Shown here: positions 1-48,662 of the stretch, piece after piece | Layout: each line of letters opens with the position of its first letter | Position numbering within the stretch: position 1 is the first letter of the stretch | Source of the DNA: Bdellovibrio sp. | GTDB taxonomy: Bacteria; Bdellovibrionota; Bacteriovoracia; Bacteriovoracales; Bacteriovoracaceae | NCBI GenBank assembly: GCA_022729855.1 | Contig: DZBG01000006.1 | Span: 1-48,662, forward strand | Direction of reading: 5' to 3' | Length of the DNA stretch: 48,662 nt | The notes under the pieces: model-generated | Databases searched by the model: none | Seen by the model: only the letters and a program-made list of their open reading frames with translations | Told to the model about the DNA's origin: nothing | Program-made: the position numbers and the translations under genes

Positions 1-73
1 CCGTGGATTTATATTATTTCAGTTGATTATGATTAAATGAGGACACGCCCTAGTAGTTTCAGCTAATCCCTAT

Positions 74-1393
74 ATGCGGGGAATTCTCAAATTTGTTCTC
101 GAAACTCAACTCCATTTAGAAGTCACAGAATTAGATACAGAAGAGAAGGCCCTCACTTATCTTCGTGAAACTGGCCCTCGTCCGGCCATGATAATTTATG
201 ACTACAATCCCCATGCCTATTTACTTGAAGATTTTATCTCCCATCTGCATGAGGGCTCAAAGGATGTGAGGATTATTATTCTGATCGATAAGGTGCGTGA
301 GGAAGGAGTGAAGTTACTTAAGCCCACTCCTCAGATTAAGCTGATGGATGAACCTCGCATTCCAGTGGATTTGGTGGAAGCGGCCAAGGATCTTTTCGCA
401 GGATCGCCTTACCAAAACACAACTGATTATTGCCGCGTGGATGTTAATTTTTTAAGTATTTTGGATGGGATTAATAAAAATCTCTATATCAAAATTGGCG
501 ATAAGTTTATCCAGCTCTTTCAAGAAGATGATGACACTGATGTCGTTGATTTTAAAAAATATATTGAACGTGGGGTGAAATTTCTTTATTTAAAAAGAGA
601 CACTGCAGAATGGGTTATTGAACAAATTCAAAAACAAATCACGATTTTTCTTAAGACAAATAATTTCCGTTTCGTTCTCAGAGGATCAAGTGAGTCCGCA
701 GAGAAAAAATTCGAACAAAAAATTCTTCGCATTGGGAATGAAGTTCATATTGATCAAGAGTTCCAACATACGGTCGAATTGGCGATTGAGAAAATCAAAG
801 AACTGGTAAAACATAATCAGCATGTGGGATCTCTTCTGGCCCAGTTTAAATCAAACCAAACAGAGTTTGCATATTATACCCAAAAAATTAATATTACTTC
901 ACTTATTGCGTGCACACTGGCCAAGAATCTTGAATGGAATTCACGTATCACCATTGATAAACTCGTTTTTGCTTCTGTTATCTGTGATATTACTCTGGCA
1001 GTCAGACCACAATTAATCAAAATAAGAACTCTCCACGAGTTTAATGAAATGAGAGGAACACTCTCACAAGAAGAGATTAGACTTTTTCTCAATCACCCCA
1101 AAGAGAGTGCAGACCTTCTTAAAAAATATTTCTCATCAGCTCCGCCAGAGACTGATGTGCTGGCCGAACAGCACCATGAACAACCCGATGGTTCAGGCTT
1201 TCCCTTTGGGCTGAAGGCAGATCGAATCTCGCCTCTCTCTGCTCTTTTTATTATTGCGAATGATTTTGCTTATTATTTTTTAGATGAGGAAGAGCCACAT
1301 CTCCAAGACTATATCCTTCGCTGTCAAACTCGTTATGATTTCCCGAATTTCAGAAAAGTGATTAAGGCCTTGGAGAAGCTCAAAAGATCTTAG
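74..1393 (+). CDS. Degenerate receiver + degenerate HD-GYP domain protein (5' end probably frameshifted)
   Basis: The N-terminal ~110 residues look like a CheY-type receiver and the C-terminal ~200 like an HD-GYP domain, a family that hydrolyses c-di-GMP. The GYP region is recognisable (QHHEQPDGSGFPFGL, then a DRISPLSALFIIAND-like helix), but the HD pair is replaced by CD in the helix ICDITLAV and GYP reads GFP, so catalysis is doubtful. The phospho-acceptor Asp survives in IIYDYNP, while the acidic pocket upstream reads SANP and the usual KP reads DEP. The ATG at 74 lies inside the receiver's first helix. Codons 41-73 in the same frame encode a clear receiver beta-1 (ALVVSANPY) but lack a start and are preceded by TGA at 38-40. 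It may be translated from 74, or the real start is the ATG at 37 with a one-base shift. The 3' end overlaps the convergent rng by 4 bases. Domain calls are fairly sure; activity is unknown. Confidence 0.75.
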   Translation: MRGILKFVLETQLHLEVTELDTEEKALTYLRETGPRPAMIIYDYNPHAYLLEDFISHLHEGSKDVRIIILIDKVREEGVKLLKPTPQIKLMDEPRIPVDLVEAAKDLFAGSPYQNTTDYCRVDVNFLSILDGINKNLYIKIGDKFIQLFQEDDDTDVVDFKKYIERGVKFLYLKRDTAEWVIEQIQKQITIFLKTNNFRFVLRGSSESAEKKFEQKILRIGNEVHIDQEFQHTVELAIEKIKELVKHNQHVGSLLAQFKSNQTEFAYYTQKINITSLIACTLAKNLEWNSRITIDKLVFASVICDITLAVRPQLIKIRTLHEFNEMRGTLSQEEIRLFLNHPKESADLLKKYFSSAPPETDVLAEQHHEQPDGSGFPFGLKADRISPLSALFIIANDFAYYFLDEEEPHLQDYILRCQTRYDFPNFRKVIKALEKLKRS

Positions 1394-2964
1394 TTATCTT
1401 CTTGAATATAAAATTCGTACTGCTCAATATGATAATTATTATCCGCACGAATTAAGAGTGTTTTATTATACATTTCTTCAATCATATCCTGCACACCGAA
1501 GTCTTCACTTGTAAGCTTGGCACAAACTTCAGGATGAGCAAAAACAGTAATTTTGTTGCTCGTTGTTTTCTTCATCGCTTTATGAATTTCGCGAATCACC
1601 TCAAAGCATACTGTTTCCATTGATTTCACTCGTCCCACACCTTCACAGTATGGACAAGGCTCACACATCGTACGTACGAGAGTGTCTCTCGTACGCTTAC
1701 GAGTCATCTCAACTAGGCCCAGACCTGAGATAGGAAGAACATTGGTTTTAGCACGGTCTTTTTTTAGAGCTTCGAGGAGAGCTGAATAAACACTTTGTCT
1801 GTGTTCTTCTTTTTCCATATCAATAAAGTCGATAATGATAATCCCACCACAATTTCTTAAACGAAGCTGATAAGAAATTTCTTTCACTGCCTCAAGATTC
1901 GTTTTTAAGATTGTATCTTCGAGTGTTTTTTTACCAACAAATTTTCCCGTGTTCACATCGATTGAAACCAAAGCTTCGGTTTGATCGACATTAATCGATC
2001 CACCAGACTTTAAGAAAACTTGATTTGAAAGAGCGCGCTCAATCTCAATATCGATACTATAGTGCTCAAAAAGAGGAGTATCTCCGTCGTAGTACTTAAT
2101 TTTAGCTTGATGATGAGGAATATATTTTTCAATAAATTTCTCAACTTGCTTCATTGATGATTTTGAATCCACTACAATTTGATCCACGTCTTCATCGGTA
2201 ATGTCACGAAGTGCGCGAGCAATAAAAGAGAAGTCTTCATGCAATGCTTGAGGTGCTTTACTGTTTTGTTCTAATTTTTTCTGAACGTCTTTCCAGATTT
2301 TAACTAATGAATTAAAATCATTTTTTAAAAGTTTATAACTCTGCCCTTCGGCATTAGTTCTTGCAATCACTCCCACACTCTCAGGGCGAATCGTATCAAG
2401 AATATCTTTCAGACGACGTCTCTCTTCTTCTGATTCAATTCTGCGAGAGACACCTGTGTGTTCAATGAAGGGCATATAAACAATATGGCGGCCAGCAAGA
2501 GTGATATGACGAGTGATTCTCGGTCCCTTCGTTGAAATCGGCTCTTTAGCGATTTGAACAACGATCTCATCCCCTTCTTTTAAGAAGTCTTGGATTTTGA
2601 TATCTGGACGAAATTTCATATCAACTGTTTCAGTTAATGTTGAAAGTTCATCAGGAATCACTTCACCCACTCTTTTAGGGCTGTCAGTTTGCGAAAGACG
2701 CTCGGCCATAGTTCTCTGTTCTTCAATTGTGGGAAGATAAGCATCATCCACATAAAGAAAAGCAGCACGCTCCATTCCGATATCAACAAAAGCTGATTGC
2801 ATACCAGGAAGAACTCTTAAAACTTTTCCGAGATAAATATTTCCAACGATGGGTGCAGAGGCATGAGGAGTAGTTCTTTCGATGAGAAAGTCTAGGATCT
2901 CCCCATTTTCAATCAATGCAATACGAGACTCATGGTGAGTCTGATTGATCACGAGTTCTTTCAT
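1390..2964 (-). CDS. rng: Ribonuclease G / RNase E family endoribonuclease
   Basis: Single-strand-specific endoribonuclease for rRNA maturation and mRNA decay. The 524-residue protein starts with the family signature (MKELVINQTHHESRIALIENGEI split around residues 1-22) and an S1 RNA-binding domain at ~35-130 (NIYLGKVLRVLPGMQSAFVDIG). The RNase H-like/DNase I-like catalytic core contains the metal-binding Asp residues in VSIDVNTG and IIIIDFIDM, and a Zn-link type CPYCEG lies near residue 435. Length fits RNase G (~490) rather than RNase E with its long scaffold. The S1 domain carries a longer acidic insert (about residues 75-115) than E. coli Rng. The start at 2964 has an AGGAC ribosome-binding site 7 bases upstream. 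It stands alone, transcribed toward the signalling gene at the left edge. Family assignment is firm; RNase E-like roles cannot be excluded. Confidence 0.95.
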   Translation of the reverse strand: MKELVINQTHHESRIALIENGEILDFLIERTTPHASAPIVGNIYLGKVLRVLPGMQSAFVDIGMERAAFLYVDDAYLPTIEEQRTMAERLSQTDSPKRVGEVIPDELSTLTETVDMKFRPDIKIQDFLKEGDEIVVQIAKEPISTKGPRITRHITLAGRHIVYMPFIEHTGVSRRIESEEERRRLKDILDTIRPESVGVIARTNAEGQSYKLLKNDFNSLVKIWKDVQKKLEQNSKAPQALHEDFSFIARALRDITDEDVDQIVVDSKSSMKQVEKFIEKYIPHHQAKIKYYDGDTPLFEHYSIDIEIERALSNQVFLKSGGSINVDQTEALVSIDVNTGKFVGKKTLEDTILKTNLEAVKEISYQLRLRNCGGIIIIDFIDMEKEEHRQSVYSALLEALKKDRAKTNVLPISGLGLVEMTRKRTRDTLVRTMCEPCPYCEGVGRVKSMETVCFEVIREIHKAMKKTTSNKITVFAHPEVCAKLTSEDFGVQDMIEEMYNKTLLIRADNNYHIEQYEFYIQEDN

Positions 2965-3028
2965 TTGAATGTCCTAATATCTAAAAATTGCTTAAAATAT
3001 AATCTCTTTCAGACTACTAGGAATTACA

Positions 3029-4243
3029 TCAAATAAAAAGTCCGGCAATACATGCTGTCATGAAGCATGCCAAAGTTCCCCCTACGAGGGCCTTCATTCC
3101 GTACTTGGCCAACACAGGGCGCTTATCTGGCGCCATGGTACCAATCCCACCTAATTGGATCGCAATTGATGAGAAATTTGAAAAACCACATAGTGCATAA
3201 GTTGTCAGAATAGCTGAACGCTCAGATATATTTGCTGTATTCGCAGTCAGGTCTAGGTAAGCGACGAATTCATTAAGAACTAATTTTTTTCCAAGCATTG
3301 ATCCCACAATAAAACAGTCGGCCCAAGGACATCCCATCAGCCATGCAACAGGTGCGAAAACAAAGCCCATGATCCATTCAAATGAAAGTGTCGGCATTCC
3401 GATGAAACCACCGAAATAACCAAGCATTCCATTGAACATAGCAATTAAAGCAATAAATGCCAGAAGCATTGCTGCTACGTTAACTGCAAGTTTTAAACCG
3501 TCTGAAGCTCCTTGAGCAGCAGCATCAATCGCGTTAGATGCCATTTGCGGAAGTTCGACTTTCACAACTCCGGCCGTTGTTGATTCTTCAGTTTCTGGAA
3601 CCATTAACTTGGCACAAACAAGGGCTGCAGGAGCTGACATTACAGAGGCTGCAAGTAAGTGACCTGCATCTACTCCAAATCCAACATATGCAGCAAGAAC
3701 TCCCCCTGCTACAGTCGCCATCCCACCAGTCATAAGACACATAAGCTCTGACTTAGTCATCTGAGCAACATAAGGCTTAATCACGAGTGGAGCTTCGGTT
3801 TGGCCCACAAAAATATTGGCAGCAGCGGCCAGAGATTCTGCTCCCGATGTCTTCATGACTTTCATCATAACTTTCGCCATGACTTCAACTACCTTCTGCA
3901 TCACACCTATGTGATAAAGAAGAGACATGAGTGAGCTCATAAAAATAATTGTTGGAAGAACCATTGTAGCGAAAATAAAACCGAGATTGGCAGGATTTGA
4001 GAGTCCCCCAAATAAGAATTTTGAACCTTCAGTTGTAAAACCTAAAATGGCATTAAAGCCTTGGCTGGCAGAAGCAAAAATGGCACGTCCAAAACCTGTC
4101 TTAAGAATCACTAGTCCAAAAAGAATCTGCAGAGCAATCCCTGTTAAAACCGTTCTCCATTGAATGGCTTTTTTGTTTTCACTGATAGCGTAGGCCACTG
4201 CAATAAAAGTAAAAAGTCCTAAGAGGGAAATCAGTTTTTCCAT
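3029..4243 (-). CDS. nupC: Concentrative nucleoside transporter (NupC family)
   Basis: Inner-membrane importer that brings nucleosides into the cytoplasm with H+ or Na+. The 404-residue protein is almost entirely hydrophobic, with the CNT order of helices and motifs: GLVILKTGFGR near the N-terminus, NIFVGQTEAPLVIKPY (the glutamine/threonine/glutamate substrate motif) around residue 165, and the late segments VLNEFVAYLDL and TTYALCGFSNFSSIAIQ. I chose the ATG at 4243 because AAGGA lies upstream of it and a near-consensus promoter (-10 at 4286-4291) sits between it and an earlier in-frame ATG at 4318. The gene is separate from, but adjacent to, the plus-strand operon for nucleoside phosphorolysis, so import and breakdown are likely coordinated. 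The exact nucleoside range cannot be read from sequence. Confidence 0.94.
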   Translation of the reverse strand: MEKLISLLGLFTFIAVAYAISENKKAIQWRTVLTGIALQILFGLVILKTGFGRAIFASASQGFNAILGFTTEGSKFLFGGLSNPANLGFIFATMVLPTIIFMSSLMSLLYHIGVMQKVVEVMAKVMMKVMKTSGAESLAAAANIFVGQTEAPLVIKPYVAQMTKSELMCLMTGGMATVAGGVLAAYVGFGVDAGHLLAASVMSAPAALVCAKLMVPETEESTTAGVVKVELPQMASNAIDAAAQGASDGLKLAVNVAAMLLAFIALIAMFNGMLGYFGGFIGMPTLSFEWIMGFVFAPVAWLMGCPWADCFIVGSMLGKKLVLNEFVAYLDLTANTANISERSAILTTYALCGFSNFSSIAIQLGGIGTMAPDKRPVLAKYGMKALVGGTLACFMTACIAGLFI

Positions 4244-4285
4244 TGATGGTATCCTTAAGAAATAGTTTGAGACCAGATAAGTCGG

Positions 4286-4314
4286 TTTATAACTTTTCTC
4301 TAAGGTCCATGCAA
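4286..4314 (-). promoter_or_regulatory. Predicted sigma-70 promoter of nupC
   Basis: On the minus strand TTGCAT (4309-4314) and TATAAA (4286-4291) are separated by exactly 17 bases. The start of transcription would fall near 4279, leaving a leader of about 35 bases before the ATG at 4243. It also argues against the earlier in-frame ATG at 4318. Prediction by eye only. Confidence 0.55.
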
Positions 4315-4333
4315 GCAAAAGTCTTCGATTTTA

Positions 4334-4738
4334 CTAAAAATCTTGGTGCCAAACTGAGACTGAATTATTGCTTTGAGAAGTTAGATTAAGGCTGAATTTT
4401 TCATCGTGCCAGTTGCGTCTTGCCGTTGTCTCGAATGATTTCCCATCAACTTGAGATGTAAGATCACCTTGGTTTCGCGTAGCACCATTATAGGCCACAA
4501 AAATAACTCCGACAATCACACCAATTGCCGCGCCTGTCCAAATATTGGGAACATGTTTACTTGGCTTATCATAAAAGGAAAGTGTTGAGAGACCGAGAAT
4601 TGCTCCCCCTACACCAGCACCTGCTACGATAATTAAATCTTGCTGAGTTGTTTTTACAAACTCATCTTCATTCTGAGCGAACGCACAGTTCATCACAAGT
4701 ATTTGTAAAACTAATATCAAAGATAAGAACTTCTTCAT
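4334..4738 (-). CDS. Small secreted/envelope protein with glycine-rich hydrophobic segments
   Basis: I do not recognise this 134-residue protein. It begins with a clear Sec signal peptide (MKKFLSLILVLQILVMNCAFA, with cleavage likely after AFA near residue 22). There is no lipobox in the usual place, although a Cys lies just before the cleavage site. The mature part has two glycine-rich hydrophobic stretches (VAGAGVGGAILGL at ~38-50 and GAAIGVIVGVIFVAY at ~70-84), resembling glycine-zipper segments that pack in membranes, followed by a polar tail. It sits immediately upstream of nupC on the same strand, but nupC appears to have its own promoter, so joint function is uncertain. An envelope location is inferred. 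Confidence 0.7.
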   Translation of the reverse strand: MKKFLSLILVLQILVMNCAFAQNEDEFVKTTQQDLIIVAGAGVGGAILGLSTLSFYDKPSKHVPNIWTGAAIGVIVGVIFVAYNGATRNQGDLTSQVDGKSFETTARRNWHDEKFSLNLTSQSNNSVSVWHQDF

Positions 4739-4751
4739 ATGTCACCTTTCA

Positions 4752-4780
4752 TTGCCAATGGGGATACCTAAGTCTATGAT
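4752..4780 (+). promoter_or_regulatory. Predicted sigma-70 promoter of the deoA-pnp-cdd operon
   Basis: TTGCCA (4752-4757) and TATGAT (4775-4780) are spaced by 17 bases, a near-ideal pair. Transcription would start around 4787, about 43 bases before the deoA ATG. It lies just upstream of the divergent minus-strand gene's start at 4738. Prediction by eye. Confidence 0.6.
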
Positions 4781-4799
4781 AAGTTTCCCTTTTAAACTT
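4781..4799 (+). promoter_or_regulatory. Putative operator: AAGTTT-N7-AAACTT inverted repeat at the deo transcription start
   Basis: A perfect 6-base inverted repeat with a 7-base spacer begins right after the -10 box and spans the predicted transcription start. A repressor dimer bound here would block the promoter. Nucleoside operons are classically repressed by DeoR or CytR type proteins; the palindrome does not match a site I can name, so the identity of the binding protein is open. Confidence 0.4.
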
Positions 4800-4829
4800 G
4801 GCAAACCCCTAATGATGAAGTGAGCGACA

Positions 4830-6161
4830 ATGCCCAAAAAAATTTCGAACGAGTTCAATGTTTATACCTTAATTGATAAAAAGAAGAAGAAAGAGAAGCT
4901 ATCTCCGACTGAAATCAAATGGTTTATCGAAAATTACACTAGTGGCGTCATCGCTGACTATCAAATGTCAGCTATGTTAATGGCCATGTTCATTCAAGGA
5001 ATGGACATTCAAGAAACGGCTGCATTAACAGATGCAATGCTCGAATCTGGTGAGCAATTAAAATTTGTAGGAAAAAATGTTATCGATAAACACTCTACAG
5101 GTGGAATCGGCGACAAAGCTTCATTCATTCTGGCACCTATCGCAGCGGCTTGTGGTGTGAAAGTTCCGATGATCGCTGGACGTGGTTTAGGATTCACTGG
5201 TGGTACAGTTGATAAAATTGAAGCCATTGAAGGTTTTAAAACTGCCCTCTCACTTAAAGAATTTCAAAATCTATTAAATAAAAATGGACTTGTTCTTATT
5301 GGGCAAACTCCAGATATCGCACCGGCCGATAGAAAGATTTACGCTCTTCGTGACGTGACTGCGACTATCGACTCTATTCCTCTCATTACAGCTTCAATCA
5401 TGAGTAAAAAACTTGCTGAAGGTGCTAATGGAATGGTCTTTGATATTAAGTACGGCTCTGGTGCTTTTATGAAAGATAAAAAAGATGCCAAGGCACTTGC
5501 TAAATCTTTAATCGCAACTGGAAAAAGATTTAAGAAAAAAGGTGTGGCCCTTATTACTGATATGAACCAACCACTTGGTCAAGCGGTTGGACACTCTCAT
5601 GAGATCATTGAATCAATTGAGACACTAAAAGGTAATGGCCCAGAAGATTTAACTGAACTCTCTCTAGAGCTTGCCGCTTATATGGTTCTTCTTGCTGGAA
5701 TTGATAAAACGATTGAAAAAGCAAGAATCAGAGTGAAGAAAACAATCACTGATGGTTCGGCCCTGGAAAAATTTAAAGTCATGCTTAAAGCTCAAGGTGG
5801 AAATCCTGAAGTGGTTGATGATTATTCATTACTTCCAATCGCTGATGAACACACAACACTTCTTGCTCCTAAATCAGGTTATGTAAAAAGTTTTGTGAAT
5901 GATAAGATTGGTCTTCTTCTTATCGACTTAGGTGGTGGTAGAAAATCAAAAGACGATGAGATTGATCATTCTGTAGGGTTTGTTTTCCATAAAAAAGTGG
6001 GAGATCAAGTTAAGAAAGGCGATCCAATCATGACTATCGTTCACCATGCTTCACAAGTGAATGTTGTGGCGAAGATTCTTGAAAAGATGAACAAAGAAGT
6101 GATCACTTTAAGTTCACAAAAAGTTAAACCACTTAAAATGATTGTTGATAAAGTCATCTAG
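4830..6161 (+). CDS. deoA: Thymidine (pyrimidine-nucleoside) phosphorylase
   Basis: Cytosolic enzyme that splits thymidine (and possibly uridine/deoxyuridine) with phosphate to the free base and (deoxy)ribose-1-phosphate. The 443 residues match the family length (~440). Visible signatures are the phosphate-binding KHSTGGIGDK at ~85-94, the glycine-rich GRGLGFTGGTVDK at ~112-124, the active-site stretch ALRDVTATIDSIPLI and the SIMSKKLAEG segment. The C-terminal ~100 residues form the barrel-sandwich domain typical of DeoA/Pdp. A lysine-rich N-terminal segment (DKKKKKEKL) takes the place of the usual K..G.. loop. It is first in an operon, 9 bases before the purine nucleoside phosphorylase gene. 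A DeoA versus Pdp distinction (thymidine-specific or broad) is not certain. Confidence 0.93.
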   Translation: MPKKISNEFNVYTLIDKKKKKEKLSPTEIKWFIENYTSGVIADYQMSAMLMAMFIQGMDIQETAALTDAMLESGEQLKFVGKNVIDKHSTGGIGDKASFILAPIAAACGVKVPMIAGRGLGFTGGTVDKIEAIEGFKTALSLKEFQNLLNKNGLVLIGQTPDIAPADRKIYALRDVTATIDSIPLITASIMSKKLAEGANGMVFDIKYGSGAFMKDKKDAKALAKSLIATGKRFKKKGVALITDMNQPLGQAVGHSHEIIESIETLKGNGPEDLTELSLELAAYMVLLAGIDKTIEKARIRVKKTITDGSALEKFKVMLKAQGGNPEVVDDYSLLPIADEHTTLLAPKSGYVKSFVNDKIGLLLIDLGGGRKSKDDEIDHSVGFVFHKKVGDQVKKGDPIMTIVHHASQVNVVAKILEKMNKEVITLSSQKVKPLKMIVDKVI

Positions 6162-6170
6162 GAGTCACAA

Positions 6171-7004
6171 ATGAGTATGCAAAAAATTATTGAGGCAACT
6201 AATTATATCCAGTCAAAAATTAATGCGAAACCAAAGATTGGTATTGTACTTGGTTCAGGCCTTGGAATCTATGCGGATCATATTGAAAATAAAATCATCA
6301 TTCCTTTTAATGAAATTCCTCATTTCCAAAGAACGACAGTTGAAGGACATGAAGGACGATTGATTTTTGGTGATGTGAAAGGTGTGAAAGTTCTTGCCCT
6401 TCAAGGACGCATTCATGCTTATGAAGGTCACCCTATGGAGGATATTGTTCTTCCAGTGCGTGCTATGAGCATGGCCGGAATTGAAATTCTTTTTACCACA
6501 AATGCTTCTGGTGGAATCAATGAAAAATGGGCCCCAGGGGATCTTGCTATTATTGATGATCATATAAATCTCTCTGGAAGAAACCCTCTGGTTGGACCAA
6601 ATATGGCAGAACTCGGACCTCGCTTCCCTGATATGACAAAGGCCTACGATCCTGAGCTTTCAAAAGTTTTAAAGGAAGTTGGAAAACGCCATCATGTTGA
6701 TATGAAAAATGGCGTTTATGTTTCTGTTCTTGGCCCTACTTATGAGACTCCGGCAGAAATCAGAATGCTTCGAGTTTTAGGTGCTGACATGGTGGGAATG
6801 AGTACTGTTCCTGAAGTTATAGCTGCCAACCATCTTGGAATAAAGGTGGCGGGTGTAGCGTGTATTACAAATCATGCAGCAGGAATCAAACCTGAGAAAT
6901 TAAGTCATGCAGATGTAAAAGTAGTGGCAGAAAAGGCCATGCTTGGTTTTGCAACTATTTTGACAGAAACTATTGGTGAACTAAAGCACTTAGGAATTGT
7001 TTAA
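6171..7004 (+). CDS. punA: Purine-nucleoside phosphorylase (trimeric, PNP/PunA type)
   Basis: Phosphorolyses inosine, guanosine and their deoxy forms to base plus sugar-1-phosphate. The 277-residue protein has the low-molecular-mass PNP layout: VLGSGLG near residue 26, the phosphate/ribose-binding GRIHAYEGHP at ~79-88, TNASGGIN at ~110, and LGPTYETPAE with the purine-binding Glu near residue 190. Asn in CITNHAAGI near residue 233 is the residue that makes trimeric PNPs prefer 6-oxopurines. A strong AGGAG site lies 6 bases before the ATG at 6171 (a second ATG follows two codons later). The stop overlaps the cdd start by one base (TAATG), so the two are translationally coupled. Family assignment is firm; the symbol could equally be deoD-like or xapA. 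Confidence 0.93.
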   Translation: MSMQKIIEATNYIQSKINAKPKIGIVLGSGLGIYADHIENKIIIPFNEIPHFQRTTVEGHEGRLIFGDVKGVKVLALQGRIHAYEGHPMEDIVLPVRAMSMAGIEILFTTNASGGINEKWAPGDLAIIDDHINLSGRNPLVGPNMAELGPRFPDMTKAYDPELSKVLKEVGKRHHVDMKNGVYVSVLGPTYETPAEIRMLRVLGADMVGMSTVPEVIAANHLGIKVAGVACITNHAAGIKPEKLSHADVKVVAEKAMLGFATILTETIGELKHLGIV

Positions 7005-7399
7005 TGTCTGACGCTAAACTTCGTGAACTGGCCTTAAAAGCCTCTACATTTTCTTACTCGCCCTACTCTAAAGCCAAGGTTGGAAGCGCGGTTGTCACTG
7101 ATGATGGAACTATCTTCACTGGTTGCAATGTTGAAAATTCAAGCTTTGGTGGAACTGTCTGTGGAGAGAGAGTTGCCATCTGGAAAGCTATTTCAGAAGG
7201 TCACAAAATAATTAAAAAAGTTTATGTCTATACTGAACCTGGTTGGCCACCTTGCGGAATGTGCTTACAGGTTATGTCTGAATTTGCTCACCCTGATCTT
7301 GAAATTACGATTGGGGACAAAAACGGAACTGTTAAAACAAAAAAATTGAAAGAGCTTCTTGGCGAAGCCTTTACGCCTGATTATTTAATAAAAAAATAA
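7004..7399 (+). CDS. cdd: Cytidine deaminase (short, tetrameric type)
   Basis: Zinc enzyme converting cytidine and deoxycytidine to uridine and deoxyuridine, which feeds the adjacent pyrimidine phosphorylase. At 131 residues it matches the short Bacillus/human type, not the 294-residue E. coli type. The catalytic motif CGERVAI (zinc Cys plus proton-shuttle Glu) is at ~49-55 and the second zinc motif PPCGMC at ~86-91, with the usual FTGCNVENSSFG substrate loop before the first. One variation: the residue after the last zinc Cys is Leu (CLQV) where most family members have Arg. It is third in the deo operon, overlapping the preceding stop by one base. The assignment is firm. Confidence 0.93.
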   Translation: MSDAKLRELALKASTFSYSPYSKAKVGSAVVTDDGTIFTGCNVENSSFGGTVCGERVAIWKAISEGHKIIKKVYVYTEPGWPPCGMCLQVMSEFAHPDLEITIGDKNGTVKTKKLKELLGEAFTPDYLIKK

Positions 7400-7441
7400 T
7401 CAGACACATTAACTGGGGGCGAATGTCTCCAAGGATCTAAA

Positions 7442-8740
7442 ATGTCTAATCCCTCTCATGAGTTACTCTCATCTCTTAATTTTTGCGTCATCGATTTAGA
7501 AACGACTGGCGGAAATCCTGAAATTGATAAAATCATCGAAATTGGAATGGTTAAAATTGAAAATCTTAAGCTCACTGAAGAGCGAGATTATTTAGTGAAT
7601 CCAGAAAAAGAAATTCCGGAATTCATCCAAAAGCTTACTGGAATTAAAGGTCATGATGTGGCCCACTCACCAAAGATCGAAGAAATTATTGATGAAGTTG
7701 TTCAATTTATCGGAAATGACATCTTAGTCGCCCATAATACATCTTTTGATATTCCTTTCATTAATGGGATTCTCAAAAAATTAGGACGACCTACTCTTGA
7801 GAATAAAGTTATTTGTACTAATGTCATGACTAAATATTTGATCCCAGACATCATGAGTTCAAACCTTACTTATATGAGTCAGATCTTTGATATTGAACAT
7901 TCTCATGCTCACCGTGCAGATGAAGATGCCAAGGCTTCAGGCAGATTACTTTTAAAATATCTCGAAATTTTTGAGAAAAAAAATATTAGAAAAGTGAATC
8001 AACTTTATTACCCAAGAAACCGTTTTGAACTTGATCGCGTGAATATTGAAAACTCAGAGGGTCTGCAAAAAGTAGATGAAGTCCTTAGGACCATTGATCG
8101 CCCTATTATTCTGACAGTGAAAGGTGATAATGGAGTGATTCTTACGATTTTACCAATTAAAGATCCATCAAAAGAAGCAGATCAATTAAAAGTTTTCCTT
8201 GATGAATACCGCTGGGATCAAATCAGCATCCGCCTTTGTGGACCATTTCTTGAGGGCTTATTTTTTCTTACTCAAAATTTTGTAAAAATCCCTGAATTTT
8301 ATCGTCAAAAGACTGTGGATTATTTCACTCAGCAGTACGGCCCTTTTAATTCAGAGAACGTATTTAATAAGTATGATTTCCTTGTGACTCCTCATTTGAT
8401 CTCAGGGCAGTTGATTGTTTTCTCATTTCTAAATTTTTCAACTTATAGCCAGCTTGTTTTTAAATATCCCGCCCACAGGAAAAAACTCAATCAGTTTTTG
8501 CTAGGCCAGATTGGAAGATATGAAGTCCAACAAAAAGGGAAACGAAAAATACATATTCAAAATAGTATTAAAGAAGTGGTCGAACATCTTTTTGCTCAGG
8601 AGCTGATTGCTAGACCTGATCTCTGCCTTCCTATTTCAATCGGTGAAATAAAAGAAGATACGAAGGGATATTTAAGTCGCATTGAAAAATGGGCAGAAAA
8701 GACCGCTAATCTCTTTAATTTTCCAAAGAACCATCTTTAG
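7442..8740 (+). CDS. DEDDh 3'-5' exonuclease-domain protein (DnaQ/PolC-type) with novel C-terminal half
   Basis: The N-terminal ~175 residues form a DnaQ-like exonuclease: DLETTG (Asp18, Glu20), the VNPEKEIPEFIQKLTGI helix, AHNTSFDIPF with the third Asp, and HRADEDA with the fourth Asp and the catalytic His. All DEDDh residues are present, so 3'-5' nuclease activity on DNA or RNA is expected. The remaining ~255 residues are unfamiliar; they contain no obvious helicase, polymerase or GIY-YIG motif. The gene follows cdd by 42 bases with an AAGGATC site and may belong to the same transcript, which would place a nuclease beside nucleoside salvage. It converges on, and overlaps by 26 bases, the histidine-kinase gene. 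It is not the replicative epsilon subunit by length; its role is open. Confidence 0.85.
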   Translation: MSNPSHELLSSLNFCVIDLETTGGNPEIDKIIEIGMVKIENLKLTEERDYLVNPEKEIPEFIQKLTGIKGHDVAHSPKIEEIIDEVVQFIGNDILVAHNTSFDIPFINGILKKLGRPTLENKVICTNVMTKYLIPDIMSSNLTYMSQIFDIEHSHAHRADEDAKASGRLLLKYLEIFEKKNIRKVNQLYYPRNRFELDRVNIENSEGLQKVDEVLRTIDRPIILTVKGDNGVILTILPIKDPSKEADQLKVFLDEYRWDQISIRLCGPFLEGLFFLTQNFVKIPEFYRQKTVDYFTQQYGPFNSENVFNKYDFLVTPHLISGQLIVFSFLNFSTYSQLVFKYPAHRKKLNQFLLGQIGRYEVQQKGKRKIHIQNSIKEVVEHLFAQELIARPDLCLPISIGEIKEDTKGYLSRIEKWAEKTANLFNFPKNHL

Positions 8741-10436
8741 GTGGATGGTATATAAAGCGTAAAGAATACTCAGTGGTTTGAAGAACTAAGTTCTCAATCG
8801 TAAGTAAATTCTGAATCAGTTTTGAAAATTTAAATGATGAGATATTCAACTCAGATAATTGAATTTGAATCTCTTGAGAAGATTCAATGATCTCTCCTTT
8901 AATGACTTTCTCAAGTTTGTTCTGATCAGAAATTAAAAGATGGTGAGAGTATAAAGTCATGAGCTCCCCCAAGATCAAATAAAACGTCATCGTCAGTAAG
9001 CTCAAGTTCACTGATGGCCTAAATTCTGTATGGCATGAATACTCAAATGAGAAACGAATCCCACTCTCTACAGTTCTAAAGCGAAGCAAATTTTGTGCTT
9101 GTTCATAACACAACTTCACGACACTTTGTTTGGCCTCAAGACTTGAAGCCGTCCTGCTAGGTGTCGCTCGTGAAAACCCTAAGAAAGTTTCCACTAACTG
9201 CTTACACCTCATGGCCCCATTTTTCATCTCAATCAAAATTTGACGAGACTCTTCAGTCAGTTCTTCATCTAACATCATAAAGCTCAGTGCGGCCTGAATT
9301 CCAGCGATTGGATTATTTAACTCATGAGCAATGGATGAGCTGATAATACCTAATTCTTGGCCCGAGGGAGTAAGTCCCCCTTGATCCTTTAAGAAAAAAC
9401 TTTCTGTAAAAAAAACAAAAAGATATTTGATTTCATCAAGATGGTAGATTTCTTTCCTGAAAATATTATAAGGAATATCATTAATGAGAATTTTTTCTCG
9501 GTGTTTTAAGCGAAGGCAATCAACTGGTGTATTTGAGAACTTCGAGAACAATGTATTATGCTGAAGAAGCTCCCCCTTACTACTCATCAAGCTCACAGGA
9601 AATGGGATAGCATCAATGGCCTCTTCCCAAATTCCTTCCGAACTAAAAGGATCGGCGACAATTTGATTTGAAAATAAATAATTAACAAGGGTGAAATAAA
9701 AGAGATAGGCCTTCACGAGCTCAATTGAATCAAGATTTTCTTTACCTAAGAAGATAAAGAAAGATTGGTCTCTATAAGGAGGCAATGGCAAAAGATTTTC
9801 AGAGTCAGGAAGAGATTCAAAATCACTTGATGATAAAATTTGAATCTTTCTTTTATTAAATCCAACTTTTCCGAAGTTCTTAATATTTTTATCTATTTCA
9901 TTAGCATTTTCAGACTGAATCAATTGTTTTTCAAATTCACCTAGAAGTTGAGAATAACTCAGAAGCTCATCATGCCCGAGATTTTCATTCTTAATAATGT
10001 TTTTAACTTTTACTTCAAACTTCTTTAGATTTTTAACAGCAAGCTGCTCTTTCTTCTCAAAGGCAAATGAAGACTTCTTCTGCCATAAAGGAGTTAAGAC
10101 AAATTTTAATTGCTCAAAATCTATTGTGTCATCGAGTAAGAAATCCATTTGTGAGTCATCAAGACTTTGCCCATAACTAAACAAGCTTTGAGTGGACTCA
10201 ACAATTCCAATGGCAAAAGAATCAGGGATTTTTTTAAACTCAGTAAATGAGTCTTGTCCCACAATAAAAACATTGATCTTTTTATGATCAAGTTTGAATT
10301 CACTCGGAAGATTAAATTCTTCCTGGATTGAGTCTTCAAAATGATTAAGAATACCCTCAATATGTTTTCTTAAAGTTGGAGAAAACTTATTATCAAAACG
10401 AAAATGAAAATATTCAGAAACTGCGGCTAGGTTCAT
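8715..10436 (-). CDS. PAS-HisKA histidine-kinase-like protein lacking a recognisable ATPase domain
   Basis: A 573-residue cytoplasmic protein with no signal peptide or membrane segment. Residues 1-260 are unfamiliar and largely helical, ~270-345 look like a PAS fold (AIPFPVSLMSSKGELLQHN...), and ~360-425 are a HisKA dimerisation helix pair with the H-box IAHELNNPIAGI (His371). The C-terminal ~110 residues occupy the place of a HATPase domain, but I cannot find the N, G1 or G2 boxes (NxxxNAxxH, DxGxG, GxGLGL). It may accept phosphate from another kinase or act as a dimerisation platform. Last gene of the ftsE operon, its start overlaps the M23 stop by 4 bases (ATGA), suggesting a link to cell-wall state. 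No response regulator is adjacent. Confidence 0.75.
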   Translation of the reverse strand: MNLAAVSEYFHFRFDNKFSPTLRKHIEGILNHFEDSIQEEFNLPSEFKLDHKKINVFIVGQDSFTEFKKIPDSFAIGIVESTQSLFSYGQSLDDSQMDFLLDDTIDFEQLKFVLTPLWQKKSSFAFEKKEQLAVKNLKKFEVKVKNIIKNENLGHDELLSYSQLLGEFEKQLIQSENANEIDKNIKNFGKVGFNKRKIQILSSSDFESLPDSENLLPLPPYRDQSFFIFLGKENLDSIELVKAYLFYFTLVNYLFSNQIVADPFSSEGIWEEAIDAIPFPVSLMSSKGELLQHNTLFSKFSNTPVDCLRLKHREKILINDIPYNIFRKEIYHLDEIKYLFVFFTESFFLKDQGGLTPSGQELGIISSSIAHELNNPIAGIQAALSFMMLDEELTEESRQILIEMKNGAMRCKQLVETFLGFSRATPSRTASSLEAKQSVVKLCYEQAQNLLRFRTVESGIRFSFEYSCHTEFRPSVNLSLLTMTFYLILGELMTLYSHHLLISDQNKLEKVIKGEIIESSQEIQIQLSELNISSFKFSKLIQNLLTIENLVLQTTEYSLRFIYHPPKDGSLEN

Positions 10437-11302
10437 TCTTTAAATTGTTTTTTAGTTTGCTCAGCAAGGTCAATCCCATCAATATACTGACCATGAATTT
10501 TTACACCCCAGTGTAAATGAGGGCCTGATGAGCGTCCAGTACTTCCTGCAAGACCGATAAGATCTCCACGCTGAACAATTTGTCCAGACTCAACAAGGGT
10601 TTTAGAGAGATGACCATAGACAGTAAAAATATCAAGTCCATGGTCAATAATCACAGTCCAACCTGTATAGAATAGGTCTCCTGAGAATACGACTTTTCCT
10701 CTATTGGCCGCTGGAATTTTTTCACCGACAGGAGCACGAAAATCAGTTCCAAGGTGTTGTCCCTTGTGTTGTTTATTATAAGTTCTTCTTATTCCATAGA
10801 TGCTCGTGACATAAGAATTAAGAGGCACCTTAAAGGCTGTTTGAAAATAAGGAGTTGAAACAGAACTAGCATAAATATTATTTAAGACTTCCTGTTCTTT
10901 TGCCACACGTAATAAATCTTTTTTTCTTAAGTTGATTTTACGACCATCAACTTTCAGTTTTTCTTCAGGAAATTGTTTTTTATCAACTTTAAATTCTACA
11001 GCAACAACTTCTTTTCTTGCTTCCTTTAATAAACATTTAAAGCCACTCATGTCAGAGAAGTATGATTCGGCCACATAGGCAATATACTTATCGCCTTCAC
11101 TATAAAATTTGTATTTGTTGTCTCTACAAACCAGTTCCGCTTTTTCAGACATTCCATTTTTATCAAAAACAACTCTTCTGGCTTCACCTGGGCGAATTTC
11201 AACTTGGGGAGCCTTTGAAAGGATTTTTCCATTACTATTTGTCGAACAACCAAAAAGTGCGAGTGAAAATAAAAGGCTGATAATTTTCTGATTTCTAAAC
11301 AT
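10433..11302 (-). CDS. Lipoprotein M23 (LytM) metallo-endopeptidase
   Basis: Predicted outer-membrane or periplasmic lipoprotein that cuts peptidoglycan cross-links. The signal peptide ends in the lipobox LFGC (Cys19). The N-terminal ~140 residues are a strand-rich region of unknown fold. The C-terminal LytM domain (~165-275) retains all zinc and catalytic residues: HLGTD (His183, Asp187), YGHLS (His231) and PHLHWG (His262, His264). It should therefore be an active enzyme, in contrast to the EnvC-like protein of the same operon. Start at 11302 has AAGGA 7 bases upstream. It lies 9 bases after xseA and overlaps the kinase gene by 4. Which peptide bond it cuts is not readable; a prey-wall target is possible but speculative. 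Confidence 0.88.
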   Translation of the reverse strand: MFRNQKIISLLFSLALFGCSTNSNGKILSKAPQVEIRPGEARRVVFDKNGMSEKAELVCRDNKYKFYSEGDKYIAYVAESYFSDMSGFKCLLKEARKEVVAVEFKVDKKQFPEEKLKVDGRKINLRKKDLLRVAKEQEVLNNIYASSVSTPYFQTAFKVPLNSYVTSIYGIRRTYNKQHKGQHLGTDFRAPVGEKIPAANRGKVVFSGDLFYTGWTVIIDHGLDIFTVYGHLSKTLVESGQIVQRGDLIGLAGSTGRSSGPHLHWGVKIHGQYIDGIDLAEQTKKQFKE

Positions 11303-11311
11303 GGCCTATCC

Positions 11312-12583
11312 TTAAGCTTTTTTGACTTTTCCTTCACCATCGTGAAAGTGAATGGAAAACGATACTTCTTTATCTAATTTATCAAAATCTAACTTAGAAG
11401 AAACGACTGAACGCTCCTTGGTTTCAATAAAACTATATCCCCTCTTTAAGACATCTTTAGGAGAGAGAGCACAGAGAACCTTATAAAAGCTTGAGAGCTT
11501 CTGATTAATTCTCTCTGGCCATAATTTAAACTGGTGAGAAAACTTGTTATAAACCTCATCTAGCTCCATTTGCTTCTGATGTAGTCCAATGAGAATTTCT
11601 CCACGAGAATGAAACGACATCTTGGCCAATCTGTTCTTATAGTTCTGAACACCTTCGCTAATTTTTGAAATCATGGCACGTGGGTGGTAATGCTCTTTCT
11701 TTTTTGCAATCTCGTAGAGACTTGTCTGCATATTTTTTTTGAGATGGGCAGAGACCGTTTGCATTCTATTTTTAAGTACTGTCTGAGGCTGAGAAAGAGT
11801 TTCTGCTGCTGCCGTTGGTGTTTCACAACGAAGATCGGCCACATAATCGGTTAATGAATAATCAACCTGATGTCCGATGGCACTTATTGTAGGATGTTTA
11901 TATCCTGCGAGTTTTCTTGCTAGTCTTTCATCATTAAAGGCCCAGAGATCCTCTAATGATCCTCCTCCACGCGCGAGAACAACCACATCGATATCATCTC
12001 TTGTCTCAAGATAAGTCAGCGCCTTCAGGAGAGAGGGAGCCGCTCCGTCTCCTTGAACAAGACAAGGAAGAATTAAAATATCAAACCAGAGAGCGCGTCT
12101 TCTCATAACTTCTAAAAAGTCTTGAAGAGCAGCACCTTGCTCAGCCGTAAGGATGGCAATTTTTTTTGGGTAAACGGGGATTTGTTTTTTGCGGTCTAAA
12201 TCAAAGAGTCCCTCGCTGGCGAGTTTCGCCTTTAATTTTTCAAACTGAAGTTTTAATTTACCTTCGCCTGCTGGGATGATTCTTTTTACAATTAATTGAA
12301 AGGTCCCTCGTTTTTGATAAACCGACAAAGGACCGAGCACTGCAATTTTGTCTCCGTCCTTGATATTTCTTACGAGAGGATTTCTTAGTGCATCTCCTTT
12401 AAAAAGAGCACATGAAATCGATGCCTCATCATCAGAGAGATTGAAATACCAATGCCCAGATGCTGAAGTGGAGAGATTTGTGACTTCCCCTTCAACCATG
12501 ACCTCGTGAAACTCCGACTCAAGTTGTGACTTGATGGCCGAGACGAGTTCTGAAACACTGGCAATATTATAACCTTCTATCAT
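11312..12583 (-). CDS. xseA: Exodeoxyribonuclease VII large subunit
   Basis: Large subunit of ExoVII, which degrades single-stranded DNA to short oligonucleotides. The N-terminal OB fold (~1-100) carries VEGEVTNLSTSASGHWYF and ISCALFKGDA. The catalytic region has the family stretches VYPKKIAILTAEQGAALQDF, the ARGGGSLEDLWAFNDE block (~200-215) and HPTISAIGHQVDYSLTDYVADLRCETPTAAAE (in pieces, ~229-262), and a coiled-coil C-terminus follows. Length (423) is slightly shorter than E. coli XseA (456). The start overlaps the ctpA stop by 4 bases (ATGA). No small-subunit gene (xseB, ~70-80 residues) lies next to it, which is unusual; it must be elsewhere in the genome. Its place between a protease and a peptidoglycan hydrolase is odd. 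Confidence 0.95.
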   Translation of the reverse strand: MIEGYNIASVSELVSAIKSQLESEFHEVMVEGEVTNLSTSASGHWYFNLSDDEASISCALFKGDALRNPLVRNIKDGDKIAVLGPLSVYQKRGTFQLIVKRIIPAGEGKLKLQFEKLKAKLASEGLFDLDRKKQIPVYPKKIAILTAEQGAALQDFLEVMRRRALWFDILILPCLVQGDGAAPSLLKALTYLETRDDIDVVVLARGGGSLEDLWAFNDERLARKLAGYKHPTISAIGHQVDYSLTDYVADLRCETPTAAAETLSQPQTVLKNRMQTVSAHLKKNMQTSLYEIAKKKEHYHPRAMISKISEGVQNYKNRLAKMSFHSRGEILIGLHQKQMELDEVYNKFSHQFKLWPERINQKLSSFYKVLCALSPKDVLKRGYSFIETKERSVVSSKLDFDKLDKEVSFSIHFHDGEGKVKKA

Positions 12584-14013
12584 TTCTTAGTATGAAGAAA
12601 TTGATCGTATTCTCTAAACGACTCAAGATATTTCACAGCTTGGAGGACTTGGTAGTCTTCATTTGGTGCGTAGGCTTTAAAAATTTCATCTTCCGTATTT
12701 TTATTCTTGTTAGCTTTAGCTTCTTTTCGTTTTTGCTCAATAGATTGAATACGTTCTTGACGCTCTTTTTTCTCTTCAGCTTCTCTAATCACTTTCTCTT
12801 CAGGCGTTTCAATTGAAGCAGTGAGATGATTCTTAAGATCTTTTTCTCTCACATAACGATCATCTCTTTTTGCCTTTGTGTAAGCGACAAAATCGACATC
12901 ATCAATAAGAACATCAGGAGTAATCCCCACGGCCTGAATACGGCGGTTAAGTGGAGTCATATACTGAGCAATTGTCAGCTTCACTCCCGTTTCTTTATCG
13001 AGTTGGGCCACCGTTTGTACTGACCCTTTTCCAAACGACTGAGATCCCATAATGATGGCACGTTTATAGTCTTGAAGAGCACCCGCTACAATTTCAGAAG
13101 CGGAAGCAGATGATCCATTGATAAGAACAATCATGGGAGTTGTTAAATCTTTAAATCCTGATTTTTTCACATAACGAATATCTTTATTTTGGGGATCACG
13201 AGATTCAGTTGAAACAACAATTCCATCTTTTAAGAAGATTGATGAGAGATCAACAGCTTGATCAAGAAGACCACCTGGGTTGGCACGAAGATCAAGAATG
13301 ATCCCACTGACTCCACCCTTCTTCTTGGCCTCAGTTTCCATTTTCTTGAGAGCTTTCTCAACTGATTCAGCCGCACGCTTTTGAAATTGAGTCAGTCTGA
13401 TATAAGCGTAGTTTCCACTAATAAGTTCAGATTTGACTGGTTCAACTTTGATGATCTCTCTTTTAATCGTGAATTGCTTAACCGAGTCTTCACCTTCGCG
13501 AGAAATACCAAGGGTGATCTTCTGCCCTACTTTACCACGCATCTTTTCCATAACTTGATCAAGAGAAAAACCGATGATCGATTCGTGATCAATTTCAACA
13601 ATTCTATCTTTTGCAAGAATTCCCGCTTTGAATGCCGGAGTATCATCGATCGGTGTAATAACAATAATTACACCATCTTTTTGAGTCACTTCAATACCGA
13701 GACCCCCGAACTCACCGGCCGTATCATTTTGCATCTTTGCAAAAAAATCTTTATTCAAAAAGTTTGAATGTGGATCGAGAGTATCCATCATTCCTTTAAG
13801 AGCACCTTCAATGAGTTTCTCAGTACTCACTTCACGGTAGTATTGAGTTTCGATTAAATATAAAACTTTATTAAATAATTCTAATTGCTCAAAGCGACCT
13901 TTGTTTTCAGAGATCTTTGGAACTGGTGAGGCGAGAATTTTTTTCTCTTCTTTGGCATAGGCCATATTAAAAACAAATGAACTGGCCAAGGCCAGAGTTA
14001 AAAGAGATTTCAT
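12580..14013 (-). CDS. ctpA: C-terminal processing protease (S41 family)
   Basis: Periplasmic serine protease that trims or degrades envelope proteins. A Sec signal peptide (MKSLLTLALASSFVFNMAYA) is followed by an N-terminal helical region, a PDZ domain at ~85-165 (GGLGIEVTQKDGVIIVITPIDDTPA, in pieces) and the S41 core. The Ser-Lys dyad is visible as NGSSASASE (Ser) and GSQSFGKGSVQ (Lys). A Lys/Glu-rich, probably coiled-coil C-terminal stretch (~405-450) follows. I prefer the ATG at 14013, with GGAG 6 bases upstream, over a TTG at 14025. In Pseudomonas aeruginosa CtpA degrades M23-type peptidoglycan hydrolases, and here it shares an operon with two LytM proteins, so they are plausible substrates. 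It overlaps xseA by 4 bases. Confidence 0.93.
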   Translation of the reverse strand: MKSLLTLALASSFVFNMAYAKEEKKILASPVPKISENKGRFEQLELFNKVLYLIETQYYREVSTEKLIEGALKGMMDTLDPHSNFLNKDFFAKMQNDTAGEFGGLGIEVTQKDGVIIVITPIDDTPAFKAGILAKDRIVEIDHESIIGFSLDQVMEKMRGKVGQKITLGISREGEDSVKQFTIKREIIKVEPVKSELISGNYAYIRLTQFQKRAAESVEKALKKMETEAKKKGGVSGIILDLRANPGGLLDQAVDLSSIFLKDGIVVSTESRDPQNKDIRYVKKSGFKDLTTPMIVLINGSSASASEIVAGALQDYKRAIIMGSQSFGKGSVQTVAQLDKETGVKLTIAQYMTPLNRRIQAVGITPDVLIDDVDFVAYTKAKRDDRYVREKDLKNHLTASIETPEEKVIREAEEKKERQERIQSIEQKRKEAKANKNKNTEDEIFKAYAPNEDYQVLQAVKYLESFREYDQFLHTKK

Positions 14014-14044
14014 AGGTAGCTCCAAGAGAGGCGTTTATACTGCT

Positions 14045-15058
14045 TTAGATTTTACTGACTTGATTGAGATCTAACCACAAAATAGTATTTTGGGCGGTGT
14101 TTTTCTTACGGATTTCAAAATAAAGATGATCAGCTTCCGAGCCTAATCCTTGGGTATATCCAAGAACTTCCCCATCTTTGACTTGATCGTTTTTCTTTAC
14201 TTTAATCGACATTTTACCAAGGATGACTGACCTTAAATCATTTCCATGATCTAACATGACAACCTGTCCATAACTGGCAAGATCCCCAGAAAAAACAACT
14301 TTCCCTGATCCAACTGCTTTCACAGGTTGAACTGCTTTGTATTTAAATGTGACCCCTTTAGGGCTTGATTGGTAACTTAAAAAATCTTCAAGTGGGCGAG
14401 CAAAGATTCTTTCTGCCTTCGCTTGTACTTTGGCCACAGGAGAAAAAGTTTGTTTAACTTTTGCTATTTTTTGATGAAGCTTTCTTTCTTGAAATTTTTC
14501 TTCAAGCTCATTTTTCTTCTCTACTTTAGTAAGATAAGTTTCCATTGCTGTTTTCTTGCGTTTTTCAAGCTCTGAGATAACAACTTGAAGTTCAGCTTCG
14601 TTCTTTTTAAGCTCATCAAGTTTAACAGTGAATTCATCAATCTTTTCTTGAAATGAGACGATCTCCTCACCTTTTTGCTTCCACTTATTTTGAGACGTTT
14701 GAAGCAGTTGGAGATGGGCCTTCTTTTGCCAGTCTTCAATTGTATCATCAGATTCTTGGGCCAAATAATTCATCAGAATTTTTTGATTATCAATTTCAGC
14801 ACGGTGCTGTTCATCTTTTAATTTATCAAGACGAGCTTGATACATTTTTAAGTCATCACCAAATTGCTTCATTGATTCAATTGAAGAGAGATAAAGATCG
14901 TTTTTTGAGCCAATCTCTTTTTCAATAGTATTAAGTTTTGCACCTAAGTGCAGGACCTCTTCTCTATATTTAGTCAGATCTCTGGGCATAGAAGGGGCCA
15001 CACTAAAAACTTTAGTGCTAAGCAGGGCGATGAATAAAGCAGCTGATACTTTTTTCAT
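14045..15058 (-). CDS. envC: EnvC-like murein hydrolase activator (coiled coil + degenerate LytM)
   Basis: Periplasmic protein with a signal peptide (cleavage near residue 20) and a long coiled coil (~28-205, rich in Glu/Lys/Leu heptads). A C-terminal LytM domain follows (~225-337: KAVGSGKVVFSGDLASYGQV, in pieces, and DHLYFEIRK). The domain lacks the zinc residues: no HxxxD motif precedes VGSGKVV, and the HLHW motif is DHLYFE. This is the hallmark of EnvC, which activates amidases rather than cutting peptidoglycan itself. The gene begins 3 bases after ftsX, the arrangement expected if its coiled coil binds the FtsX periplasmic loop. No amidase gene (amiA/B/C) is in the window. The assignment rests on architecture, degeneracy and operon position together. 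Confidence 0.85.
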   Translation of the reverse strand: MKKVSAALFIALLSTKVFSVAPSMPRDLTKYREEVLHLGAKLNTIEKEIGSKNDLYLSSIESMKQFGDDLKMYQARLDKLKDEQHRAEIDNQKILMNYLAQESDDTIEDWQKKAHLQLLQTSQNKWKQKGEEIVSFQEKIDEFTVKLDELKKNEAELQVVISELEKRKKTAMETYLTKVEKKNELEEKFQERKLHQKIAKVKQTFSPVAKVQAKAERIFARPLEDFLSYQSSPKGVTFKYKAVQPVKAVGSGKVVFSGDLASYGQVVMLDHGNDLRSVILGKMSIKVKKNDQVKDGEVLGYTQGLGSEADHLYFEIRKKNTAQNTILWLDLNQVSKI

Positions 15059-15061
15059 GAA

Positions 15062-15859
15062 TTAGTTATTTCTCCACTTCCAATCTTGCATTGAGAAAGT
15101 CCAAAAAACAGAAAATACCATCAAGAGAATAATCACATCAAAAACTTTTAGTGTTCCGTTAAAAATCCCAAGTCCACTAAAAAGAAGAACCACCACTCCA
15201 AGTCCTGAGGCTATGGATTTTGCGGCCACATATTTTTTACGCTGAAATCTCTCAATCAAATAACTTCTTGTTCTGAAGACATCATAACAAAGCCAAAAAC
15301 TAATCATCCAGGCCAGAGCGAGAATCGCAATAATTCCCCACGAACCAGAATGCTTTAAAAATGAATAAACCGGATGACCACTCATAGACTTTGCAATTTC
15401 TGGAAACCGGATGGCCCCAGAAGTAATATGATCTTTCCCACCAGTTCTTTCCACTTGGGCCTTGATAAATTGCATCGTCTCAACTGAGATCGTTTGATTC
15501 ATCACCACTTTAAAGGCAGTCATGAGTTCACTCGGGGCAGTCATTTGATAATCAGTCCCAAGCTCGGCGACAAGTTTGTTTAATTTCTCTTGGGCCTGTT
15601 GGTTCACTTTATCATCAACAAATTGAACACCTGGTAGAGAGCTCACTTTTGCAAGGAAGGCTTCTTTATCTACGGTTTGATCAATCACAATACTGAAGTA
15701 CGGATTCACCATCTTTTCAGGAGTTACTTTTTCAACAATTTGTTGAACCCAGGGACGATGAGTTAATGAGAACGCAAGTAAGCAGCTAAAAAAGAAAAAA
15801 CTAAAACCGCGAAAAACTGAGTCACCAATAGATTTACAAAATTCTTTTAGATAAAACAT
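15062..15859 (-). CDS. ftsX: Cell-division ABC transporter permease FtsX
   Basis: Inner-membrane partner of FtsE that relays ATP hydrolysis across the membrane to EnvC during septation. The 265-residue protein has the FtsX topology: TM1 at ~17-33, a periplasmic domain of ~130 residues (~35-170), then three closely spaced TMs (~172-190, ~208-230, ~235-253). The periplasmic region contains the family-style ferredoxin-like stretch VDKEAFLAKVSSLPGVQFVDD (in pieces). It is shorter than E. coli FtsX (352), mainly at the cytoplasmic N-terminus. It overlaps ftsE by 13 bases and is followed 3 bases later by envC. Sequence similarity of FtsX is always weak, so topology and context carry the call. Confidence 0.88.
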   Translation of the reverse strand: MFYLKEFCKSIGDSVFRGFSFFFFSCLLAFSLTHRPWVQQIVEKVTPEKMVNPYFSIVIDQTVDKEAFLAKVSSLPGVQFVDDKVNQQAQEKLNKLVAELGTDYQMTAPSELMTAFKVVMNQTISVETMQFIKAQVERTGGKDHITSGAIRFPEIAKSMSGHPVYSFLKHSGSWGIIAILALAWMISFWLCYDVFRTRSYLIERFQRKKYVAAKSIASGLGVVVLLFSGLGIFNGTLKVFDVIILLMVFSVFWTFSMQDWKWRNN

Positions 15860-16560
15860 GCATGCCCCGAATAGACTAAGCGTCCCTGATCAAGATGCGC
15901 GATCTTCCCAGGAAATTGTTTAATAAGTTCTTTATTATGAGTCGCCCACACGAGAGTGAGGCCCTTCTTTTGATTATAGTGATTGAGAAGTTCAAATAGC
16001 TTGTAACTATTGTCTTTATCGAGTGAACTAGTTGGTTCATCAGCAAGAAGTGCTGTTGGTTTACAAAGCAAAGCGCGAACCATCGCCATCTTTTGCTTTA
16101 GTCCGCCATTACAATCCTCCATCTTTTTCCCGAGACAAGACTGGATACCTAGATAGCGAGTCAGACTCTCCATCTCTTGATAAAAATCTGTCTTAGAAGC
16201 ATAGACACCAGAATCATAAGCGAGCCAAAGATTCTCTTCACAAGTTTTACGATTTAATAGTCTAAGATCTTGGAAAACGGTTGAAACAAAATGTTTTTCT
16301 GATCGCATAAAAGGCAGCACAGCTTTACCAGATGTCGGCTCAGTATAACCCGCGAGCACATTTAAAAGTGTGGTCTTTCCGGCACCAGAGGGGCCAGTGA
16401 CGAACAAAATTTCACCAGGGTAAATAGTTAATTGCACCGATTTCAGTGCCGGACTGGCACCAAACTCTACACTCAGATTATCTAAGTGAAAGAGGTACGA
16501 TTGCCGTAAAGGCGCAGAATTTTGAGAAAGAGCACGACCAGTTATCATCCTTGAACCCAC
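15847..16560 (-). CDS. ftsE: Cell-division ATP-binding protein FtsE
   Basis: Cytoplasmic ABC ATPase that drives FtsX. Walker A GPSGAGKT is at 56-63, the Q-loop Gln at ~97 (VFQDLRLL, an FtsE-typical segment), Walker B LLADEP at ~171-176, the D-loop SSLD follows, and the H-loop His is in WATHNKE. The signature loop reads CNGGLKQK instead of LSGGEQQR, an unusual departure. The start is taken as GTG at 16560, with GAGGG 5 bases upstream; an ATG at 16548 has no spaced ribosome-binding site. An N-terminal extension of ~20 residues precedes the usual family start. First gene of the seven-gene envelope operon, overlapping ftsX by 13 bases. A LolD-like role is the alternative, but the FtsX and EnvC neighbours favour FtsE. 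Confidence 0.9.
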   Translation of the reverse strand: MGSRMITGRALSQNSAPLRQSYLFHLDNLSVEFGASPALKSVQLTIYPGEILFVTGPSGAGKTTLLNVLAGYTEPTSGKAVLPFMRSEKHFVSTVFQDLRLLNRKTCEENLWLAYDSGVYASKTDFYQEMESLTRYLGIQSCLGKKMEDCNGGLKQKMAMVRALLCKPTALLADEPTSSLDKDNSYKLFELLNHYNQKKGLTLVWATHNKELIKQFPGKIAHLDQGRLVYSGHACFI

Positions 16561-16604
16561 CTTACCCTCATCTTGAGAGCTTCGTGATTATATAATCTGC
16601 AATT

Positions 16605-16634
16605 ATTGTACCGAGTCTTAAAACGGATCGTAAA
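16605..16634 (-). promoter_or_regulatory. Possible sigma-70 promoter of the ftsE operon
   Basis: On the minus strand TTTACG (16629-16634) and TACAAT (16605-16610) are spaced by 18 bases, about 45 bases before the ftsE GTG. A TATAAT-like hexamer also lies nearer the gene but without a good -35 partner. Weak prediction by eye. Confidence 0.35.
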
Positions 16635-16654
16635 GAACACAATAACTGAGCTAA

Positions 16655-18082
16655 TCAATGTGTTATTATCCCTTCGGCCTTCAATAATTCATAGGTCGAA
16701 TCAGAACAGTAAACATTAGGAACAAAATTAAATTTGTTTTGAAGATCGGCGATCAGTGAATTCTCCACATCCCCTAGTAAGTAAACATCCCCATTATCCA
16801 TGAGTATTTTTGCAGGATCTCTTTCAAGAAGAAGATTGTCCTGAGTTTTAGTCTTCACAAGTTTTTTGCGTGATTTAACAAAGATAATATTTTTCTTCGG
16901 AATATCCACAAGGATCCAGTCTTTCTCAGTCCCTTTCTTTTTAAGAATATCCTGAATCTCTTTTACTTTATCTTGGGCCTTCTTCACGATCTTATCGTAA
17001 ACCTGATCTTCGTCCTGATTAAGCATTCTCTGCTTAAATTCATCGCATTTTACTGAGCGAGGTGGAATCGCAAAAAGAAGTCTATAGGCCAGATCTTTAA
17101 TACGAGGATTTTTATCAAAATCCCCATTCATATAATAAGTATGAACTTGGTTCATAAAATAGAGATCATTAAATCCATAAAACTTTGTTGGATCATTACT
17201 TATCATTTCCATCAATTGTGAGTAAGTATAAATCTTACCTTTCTCCAAGAGATAAAAACAAATCTCTTCAGCTATGGCATCAAAGCGCGCTCCACGAGCT
17301 GAGCGAACAACTTGTGAGTACCAAGCAAAGCGTGCCATTAGAAAATCTTCTACGGCGTGAAGAGCATTATGATGGATCGCAACCACATCATGTCCTGAGA
17401 TGTTCACACATCTGAAATGGTGAAGAAGATAATCTCTGTCATAAGTTCCATAACGAATTCCAGAATAATGAGCATCACGTAGGAGGTAATCCATACGGTC
17501 ACAATCGATTTCTGAATGAAGAACTTGGTTGGCCAGTACACTTGGATCCACACCTTTCACAAGGTTTGAAATCTTCTGAGGATCAAGACGATACTGCTTT
17601 AAGATAAATGTAATCCCGCCTTCATAGTCGGTATTCTTAATAATATATGATCCAAGATGTTCATGATCATCTGGGATACCCTTTCCATTCTTATCGTTAG
17701 TTGTGTCGCCATAACGGATATAGGCCATCTCTGTTGTATGCGAGAACATAAAAGTTCCCAAATCATGAAGAAGGGCCGCAAGACGAAGAGATTGGTGATA
17801 AATTTTTTCTGGAGTCTGAACTTTATCATCAAACAGATCAGCTTCAGGAACTGCTTTTCCAAGACGCTGAAGAATCTTATGGGCATTAAACATCACTCCA
17901 ATTGAATGACCAAAACGCGAGTGCTCCGCTCCAGGGAATGTATAACATGTAAATCCAAGTTGCTTGATCCAACGAAGGCGCTGATAAAATGGAGTGTGGA
18001 TGATTTCCCATTCAAGATTTGTGAGATTAACAAATCCATAAAGAGGATCGTAGATGATTTTATTTTTGCTATAAACTTCCAT
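16655..18082 (-). CDS. HD-domain (SAMHD1/YwfO-like, COG1078) phosphohydrolase
   Basis: Predicted cytoplasmic metal-dependent (d)NTP triphosphohydrolase. The N-terminus has the family opening YDPLYGFVNL, FYQRLRWIKQLG and TFPGAEHSRFGHS (His54/His59), then the HD pair in ALLHDLG (His106, Asp107) and the distal Asp in SEIDCDRMDYLLRDA. All four H...HD...D ligands appear intact. The C-terminal ~170 residues resemble those of COG1078 proteins. At 475 residues it is somewhat longer than B. subtilis YwfO (433). Substrate could be dNTPs (as in YwfO/SAMHD1) but is not proven. It stands alone, isolated by the terminator upstream (18093-18131), with a weak GGATA ribosome-binding site. Nucleotide hydrolysis would fit the nucleoside-salvage theme of the window. 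Confidence 0.88.
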   Translation of the reverse strand: MEVYSKNKIIYDPLYGFVNLTNLEWEIIHTPFYQRLRWIKQLGFTCYTFPGAEHSRFGHSIGVMFNAHKILQRLGKAVPEADLFDDKVQTPEKIYHQSLRLAALLHDLGTFMFSHTTEMAYIRYGDTTNDKNGKGIPDDHEHLGSYIIKNTDYEGGITFILKQYRLDPQKISNLVKGVDPSVLANQVLHSEIDCDRMDYLLRDAHYSGIRYGTYDRDYLLHHFRCVNISGHDVVAIHHNALHAVEDFLMARFAWYSQVVRSARGARFDAIAEEICFYLLEKGKIYTYSQLMEMISNDPTKFYGFNDLYFMNQVHTYYMNGDFDKNPRIKDLAYRLLFAIPPRSVKCDEFKQRMLNQDEDQVYDKIVKKAQDKVKEIQDILKKKGTEKDWILVDIPKKNIIFVKSRKKLVKTKTQDNLLLERDPAKILMDNGDVYLLGDVENSLIADLQNKFNFVPNVYCSDSTYELLKAEGIITH

Positions 18083-18092
18083 GTATATCCGT

Positions 18093-18131
18093 AAAAAAAG
18101 AAAAAGGGCCCTTCATCATGAAGGGCCCTTT
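18093..18131 (-). terminator. Strong intrinsic terminator of the regulator/small-protein transcript
   Basis: A perfect 12-bp stem (18103-18114 with 18120-18131, AAAGGGCCCTTC) with a 5-base loop is followed on the minus strand by a T-rich tract (18093-18102). It lies 9 bases after the stop of the 68-residue gene and just upstream of the HD-domain gene, insulating the two. A-tracts on the other side may let it work in both directions. Confidence 0.9.
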
Positions 18132-18140
18132 AAGAATTGA

Positions 18141-18347
18141 TTATTGTAATGTTTTAGATTTTTTAGATTTTTTCGCTTTAGTGATTTTGCTAATCGCGTA
18201 TTCCATCATCATGAATGCTTCACGACGAAGTCCATTATCATGGATGTAGCGATAAAAATTTTCGATCTCACCATTGTTCGTACGAAAGTTTTTAATCGTC
18301 ATTTCTACTGGTTTAGCATCTGTTGTAACTGTTTCTACTTTTGACAT
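18141..18347 (-). CDS. Small basic protein with lysine-rich tail, unknown function
   Basis: I do not recognise this 68-residue protein. The first ~20 residues are polar, the middle (~20-52) is predicted helical (IENFYRYIHDNGLRREAF...), and the end is a run of Lys/Ser (KAKKSKKSKTLQ) that could bind nucleic acid or a membrane surface. It has an excellent ribosome-binding site (AAGGAG, 6 bases before ATG) and its own strong terminator, so it is very likely expressed, probably with the upstream bEBP-like regulator (gap of 55 bases). No transmembrane segment, Cys cluster or known toxin/antitoxin motif is visible. Confidence 0.75.
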   Translation of the reverse strand: MSKVETVTTDAKPVEMTIKNFRTNNGEIENFYRYIHDNGLRREAFMMMEYAISKITKAKKSKKSKTLQ

Positions 18348-18402
18348 ATATGTCTCCTTACTTAGTATTTTACTTTTTTTACTCTAACTCTTCAACCAAA
18401 GC

Positions 18403-19896
18403 TTACTGAAGTTCACGTGCTTCGATCATTCCGTAGCTGTGAAGTTTGTTGTATAGCGTCTTAACTGTAATTCCAAGAGCTTTTGCTGCACGTGTCTTAT
18501 TACCATTAAGGTGGTCTAAAGTACCAATAATATGCTTTTTCTCAAGGTCAAAAAGCGTCATTTCAGAAAATTCGATCACAACTTCTTCAGCTACTTCAGT
18601 TACCACTTCTTTAGCAAATTCAGGAAGGTGGTCAGCTTCGATATATTGACCTTCAGAAAGGATATACGTTCTTTCCATTACGTTTTTAAGTTCGTGAGCG
18701 TTTCCTGGCCAAAAGTATCCACAAAGTTTTTCAAGAGCTGCAGAAGTAAGAATTTTAGCTTCTCCGTTTCCACGTTTTCCGTTAAGGAAATGCTCAGCAA
18801 GGTGCTTGATATCTTCTTGACGGTCACGAAGTGATGGAATCAATGCGTGAACTGTATTTAATCTGTAGTAAAGATCTTCTTTAAATGTTCCAGCTTCTAC
18901 TAGAGTTTTAAGAACGATTTTGCTTGTTACAACAAGACGTACATTTAAAAGAATGCGCTCATCAGAATCAACAGTCATCATTTCTCCAGCAACTAGTGTG
19001 CGAAGGATTTTTGACTGAATATTAAGTGAAAGTGATCCAATTTCATCAATAATAAGTGTTCCACCATTTGCTTGAACGAAAAGACCGTTCTTACCAAAAA
19101 GCTCTCTGTCCATTTGTGCTTCAGTAAAAGCTGAACAGTTAGAAAGAACACAAGCTCCTTTTCTTCCAGACCATTGGTGAATTTTGCGAGCAAGTTGCTT
19201 CTTACCAACACCGTGGTTACCTTCGAGAAGTACTGGAAAATCTTGAGCTGCTACTTTACGAGCAAGAGCAACTACATCTAGAAATCTTTTTGAGTGACCG
19301 ATTAGCTCACACTCACCATCTTGAATATGTGAACGAATTTCAACTCTATTAGTAAGTTCTTTATCTCTTGATTCGATTTTTGCCATGAGCTCTTTATTAA
19401 GATTTTGAGCTACTAAAAACATATGCATATTACGTAGTGGAGCATTGATTGCTTCTAGAACATCATTTACTAGAGCGATATCTGATTCACTAAATTGACG
19501 ATCTTTTTTAATTGATTGGATATTGATTGTTCCAATAACTGAACCATCAACCATCATAGGGATACAAAGCTCAGATTCAACACAGTCTTCTCTTTTCGAA
19601 GTTGAAGCGATTGGATCTCTTCTTACTGAATTTGAATAATAAGCTCTTTTAATTCTTGATACATATCCTGAAAGACCTTGGCCTTTAGCTAAAACAACTT
19701 CATTAACCGATTGTCCGTTCTCAGCGATTAAGCGAGTTGAACCATCATTAAGAGCAACAAACCCTTGAACCTTGTACTCACCAGTCATGTCATGAATTTG
19801 GCCAGTAATCTTAGAAAAGAAGACAACTTCGTTTAAGTTAGAAAGTAGAACTGTACAAAGAGTAGATAGTTCGTTGTTGAGTTGAGCAGCTTTCAT
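18403..19896 (-). CDS. GAF-AAA+-Fis regulator, bEBP-like but without the GAFTGA loop
   Basis: Transcription regulator of the NtrC-like architecture: a GAF sensor (~20-160), AAA+ domain (~193-420) and a Fis-type helix-turn-helix (~450-490, NGNKTRAAKALGITVKTLYNKL in pieces). Walker A is GNHGVGKK (225-232) and Walker B LIIDEI (281-286); an arginine-rich sensor region (LRDRQEDI) and WPGNAHELKN follow. Between ELFG (266-269) and GLFVQANGGT the usual segment carrying GAFTGA is absent. That loop contacts sigma-54, so this protein probably does not open sigma-54 promoters and may act as a repressor or sigma-70 regulator, as TyrR does. No receiver domain is present; a small molecule or redox signal to GAF is likely. 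It has its own promoter (19960-19988) and an AAGGAG site, and stands downstream of tolB. Confidence 0.88.
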   Translation of the reverse strand: MKAAQLNNELSTLCTVLLSNLNEVVFFSKITGQIHDMTGEYKVQGFVALNDGSTRLIAENGQSVNEVVLAKGQGLSGYVSRIKRAYYSNSVRRDPIASTSKREDCVESELCIPMMVDGSVIGTINIQSIKKDRQFSESDIALVNDVLEAINAPLRNMHMFLVAQNLNKELMAKIESRDKELTNRVEIRSHIQDGECELIGHSKRFLDVVALARKVAAQDFPVLLEGNHGVGKKQLARKIHQWSGRKGACVLSNCSAFTEAQMDRELFGKNGLFVQANGGTLIIDEIGSLSLNIQSKILRTLVAGEMMTVDSDERILLNVRLVVTSKIVLKTLVEAGTFKEDLYYRLNTVHALIPSLRDRQEDIKHLAEHFLNGKRGNGEAKILTSAALEKLCGYFWPGNAHELKNVMERTYILSEGQYIEADHLPEFAKEVVTEVAEEVVIEFSEMTLFDLEKKHIIGTLDHLNGNKTRAAKALGITVKTLYNKLHSYGMIEARELQ

Positions 19897-19959
19897 AGGA
19901 TCTCCTTAACAGGGTTTGGTCTAAAGTGTTTACTTTTTACACATTGCGTTAATGAGAAG

Positions 19960-19988
19960 ATATTACACGGTGCATGAATCTTTTACAA
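19960..19988 (-). promoter_or_regulatory. Predicted sigma-70 promoter of the bEBP-like regulator
   Basis: On the minus strand TTGTAA (19983-19988) and TAATAT (19960-19965) are spaced by 17 bases, giving a leader of about 55 bases. It separates the regulator from the tol operon that ends at 20032. Prediction by eye. Confidence 0.55.
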
Positions 19989-20031
19989 GATCATTTTACT
20001 CCACTGTTTAAAGTTTTATCAGTTTTTCTAG

Positions 20032-21399
20032 TTATTTCGGAAGGTTAGTCCATTGTGGAGAGAAACATTCTCCAAAATCTTTGGTCAATTGGCCTAAAAT
20101 TTCACCTTCTCTATTCATGATCCACATATCCTGGACGGCCTTATGGCTATTTACGACGCGTCTAGAGGTAAAAACGATGAATTCACCGTCTGGAGAATAG
20201 ACAGGTTCCTCATTAGAGCCGAAGTCCTTCGTTAGCCTAAAAAGATTATTTCCTTGGGAATCGATACGGTAAAGATCAAAAAGACCATCTACCCAAGAAG
20301 CGAAGACAATTTCTTTTCCGTCGGGAGAGAGTCTTGGAGTGGCGTTGAACTGGCCAACAAACGAGATACGCTTAACATCTTTCTCTGTAGCACGAGGATC
20401 CATTGTATAGATATGTGCGCGACCTGAGCGGCTTGAGAGAAATGTCATTAAACTACCAGCTGTATTCACAGAAGGATCTACATCATCAGCATAATGAGAA
20501 GTGACCTTTCTCATTTTTCCACCTGTTAAGCTCATCTCATAAATATCAGCATTCCCACTATAACTGAGAGTTAGATACAAACTATTTCCATCAGCAGTAA
20601 ACACTCCCCCTGAATTGATCCCTGGACGAGCAGAAATTGTTGAAAAGTGTTTTGTTTTAAGATCAAGCATCATTAAATCAATATTTTTAATGGTGCGTAC
20701 TTTATTACGAGACTTTTCTTTGTGACTAGCAATCAATGAGAACATAATTTTTGAATTATCTGGAGAAACTGAAGGAGAAAGAACCATCGAGTTGTAGCTG
20801 GTTAGCTTCTCCACTCTATTACCATCAAAATCCATAATATAAAGTTCTTTTCGTTTATCTTTTTTACTTACAGAAGATCTATCTGAAATAAAAACAATCT
20901 TCGATAAAAAGACCGAGGGCTTTCCTGTGATAGATCTGTAAATAGCATCACTTAATTTGTGACCCGCTTCTTTAGTCTGAGAATTTGATATACTCACTGA
21001 TGTATTGAGCACTTCAGCTTTAGTGAGAATACTATAAACTTTTACTGCAATCTCTAGCTCACTCCCCTTGTTCTGCATTTTTGTAGCAACAAGATAAGTC
21101 ACTCCATTTTCTGCCCACGATTCAAACAGGGCCTTAGAGAAAGAGTTCTTTCCCTTATCTTTATATTCAACATTATTAAACTTGTGTTTATAAAAATTAA
21201 AATCGTTTTTAATGATCTCTAAAATTTCAATGGCTTGTTTTTTATTCTCTGATGAGATTGATCCAAATTCTGAATCATCAATCACTAGCTTATCTTTATC
21301 TTGTTCCGCCTCACCAATCGCAATCACTCCAGTGTTTTCCTGGGCCCAAAGTGAAAAAGAGAATACGAGAGTAAGAACTAATAATAAGATTTTTTTCAT
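20032..21399 (-). CDS. tolB: Tol-Pal system beta-propeller protein TolB
   Basis: Periplasmic protein of the Tol-Pal machine that maintains outer-membrane attachment and invagination at division. A signal peptide (MKKILLLVLTLVFSFSLWA) is followed by the TolB N-terminal alpha/beta domain (~22-150) and a propeller of PD40-type repeats: SPSVSPDNSKIMFS, PRLSPDGKEIVFAS, EPVYSPDGEFIVFTS and weaker copies between ~175 and 455. Length 455 is close to E. coli TolB (430). It is the last gene of the tolQ-tolR-tolA-tolB order and starts 10 bases after the tolA-like stop with an AGAGGT site. pal does not follow; the next gene is a regulator with its own promoter. The call is firm. Confidence 0.93.
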   Translation of the reverse strand: MKKILLLVLTLVFSFSLWAQENTGVIAIGEAEQDKDKLVIDDSEFGSISSENKKQAIEILEIIKNDFNFYKHKFNNVEYKDKGKNSFSKALFESWAENGVTYLVATKMQNKGSELEIAVKVYSILTKAEVLNTSVSISNSQTKEAGHKLSDAIYRSITGKPSVFLSKIVFISDRSSVSKKDKRKELYIMDFDGNRVEKLTSYNSMVLSPSVSPDNSKIMFSLIASHKEKSRNKVRTIKNIDLMMLDLKTKHFSTISARPGINSGGVFTADGNSLYLTLSYSGNADIYEMSLTGGKMRKVTSHYADDVDPSVNTAGSLMTFLSSRSGRAHIYTMDPRATEKDVKRISFVGQFNATPRLSPDGKEIVFASWVDGLFDLYRIDSQGNNLFRLTKDFGSNEEPVYSPDGEFIVFTSRRVVNSHKAVQDMWIMNREGEILGQLTKDFGECFSPQWTNLPK

Positions 21400-21409
21400 A
21401 AATACCTCT

Positions 21410-22225
21410 TTAAAGTGGGAATCCTAGGATTACACCTGAACGTGATAACTGAGTGGCAACTTCAGGCGTCGGCGCCGGAAAAGGAGCTGCACTTTTAATA
21501 CTCATTTCGGCACGAGTATCAAACTCTGGTTGACCACTCGACTCGTTGATTTCAGTTTTAATAATTTGGCCCTGGGCCCCAATATAAACTCGAATGCGGC
21601 AGCGTAGATTTTTATCAAGAAGATAACTTGGAAGTTTCCAGTATGGTTTAATCAGCTCTGGCATTGACTGCACATAACTCACATAAGCCGAGTTCTCAGT
21701 GTCTGAATAATCCCCTACTAGACTAGATCCCTTACTTAGACGGTTCCCTTCAATAATAAGAGCATCAAGCTCCTTTCCTGAACCTTCTTTAGATCCCTGT
21801 TTCACTTCTTTTTTAGGTTTAACTTTTTTATCTGAATAATTAGACAAAAGAGAATTCAATGAAGACTTTTTCTTTGGTTTCTCTTGTTCTTTAATAACAA
21901 GATCCCCTTCTTTGATAACGTCTTCTGGAACTTCTTCTTTTTTAGGTGTTATTTCTTCTTTTTCACCCTTCACAGGTTCTGCTGGCTGAACCGGACTGTT
22001 CGCTATCTTTTCTTGAATTTCTTTAAGTTCTTGAATTGTATATTTTGGCATTCCTACAATATCAACCCTAACAGCGGCATGGATAATATCTAGTTTTTCA
22101 TTATTAAAAAAACTAAAAGACATTTTTCCTACAAGTATAGCAATTAGAACAATAATCCCGTGCCCAACTAAGGACAGCCCAAGATTCTTCCAAAATTTTT
22201 GCTGTTCTAACTGATAACTATACAT
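21410..22225 (-). CDS. tolA: TolA/TonB-family energy transducer
   Basis: Envelope-spanning protein that couples the TolQR motor to the periplasm. A cytoplasmic N-terminus is followed by one TM (~16-36), a Lys/Glu/Pro-rich linker (~75-150) and a C-terminal TolA/TonB-like domain (~185-271) with KPYWKLPSYLLDKNLRCRIRVYI and FDTRAEMSIKSAAPFPAPTPE in pieces. The linker is short compared with E. coli TolA (421 residues in total versus 271). TolA is favoured over TonB because of the tolQ-tolR-x-tolB order. The start lies 2 bases after the tolR stop, so translation is probably coupled. Alternative: a TonB-like protein that has replaced TolA. Confidence 0.85.
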   Translation of the reverse strand: MYSYQLEQQKFWKNLGLSLVGHGIIVLIAILVGKMSFSFFNNEKLDIIHAAVRVDIVGMPKYTIQELKEIQEKIANSPVQPAEPVKGEKEEITPKKEEVPEDVIKEGDLVIKEQEKPKKKSSLNSLLSNYSDKKVKPKKEVKQGSKEGSGKELDALIIEGNRLSKGSSLVGDYSDTENSAYVSYVQSMPELIKPYWKLPSYLLDKNLRCRIRVYIGAQGQIIKTEINESSGQPEFDTRAEMSIKSAAPFPAPTPEVATQLSRSGVILGFPL

Positions 22226-22227
22226 AG

Positions 22228-22641
22228 CTACTTATTCTCTATCTCTGTCACAAGTGCGATATTAGAAATTCCAGCCTTCTTTAGATTAGAAATAAGCTTG
22301 GCCACTTTTTCGTACTTGAGTTGGTAATCAGCTCTGATATAGATAACATCAGTTTTATTTTTAACAAGCTCTTCATTAATTCTTTTCACAAGAACTTTTG
22401 AATCAACGAGCTCTTTTCCAATAAAATATTTTTCTGTGTCAGTAATCGAGAGTATGACGAGTTCTGAGTTTAGATTTAAACTTGTTACTTTTTGAGTTTT
22501 AGGGAGCTTGAGCTGAATCCCACTAAACATCATAGGAGCAGTTACCATAAAGATAACAAGTAGAACTAACATCACATCCACTAAAGGTGTGACGTTAATA
22601 TCTGAAACAGGGCCTTTTTTATTCCCAGTATTCATTCCCAT
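22228..22641 (-). CDS. tolR: Biopolymer transport protein TolR (ExbD family)
   Basis: Inner-membrane motor subunit that uses the proton-motive force with TolQ. A short cytoplasmic N-terminus leads to a single TM (~18-38) containing the essential Asp (TPLVDVMLVLLVIFM, Asp22), followed by a periplasmic ExbD domain (~50-137) with VYIRADYQLKYEKVAKLI, in pieces. Length 137 is typical (E. coli TolR 142). AAAGGA lies 8 bases before the ATG. It is 11 bases after tolQ and 2 bases before the tolA-like gene. TolR versus ExbD is decided by the tolB neighbour. Confidence 0.93.
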   Translation of the reverse strand: MGMNTGNKKGPVSDINVTPLVDVMLVLLVIFMVTAPMMFSGIQLKLPKTQKVTSLNLNSELVILSITDTEKYFIGKELVDSKVLVKRINEELVKNKTDVIYIRADYQLKYEKVAKLISNLKKAGISNIALVTEIENK

Positions 22642-22652
22642 GGTAAATTCCT

Positions 22653-23357
22653 TTAGTCTTTTTTCCCAATAAGGATTGATCTTTCAATTAAGTTAAGAAA
22701 ATCCTGAGAAAATGATTCCATTTGCGAATTTGTACGCGAGATTTGATTATTAAAAAAGTTGTAAAACCAAACAGCTGGAATGGCAGCAGCAAGACCTACG
22801 GCCGTTGCCACAAGGGCCTCAGCAATACCTGGGGCCACCGCTTCAATTGATCCACCACCAGTCGATAGACCAGAGAATGCATCAATAATTCCCCACACTG
22901 TTCCAAACAAACCGATAAACGGAGTGATTGATCCAATACTGGCCAGAGTTGAAACCTGAAGCTCCATTTTCTCTGTTCCTAAATTAAAACCATTCTTCAT
23001 CGCTCTCTCAAGTGACTGAAAACCATTTGTTGAAAAGTATTCAGCGATTGATGATTTATTATTTTGGCTTAGTTTTTCACTCACTTTATTTAACTCTTCA
23101 TATCCTTTGCGGAAAATGAGACTAAATGTTGAATCGTGGTGCTCTGTTGCCTGATGAAGAATCTCCGACATTGAAGTTGAGCCTTTGAAAAAATTAAAGA
23201 ACTCTTCATTCGAAGCATTAATCAGTTTTAGTTGTTTGTATTTTTGTAAAACGATAGTCCATGAAATTACAGAAGCAGCAGCAAGAATAAGAAGAACAAG
23301 TTTCACAACAAGTCCTGAATCCCATAAAATTTGCCAAATATTTAATCCACCGTGCAT
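22653..23357 (-). CDS. tolQ: Tol-Pal motor protein TolQ (ExbB/MotA family)
   Basis: Proton-channel subunit of the Tol motor. The 234-residue protein has TM1 at ~14-34, a long cytoplasmic segment (~45-130), TM2 (~137-158, ASIGSITPFIGLFGTVWGI in part) and TM3 (~180-202, AEALVATAVGLAAAIPAVWFYN in pieces), the conserved MotA/TolQ/ExbB core. A GGGAAGG site lies ~7 bases before the ATG. It starts 3 bases after the uncharacterised multi-TM gene. The call is firm at family level; the context (tolR, tolA-like, tolB) decides TolQ. Confidence 0.94.
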   Translation of the reverse strand: MHGGLNIWQILWDSGLVVKLVLLILAAASVISWTIVLQKYKQLKLINASNEEFFNFFKGSTSMSEILHQATEHHDSTFSLIFRKGYEELNKVSEKLSQNNKSSIAEYFSTNGFQSLERAMKNGFNLGTEKMELQVSTLASIGSITPFIGLFGTVWGIIDAFSGLSTGGGSIEAVAPGIAEALVATAVGLAAAIPAVWFYNFFNNQISRTNSQMESFSQDFLNLIERSILIGKKD

Positions 23358-23360
23358 AAA

Positions 23361-24185
23361 CTACCCTTCCCGTTTAAACCGTTTAATAAAAAAAGCTAAT
23401 GAGTCGCGAAACTTGTAATAAACTAAAGATAACACTCCACTCACAACTAGAAAAGTCACAAGACTTGATTGTTGAACTGTAAATGGAGAAAAATCTCTTC
23501 CCCAGACTAAATCCACTCCCATAAATGTATTAAGTGGTCCTACGAAGACAATCAAAAACCAAAAAGCATTAGAGAAGCGTTTTAGTTGTGAATGTGTGAC
23601 TAAAAGAAGATTGAAATAGACAAACAAAACAATCGGCCAAAGCTTAAAATAATCTGGCATCGATATTCTGTAAGCAAAAAGCCCAAGTATTAAGAAAAAA
23701 GCGTTTTCAATGATTGATTTTTTATTCTTTGGAAATTGCTCCTGCAGGTAAAGCCAAAAAAAGATATCAGCTGCAAAATAAAGGAAGACACCAAAATAGG
23801 AAACAAGATGTCCCCAGAAGTAAGATGTATACGCAGGATTAAACTTAATACCACCCACGGCCATGACCCCGATAAACGAAAAGAGTGTGATCACAAGTGA
23901 CTTATATTGAACCCACTCCAAAACTAAAGCTTTGAACTGAACAAGATTAGGCCAGCTGCGAGACTTTACCTTTGACCAATAATACATCGAGAATAAGGCG
24001 ATCAATTTTCCAAGGAAAACAATTTCCCAGCCATAATTTTGAAGCCAAGACTCAATAATATTAATTTCATGTTCAAGTAGAAAATGAATAAAGGCAGAGA
24101 GTGAACTAAGTAGAACCACACTTAAAATAAAAACGATTTGGTAACAAGTATAAGAGCTAAGTCTTATTTGCCAATTTTTGATCAT
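23361..24185 (-). CDS. Uncharacterised polytopic membrane protein in the tol operon
   Basis: I do not recognise this 274-residue protein. It has about seven hydrophobic helices (roughly 15-35, 55-70, 95-113, 122-147, 160-175, 183-200, 208-226, with another near 240-258) joined by short loops, and a basic C-terminus (FIKRFKREG). No transporter, peptidase or acyltransferase motif is evident. Its start overlaps the stop of the preceding secreted-protein gene by 4 bases (ATGA) and tolQ starts 3 bases after its stop, so it is co-translated with both. Location in the inner membrane is safe; a role in envelope homeostasis is inferred from position only. Confidence 0.75.
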   Translation of the reverse strand: MIKNWQIRLSSYTCYQIVFILSVVLLSSLSAFIHFLLEHEINIIESWLQNYGWEIVFLGKLIALFSMYYWSKVKSRSWPNLVQFKALVLEWVQYKSLVITLFSFIGVMAVGGIKFNPAYTSYFWGHLVSYFGVFLYFAADIFFWLYLQEQFPKNKKSIIENAFFLILGLFAYRISMPDYFKLWPIVLFVYFNLLLVTHSQLKRFSNAFWFLIVFVGPLNTFMGVDLVWGRDFSPFTVQQSSLVTFLVVSGVLSLVYYKFRDSLAFFIKRFKREG

Positions 24186-25087
24186 AGAACTTTATCATCA
24201 GGAGAGAGCCACTTTAATTGCATTTCTGGTGACGGATAGAGTTGATTATAAGTTTTATACTGATTATTTGTTTTGATTAAGCGGTCAATTTTTCCAAGGA
24301 GTCTAAAGTAAGTATTCCACCATTCAATATTTGATTTTAGAAAAGAATCCATTTTTTTGGTGACTGCAAATTGTTGCTGAAAAGTGAAACCTTTCTGAAG
24401 TAAGAATTGATCGTAGTTCTTAAGAGCTTCACTCATAGGAGAGAGATCAAGCTTCTTACCATAAAAATTTGATCCAACATACGCATCTAGACCTTTGGGT
24501 CTGACAGCTTTTTTAAAGTATCCCTCTTCTGCTTTTAAATAATCTTCAAGCATCATAAGAGAAATTTCTAATTTAGAAAGATCAAGAGTTCTAATAAAGG
24601 GAACTGAAATAAGAAAAATCGTCTCACCATCAGGGCCTGGAATTGCAGCTCTCACCAAGGCCGGTGTATTTAAAAGTAAAATCCGAAATTTCTTTTGGAA
24701 AAGTCCTACGTTTTGAAGAACTGCTTTAAATGAGTCTTCGAGCCCGTAGTCAGGTTTCTCAAAATCCCAAGCGAGAGTGGGAGCATTTTTTACCAACCAA
24801 TACTCACTCATGATTCCCCACCACTCATCTTCGGTGGGTACAAGAAAACGGTCTTTCTCTATTATCGCCTGTTCTTTTTTTATCGCTTCAACTTGACGTG
24901 CTTTAGACTTGGCCTGTTGAGACAAACCATCTTCTTGAAGTACTTTTTTAATTTGCTTAAAATCGACCAGTTCTAATTCTTTTTCTTCTTTGGTTTTTTT
25001 ATCTTGAGCATTGATCTGAGATGTAAACATCATCACCATCAAAGCAAGACTACTGAACCTTAGACTGGCCTTGAAGATAGTTATCAT
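24182..25087 (-). CDS. Secreted protein resembling an inactivated M48-type peptidase
   Basis: A 301-residue protein with a Sec signal peptide (cleavage likely after QINA near residue 27) and a Lys/Glu/Gln-rich helical stretch (~28-85). The middle has the flow of M48 metallopeptidases: NTPALVRAAIPGPDGETIFLISVPFIRTLDLSKLEISLMMLEDYLKAEEG, in pieces at ~140-190. In M48 members a similar 'PGG-I-v--G-l-------EL--vl-HE--H' line carries HExxH. Here the place of HExxH reads LEDYL, so no zinc site is left. I therefore suggest a non-catalytic relative; this is weak similarity by eye. It overlaps the SH3-protein gene by 38 bases and the next gene by 4 bases. It may be a periplasmic scaffold or regulator for the Tol region. 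Confidence 0.65.
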   Translation of the reverse strand: MITIFKASLRFSSLALMVMMFTSQINAQDKKTKEEKELELVDFKQIKKVLQEDGLSQQAKSKARQVEAIKKEQAIIEKDRFLVPTEDEWWGIMSEYWLVKNAPTLAWDFEKPDYGLEDSFKAVLQNVGLFQKKFRILLLNTPALVRAAIPGPDGETIFLISVPFIRTLDLSKLEISLMMLEDYLKAEEGYFKKAVRPKGLDAYVGSNFYGKKLDLSPMSEALKNYDQFLLQKGFTFQQQFAVTKKMDSFLKSNIEWWNTYFRLLGKIDRLIKTNNQYKTYNQLYPSPEMQLKWLSPDDKVL

Positions 25088-25457
25088 ATAATCGTCCCCA
25101 ATAATAAAGTTCGCTTAAATCCAAATTTAATCCGTCAAAAAACTTAGGATATTTAGCCTGAAAACATTCAGGTCTTGCAGGAGCTAAAAATGATTTTAAA
25201 ATAAAACCTTTAAAGTCTGCCACTTGTACATAGGCCCATTCTTCGCCCACTTTAACTTTTGATGATTCGATAACCTTAATAGGATGACCACATTGAATAG
25301 TCGTCAAACTTGAAGAAAGCTCTTTGGGTGACTGATGGACATGTCCCAAAATAGGTTTGAAATAAAAGACCCCTACTGTCTTCTCATCTTCGGCTACCGT
25401 TTCAGCAAAAGCGGAAAAAGTATTTAATATAAGAAGAGCCAGAATCAGTTTCTTCAA
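25050..25457 (-). CDS. Secreted SH3-like domain protein
   Basis: A 135-residue protein read from a TTG at 25457, chosen because GGAAGG lies 6 bases upstream, the TTG directly follows the lapB stop, and translation then begins with a proper signal peptide (KKLILALLILNTFSAFA). Longer upstream starts would bury the signal. The mature part contains a bacterial SH3-like fold (~35-95: HVHQSPKELSSSLTTIQCGHPIKVIE, then EEWAYVQVADFKGFILKSFL, in pieces), with the typical 'G-W--V---G--G-v----L' rhythm. Such domains bind peptidoglycan peptides or proteins in the periplasm. It lies between lapB and the M48-like gene and overlaps the latter by 38 bases. Ligand unknown. Confidence 0.7.
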   Translation of the reverse strand: MKKLILALLILNTFSAFAETVAEDEKTVGVFYFKPILGHVHQSPKELSSSLTTIQCGHPIKVIESSKVKVGEEWAYVQVADFKGFILKSFLAPARPECFQAKYPKFFDGLNLDLSELYYWGRLYDNYLQGQSKVQ

Positions 25458-25458
25458 A

Positions 25459-26688
25459 CTACACCTTCCATCTAAACTGAATTGTTTCCCAGTTATGACA
25501 CTGAGGACATCTCCAAAAGATATCATCAGAGTTATATCCACACTGAGAGCAATAATGTTTAGTAAGAGTATTATGTAAGTTATTCAGCAATTGTTTCGTT
25601 TGAGCAAGAGCTTCATCTGTTTTGTTCACTTCAATCAGAAGTTTAATATATTCCACTTTAAGAACATCACTCTGACCGTGATTTTTCATCCAATAATCTA
25701 AAAGCTCAAAAGCATCAGTAATACGAGATGATGATTTGAGAAGTCTAATTTTTGAAAGAACGACTGAAGCAGAACTCATGAGATCAAGGTTTTTAATCTC
25801 TAGGAAATAGTTTTTTAATTGCTTTAATCTTTCAAGGTATTCAGCTTTCTCAGGAAGGTCGTTATTAAACTCTTCTAGTGAAACAAAAATAAAAGAAGCA
25901 TACATAGGATGTTCTTTAAGAAGTTCTAAGAGAACTCCTTTAGCGTCTTCCATTTTACCTTGAACTAAGAAAAGCTTCAGGCGCAAAATTTTTGCCGAAA
26001 CTGAAGGAGCAAATCTAAAAGCGTCCTCAATCTCTTCTGCACAAGCTTTAAACTGCCCTTTTTCAAAAAGTGATTTTGCTTTTTGAACTAGGATATGTGA
26101 AATAGTTTCTGATTGATTCACATGCCCTACTTTAGAGAGCATGATGCGATAATTATAGGCTTGATCCCAATCTTCGATATCTTCATAGATACGACAAAGA
26201 GCGTGAATAACATCTTGTTGATCACGATTAATTTTTAAAACATCTTTATAAGTTTCAATGGCCTTATCAATAAAGCCACCCTTATCAAAATCAACAGCAA
26301 GTTCTTTTAATCCCTGAAGTCTTGTGGACTCAGAAATACTCTCTCTGGCAATTAATGAACGGTGAATACTAATCGCTTTCTCAATTTCACCATTACTTCT
26401 AAAAAGTCCGCCAAGAGCAAAATATGTTTCAATGGTTTCACGATTCAGATCTACGGCGTTGAGAAATTCTTTAATCGCTAAATCTTTATTTCCATCAATA
26501 AGGTACTGAGTAGCATTCAAAAAGATCTTAGATTGAGTTTCAAAAATACTACTGCGGTACTTCTTTGAAAGCTTAACAACTTTATCACGCTCAATAACAT
26601 AATGATAAATAAGAACAATAGTAATGATCACTGCTACGACAGTGAGAACATGATCTTTACTCCATTCAATTAAAAACAATGTATCCAT
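25459..26688 (-). CDS. lapB: LapB (YciM)-like TPR protein with C-terminal rubredoxin-type metal site
   Basis: Membrane-anchored cytoplasmic protein that, in enteric bacteria, recruits FtsH to LpxC and so limits lipopolysaccharide synthesis. After the ATG at 26688 there is a TM (~10-28), then a superhelix of ~8-9 TPR units (~55-340; e.g. ALGGLFRSNGEIEKAI, LAVDFDKGGFIDKAIETYK). The end carries two CxxC pairs (CSQCGYN and CPQCHNW), the rubredoxin-like knob essential in LapB. The size (409) matches LapB (389). I prefer 26688 to the TTG at 26730, because AAGAGAAG precedes it and the sppA stop is only 8 bases upstream. The operon places LPS control with SppA and the Tol machine. Domain order makes this call strong. 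Confidence 0.88.
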   Translation of the reverse strand: MDTLFLIEWSKDHVLTVVAVIITIVLIYHYVIERDKVVKLSKKYRSSIFETQSKIFLNATQYLIDGNKDLAIKEFLNAVDLNRETIETYFALGGLFRSNGEIEKAISIHRSLIARESISESTRLQGLKELAVDFDKGGFIDKAIETYKDVLKINRDQQDVIHALCRIYEDIEDWDQAYNYRIMLSKVGHVNQSETISHILVQKAKSLFEKGQFKACAEEIEDAFRFAPSVSAKILRLKLFLVQGKMEDAKGVLLELLKEHPMYASFIFVSLEEFNNDLPEKAEYLERLKQLKNYFLEIKNLDLMSSASVVLSKIRLLKSSSRITDAFELLDYWMKNHGQSDVLKVEYIKLLIEVNKTDEALAQTKQLLNNLHNTLTKHYCSQCGYNSDDIFWRCPQCHNWETIQFRWKV

Positions 26689-26695
26689 TCTTCTC

Positions 26696-27625
26696 TTATT
26701 GCGCCGGTTGGTATAAAAAACTCGGAGCATTGACTCCAGACATTCTATGTTTAATAAAACTTAAAGCTTCTTCTCCACCAGAGAGAAGATCAGCAAAACT
26801 CATTTTGTTACGACGAGGTTTTAAGAACTTCATATCAAACTCACCTTTAAGTTTAAGTTCTTTATGAATAGCTCTTCCTGCTTTCCAAAGACCACCGATT
26901 TCATCTACAAGACCAACCTTCACAGCTTGATCACCAGAGAAAATTTGTCCTTGGGCCAATTCAACAATATCCATTTTAATTCTATCGCCACGAACGGCCA
27001 TAATGTCTTCACGGAATTTTTTATGAGTATCAGCAAGAAGATCCGTAAGAAGACCTCTCTCCTCATCAGTCATACTGCGACTTGGAGATCCAATATCTTT
27101 ATAACGACCAGCTTTCACTGTTTCTTGTTTTACTTTGGCGAATTTAAAAAGCTCAGACAAATCGGTTAATTGCATAATCACACCGATAGAACCTGTAAGG
27201 GTCCCAGAGTTCGCATATATTTTGCGAGTCCCTGCTCCGATATAATAACCACCGCTGGCAGCAATTGTTCCAAAGCTTGAATAGATTGGCTTGATAGCAT
27301 CGATACGTCTGATTTCTTCGTAGATCTCTTGAGTAGGGCCAACTGCACCACCAGGAGAATCAATTCTCATGATGATGGCCTCAATTTTTTCGTCTTTTTC
27401 TGCATCAAAAAGCATTTCGATGACTTTACGAGATTCTCTAATTTCGCCTTCAACAGGAATAACTGCGATTTGGGCGTTCATTTTTGAACTCATCCAATCC
27501 GAACTCATATCTGAAGTTTGCTTCAATTGAGAAACTGTATAAAAGGCAAAAACAATAAAAATGAAAAATAGCACGGTGATTAAAATGAAAATCCCAACTA
27601 TTCCTTTAGTTCTTTCGCGTGTCAC
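26696..27625 (-). CDS. sppA: Signal peptide peptidase SppA (S49 family)
   Basis: Inner-membrane serine protease that degrades cleaved signal peptides. One N-terminal TM (~8-32 from the GTG) is followed by the S49 domain with RIDSPGGAVG (oxyanion region), AASGGYYIG (nucleophile Ser, ~124) and AGRYKDIGSP (general-base Lys, ~176), as in short single-domain SppA. The GTG at 27625 is preceded by a perfect GGAGGAG at 6 bases, while an in-frame ATG at 27640 (five codons earlier) overlaps that same motif and has no site of its own; the GTG is therefore the likelier start. It is the first gene of a long tol operon, 8 bases before lapB. Family assignment is firm. Confidence 0.93.
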   Translation of the reverse strand: MTRERTKGIVGIFILITVLFFIFIVFAFYTVSQLKQTSDMSSDWMSSKMNAQIAVIPVEGEIRESRKVIEMLFDAEKDEKIEAIIMRIDSPGGAVGPTQEIYEEIRRIDAIKPIYSSFGTIAASGGYYIGAGTRKIYANSGTLTGSIGVIMQLTDLSELFKFAKVKQETVKAGRYKDIGSPSRSMTDEERGLLTDLLADTHKKFREDIMAVRGDRIKMDIVELAQGQIFSGDQAVKVGLVDEIGGLWKAGRAIHKELKLKGEFDMKFLKPRRNKMSFADLLSGGEEALSFIKHRMSGVNAPSFLYQPAQ

Positions 27626-27701
27626 GTAAAACTCCTCCATGAAGATTCAGCAATGGAGGTAGTATAAACAACTAAAAACTAAAAGGAAAAGGCTAATCCG
27701 A

Positions 27702-29054
27702 CTAAAAGGCGCGAGCTGAGCCTTGGCAAGCCTTCTCAATGGCCTCTATATCTTTTTTCAGTTTAGGTGGGACACCTAGAAGAGCAGAAGACTTAATTCT
27801 CTCGTATTCCTGATCATATTGCTTTGCTACCGTCGCATTTTCAACAACAACAAGAGTTTCATCATTTACATAGTTAGCGTTATCAGACCAGTTCTGAGAC
27901 CCTACGATCACAGATTTTGTATCAACCACGGCGAACTTATGGTGAAGCTTATCTCCACGTGGCATAATGGCCATCCCTGAATTTTTTGAGGGCTTTGACC
28001 AAGGTCTATTTCCAGGTTCTGCCTCACACTTCTGAGTCAGCATCTCAACACCTAAAATATCGAGAAGTTCTGAATAATCACGATAAGCAAATGATTGATC
28101 AATCAAAACACCAACAGAAACATTATCATTATTTCTCTTTTCTAATTCATCAACAAGGCGCTGATCAGAGAAAACAAAAAGGGCTGCTTTAAAAGACTTT
28201 GTCGCTTTTGAAAATGAACTTGCAATCAGTCCGTTTACACTTTCTTCCCATTTAAAACGGCGAGAAGTTGGTGAGAACTGGATCGTCATCTTTGTCCCGC
28301 GAACTGAAATTGTACGTGGTCCACGGTAAGTTTTGTTTTGACCAAAATTTCCACGTTTCCCATTCCCCCACATCTGTCCAAACTCATCAGAAAAAATGTC
28401 TGAAAAATTCTTCGCAGCAACGACAAGCATTGAGTTGGCATTCCCACGAGACTCAGGAGAATTAAAATCTCCATGCATCCCACTTGGAGTAAAATTGGCC
28501 GTACTCACAATAGTTACTTTTCCATCAACTACCATAAATTTATGGTGCATAAGTCCTGAGCCCATTGAGACGTCAGACTTATCATCTAAAAGGGGGATTT
28601 TATTTTCTCTAAGAATATAAATGGCATCACGAGTTTGAAGTTCTGATTTTTCAAGTTTTCCATTGCGATTAACATCCACCAGAAGCCTAAGCTCACTTAA
28701 CTTCATCGCCTCTTGTTCACCTTCTGGCATTTCACGTTGCTCAACAGATGTGAAATTATAATCATGCTCAACAATCACTCGAACATCGAGACCTTGTTTT
28801 TTCTTTTCAACAAGTTTTAAAGCAATTGTTGGAAGTCTTAACTCTTGAACGGCCAGATAGATTGAAGTTTTTGCTTTATCCATTTCTCTCAAAATAATCG
28901 CTTCAAGATTATCACCTTGACGGTGAATCTGGCGGTAAGGATCGATATAGCTAGCTTTTTTATTATGATTAAAATACGCCGTAACACTGGCAAAGGCAGG
29001 TGCTGTGATTATTGAAACTAAGAGAACTGATTTGATCCATGTATTTATTGTCAT
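27702..29054 (-). CDS. Secreted phospholipase D-like protein with two HKD motifs and an EF-hand loop
   Basis: Exported member of the PLD superfamily, which act as phospholipases or nucleases. The signal peptide ends near AFA (residue 22). The first HKD motif is HHKFMVVDGKVTIVSTANFT (~170-189; GSxN is degraded to STAN) and the second HHKFAVVDTKSVIVGSQNWS (~378-397), complete. Between ~127 and 138 there is a full EF-hand loop with Asp127, Asn129, Asn131, Gly132, Leu134 and Glu138, suggesting Ca2+ binding or stabilisation. Length (450) fits bacterial PLD-type enzymes. It has an AGGAAG site 6 bases before the ATG and stands alone, 61 bases before sppA's upstream start. Substrate (phospholipid, cardiolipin or DNA) cannot be read; release into prey or medium is speculative. 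Confidence 0.88.
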   Translation of the reverse strand: MTINTWIKSVLLVSIITAPAFASVTAYFNHNKKASYIDPYRQIHRQGDNLEAIILREMDKAKTSIYLAVQELRLPTIALKLVEKKKQGLDVRVIVEHDYNFTSVEQREMPEGEQEAMKLSELRLLVDVNRNGKLEKSELQTRDAIYILRENKIPLLDDKSDVSMGSGLMHHKFMVVDGKVTIVSTANFTPSGMHGDFNSPESRGNANSMLVVAAKNFSDIFSDEFGQMWGNGKRGNFGQNKTYRGPRTISVRGTKMTIQFSPTSRRFKWEESVNGLIASSFSKATKSFKAALFVFSDQRLVDELEKRNNDNVSVGVLIDQSFAYRDYSELLDILGVEMLTQKCEAEPGNRPWSKPSKNSGMAIMPRGDKLHHKFAVVDTKSVIVGSQNWSDNANYVNDETLVVVENATVAKQYDQEYERIKSSALLGVPPKLKKDIEAIEKACQGSARAF

Positions 29055-29253
29055 GCATCACTTCCTAGGTATTATTTATACTAATAGTGGACTTAAATAC
29101 TGCTAATGAATACATCAAATGTCACCCCATTTCCCCTGTCTTTTTCTGTCTTGAAAAGATTACACCCCCTTAATTGCCTGAAATTACATGAACTCTCAAG
29201 TCTTCTTAACAGAATCCGAATAGTTCTCTGACGACAGCAAGAGAGGTATGTCT

Positions 29254-29508
29254 ATGTTCATTCGCCATTTATTTTTACTCGCTTCATTGATTGGATTAAC
29301 TGTGAGCTATTCGTTTGCAGAACCGACAATTATAAAAGAGCCATTTACTGAATCACACTACAAAGTTGAAAAGCCCGTGAAAGAGCAATCAGCTGAACGT
29401 ACTGTGGCCGGTGAGAAACCGAGCAAAGAAAAAAGAGATGTGGCCGGAGAAGCACCTGTAAAAGATGCTACTGAATCTGGGGTGCAGTACTGGAAGTATT
29501 CTGAGTAG
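29254..29508 (+). CDS. Small secreted protein with VAGE-P-K repeats
   Basis: I do not recognise this 84-residue protein. A signal peptide (FIRHLFLLASLIGLTVSYSFA) is followed by a highly charged, probably disordered mature part. That part repeats a short unit: TVAGEKPSKEKR and DVAGEAPVKDAT, with related PVKEQSAER before them. It ends with YWKYSE. The ATG at 29254 fits GAGAGG at 7 bases better than the in-frame ATG at 29248. The last 41 bases overlap the convergent rlmN. A periplasmic or surface-exposed charged linker, or a processed peptide, is possible. Codon use and signal peptide support it as a real gene. Confidence 0.6.
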   Translation: MFIRHLFLLASLIGLTVSYSFAEPTIIKEPFTESHYKVEKPVKEQSAERTVAGEKPSKEKRDVAGEAPVKDATESGVQYWKYSE

Positions 29509-30577
29509 AACCAGTTAGTTCCCAAAGGTTGAGTTTATTATCATAGGCACTCTTAAGTTGTCCGCAGGCAGCGAGAATATCGCTGCCCTTGGTTGTTCTT
29601 ACTGTTACCGTATATCCCTTCTTAATTAACTGATCCATAAACCACAAAATTTTCTGCTCACTAGGACGCTTGTATTTTGAGCCCGGGTATTCGTTAAACG
29701 GGATGATATTAATTTTTGATTCTTTAGCGACTAAAAGATTTGAAAGTGCTTCTACATCTTCAGGAAGATCATTCACTCCATCAGCAAGAAGATACTCATA
29801 AGTAATACGACGGTGAGCTTTAAGTGGAATTTTTTTAATCGCTGCAAATAATCTTTCTAGATCATAAACCTTATTAATCGGCATGAGTTCAGTACGAACG
29901 TCATTTCTTGCAGAGTGAAGAGAGAGAGCAATATTCACAGTAGGAAAATCCACGGCCAGTTTTTCAATGGCGGGAACAAGTCCAGAAGTAGAAAGAGTGA
30001 TTCGGCGCTGACCAAAACCAATTCCTTTCTCAGTCATAAAAATAATCGTCGCCTTCTTCATATTTTCATAATTATGAAGTGGCTCCCCTTGGCCCATATA
30101 CACAATATTTGTGAGCTTCGCTTCAGGAGATTCATTTTCAAGAAGCCATTTCTGAACAGTCATGAACTGTCCCACAACTTCAGAAGCTTTCAAGTGACGT
30201 TTTAATCCTTGAGTCGCTGTATGACAGAAAGTACACCCTACCGCACATCCCACTTGTGAAGAAACACAAAGAGTAAGACGCTCGCGCGCAGGAATGGCCA
30301 CTGTTTCCACAGTCTGCCCATCAGTCATTTTTACTAAAAATTTACGTGTTCCATCTTTAGAAAGTCCCTGCCAAACAATCACAGGAAGTGACATATCTAT
30401 ATTGGCGAGAAAATATTCTCGTGTGGCCTTCGCTACATTTGACCAGTTCTCTGGATTTGATTCCATCTTACGATACACCCAATCAAAAATCTGAATTGCA
30501 CCAAAGGCAGTAAGGCCATTAGCACTTAAATGAGCTTTGAGATCATCAACTGTAAAATCATAAAATGAAACTTTCAT
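29468..30577 (-). CDS. rlmN: 23S rRNA (adenine2503-C2)/tRNA methyltransferase RlmN
   Basis: Radical SAM enzyme that methylates C2 of A2503 in 23S rRNA and A37 in some tRNAs. The [4Fe-4S] motif CAVGCTFC (Cys111, 115, 118) follows the conserved AIPARERLTLCVSSQVG, and GQGEPLHNYEN and LSLHS are present. The methyl-carrying Cys sits in GSDILAACGQL near the end, and the N-terminal HhH-like region (TAFGAIQIFDWVYRK) is typical. The ATG at 30577 matches family starts; an upstream TTG at 30613 has no good ribosome-binding site. A C-terminal tail of ~28 residues beyond AACGQL is Ser/Thr/Gln rich. It converges on the small secreted-protein gene with a 41-base overlap. The call is firm. Confidence 0.95.
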   Translation of the reverse strand: MKVSFYDFTVDDLKAHLSANGLTAFGAIQIFDWVYRKMESNPENWSNVAKATREYFLANIDMSLPVIVWQGLSKDGTRKFLVKMTDGQTVETVAIPARERLTLCVSSQVGCAVGCTFCHTATQGLKRHLKASEVVGQFMTVQKWLLENESPEAKLTNIVYMGQGEPLHNYENMKKATIIFMTEKGIGFGQRRITLSTSGLVPAIEKLAVDFPTVNIALSLHSARNDVRTELMPINKVYDLERLFAAIKKIPLKAHRRITYEYLLADGVNDLPEDVEALSNLLVAKESKINIIPFNEYPGSKYKRPSEQKILWFMDQLIKKGYTVTVRTTKGSDILAACGQLKSAYDNKLNLWELTGSTQNTSSTAPQIQ

Positions 30578-30625
30578 AGTGCTGGTTTTAGAGCAAAAAA
30601 ACCATGGGTTCAAGGAAAAACAAGG

Positions 30626-30644
30626 AGGTAAGTCAAACTTACCT
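30626..30644 (-). terminator. Possible weak terminator hairpin downstream of the GH-like operon
   Basis: AGGTAAGT/ACTTACCT forms an 8-bp stem with a 3-base loop (30626-30644), overlapping the stop of the 134-residue gene. On the minus strand it is followed by a modest T-rich run (CCTTGTTTTTCC). It may separate the GH-like/partner pair from rlmN. Weak. Confidence 0.35.
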
Positions 30645-31047
30645 AGCGGAAGAATTTACTAAGAAAGCCCTTCGACTTAGCGACATCCTCGTTCACTAGT
30701 CTTTCCCCATATTTTTTGAGGTTTTCCGATAACTTAGAAGCCTCAGAAGTGGCTTCAAGGGCAAGATTAAAATCTTGAGCTGAAAGGAGATAAAGAGACT
30801 CCGCACTATAATCATTAAAAAGACGATCCCCAAAACTCTTGATCTCATCCAAAGAGTTAAAAAATAACTCCATGAAATTTTCATGAATAATGGACTTGGC
30901 CATCTCTTGTAATTCGCCTACAGGAATTGCCCCACGGTCATGATAAACACCACGGATATGATAGCGGGCCGGACTCAGTTCCGCCTCCCTCTCCTGAGTA
31001 TTGACGAAACTATAGACTAAATAAAGTGCATCTAAGTTTTGGCTCAT
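30643..31047 (-). CDS. Small cytoplasmic protein coupled to the GH-like gene, unknown
   Basis: I do not recognise this 134-residue protein. It has no signal peptide or TM and looks alpha-helical with an early short strand region (YHIRGVYHDRGAIPVGEL); the C-terminus is basic (SKGFLSKFFR). Its ATG overlaps the stop of the 574-residue GH-like gene by 4 bases (ATGA), a classic sign of joint translation and often of a protein complex. No enzymatic motif was found. A role as an accessory subunit or chaperone of the larger protein is inferred. Confidence 0.7.
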   Translation of the reverse strand: MSQNLDALYLVYSFVNTQEREAELSPARYHIRGVYHDRGAIPVGELQEMAKSIIHENFMELFFNSLDEIKSFGDRLFNDYSAESLYLLSAQDFNLALEATSEASKLSENLKKYGERLVNEDVAKSKGFLSKFFR

Positions 31048-32768
31048 GCGAACTTCCCAAAATCAAGGTTTACTGCTCCCTGAGGAAGCAGTTCGACTTC
31101 AACTCCATGGGGAGTTGATTTTACTTTTGCTGAGACCGGATCAAGCTGTCTTAAAAAAGCAAAAGATTTTTGCGAAGGAATAAGCATCGACTTGCGATAG
31201 CTAGTTGGATTGTAGAGATAAATTCTTCGAACTTCCTGATAATTTAAATCATCTCTTGAAATGGCCTTCACTTTCCAGCACCAAATAATACCCTCTTCAA
31301 TTTCTGCATTTAAATGTTTGAGTTCAAGATAGTTCATTATATTTTGCCAGAAGTCCGCTTGCTCTTCTTTATTTTGAGTACAAAGTGTGGCGCCATCGTA
31401 AACGAAAAGTCTTCCTTCACCTAATTTTGTGATAAGAATTTGTGTTTTATAATTAACGATTTGAGTTTCTAAATTGTTTTCAGCAAGAAAGAGATGAAAC
31501 CTTCTCTCCTGTTCCTCACTCCATCCCGAGCGATCTAAAATGACTTTTTGACCCATTAAAAATAGTTTTAATAATTGGGCCATCTCAGAGCGAGAAAGGC
31601 CTTGAAGACGAGCTAGCTTAATTCGCTCTTGTTCAAGATCAGGTCCTAAAAATGAAGTTTCAAAATGCTCAAGAAAACGATAACTCCATCTGAAAGATTT
31701 ACTTAAAAATGGAATCAGTCCCTGACTTGAAAAATTATGAGTGTCTTGTTGATTCTTCTCCCAGAGGTAAAAGAATTCTAATGGGATGAGTTCATCGGTC
31801 AATTCTTCAGGACGAGAACGAAGCTTGGCTTCTCTTTCTAAATAAGTTCCTGATAATTGCTCCGTTAAAAATCTTGTGACAAGTGGTGTTTTTTCATGGC
31901 TTGTTAGAATCGCACTTGAGGGAAGTTTCCCTTGATTGAGACAATGAAGAATTTGAAGCATGATCTCAGTTGGAGCGAGTCCATCTCCCACACTTCTCAC
32001 CATCAAATCATTTTCTCTGGCCCCAATAAAAACAATATTTAATTGAGACTTGTACCAATTCTGTAATACTTCCGCCGTTGATTGAGCAAATAATTCACCT
32101 GTGGTTTCTTGAAATTCTCTTTTTAAGATGAGCTCTTGTTTGGGATCACTTAATTGAGATTCATTTTCAGCAAAACGCTGCTTTAAGAAGCGATTAAAAT
32201 TCTGATCAAATGCAGGAGAATAATCCTCACGTGTTGAATTAAAATGCGTACTGAACTCTCTCCCCTCAAGTCCGTAAACGGGAACATGAAGTTTGTGTTT
32301 AGTAAGATATTTATGAACCACATCCACAAATTCTAAATAAGATTGAAAAACCTTCCCCCCGTAGAATGAATAAAACTTGTGTAGTTTTCCTTCGTGATCC
32401 ACTCCGGCCTTCATGAGACCGTGAGAATTAATCGAGTGGTGTCGCGTGATATGAACTGGCATTCCTCCATTGGGAAGAAATGGCATGGGTGACATGGGAA
32501 GGAGAATGGCCACTTGCCTACGATGCGCCCCGCAAAGATCTATTAAACGTTTTAAATCTGCTTCAGGAGATAAATCTCCAAAGTCCCAAGCCCCCTCTTT
32601 TGGAGCATGCAACCCCCAATAGAGTGGCAAAAAGAGGACTTCATCCTTGGGATGATGAGAAATTTTACTCTCCCACATGGCAGCAGAGGTCTTCCAATAG
32701 AAAAACCATTGCTCACCAGGGAACACTACGTCCGTTTTACTCAAAGCATTGAAGACAGTCTGATTCAA
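31044..32768 (-). CDS. Cytoplasmic protein resembling a glycoside hydrolase (GH42-like barrel), divergent
   Basis: A 574-residue protein without a signal peptide. Its N-terminal half resembles GH42-type (beta/alpha)8 enzymes. YWGLHAPKEGAWDFGDLSPEADLKRLIDLC (in pieces, ~70-97) parallels the 'W--HEP--G-ydf-g--dl-rfl-l' line, and VAILLPMSPMPFLPNGG fits the next strand. VYGLEGREFSTHF near residue 180 occupies the site of the acid/base Asn-Glu, with a 'F---L--RF' helix (FNRFLKQRFAE) after it. The barrel call is by eye and weak; the usual NE reads EG, so catalysis is uncertain. The C-terminal third lacks recognisable motifs. The start is a TTG with GGAG 9 bases upstream. It is first of a two-gene unit with the 134-residue partner and diverges from the acyl-CoA dehydrogenases. 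Confidence 0.7.
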   Translation of the reverse strand: MNQTVFNALSKTDVVFPGEQWFFYWKTSAAMWESKISHHPKDEVLFLPLYWGLHAPKEGAWDFGDLSPEADLKRLIDLCGAHRRQVAILLPMSPMPFLPNGGMPVHITRHHSINSHGLMKAGVDHEGKLHKFYSFYGGKVFQSYLEFVDVVHKYLTKHKLHVPVYGLEGREFSTHFNSTREDYSPAFDQNFNRFLKQRFAENESQLSDPKQELILKREFQETTGELFAQSTAEVLQNWYKSQLNIVFIGARENDLMVRSVGDGLAPTEIMLQILHCLNQGKLPSSAILTSHEKTPLVTRFLTEQLSGTYLEREAKLRSRPEELTDELIPLEFFYLWEKNQQDTHNFSSQGLIPFLSKSFRWSYRFLEHFETSFLGPDLEQERIKLARLQGLSRSEMAQLLKLFLMGQKVILDRSGWSEEQERRFHLFLAENNLETQIVNYKTQILITKLGEGRLFVYDGATLCTQNKEEQADFWQNIMNYLELKHLNAEIEEGIIWCWKVKAISRDDLNYQEVRRIYLYNPTSYRKSMLIPSQKSFAFLRQLDPVSAKVKSTPHGVEVELLPQGAVNLDFGKFA

Positions 32769-32820
32769 ATTTAATTACTCCGCATTTCTATCCTAAGTTT
32801 ATCTTAAATAACTCGAAACA

Positions 32821-32876
32821 GTGTATCAAAATAAAACATCTGGTTTGTTTCACAAAAACTGATTTTTTCGATACAC
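32821..32876. promoter_or_regulatory. Widely spaced inverted repeat GTGTATC...GATACAC in a divergent intergenic region
   Basis: GTGTATC at 32821-32827 and its exact complement GATACAC at 32870-32876 flank 42 bases between the GH-like gene and the acyl-CoA dehydrogenase gene. A weak TTTCAC-N18-TACACT promoter-like pair overlaps the right arm. This could be two half-sites for a regulator of fatty-acid genes; it is suggestive only. Confidence 0.3.
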
Positions 32877-32911
32877 TTTTGGCACTTGAAATTTCAAAAA
32901 AGGATGAAGTT

Positions 32912-34057
32912 ATGTGGTTTTTCAGCAATGAAGAAAAAGAAATCCAAAAAGTATGTCGTGATTTTGCGCAAAACGAGCTCGCTCCAGTAGCAGAGAAACA
33001 CGATAATGAAGAGTCTTTCAACTTGAAGGCCTTCAAACATATGGGTGATCTTGGACTTCTAGGAATCACTGCTGATCCTGAATATGGTGGAGCTGGCCTT
33101 GGGGCGACAGCGGCCACAATCGTGATGGAAGAATTCGGGAAGGCCTGTGCTGGTTCAACGCTGTCATACCTTGCTCACACAATTCTTTGTGTGAACAACT
33201 TAAACAATAACGGATCTCCTGAACAAAAAGCGAAATACCTTCCGAAACTTATTTCGGGAGAGCATATCGGTTGTATGGGAATGAGTGAGCCAGAATTTGG
33301 TTCGGATGCTGTTGGAATGCAAACAAAAGCAGTAAAGACAGGTGACTTCTACGAAATCACTGGAAATAAAATGTGGATTACAAATGCACAGTACGCTGAC
33401 ATTGTTTATCTCTATACAAGAACGGGAACTGGAAAAAAAGATCTCACAACTTTTATCGTTGAAAAAGGGACTCCCGGTTTTTCTGTTTCAAAAGAAATTC
33501 ACAAAATGGGAATGCGCTCATCACCTACTGGTGAGCTTGCTTTTCAAAAAGCCAAAGTTCCTGTGGTAAACCGTTTAGGTGAAGAAGGTGATTCAGTTAT
33601 TCACATGATGAAAAACCTTGAGCTAGAACGTATTACCATTTCAGGTATCTCACTTGGTATTGCTCAGGCTTGTCTTGATCAGTGTATTAAATATGCCGGA
33701 GAGAGAAAGCAGTTCGGAAAAAATCTTGCTAACTTCCAGCTGATCCAAAAAATGATTGCTGAGATGTATGCAGAGACTGAGGCCATGAGACGCCTTCTCT
33801 ATACAGTTTGTTATGAATACGATCACGGAAATAAATCAAACTCTCTTGCTTCAGCTGTAAAACTTCAGCTTCCAAAAATGGCGACAAAGATTGCTCTGGA
33901 TGCCATCCAGCTTCATGGTGGATACGGATACTCTCGTGAATTCCCAGTGGAGCGCATGATGAGAGATAACAAGCTCAATGAAATTGGAGCAGGAACAAAT
34001 GAAGTCATGATTATGATCATTGCTAAAAATCTTTTAAACGAAGCGCTTAAGGGTTAA
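32912..34057 (+). CDS. Acyl-CoA dehydrogenase, isovaleryl-CoA dehydrogenase-like
   Basis: FAD enzyme that oxidises acyl-CoA to enoyl-CoA. The 381 residues show the family N-terminal helical domain, CMGMSEPEFGSDAVGMQTKA (FAD/substrate) and the GNKMWITNAQYAD strand region. The C-terminal domain has AGERKQFGKNLANFQLIQ and DAIQLHGGYGYSREFPVERMMRD in pieces. The usual catalytic Glu motif (YEGT) reads IGAGTNEV, as in isovaleryl-CoA dehydrogenase, where the base is instead the Glu of 'LDLERL'; here LELERI is in that place. So it is probably IVD-like, though other substrates are possible. I chose ATG 32912 with AAGGATG upstream over a TTG at 32879. It is 3 bases before a second acyl-CoA dehydrogenase. 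Confidence 0.92.
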   Translation: MWFFSNEEKEIQKVCRDFAQNELAPVAEKHDNEESFNLKAFKHMGDLGLLGITADPEYGGAGLGATAATIVMEEFGKACAGSTLSYLAHTILCVNNLNNNGSPEQKAKYLPKLISGEHIGCMGMSEPEFGSDAVGMQTKAVKTGDFYEITGNKMWITNAQYADIVYLYTRTGTGKKDLTTFIVEKGTPGFSVSKEIHKMGMRSSPTGELAFQKAKVPVVNRLGEEGDSVIHMMKNLELERITISGISLGIAQACLDQCIKYAGERKQFGKNLANFQLIQKMIAEMYAETEAMRRLLYTVCYEYDHGNKSNSLASAVKLQLPKMATKIALDAIQLHGGYGYSREFPVERMMRDNKLNEIGAGTNEVMIMIIAKNLLNEALKG

Positions 34058-34060
34058 TTC

Positions 34061-35200
34061 ATGAACGATTTTCAAAAAGAACTGATCGGCCAGTTAAGTA
34101 AATATTGCAAAGAAGCCATTGAACCACATATGGAACACGATGATGCCGAAGGAAAGTTTCGTATGGAAATTTTCAACGGTCTCGGTGAGTATGGAGTGAC
34201 AGGAGTGACTCTACCTGAAGAATTTGGAGGAGCTGGTCTCTCTTACACAGACTATTGCCTCATCTTGGAAGAGATAGCTAAGTACTCTGTTCCTTACGCT
34301 GTCACTGTTTCAGTTTCTTCGATGGTTCAAACTATTTTAAATAATTTCGGAAATGCAGCTCAAAAAGCAAAATATCTTCCGGCCCTGACTTCAGGGGCAG
34401 AGATTGGAGCTTTTGCTCTTTCTGAATCTCACGCAGGATCAGATGCGGCAGCTTTAAAAGCGACTGCTAAAAAAACAGAAGGTGGGTATCTTCTTAATGG
34501 AACAAAGATGTGGATTACATCGGCAGGAATTGCAAAGACCTATATTGTTTTTGCAAGAACTGGTGGAGAAGGTTCAAAAGGTGTTTCAGCTTTTATTGTT
34601 CGTGATGGGGCCAAAGGTTTTACTTACGGTAAAGCTGAAAAAAAAATGGGATGGAAAACATCACCTACTCGCGAACTTGTTTTTGAAAATTGTTTTGTCG
34701 CCGATGAAGATCGCCTTCTTGAAGAAGGAAAAGGTTTTCATGTGGCCATGGGTGGACTTGATCGCGGACGTGTAGCCATCGCCGCCATTGGTGTGGGATG
34801 TGCAACTCGTGCTCTTGATGAATCAATCAAGTACTCTCTAACTCGCAATCAATTCAAACAACCCATCTTTGATTTTCAAGGTCTTCAATTCATGATGAGT
34901 GATATGAGTGTTGAAGTAGAAGCTTCAAGACTTATGGTTCATGCTGCAGCAGCAAGCTTAGATTCAGATAATCCAAATTCTAAACTCTGCTCAATGGCAA
35001 AACTTAAGGCCACTGATACCGCAATGAAAGTGACAACTGACGCTGTACAGATTTTGGGTGGTGTTGGTTGTACCTCAGAATATCCAGTAGAGCGGTTCAT
35101 GAGAGATGCAAAAGTTCTTCAAATTGTAGAAGGCACAAATCAAATTCAACGTGTCGTTATTGCTCGTCATCTTAAAAAGGAATACGAATCTCATGCTTAA
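34061..35200 (+). CDS. Acyl-CoA dehydrogenase, classical (SCAD/MCAD-type) catalytic Glu
   Basis: Second FAD acyl-CoA dehydrogenase, 379 residues. It has GAFALSESHAGSDAAALKATA, NGTKMWITSAGIAKT and TRNQFKQPIFDFQGLQFMMSDM in pieces, and the classical catalytic Glu in QIVEGTNQIQRVVIAR near the C-terminus. Where the neighbour has LELERI, this one reads LDRGRV, so the two enzymes carry their catalytic base on different helices. The start follows the first dehydrogenase by 3 bases and has AAGGG upstream; the pgi start overlaps its stop by 8 bases. Substrate chain length cannot be read; it may be a short- or medium-chain enzyme or act in branched amino-acid catabolism. Confidence 0.92.
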   Translation: MNDFQKELIGQLSKYCKEAIEPHMEHDDAEGKFRMEIFNGLGEYGVTGVTLPEEFGGAGLSYTDYCLILEEIAKYSVPYAVTVSVSSMVQTILNNFGNAAQKAKYLPALTSGAEIGAFALSESHAGSDAAALKATAKKTEGGYLLNGTKMWITSAGIAKTYIVFARTGGEGSKGVSAFIVRDGAKGFTYGKAEKKMGWKTSPTRELVFENCFVADEDRLLEEGKGFHVAMGGLDRGRVAIAAIGVGCATRALDESIKYSLTRNQFKQPIFDFQGLQFMMSDMSVEVEASRLMVHAAAASLDSDNPNSKLCSMAKLKATDTAMKVTTDAVQILGGVGCTSEYPVERFMRDAKVLQIVEGTNQIQRVVIARHLKKEYESHA

Positions 35201-36428
35201 TCTTAAACTTCACTCAACAGTTAAACCTAAAGAGAATTCTAGTGCTGACTTTGAGGCGTTTGTTCATACTCTCACAAAAAATCCAGAGATTGGATTTTTT
35301 GGACTTCCGAATAGAACTGATCTGCTTGAGCAATCACTCGCGGCTTATGAAAAGTTTAAAGATAAAAAAACATTTATCCATATTGGGATTGGTGGAAGTG
35401 CACTTGGCCCAGAAATGCTTCTTCGTGCTCTTGTGCCAGAGAAGATGAATCAATTTGTTTTTTTAAATAATATTGACCCAGATGATACTAAAGCAAGACT
35501 ACAAAATATTCAGATGAAAGATGCTGTGGTTTTTGTTGTTTCAAAATCTGGAACAACGGCCGAGACAGTGGCCTCAATGGCCATTGTTCTTAATCTTTTC
35601 CATGAGCAAGGTCTTACTGAAAAAGATTACACAAATCATTTTGTTTTCTGCACTGATCCTGTTCATGGTGATTTCAGAAAACTTGGTGCTGAAAAAAATA
35701 TTACCTGCCTTGATGTTCCTTCAAATATTGGTGGACGTTTTTCTGTGCTCACTCCTGTTGGTCTTTTCCCAGCTCTTTATGCCGGAATCAATATCAAAGA
35801 ACTTCTGCAAGGAGCCGCTGACTATCAAGAGTCTGTGGTGAATCCTGCCAAGAATAAAGATTTCATCAATCTTGGAAATTTAATTTTAGAGCTTCATAAT
35901 AATCATCATGTTCACCAAACAGTCATGATGCCCTACTCATCTCTTCTTAAAGAATTTTCTGCATGGTTTGTTCAGTTATGGGCAGAGAGTTTAGGAAAAA
36001 ATGGAAAGGGCCTTACCCCTATCCCAGCCTACGGGGCAACAGATCAACATTCTCAAATGCAGCTCTTTATGGAAGGGCCAAATGACAAGATGATGTTCTT
36101 AATCGAAGTCGAAAACTTCAAAACTGACTACCCACTAAATAACTCATTTGATGCCTCAAGCTTTAACCTGCTTAGAAAGTTCACACTTTCAGAACTTTTC
36201 AAAGCAGAATTCTCAGGTTCATTGAAGGCGCTCCAAGAGAATAACCGCCCTATAGCTCAACTAAGTATTAAGGAATTAACGGCCCACACTTTGGGACAAC
36301 TTATTATTTTTAGTGAGTCTCTGACTGTCTATATGGGAGAGCTCATGAAGCTTGACCCTTTTAATCAACCAGGTGTTGAGGCAGGGAAAAAATACGCTAA
36401 AGAGTGGTTAAAAACTCACCGAAAATGA
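35193..36428 (+). CDS. pgi: Glucose-6-phosphate isomerase (short form)
   Basis: Interconverts glucose-6-phosphate and fructose-6-phosphate. Family motifs: HIGIGGSALGPEMLLRAL, FVVSKSGTTAETVA (phosphate-binding), NIGGRFSVLTPVGLFP, and the active-site WAESLGKNGKG (Glu), ATDQHSQMQLFMEGP (His) and PGVEAGKKYAKEWL (Lys). At 411 residues it is short compared with E. coli (549) and close to the Bacillus type (~450). I chose ATG 35193 because it overlaps the upstream stop (ATGCTTAA) with AAGGAA upstream; the ORF extends 14 codons further upstream with an N-terminus unlike the family. Genes for glycolysis partners are not adjacent; association with acyl-CoA dehydrogenases is unusual. The call is firm. 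Confidence 0.94.
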   Translation: MLNLKLHSTVKPKENSSADFEAFVHTLTKNPEIGFFGLPNRTDLLEQSLAAYEKFKDKKTFIHIGIGGSALGPEMLLRALVPEKMNQFVFLNNIDPDDTKARLQNIQMKDAVVFVVSKSGTTAETVASMAIVLNLFHEQGLTEKDYTNHFVFCTDPVHGDFRKLGAEKNITCLDVPSNIGGRFSVLTPVGLFPALYAGINIKELLQGAADYQESVVNPAKNKDFINLGNLILELHNNHHVHQTVMMPYSSLLKEFSAWFVQLWAESLGKNGKGLTPIPAYGATDQHSQMQLFMEGPNDKMMFLIEVENFKTDYPLNNSFDASSFNLLRKFTLSELFKAEFSGSLKALQENNRPIAQLSIKELTAHTLGQLIIFSESLTVYMGELMKLDPFNQPGVEAGKKYAKEWLKTHRK

Positions 36429-36465
36429 CGATAAGATAAGTGTAGTAGCACCTGTTTGCCGTGTC

Positions 36466-36494
36466 TTGCTGAAGGCCAGATTCAGGCATAAAAT
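36466..36494 (+). promoter_or_regulatory. Predicted sigma-70 promoter of the FHA-GGDEF/mutL/miaA genes
   Basis: TTGCTG (36466-36471) and TAAAAT (36489-36494) are spaced by 17 bases; the first codon is about 37 bases downstream of the -10 box. Prediction by eye. Confidence 0.5.
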
Positions 36495-36531
36495 GAATAA
36501 GTTCTAACATATTGTTTTTATTGGAGAATTC

Positions 36532-37437
36532 ATGTCTGACGACTCAACGATTGTAATTACCGATATCAGAAAAGCACTGGCTGCTGCTGAAGATGAAGCT
36601 CAAAAAAAACCAGCATGTTTGTTAGTTGTTGGTGGAGATTTGAATGGATCAATTTATGATCTTGTTCCAGGTGAAGCGATCATTGGAAGAAATCCTGATT
36701 GTACAATCAGTTTAGATTTTCATGGTGTCTCTCGTCGCCATTTTCAAATTTCAACAAATGAAGAATCATCAATCCTCACTGATCTTGGATCGGCCAATGG
36801 AACTTATTTAAATAATCAAAAACTTGAAGCTCCTACTGAACTTAAAAAAAGTGATGTGATTAAGATTGGCTCGATTGCGATGAAGTTTCTTCCAAAGGGA
36901 GATCCTGAGCGACTGACTTATGACAAACTTCACGAAGAGGCCAATACAGATGGTCTGACTCGTTGTTATAATAAATCTTATTTTAATAATGCTCTTGAAG
37001 CCGAAGTAAAAAAATCAAAACTTACTGGTAAGCCACTTACACTTATTATTTTTGACTTAGATCATTTTAAAAAGCTCAATGATAATTACGGTCATGATGC
37101 TGGTGACTATGTTCTCAAAGAAAAAGCACAACTTATTCGCAGTAATGGAGTTCGCCAAGGTGATGTCTTCGCTCGTTATGGTGGTGAAGAGTTCTGTGTT
37201 CTTCTTCCTAATACAAATTTAAAGCAAGGTTTCGAGATTGCTGAACGTCTAAGAAAACTGGTTGAGAAACACGAGTTTATTTATGACGGTAAACGCCTCC
37301 CAGTAACAGCTTCAATCGGTGTTGCTGATTACCGCCAAGGTGTGGCAACTGGAACTGATTTGTTTAAGCGTGCTGACTCATCTGTTTATAAATCAAAAGA
37401 AGGCGGACGAAATCAAGTAAACTTCTTTAAGGGCTAG
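36532..37437 (+). CDS. FHA-GGDEF diguanylate cyclase
   Basis: Makes the second messenger c-di-GMP from GTP and carries a phosphothreonine-binding FHA domain. The FHA core (~48-115) has IIGRNPDCTI, VSRRHFQI and LGSANGTYLN. The GGDEF domain (~135-298) has the signature GGEEF (217-221), the NDxxGHDAGD metal/nucleotide motif (LNDNYGHDAGD) and an inhibitory I-site RQGD (208-211) exactly five residues before GGEEF, so product inhibition is expected. No membrane segment. An EGGRNQV-type end is typical. GGAG lies 6 bases before the ATG. An FHA sensor implies input from a Ser/Thr kinase. The gene is followed closely by mutL (3 bases). Confidence 0.94.
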   Translation: MSDDSTIVITDIRKALAAAEDEAQKKPACLLVVGGDLNGSIYDLVPGEAIIGRNPDCTISLDFHGVSRRHFQISTNEESSILTDLGSANGTYLNNQKLEAPTELKKSDVIKIGSIAMKFLPKGDPERLTYDKLHEEANTDGLTRCYNKSYFNNALEAEVKKSKLTGKPLTLIIFDLDHFKKLNDNYGHDAGDYVLKEKAQLIRSNGVRQGDVFARYGGEEFCVLLPNTNLKQGFEIAERLRKLVEKHEFIYDGKRLPVTASIGVADYRQGVATGTDLFKRADSSVYKSKEGGRNQVNFFKG

Positions 37438-37440
37438 AGG

Positions 37441-39081
37441 GTGCAATCCACTCCCCCAAAGATTGATTTACTCCCTGAGCATCTCATCGACCAAATTAAG
37501 GCCGGTGAGGTTATTGAACGACCTGCCAATCTCATTAAAGAAATTCTCGAAAACGCCATGGATGCTGGTGCTACGGAACTAGACCTACAAATCAAAAATG
37601 GTGGTCTTGATCTTATTGCCCTCAAAGATAATGGCCATGGCATGACCTATAACGATCTTCCTCTGGCCTTCTCTCGCCATGCCACTTCTAAATTACAAAA
37701 ATTTGAAGATCTTTTTGGCCTACATACTTATGGCTTTCGTGGTGAGGCCCTGGCCTCAATCGCTTCAATAGCCAGAGTTCACTGTACAAGTTTTATAAGT
37801 TCTGAAAAAGAAGGGTCAGAGATTAAAATAGAGGGTGCTCAAACTCTTTATCATGGTCAACTTCAAAAGAGTGGTAAGGATCATGGGACGGAACTTTATA
37901 TAAAAGATCTGTTCTTTAATACTCCAGCGAGACTTAAATTTACCCAGTCTCAGAATACAGAAAAACTTTTTCTAAAAAAAGTTTTTTACTCATTTGTGGT
38001 TTCTCATCCCGAAGTAAAATTTAGTCTTGAGTTTGATGAGGATGAAAGAATTTTCTATCCCGCTAAAGCAAACTTAAATGAAAGACTGATGGATCTGTTG
38101 CCTATTAAGTCTCGTAAAGAAATAGAGATCCAAACGGTTTCTCATGCTTATGATGGTATCGAAGTCCAGGGAAGCTTTATCCCTCAGTTTGTTAAGACTC
38201 CAGTGAAGTGGGCCTATCTGTTTATCAACAACAGGCTCATCTTAGATAAACAACTTCACCGAATTATTACAGAATCTCTGCAGACTCTGTTTTATGGGCA
38301 GGAGATGTTTCAGTACTGTATCTCAATAAAAGTTCCCACTGATGAAATTGATGTCAATGTTCATCCAAGTAAGACCGTGGTGAAATGTCTCTCACATTCA
38401 AAACTGGTTTCACTTCTTACGGCTTCAATTAAGCAACTTAAACCAACGACTCCAATTACTCCTTCCATAGATAATCGTCATCCTACTTCTGAGCAACCTA
38501 AGTTTGACTTAGATAATAAAAGTAGCTGGAATCTGACTCAGCAAGAGCAGAATTATAATTTTGATGGAGTTTTCTCTCCACATCAAAATCAAATGAACCC
38601 CAATTCTTCAGAGAATTGGACATGGGTGACATCTGAGCATGTTATCCTTCACGAGAATGATGTTTTTTTCTGCCTTCAGATTGAAAAATGTCTCTCCCTT
38701 TTTATTCAAGAGAAATTAAAACTTCCCACTCTTTCAATTCCTCTCCTCGTGAGTGAATCATTTTCTTATAATTCTAAAAACAATCTTTGGAAAAAATTAA
38801 ACGATTATGGTTTTGAGCTAGAACCTTTGGGAGATATTCTTGTTCTCAGAGGAATTCCTGATTGGTTAAACGGATACCCATTGAAACTTATTGTGGAAAA
38901 AATACTCGCTCAAAAAGATTATGATCGTATCGATATAAAAGACTTAGAACTAAGATCACGAGACTTAAGTCTTCAGACATTAGAGGAGATGATTAATTTT
39001 TGTGGGCATTCTAAACTCCTTGAAATGGGTTTAATGGTGGCCCTAGATAAACCTCATCTTTCAAAACTATTCAAATCATGA
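37441..39081 (+). CDS. mutL: DNA mismatch repair protein MutL (endonuclease-lacking type)
   Basis: ATPase that couples mismatch recognition to repair. The GHKL domain (~5-330) has QIKAGEVIERPANLIKEILENAMDAGA (N-box), DNGHGM (G1), HATSKL and YGFRGEALASIAS (G2), in pieces. The C-terminal domain (~370-546) is short and lacks both the DQHAxxER metal/nuclease motif and the CPHGRP motif, so it should lack endonuclease activity, as in E. coli. The tail ends LSKLFKS. A GTG start at 37441 is used: it follows the previous stop by 3 bases and the N-terminus then matches MutL exactly; the nearest downstream Met would delete the N-box. It overlaps miaA by 4 bases (ATGA), an order seen in E. coli. Confidence 0.95.
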   Translation: MQSTPPKIDLLPEHLIDQIKAGEVIERPANLIKEILENAMDAGATELDLQIKNGGLDLIALKDNGHGMTYNDLPLAFSRHATSKLQKFEDLFGLHTYGFRGEALASIASIARVHCTSFISSEKEGSEIKIEGAQTLYHGQLQKSGKDHGTELYIKDLFFNTPARLKFTQSQNTEKLFLKKVFYSFVVSHPEVKFSLEFDEDERIFYPAKANLNERLMDLLPIKSRKEIEIQTVSHAYDGIEVQGSFIPQFVKTPVKWAYLFINNRLILDKQLHRIITESLQTLFYGQEMFQYCISIKVPTDEIDVNVHPSKTVVKCLSHSKLVSLLTASIKQLKPTTPITPSIDNRHPTSEQPKFDLDNKSSWNLTQQEQNYNFDGVFSPHQNQMNPNSSENWTWVTSEHVILHENDVFFCLQIEKCLSLFIQEKLKLPTLSIPLLVSESFSYNSKNNLWKKLNDYGFELEPLGDILVLRGIPDWLNGYPLKLIVEKILAQKDYDRIDIKDLELRSRDLSLQTLEEMINFCGHSKLLEMGLMVALDKPHLSKLFKS

Positions 39082-40022
39082 GTAAAAAAGTCATTGTCAT
39101 CAGCGGGCCAACCGCCTCTGGTAAGACAGATATAAGTATTGAGATCGCTCAAAAGTTCGGGGGAGAGATCGTTAATTTTGATTCCCTTCTCCTTTATAAA
39201 GAAATAACTATTGGAACCGCCAAGCCGACTCTTGATGAACAGAAAATGATTCCTCATCATATGATTGATGTGAATAGTATCTCCCATGCACTCAATGCCG
39301 CTGACTACTCTCGCATGGCCACTCCTCTCATCGAAAAACTTTTAGAGGAGAATAAATTAGTCATTCTTGTTGGTGGTAGTGGATTTTATCTTCAAGCAAT
39401 TCTCAAGGGGATGTATGACTCTCCTACTACTCCTGAGAACATAACTCAAAAGTCTGATCTTCTTTATGAGAAAGAAGGCATCTCGCCCTTTCTCACTTTC
39501 TTAAAAGAAAACGATCAAGAAAGCTTTGAGCGATATCACGAAAATGATCATTACCGCGTACGAAGAGCAGTGGAGCACTTCTGGAATACAGGAGAGAAAT
39601 TATCACAGGCCCGTATAAAAAAAGATCAAGAGAATGAAAATCTTGGAATAACAAAACACGATTGGGATATTTTAAATATCTATATGAATCTTCCTCGAGA
39701 AGAGCATTCAACTATTATTGAAAACCGGACAAAGAAGATGATTAAAAATGGCTTAATCGAGGAAGTGAAAACACTGCTTAAGAATGGCTTTACAGGAGAT
39801 GAGAAACCTCTTCAATCAATTGGCTATAAAGAGACTTTGGATTATATCAATGGTCAAATTTTGAACTTAGAAGATCTTGAGGAACAGATAGTTATTCATA
39901 CTAGGCAGCTCGCAAAATCTCAGCGAACTTGGTTTAATCGAGACAAATCAAAACTCGAATTTCATCCACTCACTCAAAGAGATGAACTCTTTAAGCAAGT
40001 GGAATTATTTTTACGAAAATAG
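39078..40022 (+). CDS. miaA: tRNA dimethylallyltransferase
   Basis: Transfers the dimethylallyl group to A37 of tRNAs reading U-initial codons. The P-loop GPTASGKTD is at ~10-18, then VNFDSLLLYKEITIGTAKP, HHMIDVNS, LVGGSGFYLQAILKG, and the RVRRAVEHFWNTG and SIGYKE stretches typical of the family. The 314 residues match E. coli MiaA (316). The ATG overlaps the mutL stop by 4 bases, so the two are translationally coupled. Its stop is 2 bases from the stop of the convergent cytochrome c peroxidase gene, with no obvious terminator between. The call is firm. Confidence 0.96.
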   Translation: MSKKVIVISGPTASGKTDISIEIAQKFGGEIVNFDSLLLYKEITIGTAKPTLDEQKMIPHHMIDVNSISHALNAADYSRMATPLIEKLLEENKLVILVGGSGFYLQAILKGMYDSPTTPENITQKSDLLYEKEGISPFLTFLKENDQESFERYHENDHYRVRRAVEHFWNTGEKLSQARIKKDQENENLGITKHDWDILNIYMNLPREEHSTIIENRTKKMIKNGLIEEVKTLLKNGFTGDEKPLQSIGYKETLDYINGQILNLEDLEEQIVIHTRQLAKSQRTWFNRDKSKLEFHPLTQRDELFKQVELFLRK

Positions 40023-40024
40023 AA

Positions 40025-41056
40025 CTATGGATCTGGAGTATGTGTCGTACCAGGAGTCATAGGAAGTCTCGGCATGGCAATCTTTGGAAACTCACCTGTG
40101 AGTGCATTTAAAAAAGCTACAATATCTGTCACCTGATCTTCTTTAAGATCAACATCAAGTTGGGCCTTGGCCATAACTCTTACTGCTTCATCTAAAGTTC
40201 TTACTTTTCCATTATGAAAATACGGTGCTGTCAGGGCCACATTTCTCCAAGTTGGAACTCTCCACTTATTTTTATCTTCAGGGTCTTTTGTGACATCAAA
40301 ACGACCTAGATCTTTTGTGATCTCGTATTGTTTATCATATTTTGAACCAGGAATCTGTGGAAATGGTTGGTAATTCCCTTCTCCCATTTTAAACCCTTCA
40401 CCATTGAAGTTGTCTCCCACATGACATGAAGTACATCCGATCTCTTCAACCAGCTTCATTCCTTTAACGGCAGATGCAGTCATTGCTTTTTTATTTCCAC
40501 GTTTATATTTATCAAAAGGAGAATTGGGGGTGATGAGAGTTCTCTCAAAACTTGCAATGGCCTTAGCAGTATTATCAATATTGATTTCTGCTTTTTTTCC
40601 GAATGCTTTTTGAAATAAAGTCACATAACCAGGAATAAGTTTAATACGTCCAATCACCATATCGTGATCTTTCATTCCCATCTCAACAGGATTTGTCAGT
40701 GGGCCCTTGGCCTGTTCTTCTAATGAAGCAGCACGACCGTCCCAAAATTGAACTGTATTAAAAGCTGAGTTCCACACTGTTGGAGAACCACGACCACCAC
40801 GTTGTCCTTGAACTCCCACCCCTACAGGACGTCCATCCGCCCCATCGGCCATAATATTATGACAAGAGTTACAAGAGATCGTTCCATCCTGAGATAAACG
40901 AGGATCAAAATAAAGAATTTTTCCAAGTTCAATTTTTGCAGGAGTTTGTAAATTATCTGCAGGGACAGGAACTTTTGTGGGAAGTGCATTCAATGCCAAT
41001 GCACTCAATGACATCATCAGCAATGCTGAGATAGAGAGAACTTTTCCTAGATACAT
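40025..41056 (-). CDS. Di-haem cytochrome c peroxidase (CcpA/MauG family)
   Basis: Periplasmic enzyme that reduces hydrogen peroxide with electrons from cytochrome c. A signal peptide (MYLGKVLSISALLMMSLSALA) is followed by two c-type haem sites: CNSCH (Cys62, 65, His66) and CTSCH (Cys208, 211, His212). Between them are the family's GQRGGRGSPTVWNSAF and FWDGRAASLEEQA, and the C-terminal part has RVPTWRNVALTAPYFHNGK and LDEAVRVMAKAQL. The 343 residues fit the family (~320-350). AGGAGG lies 3 bases before the ATG. It diverges from ppsR, with 75 bases between the two starts. Peroxide detoxification is the likely role; a MauG-like oxidase is the alternative. Confidence 0.93.
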   Translation of the reverse strand: MYLGKVLSISALLMMSLSALALNALPTKVPVPADNLQTPAKIELGKILYFDPRLSQDGTISCNSCHNIMADGADGRPVGVGVQGQRGGRGSPTVWNSAFNTVQFWDGRAASLEEQAKGPLTNPVEMGMKDHDMVIGRIKLIPGYVTLFQKAFGKKAEINIDNTAKAIASFERTLITPNSPFDKYKRGNKKAMTASAVKGMKLVEEIGCTSCHVGDNFNGEGFKMGEGNYQPFPQIPGSKYDKQYEITKDLGRFDVTKDPEDKNKWRVPTWRNVALTAPYFHNGKVRTLDEAVRVMAKAQLDVDLKEDQVTDIVAFLNALTGEFPKIAMPRLPMTPGTTHTPDP

Positions 41057-41131
41057 GGGGCCTCCTACTAGGGTAAAATATAAGCTAATATTATTTTAAT
41101 CTTAGAATGAATAATCTCAAGAGAACAAATC

Positions 41132-41974
41132 ATGATTAATTCAAATGATCGCCTTAAAGTTATCGTAATATCCGATGGTACTGGAGAGACCGCCTCGGCC
41201 ATTACCCGTGCCGCCATGGCCCAATTCCCTGAAAAAGAAATTTTCTTTACCAGATATAAAAACATCAGGTCAAAGGAACAAATTGATGCCATTTTTCAAG
41301 AAGCGGCCATCCAACATGATATTGTTGTATATACCATTGTTTCAGTTGAATTGCGTGCTTATATTGCTGATATTTCGCGCAAAAAACATGTACGCTCAGT
41401 TGATCTTTTAGGCCCTATCTTAACTTCTTTTTCTAATTTTTTTGAAAGTGAACCTAATTATCAACCTGGACTTTTACACGCTGTAAACGATGAGTATTTT
41501 AAACGAGTGGCGGCAATTGAATTCACTTTAAATCATGATGATGGAAAAAATATCACTTCACTTGAAGAAGCCGATGTTGTTCTAGTGGGTATTTCAAGAA
41601 CTTCTAAAACTCCTCTCTCAATCTATCTCTCTCTTGAAGGTATTAAAGTAGTCAATGTTCCTCTTGTCATGGGGGTACCTTTACCTGAAAAACTTTTTCA
41701 AATTGATCAAAGAAAAATTTTCGGTCTTACTATTGATCCAGACACACTTTTCCAAATTAGAAAGAACCGCCTTTCACGCTTAGGTCTTCAGAAAGATGAA
41801 GGCGAATACGCCGATATTTCAAAGGTTAGTAGTGAAATTGAATTTGCCAATAATATTTTTTCTGAGAATAAAAGATGGCCTGTTTTTAATGTCACAGGGA
41901 AAGCCTTAGAAGAGACTGCTGCGGAAATTATAAAGCTGTTAACAATGAGAAAGGTAAATAGATTTAAAAAGTAA
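41132..41974 (+). CDS. ppsR: Phosphoenolpyruvate synthase regulatory protein (PPSR, DUF299)
   Basis: Bifunctional ADP-dependent kinase and Pi-dependent pyrophosphorylase that switches PEP synthase off and on by a phosphothreonine. Residues 1-40 hold ISDGTGETASAITRAAM, a typical opening. The P-loop-like VGISRTSKTPLSIYLSLEGIKVVN (in pieces, ~152-176) and LFGLTIDPDTLFQIRKNRL (in pieces) follow; these are the family's signatures. The 280 residues match E. coli PpsR (277). The target enzyme (ppsA) is not in the window. The start at 41132 has only a weak AGAGAA site. Implies gluconeogenesis from C3 compounds such as pyruvate. It is divergent from the peroxidase gene and convergent on the kinase gene. 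Confidence 0.95.
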   Translation: MINSNDRLKVIVISDGTGETASAITRAAMAQFPEKEIFFTRYKNIRSKEQIDAIFQEAAIQHDIVVYTIVSVELRAYIADISRKKHVRSVDLLGPILTSFSNFFESEPNYQPGLLHAVNDEYFKRVAAIEFTLNHDDGKNITSLEEADVVLVGISRTSKTPLSIYLSLEGIKVVNVPLVMGVPLPEKLFQIDQRKIFGLTIDPDTLFQIRKNRLSRLGLQKDEGEYADISKVSSEIEFANNIFSENKRWPVFNVTGKALEETAAEIIKLLTMRKVNRFKK

Positions 41975-42008
41975 ACAATCCCTAGTTTTATTCTAGGAAT
42001 TGTTTTTT
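41974..42008. terminator. Intrinsic terminator between ppsR and the convergent kinase gene
   Basis: AACAATCCCTAG (41974-41985) pairs with CTAGGAATTGTT (41993-42004), a 12-bp stem with one mismatch and a 7-base loop. T tracts follow on both strands (plus: 42003-42008; minus: upstream of 41974), so it may act bidirectionally. It overlaps the last codons of the minus-strand kinase gene. Confidence 0.65.
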
Positions 42009-43937
42009 ATTTTCTTCGATTCTAAATTCGACTTTTTTCTCTGTCCCCAAGATTGGATTCACAACCTTAGCTGAGTAGTTTCCTTCAGGAACTTGATAAT
42101 CGTTAAACGGCATTTCTTTCTCAACCGTTTCTCCGTCTACATCAAAAATGAGTTTTGATCCTGCTGAATAATTAAGAGAAGTTGTGAGTAGTCCGATTCT
42201 CGCTCTATCAAGGGCCGGAACTGCGACAACCACAGAACTTTGATTAGCAGTTGTAATAACTCTTTTCACAAAACTCGCATAGCCCTGCTTTTTAATTGTC
42301 ACTGTCATCTCTCGATTAAGTGGAACTTCAATAGCATTTCCGACATATTCTTTTTTCTGGCCATTAATAGTAATATTCATACTCATATCAACACCAGAAA
42401 GAATAATCTTTCCAAATTTTGCTTTGGGAGCAGGTTGATTTTCTTCAGAGTTGTCTACTCTTGCAGGTCCAACTGAAGAGACCTGTCTTGAAGGCTCGCC
42501 GTGAATAATATGATGAATATTGATACCAATCATACTCTCTACTAAATCAGACTGTAAGTAAGCCACTCCAGCAAGTGAAGCCGCAATAATCATAATGATC
42601 ACTGGACTCAAAGGTGAGCTTTCAGGTTTAGAGTTTTTAAAATCTCTCTTCGTGGTCACTCGGCTACCCGTACGAGTTATATTCACATCTCTTTTTGAGA
42701 CACTCGTCGAAGTTCCTGACTTATGAGAAATCGTTCTTGTTGATTTAGGTGCAGAAGAAACAGCCTTCGCTGTATTCTTTCTTTGTGATGTCGCTTCAAG
42801 AGTGGGCTTATCAAGCTCAATACCTGTGACATCCTCAACTTGAAGATCAAGAACTTGCATTTTTTGAGGATGACCTTTTTGAATAGCATCCTTCACATCT
42901 TTACGTGCAATCTTCCCTGTCTTACTTTCTTCCTGGGCCATTTCATTGATATAGGGAGTAATATCAATACTTCCGTAATCAACAAACTTTACTCCATCCT
43001 CTTTAATCTCTTGGCCGAATAATTCTTTGGCAAAGAATGATAAATCACTCGCATTAAAGTCTGGATACTGAGAATAAAGAAACTTAACCAATGCACGGTT
43101 AAATTGATCCATATTCTCATATCGAGCAGATCTATCTTTAGCAAGGGCCTTCATCACGATAGCATCAAGTTCCTTAGGAACATTTGGATTGACCTGTGAT
43201 GGAGGAATAATTTTACAAGTTTGAATTTGTTTTAAAACGGCTAGATCATTAGCTGCTTGGAAAAGCTTGCGTGAACAAAGCATCTCCCACATCGTAATAC
43301 CAACAGCAAAAATATCATAGCGCTGATCAAGCTCAAGTCCTTCAAGATATTCAGGAGCAAGATAAGATAACTTACCTTTAATCGTTCCCGCTTGAGTGGC
43401 CTCAGAGTTTGTATCAGCTTTTGCGATACCAAAGTCAATTACCTTCACAGCACCATCATAAGTGAGCATGATATTATGAGGAGAAATATCACGGTGAATG
43501 ATATTAAACGGCTTACCAGTTAACTTATCTGTAAACGTATGGGCATAATAAAGCCCCTGACAAACTTGTGAAATAATAAATGTCGTAATCTCAACAGGGA
43601 AAACAACCTTGCGCTCTTTAAGACGATCAAGATACTGCTTTAAGTTTGCACCATGGATATACTCCATCGCTGTATAAAGCTGACCATTGGTTTTACCGTA
43701 GTCATACACCTGCATCACATTTGGATGTAGCATACCAAAAGTAATATTCAATTCATCTTGGAACATTTTTACGAATGAAGCATCGTTAGAAAACTGAGGC
43801 TGAACCATTTTAATGGCAACAATTTTATTGGCCTGGTCACCCAAATAACGGGAACGACAGATCTTTGCCATCCCACCATCAACTAGATGATCTAGGATGA
43901 GGTATTTACCAAAACGTTCAAATTTTTTTTCACTCAT
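41988..43937 (-). CDS. Transmembrane Ser/Thr protein kinase with C-terminal PEGA-like domain
   Basis: Hanks-type kinase (residues ~10-290): glycine loop LVDGGMAKICRSRY, VAIK (Lys43), HRDISPHNIM (148-157), DFGIAK (168-173), GTIKGKLSYLAPE (APE motif) and a helical end. An intracellular Ser/Thr/Lys-rich linker (~380-440) leads to one TM (~445-462). The outer part (~510-570) looks like a PEGA domain (GKIILSGVDMSMNITINGQ...), found in surface proteins. It should phosphorylate Ser/Thr in the cytoplasm while sensing the periplasm. The ATG at 43937 has GAGGC 7 bases upstream. An FHA-GGDEF protein in the same window could be a reader of its phosphothreonines, but that is an inference. Lipoprotein, hydrolase and PilZ genes lie upstream on the same strand. 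Confidence 0.93.
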   Translation of the reverse strand: MSEKKFERFGKYLILDHLVDGGMAKICRSRYLGDQANKIVAIKMVQPQFSNDASFVKMFQDELNITFGMLHPNVMQVYDYGKTNGQLYTAMEYIHGANLKQYLDRLKERKVVFPVEITTFIISQVCQGLYYAHTFTDKLTGKPFNIIHRDISPHNIMLTYDGAVKVIDFGIAKADTNSEATQAGTIKGKLSYLAPEYLEGLELDQRYDIFAVGITMWEMLCSRKLFQAANDLAVLKQIQTCKIIPPSQVNPNVPKELDAIVMKALAKDRSARYENMDQFNRALVKFLYSQYPDFNASDLSFFAKELFGQEIKEDGVKFVDYGSIDITPYINEMAQEESKTGKIARKDVKDAIQKGHPQKMQVLDLQVEDVTGIELDKPTLEATSQRKNTAKAVSSAPKSTRTISHKSGTSTSVSKRDVNITRTGSRVTTKRDFKNSKPESSPLSPVIIMIIAASLAGVAYLQSDLVESMIGINIHHIIHGEPSRQVSSVGPARVDNSEENQPAPKAKFGKIILSGVDMSMNITINGQKKEYVGNAIEVPLNREMTVTIKKQGYASFVKRVITTANQSSVVVAVPALDRARIGLLTTSLNYSAGSKLIFDVDGETVEKEMPFNDYQVPEGNYSAKVVNPILGTEKKVEFRIEENKKQFLE

Positions 43938-44042
43938 ATTTATGCCTCAAAGACCTATCGGCAAAGAAGCGAAAAACTTAAGTAAAAACACCCAAATGAA
44001 GCTTGTTTTAAGTAATATTAAACAGATATCACTCTTTAAAAA

Positions 44043-44576
44043 TCAAAGGTTTATATAAATTTCGTGGAAACTTGGAAAGTTGATCACTAGCCTTCCCTGG
44101 CGGATTCTCGTGGGAGATCTTTTACAAAACCCGAGGATCTTGTAGTTTTTTAAGCTCCAATTACTATTATCAGGATGGTTTCTTAAAGCTGAAGCAAAGT
44201 CATTCACTACCACATCGTCATAACCATTCAGGCGCATTTGTTCACGAAAATCCACATGAGAGATCTTAGTTGGATCGGCACTATAGTTTACTGTAACGAT
44301 CAGTTTTTCACATTTATTGAAATACTCTTTTTCTGTGGCCGAAAACCAATTCGAAAAAGGAGAAGCAGGATCAGCATGATAAACCAGAGTATCAAAATAC
44401 AGAGTCATCCCATGATACCAGCTCATGCGCTTAAACATCATTGAATCATCCCAAGTCAGCTCTTTGTAGACGCCGCCTCGGATCTTCACTCTACCTGTAT
44501 CAGTTTGATTATAGGTCTTGTAGGTTGCACAACCTGCGATGAGTGAAATAAGACCAAACAATAATAATTTTTTCAT
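44043..44576 (-). CDS. Predicted lipoprotein, unknown function
   Basis: I do not recognise this 177-residue protein. The signal peptide ends in the lipobox LIAGC (Cys16), so it should be lipid-anchored. The mature part is mixed polar with many aromatic residues (YHGMTLYFDTLVYH) and two further Cys. No catalytic motif is visible. An AGGAT site precedes the ATG. It follows the alpha/beta hydrolase by 9 bases on the same strand and is 105 bases upstream of the kinase gene, so it could share a transcript with the hydrolase. It may be an outer-membrane lipoprotein partner; nothing more can be said. Confidence 0.75.
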   Translation of the reverse strand: MKKLLLFGLISLIAGCATYKTYNQTDTGRVKIRGGVYKELTWDDSMMFKRMSWYHGMTLYFDTLVYHADPASPFSNWFSATEKEYFNKCEKLIVTVNYSADPTKISHVDFREQMRLNGYDDVVVNDFASALRNHPDNSNWSLKNYKILGFCKRSPTRIRQGRLVINFPSFHEIYINL

Positions 44577-44585
44577 AGCTCTATC

Positions 44586-45461
44586 CTAACTGATTTTTTG
44601 AATCCAACTCTTAATATCATTAAATACAGACTCTCTATTTATGTCATTTAATAAATCATGTCTTGCTTGCGGATATTTTATAACCTTAGCATACCTTTTA
44701 TCAATTCCATGAGTGAAAAGCTCAGCTGTATGACTCTCAACTACACGGTCATCTTCAGCTAACTGAAACAAACAGGGCGTCTTTATATAATAGGCCAGAG
44801 GGCGAACCTGCTTACCTGCTTTAATAATTTGATAACCCATTTCTGCACAGACAAATTTAGGGATCAAAGAATCTGTATCAAACTCATTGGCCTTAAACTC
44901 ATCTCTGGTTAAATCACTCCCCTTATAGATAGCTGGTAAGTGAAGCTTAGGAGTTATCATATGAAGTTTTTTAAGAAGATTTTCACCAAATTGCCCGAGC
45001 ACTGGAATAGGACGAACACAAGGGGCAGTAAAAACAATTCCGGTAGGGAGCTCTTGGCCATTCTCTTTCCCAAGAAGCCATCTTAAACTCACGAGCCCAC
45101 CCATACTATGAGAGAGGATAATCATTTTCTTTTTTTCAAAAGGATAACGTTCTTTGCACAGATTGAAGACTTGATCTAGGTCTTCAACATAATGATCAAA
45201 GTCGCCCACATAGGCCCTTGCTCCACCACTTCTTCCATGTCCGACTTGATCAAAAGAAGTCACAACACTTTCAGGAAATACGTTGAGTAGATACTGAATT
45301 AAATCGAGGTAGCGATCGGTATAAGCAATCGCCCCGTGAAGAAAAATAAAATGAAACTTAGGCTGAATGCTATTACTAAAATGTTTAATATAAACACTGG
45401 CGTTTCCCGATTTTGAGGAAATAGATTCTTCAAGAATAGTAAAGCTCGCCAATGGTTTCAC
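44586..45461 (-). CDS. Alpha/beta hydrolase (monoacylglycerol lipase-like)
   Basis: Cytoplasmic serine hydrolase, 291 residues. The catalytic triad can be placed: Ser119 in SHSMGG, Asp in LAEDDRVVE and His in QARHDLLND. The oxyanion-type loop (FLHGAIAYTDRY), SFDQVGHGRSGG (the GxGxS-like region before the nucleophile) and a lid region (~165-195) are typical of the MGL/lysophospholipase (PldB/YqiK) group. The GTG start at 45461 follows the previous stop (45465-45467) by 3 bases; a GGAAG site is somewhat distant. It is between a GYF-PilZ gene and a lipoprotein gene. Lipid or ester substrate is likely; which one is unknown. Confidence 0.88.
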   Translation of the reverse strand: MKPLASFTILEESISSKSGNASVYIKHFSNSIQPKFHFIFLHGAIAYTDRYLDLIQYLLNVFPESVVTSFDQVGHGRSGGARAYVGDFDHYVEDLDQVFNLCKERYPFEKKKMIILSHSMGGLVSLRWLLGKENGQELPTGIVFTAPCVRPIPVLGQFGENLLKKLHMITPKLHLPAIYKGSDLTRDEFKANEFDTDSLIPKFVCAEMGYQIIKAGKQVRPLAYYIKTPCLFQLAEDDRVVESHTAELFTHGIDKRYAKVIKYPQARHDLLNDINRESVFNDIKSWIQKIS

Positions 45462-45464
45462 TGA

Positions 45465-46259
45465 TTAGTTAGCTTCCATGCCAATGTATTTATCAATCGC
45501 TTTTTTAGCTTCATCTGATAATTGTTGAAAACGAAATGAGAATCCATTATTGCCTTCGAGTAGTCTTACAATTTGTCCTGACGCCACAAAGTGATATTCA
45601 GAGTTTTCTGGATGAACATTAATAGAGATTTTTTCTCCAGCTGCTCCAGGAAATTGATCAATTAAAACCTGCATTCCACCAATGGAAACATCACGACAGA
45701 TTCCTTCAAAAACTTTCTTATTATTCTGAATAAACATTCTTGCGACAAATGGTTTACGAGTAGCAGTTCTTCTATCTTGGGGCTGAATCACAGGTGGTTG
45801 AGCTTCAAAGATATCAGAGTACTCTTTATGATCACCAAGAAGAGACCACTCTTTCATTCCTTTGACAAAGAATGAAGTCTTTCCATTAATTCTCTTTTGT
45901 TCAAAAAGAGTTTTTAATTGATTTAAACTAAATGGACCATAATCAGCAGTGGCCCCCCCTCTATCTGTTCCAATACGGACAAAGATTTGTCTCTCATCTG
46001 CACCAATTTTAGAGAATGAAAAATCAATCGCAGCAGGAGTATCCATCACTGGCGGAAGATGTGCTGGAACTTCAGGTGCCTGGACCTTTGCCACTTGCAC
46101 TTCACTGACGTCAGTGATTTTTTTCCAATTCTCAAATCCCTTCTTCCAAATAAAGTCCTGAGGATTCAATTCGTCTTTAGTCATCATTTGTTGAAGAACT
46201 TCTAAGGACACAGGCCCATGTCGTTGTCCTTTAAGCACATAATACCAAGATTCTGCCAT
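45465..46259 (-). CDS. GYF-GYF-PilZ protein, predicted c-di-GMP receptor
   Basis: A 264-residue cytoplasmic protein made of two GYF_2-type domains and a PilZ domain. GYF 1 (~5-52: WYYVLKGQRHGPVSLEVLQQMM...) and GYF 2 (~102-145: GPFSLNQLKTLFEQKRINGKTSFFVKGMKEW in pieces) bind proline-rich peptides in other proteins. PilZ (~160-262) has RRTATR (Arg164, Arg168) and DVSIGG (Asp190, Ser192, Gly194), the two motifs needed for c-di-GMP binding. So it likely turns c-di-GMP level into a protein contact. AGGGGA lies 7 bases before the ATG. First gene of a three-gene unit with the hydrolase and lipoprotein. The window also contains a diguanylate cyclase, but no direct partner is proven. Confidence 0.9.
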   Translation of the reverse strand: MAESWYYVLKGQRHGPVSLEVLQQMMTKDELNPQDFIWKKGFENWKKITDVSEVQVAKVQAPEVPAHLPPVMDTPAAIDFSFSKIGADERQIFVRIGTDRGGATADYGPFSLNQLKTLFEQKRINGKTSFFVKGMKEWSLLGDHKEYSDIFEAQPPVIQPQDRRTATRKPFVARMFIQNNKKVFEGICRDVSIGGMQVLIDQFPGAAGEKISINVHPENSEYHFVASGQIVRLLEGNNGFSFRFQQLSDEAKKAIDKYIGMEAN

Positions 46260-46356
46260 ATGATTTCCCCTATTAACTGGTTGAAATGATTATCAGTTTA
46301 TTTTATCCCAGGGGTGGCCTCTAAGGGACTTTAGGAAAAACTTTCCCCATAAATGC

Positions 46357-46384
46357 TAAAGTTTTAGGCGAAACCCTCCGATTA
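46357..46384 (+). promoter_or_regulatory. Candidate sigma-28 (FliA) promoter
   Basis: TAAAGTTT (46357-46364) and TCCGATTA (46377-46384) are separated by 12 bases. The FliA consensus is TAAAGTTT-N11-GCCGATAA, so the match is 8/8 in the left box, 6/8 in the right, with one extra spacer base. It lies 36 bases before the VWA-like lipoprotein ATG. If real, this gene belongs to a motility-linked regulon. Prediction by eye. Confidence 0.45.
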
Positions 46385-46420
46385 GCTGACAAGTCGACTC
46401 AGTTCAAACTAGGTGTTGTT

Positions 46421-47797
46421 ATGAAAAATTTAAGTTTAGTCTCATTATTACTACTATTCACCCTCATCAGTTGTGGGAAAGAACAGTTTGGATCTACTCC
46501 AACAAGTTCAAGTGAAGTGGCCAATGGTGTACAAAGTTATGAAAAGCTTTCATGTGCCTCATCTACTCTAGTCAAACCTGCCGTTGATATTATTTATGTT
46601 GTCGATAACTCGACATCAACAAACTATATTACAAGTAATATTAAGACTGCGATTCAAAATACAATTAACTCAGTTTCACAACAATTTGATTATCGAGTCA
46701 TTGGTGTTCCGCTTATTTCAACTTCAATGACGGACTTTCAAGTTCTCGCAAGTAACCCAGATACAATTTCTGGTTACAGCTCAAATAAAATTTCAAGTTC
46801 AAGCCAGTTTACTTTTTTCCAAACCACTGCGAATGGCCTAGAAAAAGGGTTCTCTCGTGTTTATAGTTTTGCAAATCATCACAAGAATGGACTTCTAAGA
46901 ACTGGTGCACACACTATTGTAGTCCTTATTTCAAATGGTGTTGATAGTGATACAACTTCACAAACTTCAACTGGTTATACATATATTAATACTGAAGCCT
47001 ATGGAACTAAACTCAATCAGATGTCGACATTAAAGGCAACTCTAGGAAGTTTACAATTTAGATTTATGTCAGTGGTATCACACTCACCAAGCCCTACTTG
47101 TTCAGTAGGTGGATCACTTGCAGGAACAGTTTATAAAAACATGTCTAAAGATCTTTATGATGGATCAGGTGCATCTGATAGCCCTACTTATAAGGATAGT
47201 TACGATCTTTGTAATAATGGATTCAGCGCTTTATTTACCGGAATTAATAGTTCGATCAATCAAGTGCTTCTGGCCCATACTTATAATTATTGGCCGATCA
47301 CTCTGACTTCAGGAACTCTCGATCCGAGTACACTCCAAGTGTACAAACAGTCAGGGAGTACTTCGACTCAACTTATTCTTGGAACAGATTGGAGTTATGA
47401 GGCCAGCTACTCTGGTAACTCACGAATCCTTCCGACACCAGGGGAACCAATTAGTGGGAAAGCAATTAAGTTTTTAAGCTCTGATAAATATATTACTTAT
47501 CCAGACTGTGTAGTGATCAAGGCTTCAAACTATGTTGAGTACTTCCAATACATCGTTCTTCCAAGAGCGGCAGTGGCCAGTACAATTGTGGTAAGAATAA
47601 ATGGAACAATTCTAGATTCTTCTAAGTGGGAGTATGTAGGATTAGTGGGAACACCGATCAATATCAAGGTGGCCTTCAATGGAGCTCCAGCGACTCCAGC
47701 AGTTAACAAATCTGGTTATATGATTAGAGTGCTTTCTCCAAGCTATTATAAGAGTGGAGATAATGTAGAAGTCTTCTACCAACCAGATGCTATCTAA
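46421..47797 (+). CDS. Lipoprotein with VWA-like MIDAS motif
   Basis: Predicted lipoprotein of 458 residues: a signal peptide ends in the lipobox LISC (Cys18). Residues ~52-240 look like a von Willebrand A fold: DIIYVVDNSTST carries the MIDAS pattern DxSxS (Asp62, Ser64, Ser66), ending the first strand, and HTIVVLISNGVDSD is a later strand. The C-terminal ~200 residues are strand-rich (TYPDCVVIKASNYVEYFQYIVLP, in pieces) and Ser/Thr rich, possibly Ig-like. VWA domains bind protein ligands through a metal ion, so adhesion or surface complex assembly is plausible. AGGTG precedes the ATG. A sigma-28-like promoter lies upstream. The VWA call is by motif and strand order only. Confidence 0.8.
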   Translation: MKNLSLVSLLLLFTLISCGKEQFGSTPTSSSEVANGVQSYEKLSCASSTLVKPAVDIIYVVDNSTSTNYITSNIKTAIQNTINSVSQQFDYRVIGVPLISTSMTDFQVLASNPDTISGYSSNKISSSSQFTFFQTTANGLEKGFSRVYSFANHHKNGLLRTGAHTIVVLISNGVDSDTTSQTSTGYTYINTEAYGTKLNQMSTLKATLGSLQFRFMSVVSHSPSPTCSVGGSLAGTVYKNMSKDLYDGSGASDSPTYKDSYDLCNNGFSALFTGINSSINQVLLAHTYNYWPITLTSGTLDPSTLQVYKQSGSTSTQLILGTDWSYEASYSGNSRILPTPGEPISGKAIKFLSSDKYITYPDCVVIKASNYVEYFQYIVLPRAAVASTIVVRINGTILDSSKWEYVGLVGTPINIKVAFNGAPATPAVNKSGYMIRVLSPSYYKSGDNVEVFYQPDAI

Positions 47798-47800
47798 ATC

Positions 47801-48598
47801 CTAATTCGAGCCACCTTTCTCGCGATTGCCGCGAGAAATGTGGTTTGTGAATTTTATAATAGGATAAAATCTTTCTGCTTTAATTTGATCAAACTCAACC
47901 ATGGCATTTCCTTCAACGGCCATCACTTCACCAAAAATTCCAATATTTCGTCCATCATCAACATGATCAGCATTGATACTAATATTCTTGGCCTTGAATT
48001 CTTCAATGATCGGAGTGAGATTTAGATACTGAGTAAACTTAGGCTTAACTTCCCCATCAAGTTTTAAATTAGGAATGGCCACTGGTGGGTTGCGCTTAAT
48101 ATTAACAAGAATTTTTTCTAAGAGTTGCTCACACTTCTCAGAGATGCGCATTTTTTTCTCTTCTGGCATATGTCTTTCACCATTAGAGAAGATAAAAATC
48201 TGTCTGACTGTTTCAATATTTTTAAGTATCAAAAGATTGGGTAATTTTTCTTCATCCTCGCGAATTTCAAGCCATCCCAACTGAACCAGTGAAGTTAAAA
48301 TCGTCTCTAACTTTACTTCAATAATTTGATACATATCAAAGGTATAAAGAGTCAAAGTCTTGCGATTGAGATGAACCTCATTTCCGTGAAAATCTCCATG
48401 AGATTTGAAAACAAGAAAAATAGTCCCTAGAATTCTCATCACTTCAAGCGGCTTTAAAAACTCATAGCCCTTGTGTGAACCACCGTAACTAACACTTGCT
48501 TGATTATCTTCTAGTTCTTTTATTCTTCCATTGGCCTTACGTAAACGAGTCGCCAATGTATTAATAATTGTTTTAAACCATGGATTAAGACTCGCCAT
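47801..48598 (-). CDS. Conserved-looking cytoplasmic protein, unknown
   Basis: I do not recognise this 265-residue protein. It has no signal peptide or TM. Residues ~45-130 are mainly helical with an LETILTSLVQLGWLEIRED region that resembles a winged-helix segment. The end (~190-265) is strand-rich and closes with a Gly/Arg/Ser tail (SRGNREKGGSN). No active-site motif is visible. Start ATG at 48598 lacks a strong ribosome-binding site. It converges on the VWA-like lipoprotein gene with 3 bases between the stops. A short inverted repeat at 48624-48637 lies just upstream. Confidence 0.7.
   Translation of the reverse strand: MASLNPWFKTIINTLATRLRKANGRIKELEDNQASVSYGGSHKGYEFLKPLEVMRILGTIFLVFKSHGDFHGNEVHLNRKTLTLYTFDMYQIIEVKLETILTSLVQLGWLEIREDEEKLPNLLILKNIETVRQIFIFSNGERHMPEEKKMRISEKCEQLLEKILVNIKRNPPVAIPNLKLDGEVKPKFTQYLNLTPIIEEFKAKNISINADHVDDGRNIGIFGEVMAVEGNAMVEFDQIKAERFYPIIKFTNHISRGNREKGGSN
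47811..47843 (+). terminator. GC-rich hairpin in the 3' end of the unknown gene; possible plus-strand terminator
   Basis: TTTCTCGCG (47816-47824) and CGCGAGAAA (47830-47838) form a perfect 9-bp stem with a 5-base loop, extended after one mismatch by 4 more pairs (CCAC/GTGG, 47811-47843). It is 14 bases past the VWA-gene stop, with a loose T-rich run behind it. It overlaps the last codons of the minus-strand gene. Could end the VWA transcript. Confidence 0.45.
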
Positions 48599-48623
48599 TG
48601 TTTTACCAACAGGGGCTACGCAT

Positions 48624-48637
48624 CTAATTTGAATTAG
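48624..48637. repeat. Short inverted repeat (CTAATT-TG-AATTAG) upstream of the unknown gene
   Basis: A 6-base perfect inverted repeat with a 2-base centre lies 26 bases upstream of the ATG at 48598. It could be an operator half-pair, but such AT-rich palindromes occur by chance in AT-rich DNA. Confidence 0.25.
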
Positions 48638-48662
48638 TTTTCGGCCACTTACGGCCCAGCGT

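Follow-up and report, generated by a model that had tools for sequence, protein, structure and literature searches.

A Putative Wall-Hydrolysis Operon of Bacteriovoracia with a Degenerate Histidine Kinase and a Candidate Sigma-54 Partner Encoded Elsewhere

Introduction

Why does a string of genes for cutting the cell wall end with a gene of signal transduction? This question is raised by seven genes located at positions 8715–16560 of the contig DZBG01000006.1 of Bdellovibrio sp. (GCA_022729855.1), belonging to the class Bacteriovoracia; the whole analysed stretch of 48,662 nucleotides is called the window below. The surprise of the string is its last gene, which, judging by its sequence, encodes a histidine kinase (HK) without a detectable ATPase domain. 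In our opinion, the chances are about even that the string represents a cell-envelope operon conserved in Bacteriovoracia, devoted to wall hydrolysis and carrying an HK of the phosphotransferase or phosphatase type for a dispersed sigma-54 regulator, as sequence data, a structural model and analogy with known systems suggest.

Composition of the Gene String

All seven open reading frames proposed in the sequence-only reading were confirmed at 8715–16560, on the minus strand and tightly packed. The spacings calculated from the coordinates are −13 bases between FtsE and FtsX, +3 between FtsX and EnvC, −4 between CtpA and XseA, +9 between XseA and the M23 gene and −4 between the latter and the HK gene, and the gap between EnvC and CtpA is +19 with a TTG start or +31 with an ATG start. 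The string from FtsE to HK would form one transcript.

The first gene (15847–16560, minus strand) encodes an FtsE-like ABC ATPase (ABC_tran, E 5.5e-26), whose best NCBIfam model is FtsE with 139 bits, below the cut-off of 264.85; this model ranks the protein sixth in the genome, with five other ABC ATPase places scoring higher, up to 206 bits, and the Walker A and B residues are kept in 52–57 of 57 sequences per position. The next product (15062–15859, minus strand) had no Pfam or NCBIfam family match and was recognized as an FtsX-like membrane protein by its position, including the 13-base overlap with FtsE, and by hydropathy, its hydrophobic stretches 14–33, 171–197 and 209–260 fitting the FtsX topology of one membrane helix at the N-terminus and three at the C-terminus. 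In all 54 regions with a detected FtsX, this gene is situated within 60 bases of both FtsE and EnvC. The names FtsE and FtsX rest partly on gene context. The EnvC-like LytM protein (14045–15058, minus strand; Peptidase_M23, E 1.9e-21) has lost its zinc-ligand motifs, HxH being changed into HLY, with Y313 found in 57 of 59 sequences, and the loss of these motifs across the family identifies it as a probable inactive LytM activator. EnvC matches were obtained in 127 of 129 whole genomes of the class, some of them being other M23 proteins.

FtsEX-EnvC of Escherichia coli is an amidase-activation system, and an FtsE-like ATPase, an FtsX-like membrane protein and an inactive LytM EnvC are its likenesses in the present string. 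In contrast to E. coli, the present FtsX has no family match, FtsE remains below the cut-off and EnvC stands beside both FtsX and CtpA.

The fourth product (12580–14025, minus strand) is a CtpA-type S41 processing protease, having a PDZ domain, Peptidase_S41 (E 5e-52), the Ser-Lys dyad and a score of 330.9 bits with TIGR00225, over the cut-off; its motifs SASASE and FGKGSVQ are kept in 56–59 of 59 sequences per position. It is followed by XseA, the large subunit of exonuclease VII (11312–12583, minus strand; TIGR00237, 395 bits, over the cut-off), for which, to our knowledge, no role in the wall is known. The sixth product (10433–11302, minus strand; Peptidase_M23, E 5.8e-30) is an M23 lipoprotein with Pgp3 as the best NCBIfam model (215 bits against a cut-off of 300), and it contains the zinc motifs HxxxD and HxH, which the EnvC-like protein does not. 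Its zinc ligands H183, D187, H262 and H264 were found in all 42 homologues and Cys19 in 38 of the 42, which agrees with the earlier suggestion of an active LytM lipoprotein. The string is completed by the degenerate HK (8715–10436, minus strand).

Gene Order in Related Genomes

In 60 regions from 58 relatives representing 43 genera, no main-strand gene was out of order; 59 of these regions were informative, containing at least two genes of the string, and there was no main-strand disorder in any of them, a regularity beyond chance. This count concerned the main strand, and a separate look revealed XseA on the opposite strand in one region (L091). A run from FtsE to HK was found in 46 of the 60 regions. 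Among the best 80 of the 131 named loci where HK was found, 61 carry FtsE-FtsX-EnvC-CtpA-XseA upstream of HK and 75 have a convergent DnaQ-like gene downstream of it. The DnaQ-like and PunA-like genes of the other strand show a stability comparable to that of the string. The conservation of synteny, which the sequence-only reading had named as a check, is strong within the class and so speaks for its idea of a coordinated wall-remodelling operon.

The core FtsE-EnvC-CtpA-XseA was also detected in 6 of 20 out-of-class regions. As for a role in prey invasion, nothing was found in its favour, and there is no evidence either way beyond the distribution: the string is spread across the class, its core occurs in other families, and the string was not seen around xseA in the family f6, probably Bdellovibrionaceae.

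CtpA and the M23 Lipoprotein

In Pseudomonas aeruginosa, LbcA-CtpA controls wall endopeptidases, and ctpA belongs to the operon envC-ctpA-PA5135 (PMC12569750). The adjacency of the EnvC and CtpA genes is thus already known, ctpA directly following envC as in the present string; the operon consists of three genes, the last being orthologous to a gene for a peptidoglycan deacetylase, and has no FtsEX, XseA, M23 or HK (PMC12569750).

By analogy with P. aeruginosa, a balancing of wall cutting, proposed in the sequence-only reading, is plausible (PMC12569750). CtpA would degrade the M23 lipoprotein and perhaps EnvC, the operon would limit its own wall cutting, and HK and XseA would be incidental; such an explanation is possible, and we hold it with rather less than even confidence. 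Besides the degradation of wall endopeptidases by CtpA of P. aeruginosa, encoded in the envC-ctpA operon (PMC12569750), it is favoured by the fact that M23 and CtpA share one string in 32 complete regions. However, it is weakened because 14 of the 46 FtsE-to-HK regions, all of them retaining CtpA and HK, have no M23 gene within the string. When 15 genomes (these 14 and G007) were checked, 11 had an M23 homologue elsewhere, with 33–50% identity, and none was found in G004, G005, G007 and G126 at E up to 1e-20.

Structure of the Histidine Kinase

The HK consists of a receiver-like fold (residues 1–123), helices, a GAF-like part, a PAS-like part (267–344), a dimerization (DHp) domain (358–420) with H371 and a CA-like fold without ATP motifs (424–567). 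It has no membrane segments by hydropathy and is predicted to be soluble. In its AlphaFold model, with a mean pLDDT of 81, the receiver-like, PAS-like, DHp and CA-like folds were recognized by fold matches. The best VIA fold rows are mammalian pyruvate dehydrogenase kinases (Z 10.5), which indicates likeness of fold only, and the matches also include ThkA (Z 10.2) and the RetS-GacS co-complex 7n0e.

A Pfam scan (E up to 0.01) revealed HisKA (E 5.4e-11 in the window) in all 53 class HKs and HATPase_c in none of them, whereas HATPase_c was detected by the same kind of scan in 11 of 20 out-of-class relatives; HisKA is present in all 73 proteins of both sets. Residues H371, E372 and N375 are invariant in the class. 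In the phospho-site alignment of the 73 HKs, the histidine and asparagine at H+4 occur in 73 of 73, and position H+1 is occupied by E in 70 and by D in three. The G boxes and the lid of the ATPase domain are absent from the alignment, as judged by eye. Of the features of an autophosphorylating kinase, the class HKs appear to have the DHp with phospho-histidine and to lack HATPase_c with its N, G1 and G2 boxes. What the sequence-only reading left as an unexplained histidine-kinase-like protein is a kinase whose ATPase domain has eroded, and it probably has as partner a sigma-54 response regulator with a gene elsewhere in the genome.

Degenerate HKs derived from kinases, namely PhyT, ChpT and Spo0B, serve as phosphotransferases (PMC5898713). 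They retain the phospho-histidine of DHp and have a degenerate ATP-binding domain (PMC5898713), and the present HK, judging by its sequence and model, shares both features. It differs from them in that only HisKA persists as a Pfam match, in its receiver-like, GAF-like and PAS-like parts, in its probable NtrC-type sigma-54 partner and in the position of its gene in a division-wall string. No Pfam or NCBIfam match of the HK to the ChpT, Spo0B or PhyT families was obtained, which concerns profile matches only, and ChpT and Spo0B were not among its listed fold matches, an absence that carries no negative weight.

In the HK tree, the 26 HKs of the class and ten generic ones form separate branches with support values of 100 and 97. 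If this tree, whose root was not inferred and many forks of which are weak, is rooted on the generic HKs, it is compatible with one family of class and out-of-class HKs; the HK of f24 (L247) has a long branch. When an out-of-class HK was used to search the class, the operon HKs and generic HKs came out with similar scores, so the orthology is not settled by this search.

A Sigma-54 Regulator as Probable Partner

The partner of the HK is probably an NtrC-type sigma-54 regulator encoded elsewhere, as sequence comparison suggests. In the genome G000, its gene is located in the contig C31 at 56328–57833, and it is unlinked to HK in the class. The receiver with Asp, sigma-54 AAA+ and Fis-type HTH domains, characteristic of the NtrC type, were found in four of four scanned proteins. 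The phospho-acceptor Asp is present in 36 of 37 rows, which include two genomes twice, and the remaining row has a gap. In some genomes, the regulator gene is situated beside the mla lipid-transport genes.

Outside the class, an NtrC-type sigma-54 regulator adjoins HK in 54 of 63 rows and lies about 4.7 kb away in three more; these 63 rows are among the matches listed, second matches of a genome being excluded, and 103 out-of-class genomes have a match. In the three latter loci, an HK with HisKA only is followed by an intact CHASE3-HisKA-HATPase_c-receiver-Hpt kinase. Twelve genomes outside the class, in which the best regulator row had 44–46% identity, were counted as having no regulator. Within the class (n = 129), 103 genomes have both HK and the regulator, six HK only, six the regulator only and 14 neither; the 12 discordant genomes are mostly fragmented assemblies. 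In good genomes (n = 73), the corresponding numbers are 65, 0, 2 and 6 (Fisher p 1.6e-7, ignoring kinship). On the species tree, which took in 59 of the 129 class genomes, the states of HK and regulator agree in 58. After correction for kinship with the regulator taken first, three independent pairs on well-supported branches were concordant in nearly every pairing, which is a weak test; with HK first, three of four pairs were concordant and one was without difference (sign test p 0.25, low power). Some HK calls are weak, for example, that in G054 (E 3e-6), and G064, one of the genomes with neither gene, is also without XseA, which may be an assembly gap.

HK is missing in some lineages retaining the wall genes, which means that the operon works without it. 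Stable order without functional coupling, with XseA and HK as passengers of an old operon, would fit the lack of a known wall role of XseA and the similar stability of the other-strand DnaQ-like and PunA-like genes. We nevertheless find this explanation unlikely, since HK is absent along with a single distant regulator where the other genes of the string persist, and since the out-of-class HKs adjoin other wall genes: GlmU and GlmS genes in 17 of 19 loci and an MpaA-like amidase gene in L217.

The NtrC-like gene of the window itself (18403–19896), with GAF in place of the receiver, was also considered as the HK partner. This is thought unlikely, because a putative NtrC-like gene is still present in seven of 11 regions in which no HK was seen; the remaining four regions are split or their limits do not reach it.

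Proposed Mechanism

The biochemical role of each protein, the direction of phosphate flow, the signal and the target genes are what we infer in the following scheme. FtsEX would switch EnvC, and EnvC would activate septal wall amidases. CtpA would prune envelope proteins, M23 hydrolases possibly among them; the M23 lipoprotein would be an active wall peptidase and XseA a long-standing passenger. The HK, with the ATP-binding part of the catalytic domain apparently gone and the dimerization helices and phospho-accepting His371 in the HExxN motif retained, would most likely be a ChpT-, Spo0B- or PhyT-like phosphotransfer or phosphatase protein acting on the above regulator. Its input may be the condition of the wall-cutting machine, or else an internal signal sensed by the part of the protein with the receiver-like, GAF-like and PAS-like folds, and its output would be the expression of envelope genes, set via the regulator.

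RetS and DivL work without phosphate chemistry, by forming mixed dimers or holding a receiver. The HK might likewise pair with an active kinase or hold a receiver, and the retained DHp helices, the RetS-GacS complex among the fold matches and the precedent of Caulobacter, where a repurposed kinase takes part in the control of division (PMC4211667), are consistent with this. It seems doubtful, however, since the histidine and asparagine invariant in all 73 proteins would exceed the need of a pure scaffold and the regulator retains its phospho-Asp. Another reading, in which the HK retains kinase activity and its catalytic domain has diverged beyond the reach of Pfam, is very improbable despite the predicted CA-like fold and the ThkA match, because the G boxes and lid are missing by eye and HATPase_c was recovered from relatives, but not from the class.

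The phosphotransfer or phosphatase reading may be extended, somewhat more tentatively, to the phylum. Bdellovibrionota would have a wall-linked kinase/sigma-54 pair, in which several lineages have dispensed with the ATPase domain of the kinase and turned it into a phosphotransferase or phosphatase; the gene of the disarmed kinase stands in the ftsEX-envC-ctpA-xseA string (Bacteriovoracia and one genome of f24), so that the protein would be made together with the septal wall-cutting machine, and the regulator is unlinked. In Bacillus subtilis, WalRK controls wall hydrolases, one of which is FtsEX-dependent (PMC7299342). Both are two-component systems coupled to wall hydrolases, but WalK is an ordinary sensor kinase (PMC7299342), whereas the present HK is seemingly kinase-dead and without membrane segments, and its regulator is of the NtrC type.

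Gene order and joint absence tie the division wall-cutting machine to a signalling pair with a non-ordinary kinase in a group that includes bacterial predators. If the proposal is true, Gram-negative bacteria would have here their own counterpart of the WalRK type of wall control, with a kinase unable to make its own phosphate. Relatives with both intact and eroded ATPase domains make the transition from HK to phosphotransferase or phosphatase traceable within one family in this phylum, and a distant candidate partner gene, not revealable from the gene order of the window alone, is named.

Promoters, Terminators and Flanking Genes

A GG-N10-GC box is situated at 16613–16598 in the window, and such a box ahead of ftsE was found in four of 57 regions, namely in the genome of the window and three genomes of one near genus, against a mean of 0.46 regions in mononucleotide shuffles. 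A sigma-54 promoter is not claimed here, the box being not conserved and the sigma-54-type matches across the window being about as many as expected by chance (18 observed, 19.3 expected). The same is true of sigma-70-like sites (24 observed, 28.3 expected). An HD-domain gene (16655–18082, minus strand; Pfam HD, E 2.2e-07), 94 bases upstream of FtsE, is a recurrent upstream neighbour and possibly belongs to the same transcript as FtsE. Terminator-like sites number 12 in the window against 8.1 expected, and at 18103–18131 (minus strand) there is a strong terminator-like palindrome with 13 paired bases and then a T-rich tail, which probably marks the boundary between the HD gene and the NtrC-like gene upstream of it.

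Arrangement of the string and its flanks

The seven ORFs of the FtsE-FtsX-EnvC-CtpA-XseA-M23-HK string are present at 8715-16560 on the minus strand of the window, spaced by -13 to +31 bases, in a draft genome of 2.80 Mb and 177 contigs. Family searches support an ABC ATPase nearest to FtsE, an EnvC-type M23 protein, CtpA (S41 and PDZ), XseA, an M23 lipoprotein and a HisKA protein (HK, 8715-10436); no family was matched by FtsX of the window in these searches. The FtsE model gave 139 bits on the window protein, short of its cut-off, and a higher score at five other sites of the genome; gene order, overlap and hydropathy are the basis of the names FtsE and FtsX. The ABC signature of the FtsE-like protein (15847-16560, minus strand) has Asn (N151 in 53 of 57 homologues) where Ser is usual.

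An HD-domain gene lies upstream of the string across a 94-base gap. About 20 bases before its start lies a strong, perfect, GC-rich terminator-like palindrome with a T-rich tail (18131-18103, minus strand), at which transcription of the NtrC-like activator gene located beyond it probably stops. This gene (18403-19896, minus strand) encodes a protein with a GAF domain in the receiver's place. The activator recurs upstream of the string in the class Bacteriovoracia. On the other side, HK and the convergent DnaQ-like gene downstream overlap by 26 bases.

The class was represented by 129 genomes of one family and 48 genera. HK has a match at E up to 1e-5 in 109 of them, a few of these matches being weak, and EnvC in 127, some of whose hits are other M23 proteins. 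Among 60 regions fetched from 58 genomes of 43 genera, 32 contain all seven genes and 14 are without M23 only, and in the remaining 14 no HK was detected or the string is cut or split. None of the 59 regions with at least two string genes shows disorder on the main strand, and in all 54 cases FtsE and FtsX are no more than 60 bases apart. XseA is on the opposite strand in one region (L091, genome G060), and the CtpA-XseA interval reaches 1.5-6.9 kb in five. Of 131 named loci found with HK, the best 80 were compared: FtsE-FtsX-EnvC-CtpA-XseA stand upstream of HK in 61 (44 with M23, 17 without) and the DnaQ-like gene downstream of HK in 75. The titles of named HK relatives are mostly Bacteriovoracaceae, Bacteriovorax and Halobacteriovorax; NCBI taxonomy places Bacteriovoracaceae in the class Bacteriovoracia, phylum Bdellovibrionota, to which the window would then belong.

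Outside the class, 20 regions centred on xseA were surveyed. FtsE, EnvC, CtpA and XseA occur together in six, followed by M23 in three and by HK in one (family f24, L247); two further regions have a partial core, and in 12 regions (families f4, f6, f11, f21, f23 and f27, of which f6 is presumably Bdellovibrionaceae) xseA is apart from EnvC and CtpA. This distribution suggests that the core predates the class or was passed on, being differently arranged in several families. EnvC-CtpA adjacency was already described in P. aeruginosa (PMC12569750). A literature search, with most subscription journals outside its coverage, found no joint paper on FtsEX, EnvC and CtpA, on a Bdellovibrio histidine kinase and FtsEX, or on a Bdellovibrio histidine kinase and a sigma-54 NtrC response regulator, and a looser search left the string unnamed in titles among the matches listed.

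M23 lipoprotein and CtpA

The zinc motifs of the M23 lipoprotein are intact in 42 of 42 proteins; HxH is lost in the EnvC-type proteins, with Tyr313 in 57 of 59. The sequence-only reading had proposed that CtpA and the lipoprotein balance wall cutting. In 15 genomes where the string is without M23 or ends before it, an M23 homologue (33-50% identity) was found elsewhere in 11, and none in four (G004, G005, G007 and G126) at E up to 1e-20. The M23 gene is thus not fixed beside CtpA, and this variable placement weakens the idea of a direct balance, which may still hold.

HK as a degenerate kinase and its candidate regulator

Pfam scanning of 53 class HK homologues, drawn from 80 named loci and selected for less than 70% identity, found HisKA in all and HATPase_c in none; the same kind of scan, applied to 20 out-of-class relatives, detected HATPase_c in 11 and is thus able to find this domain. 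The predicted phospho-accepting H371, together with E372 and N375, is invariant in the 53 proteins. All 20 relatives keep H and N as well, with E at the position following H in 17 and D in three. The AlphaFold model (mean pLDDT 81, pTM 0.42) contains a receiver-like N-terminus, long helices, GAF-like and PAS-like parts, two DHp (dimerisation/phospho-His) helices and a sandwich resembling the catalytic ATP-binding part, the domain names being assigned from predicted secondary structure and fold matches. With VIA-align, residues 1-123 match receiver domains at Z about 10.4 and residues 424-568 the ThkA catalytic domain at Z 10.2; Foldseek matches include ZraS, HK853 and the RetS-GacS complex. 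In an alignment with 25 other sequences, identity to the window HK is 21-30%, with one exception.

The candidate partner is an NtrC-type regulator with receiver, sigma-54 and HTH domains, encoded on another contig of the same genome (C31:56328-57833); it is the orthologue of the regulator that adjoins HK outside the class. In its receiver, 36 of 37 rows retain Asp, and all 37 retain Thr and Lys. A search with this protein detected the regulator at E up to 1e-100 in 109 of the 129 genomes of the class. Of the 129, 103 have both genes, six HK only, six the regulator only and 14 neither (Fisher p 5.7e-10, ignoring kinship). In the 73 genomes with completeness of at least 90% and contamination of at most 5%, the numbers are 65, 0, two and six (p 1.6e-7, ignoring kinship). 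XseA is likewise without a match in both regulator-only genomes (G007, G118) and in one of the six with neither gene (G064), which suggests assembly gaps. When mapped on a species tree built from CtpA, XseA and FtsE of 59 genomes, the two states are concordant in 58, with five changes for the regulator and six for HK; the kinship-aware test provides only three or four independent pairs on well-supported branches, three concordant and 0 opposed (sign test p 0.25). Wall genes persist in fetched regions without a detected HK, and the upstream NtrC-like gene is still visible in seven of 11 such regions.

Among 193 genomes outside the class, 94 have both genes, nine HK only, four the regulator only and 86 neither. 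In 63 out-of-class rows taken from the matches listed, the regulator gene is within 2.5 kb after HK in 54, about 4.7 kb beyond it in three and on a separate contig in one (f24), and it was absent in five at E up to 1e-125.

PhyT, Spo0B and ChpT are degenerate kinases serving as phosphotransferases, and a phosphatase was the first proposed role of the same PhyT-type protein (PMC5898713); wall hydrolases, including one that depends on FtsEX, are under the control of the two-component system WalRK (PMC7299342). These precedents favour a phosphotransfer or phosphatase role, and in our opinion the chances are about even that HK would act in this way on the C31 regulator. In this model, the way in which phosphate would move, the signal and the target genes are inferred.

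Neighbourhoods of the HK and regulator genes

In the three genomes with the interval of about 4.7 kb (G180, G199 and G211), HK has HisKA only and the next gene encodes a CHASE3-HisKA-HATPase_c-receiver-Hpt kinase (regions L300, L302 and L303). An extra receiver protein precedes the regulator; it has a single domain in two of these genomes, and in the third it is OmpR-like and encoded on the opposite strand. The layout of HK, CHASE3 kinase and extra receiver would suit a relay, but was seen in three genomes only.

GlmU and GlmS are near HK in 17 of 19 fetched out-of-class loci. At one of them (L217, 1-4726), glmS, glmU and genes of an MpaA-like murein amidase and a HAD hydrolase adjoin the HK-regulator pair; the amidase gene, situated in between, scores 98 bits, below the cut-off of 157. 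The regulator is near mlaE-mlaF-mlaD-type lipid-transport genes in the window's genome (G000), in G119 and G004 and in family f24 (L284, L285, L286 and L301). In 30 short class loci, a MlaD-like gene is in reach of the regulator in 10, and metK adjoins it in 23.

Follow-up and report, generated by a model that had tools for sequence, protein, structure and literature searches.

In the canonical Tol-Pal operon (ybgC-tolQRAB-pal-cpoB), tolQ, tolR, tolA and tolB lie in a fixed order, on one strand and tightly packed. Split layouts, in which tolQRAB and pal-cpoB occupy separate sites, have already been described in other bacteria, as the accessible text of one report relates (PMC12204202). Several other envelope proteins are relevant to the locus described here. 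LapB (YciM), which combines a transmembrane (TM) segment, TPRs and a zinc ribbon, acts in LpxC turnover within the LapB-FtsH-LpxC system (PMC9356133). The role of the periplasmic M48 protein BepA is in LptD assembly (PMC8423444). SpdC (LyrA), a CAAX-protease-like protein of Staphylococcus aureus, associates at the septum with the wall hydrolase SagB, which it modulates (PMC12272431), and the SpdC chain has been superposed on CAAX proteases (PMC10811503).

We analysed a 48,662-nt stretch of DNA from a Bdellovibrio sp. genome (contig DZBG01000006.1; hereafter, the window) that belongs to the class Bacteriovoracia, many members of which prey on other bacteria. Here tolQRAB keep the canonical order, strand and packing, but no ybgC was found in the block, pal and cpoB are distal, and five other genes precede tolQ. 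The distal pal and cpoB are a feature shared with the split Tol loci, whereas the cases described in the accessible text of PMC12204202 lack the sppA-lapB-SH3-M48-like-8-TM extension. Our literature search did not find the five-gene extension before tolQ for the Tol-Pal operon, nor a paper on tolQ in Bacteriovorax or on Tol-Pal joined with SppA and LapB.

Results

Organization of the nine-gene block and its surroundings

The nine ORFs named in the first-pass annotation, sppA, lapB, SH3, M48-like, 8-TM, tolQ, tolR, tolA and tolB, were all found in that order, tightly packed on the minus strand (Table 1). The upstream end of the block had been placed at 27625, but sppA actually begins at 27640, so that the block covers 27640-20032. 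Every junction in the window is an overlap or a gap of 11 nt or less. The overlap of sppA and lapB is 35 nt when measured to the annotated lapB start, and the true start of lapB may lie downstream of 26730. The start codon of SH3 (25457) is 1 nt past the lapB stop, the SH3 and M48-like ORFs overlap, the M48-like and 8-TM ORFs overlap by 4 nt, and the gaps from 8-TM through tolQ, tolR and tolA to tolB are 3, 11, 2 and 10 nt. In 61 related loci, the median gap was at most 45 nt at each sppA-to-tolB junction; the gap before tolQ, the place of the internal promoter that the first-pass annotation named as a possible refutation, had a median of 45 nt in the relatives as compared with 3 nt in the window. 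A sigma-70 promoter scan returned 32 sites versus 33.9 in shuffled sequences, and Rfam and tRNA searches gave no match in the window.

Table 1. Features of the block and its flanks (window coordinates).
Feature	Position	Strand	Basis or remark
Exported phospholipase-D-like protein	27702..29054	-	PF13091, E 2.4e-41; 61 nt upstream of sppA
sppA, signal peptide peptidase / S49 protease, 314 aa	26696..27640	-	PF01343, E 9.6e-39
lapB-like; N-terminal TM, TPRs, C-terminal LapB zinc ribbon	25459..26730	-	PF18073, E 5e-10
SH3_3 protein, small, exported, 135 aa with signal peptide	25050..25457	-	TTG start
M48-like exported pseudoprotease (predicted), 301 aa	24182..25087	-	M48 fold; E181-D182-x-x-K185 replaces HExxH
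8-TM inner-membrane protein, N-in/C-in, SpdC-like fold	23361..24185	-	AlphaFold2 model, Foldseek, positive-inside pattern
tolQ	22653..23357	-	TIGR02796, E 1.6e-62
tolR	22228..22641	-	TIGR02801, E 1.4e-33
tolA	21410..22225	-	TonB_2, E 1.3e-10; TIGR02794, E 1e-13
tolB	20032..21399	-	TIGR02800, E 2.8e-79
GAF / sigma-54-type AAA+ / Fis regulator	18403..19896	-	135 nt downstream of tolB
Terminator-like hairpin, strong (13 pairs, 7 GC, T tract)	18103..18131	-	After the regulator
ftsE, ftsX, envC-like M23, ctpA-like protease (division wall-cutting module)	12580..16560	-	Same strand as tol

The transcription unit probably extends past both the sppA and the tolB ends of the block. The phospholipase-D-like gene upstream of sppA, which occurs in 10 of the 61 loci and in only part of the class, is probably the first gene of the unit in the window's lineage. 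Farther out, at 31044-32768, lies an ORF for a protein of 574 aa that matched nothing in Pfam at E 0.001. On the other side, the regulator gene that follows tolB is conserved in relatives (median gap, 141 nt), and the hairpin at 18131-18103 is probably the end of the unit. Two other families (L140 and L143) have such a regulator gene behind tolB as well.

Beyond the hairpin lie a gene for an HD protein and then ftsE-ftsX-envC-ctpA. This arrangement recurs on the strand of tol in 20 of 20 relatives, except that ftsX escaped detection in one of them. In several other families, ftsE together with envC and/or ctpA is positioned divergently upstream of tolQ (L133, L134, L137, L140, L142, L143 and L146), which indicates that the Tol/FtsEX-EnvC neighbourhood predates the class and backs a division setting for the block. 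An apparent ftsE in Bdellovibrio-type loci proved to be a SufC-type gene of a suf cluster and was left uncounted.

The extension before tolQ is a trait of Bacteriovoracia

Over 40 genera contributed the 61 loci in which this block was found around the M48-like gene, and its gene order is kept across 46 genera of the class. In an independent named collection, which included Bacteriovorax, Halobacteriovorax, Bacteriovoracaceae and some MAGs labelled to higher ranks only, sppA-lapB-SH3-M48-like-8-TM-tolQ was unbroken in 71 of 80 loci; the remaining nine mostly lacked SH3 or were interrupted by contig ends. The names of these records place the window in Bacteriovoracia. The M48-like protein is present, normally as a single copy, in 109/116 genomes of the order (44/46 genera), and its profile matched in 93/97 genomes of the family. 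Two points of the first-pass annotation bear on this distribution. Scattered homologues free of tol were one outcome that it foresaw, and the unknowns turned out to be tol-bound throughout the class, normally single-copy and not scattered. The synteny that it looked for across Bdellovibrionota, on the other hand, is confined to Bacteriovoracia. In about 18 other families, represented by 20 loci, nearly every locus carries tolQRAB, but the five genes are missing upstream of tolQ throughout; one of these loci showed a weak TPR match to the lapB profile and nothing more. The presence of tolQRAB without the five genes in other families makes the extension a class-level trait. In 27 other families of the phylum, the M48-like profile gave one weak match, probably by chance, in contrast to TolB, which was detected in 284/291 genomes. 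That match (G249; E 7e-5 over 65 residues) has no recognised M48-like neighbour pattern around it and was set aside. Compared with what the first reading supposed, the linkage is tighter within Bacteriovoracia and more restricted across the phylum. The two earliest branches of the TolQ+TolR+TolB tree already carry the extension, so that it predates the diversification of the class.

pal and cpoB form a separate locus

TolQ, TolR, TolA and TolB gave their best matches to the corresponding families, yet with scores slightly to clearly under the equivalog cut-offs. The four genes are contiguous and Pal is encoded elsewhere in the genome. The first-pass annotation had reported that pal and cpoB were missing; both are indeed absent from the cluster, but the window's genome has them on another contig, where pal (166 aa), a gene for a DUF4398 protein and one for a CpoB-like TPR protein make up one locus. 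In the one-contig genome G071, pal is about 2.3 Mb from tol. Since split layouts are known, the position of pal-cpoB away from tolB does not exclude membership of the Tol-Pal system, and the separation is ordinary. One could imagine that the three uncharacterised proteins (SH3, M48-like and 8-TM) stand in for Pal and CpoB, given that they are encoded in a tol operon that has neither. As stated, this idea is refuted by the pal-DUF4398-cpoB locus, and Pal was detected in 107/116 genomes of the order and in 73/73 of the high-quality ones; we give it practically no credence. A second, more canonical tolB-pal pair was observed in the fragmented genome G111 (contig C10, 16208-17901) and is probably contamination.

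sppA and lapB can leave the block

SppA scored 204.9 bits against TIGR00706, above the cut-off of 155.45. The lapB product has the TM, TPR and zinc ribbon arrangement of known LapB; it differs in that its match to NF008757 (E 2.6e-66) falls under the curated cut-off and in that it is encoded with sppA and tol. Among 12 proteins compared it is the most conserved, with 71% mean pairwise identity; a search of 20 genomes from other families in the phylum returned weak matches only. An LpxC gene is present, which would allow LapB to work in LpxC turnover as it does in E. coli. The SH3_3 domain was recognised in 34/35 relatives, with a best E of 3.2e-8.

Rearranged loci were informative with regard to which genes belong together. 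In a well-supported clade (g9, g25 and g35), sppA and lapB have been relocated as a pair and the 8-TM gene has been lost, and SH3 and the M48-like gene still lie directly before tolQ. In a separate clade, SH3 has been lost and the rest of the block retained. The mobility of the sppA-lapB pair makes a tight LapB-Tol machine the weaker part of the idea, and LapB and SppA seem to be companions under common regulation. The proposal that the operon ties envelope synthesis to division was partly supported: the division link gains strength from the conserved ftsEX-envC-ctpA nearby, whereas the tight tie between LapB and Tol is less well supported.

These loci also bear on a more general explanation, namely that SppA, LapB and the three unknowns are housekeeping envelope proteins that are co-expressed with tol, perhaps under the GAF/sigma-54-type regulator, and do no physical work with Tol. 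The survival of the sppA-lapB pair elsewhere is consistent with this, as are the conservation of the regulator after tolB and the mirrortree analysis, which gave modest correlations throughout and no specific signal that paired the unknowns with Tol. Operon linkage is, moreover, a firmer sign of co-regulation than of physical partnership. Nevertheless, an order held over 46 genera and the deep branches is unusually strict for mere co-regulation, and the M48-like gene remains at tolQ when others leave or are lost. We regard this explanation as quite possible, although not the one we favour.

The M48-like gene, linked to tolQ, encodes a predicted pseudoprotease

The M48-like protein matched no Pfam or NCBIfam family when searched alone, none in Pfam when a 41-member set was used, and not PF01435; a PDB sequence search with this and the 8-TM protein yielded nothing consistent. 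Its AlphaFold2 model (mean pLDDT 90), however, had E. coli BepA as the best Foldseek match in the PDB (prob 1.00, E 3e-3, TM about 0.45), followed by yeast Ste24p and a bacterial M48-type peptidase, and all leading matches were M48. The label "M48-like" given at first thus agrees with the fold, though no HMM matched. With hhalign, the profile matched true M48 proteins of the same phylum (E 2.8e-4), and the alignment set HExxH onto E181-D182-x-x-185; a rerun with stricter column trimming gave E 0.011 versus 0.41-0.97 for 12 unrelated control profiles. As the probability of the profile match was 41%, the M48 assignment rests mainly on the fold.

The M48-like protein resembles BepA and Ste24-type M48 proteins in fold and, like periplasmic BepA, has a signal peptide, but differs from them in its active site. 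HExxH was found in 0/61 sequences, and the site is occupied by a conserved E-D-x-x-R (E in 58/61, D in 54/61 and R in 60/61, with K in the window). Neither R nor K is a zinc ligand. The loss of HExxH in every sequence together with the conservation of E-D-x-x-R identifies the protein, by sequence, as a pseudoprotease. An active protease with unusual metal ligands might be envisioned from the M48 fold and the conserved E, D and other polar residues; since neither histidine of the site is retained, E and R mostly standing in their place, we consider this very improbable.

The M48-like gene is just upstream of tolQ in 65 of 67 loci (<2.5 kb), and in 78 of 80 in the second collection. The two exceptions among the 67 come from fragmented draft genomes, one of them split exactly between M48-like and 8-TM. 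In genome G017 (L084 and L152), where the block is split at this point, a rhomboid-like gene follows M48-like, and the split may be either genuine or an artefact of assembly. Genus g9 has a shorter M48-like protein, of 236 aa, whose gene still precedes tolQ (L147, 6176-6886, G010; L148, 5958-6668, G034). The M48-like pseudoprotease is the most tol-bound of the unknowns, because it stays beside tolQ both where sppA-lapB has left and 8-TM is lost and where SH3 is lost.

The kinship of fold with BepA, which acts on LptD, raises the alternative that the unknowns act alongside LapB in the assembly of LPS and outer-membrane proteins, through a BepA-like handling of LptD, and that tol is merely the downstream neighbour. 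LapB in the same operon, the presence of LpxC and the top mirrortree value, which was that of LapB-SH3 (0.58), would fit such a role. Where sppA-lapB moved, however, SH3 and M48-like stayed with tolQ and not with lapB, and we think this alternative improbable.

The 8-TM protein has a possible SpdC-like fold

The 8-TM protein likewise gave no Pfam or NCBIfam match alone and none in Pfam with a 38-member set. For its AlphaFold2 model (pLDDT 92), the only clear Foldseek match in the PDB was 6u0o_A (prob 1.00, E 0.027, TM 0.48/0.52), which is chain A of the SagB-SpdC complex. The charge distribution over alternate loops fits an N-in/C-in topology, in which the most conserved residues (H34, H39, W47, W53 and GxDPxWG) are at or near periplasmic loops. 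The 8-TM protein and SpdC probably have a multi-TM fold in common (TM-score about 0.5), and both are presumed to be non-catalytic. Unlike SpdC, the 8-TM protein showed no sequence-level similarity to CAAX proteases (hhalign E 0.8 with the CAAX-protease profile; no PF02517 match), and the tol block has no gene for a SagB-type hydrolase. With no sequence profile backing CAAX kinship, the likeness to SpdC is one of fold only.

Discussion

The reading that we favour is that the pseudoprotease and its companions are a clade-specific, non-catalytic accessory module of Tol, to which we assign a probability of roughly one half. The first-pass annotation put forward the three unknowns as candidates for a new part of the Tol machine. 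Support for this putative role is strongest in the case of the M48-like pseudoprotease, whose gene persists at tolQ, followed by SH3 and 8-TM.

In such a module, the exported pseudoprotease would serve as a non-catalytic adaptor, its M48 groove binding rather than cutting, and would work with TolQRA-TolB. The SH3 protein would be its usual partner or a wall anchor. The SpdC-like 8-TM protein might dock the pseudoprotease at the inner membrane, much as SpdC holds and modulates a wall hydrolase. Acting jointly, the three would adjust the constriction of the outer membrane by Tol to wall cutting by FtsEX-EnvC, encoded next door, and co-expression with LapB, through LpxC turnover, and with SppA would keep the supply of envelope material in step with the needs of the dividing cell. 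A bolder version holds that the pseudo-M48, SH3 and SpdC-like proteins form a new Tol-associated envelope complex, a regulator peculiar to the clade, in which the dead-protease adaptor couples Tol both to FtsEX-EnvC wall cutting and to LapB-controlled LPS supply; this we put forward tentatively, and consider it somewhat doubtful.

The genes relevant to Tol constriction, wall cutting and lipid supply are held in one block over the depth of the class, beside FtsEX-EnvC, and the block also contains two protein families not represented in Pfam. The conserved, tolQ-bound pseudoprotease with its EDxxR motif offers a specific handle for testing whether Bacteriovoracia employ an adaptor of Tol.
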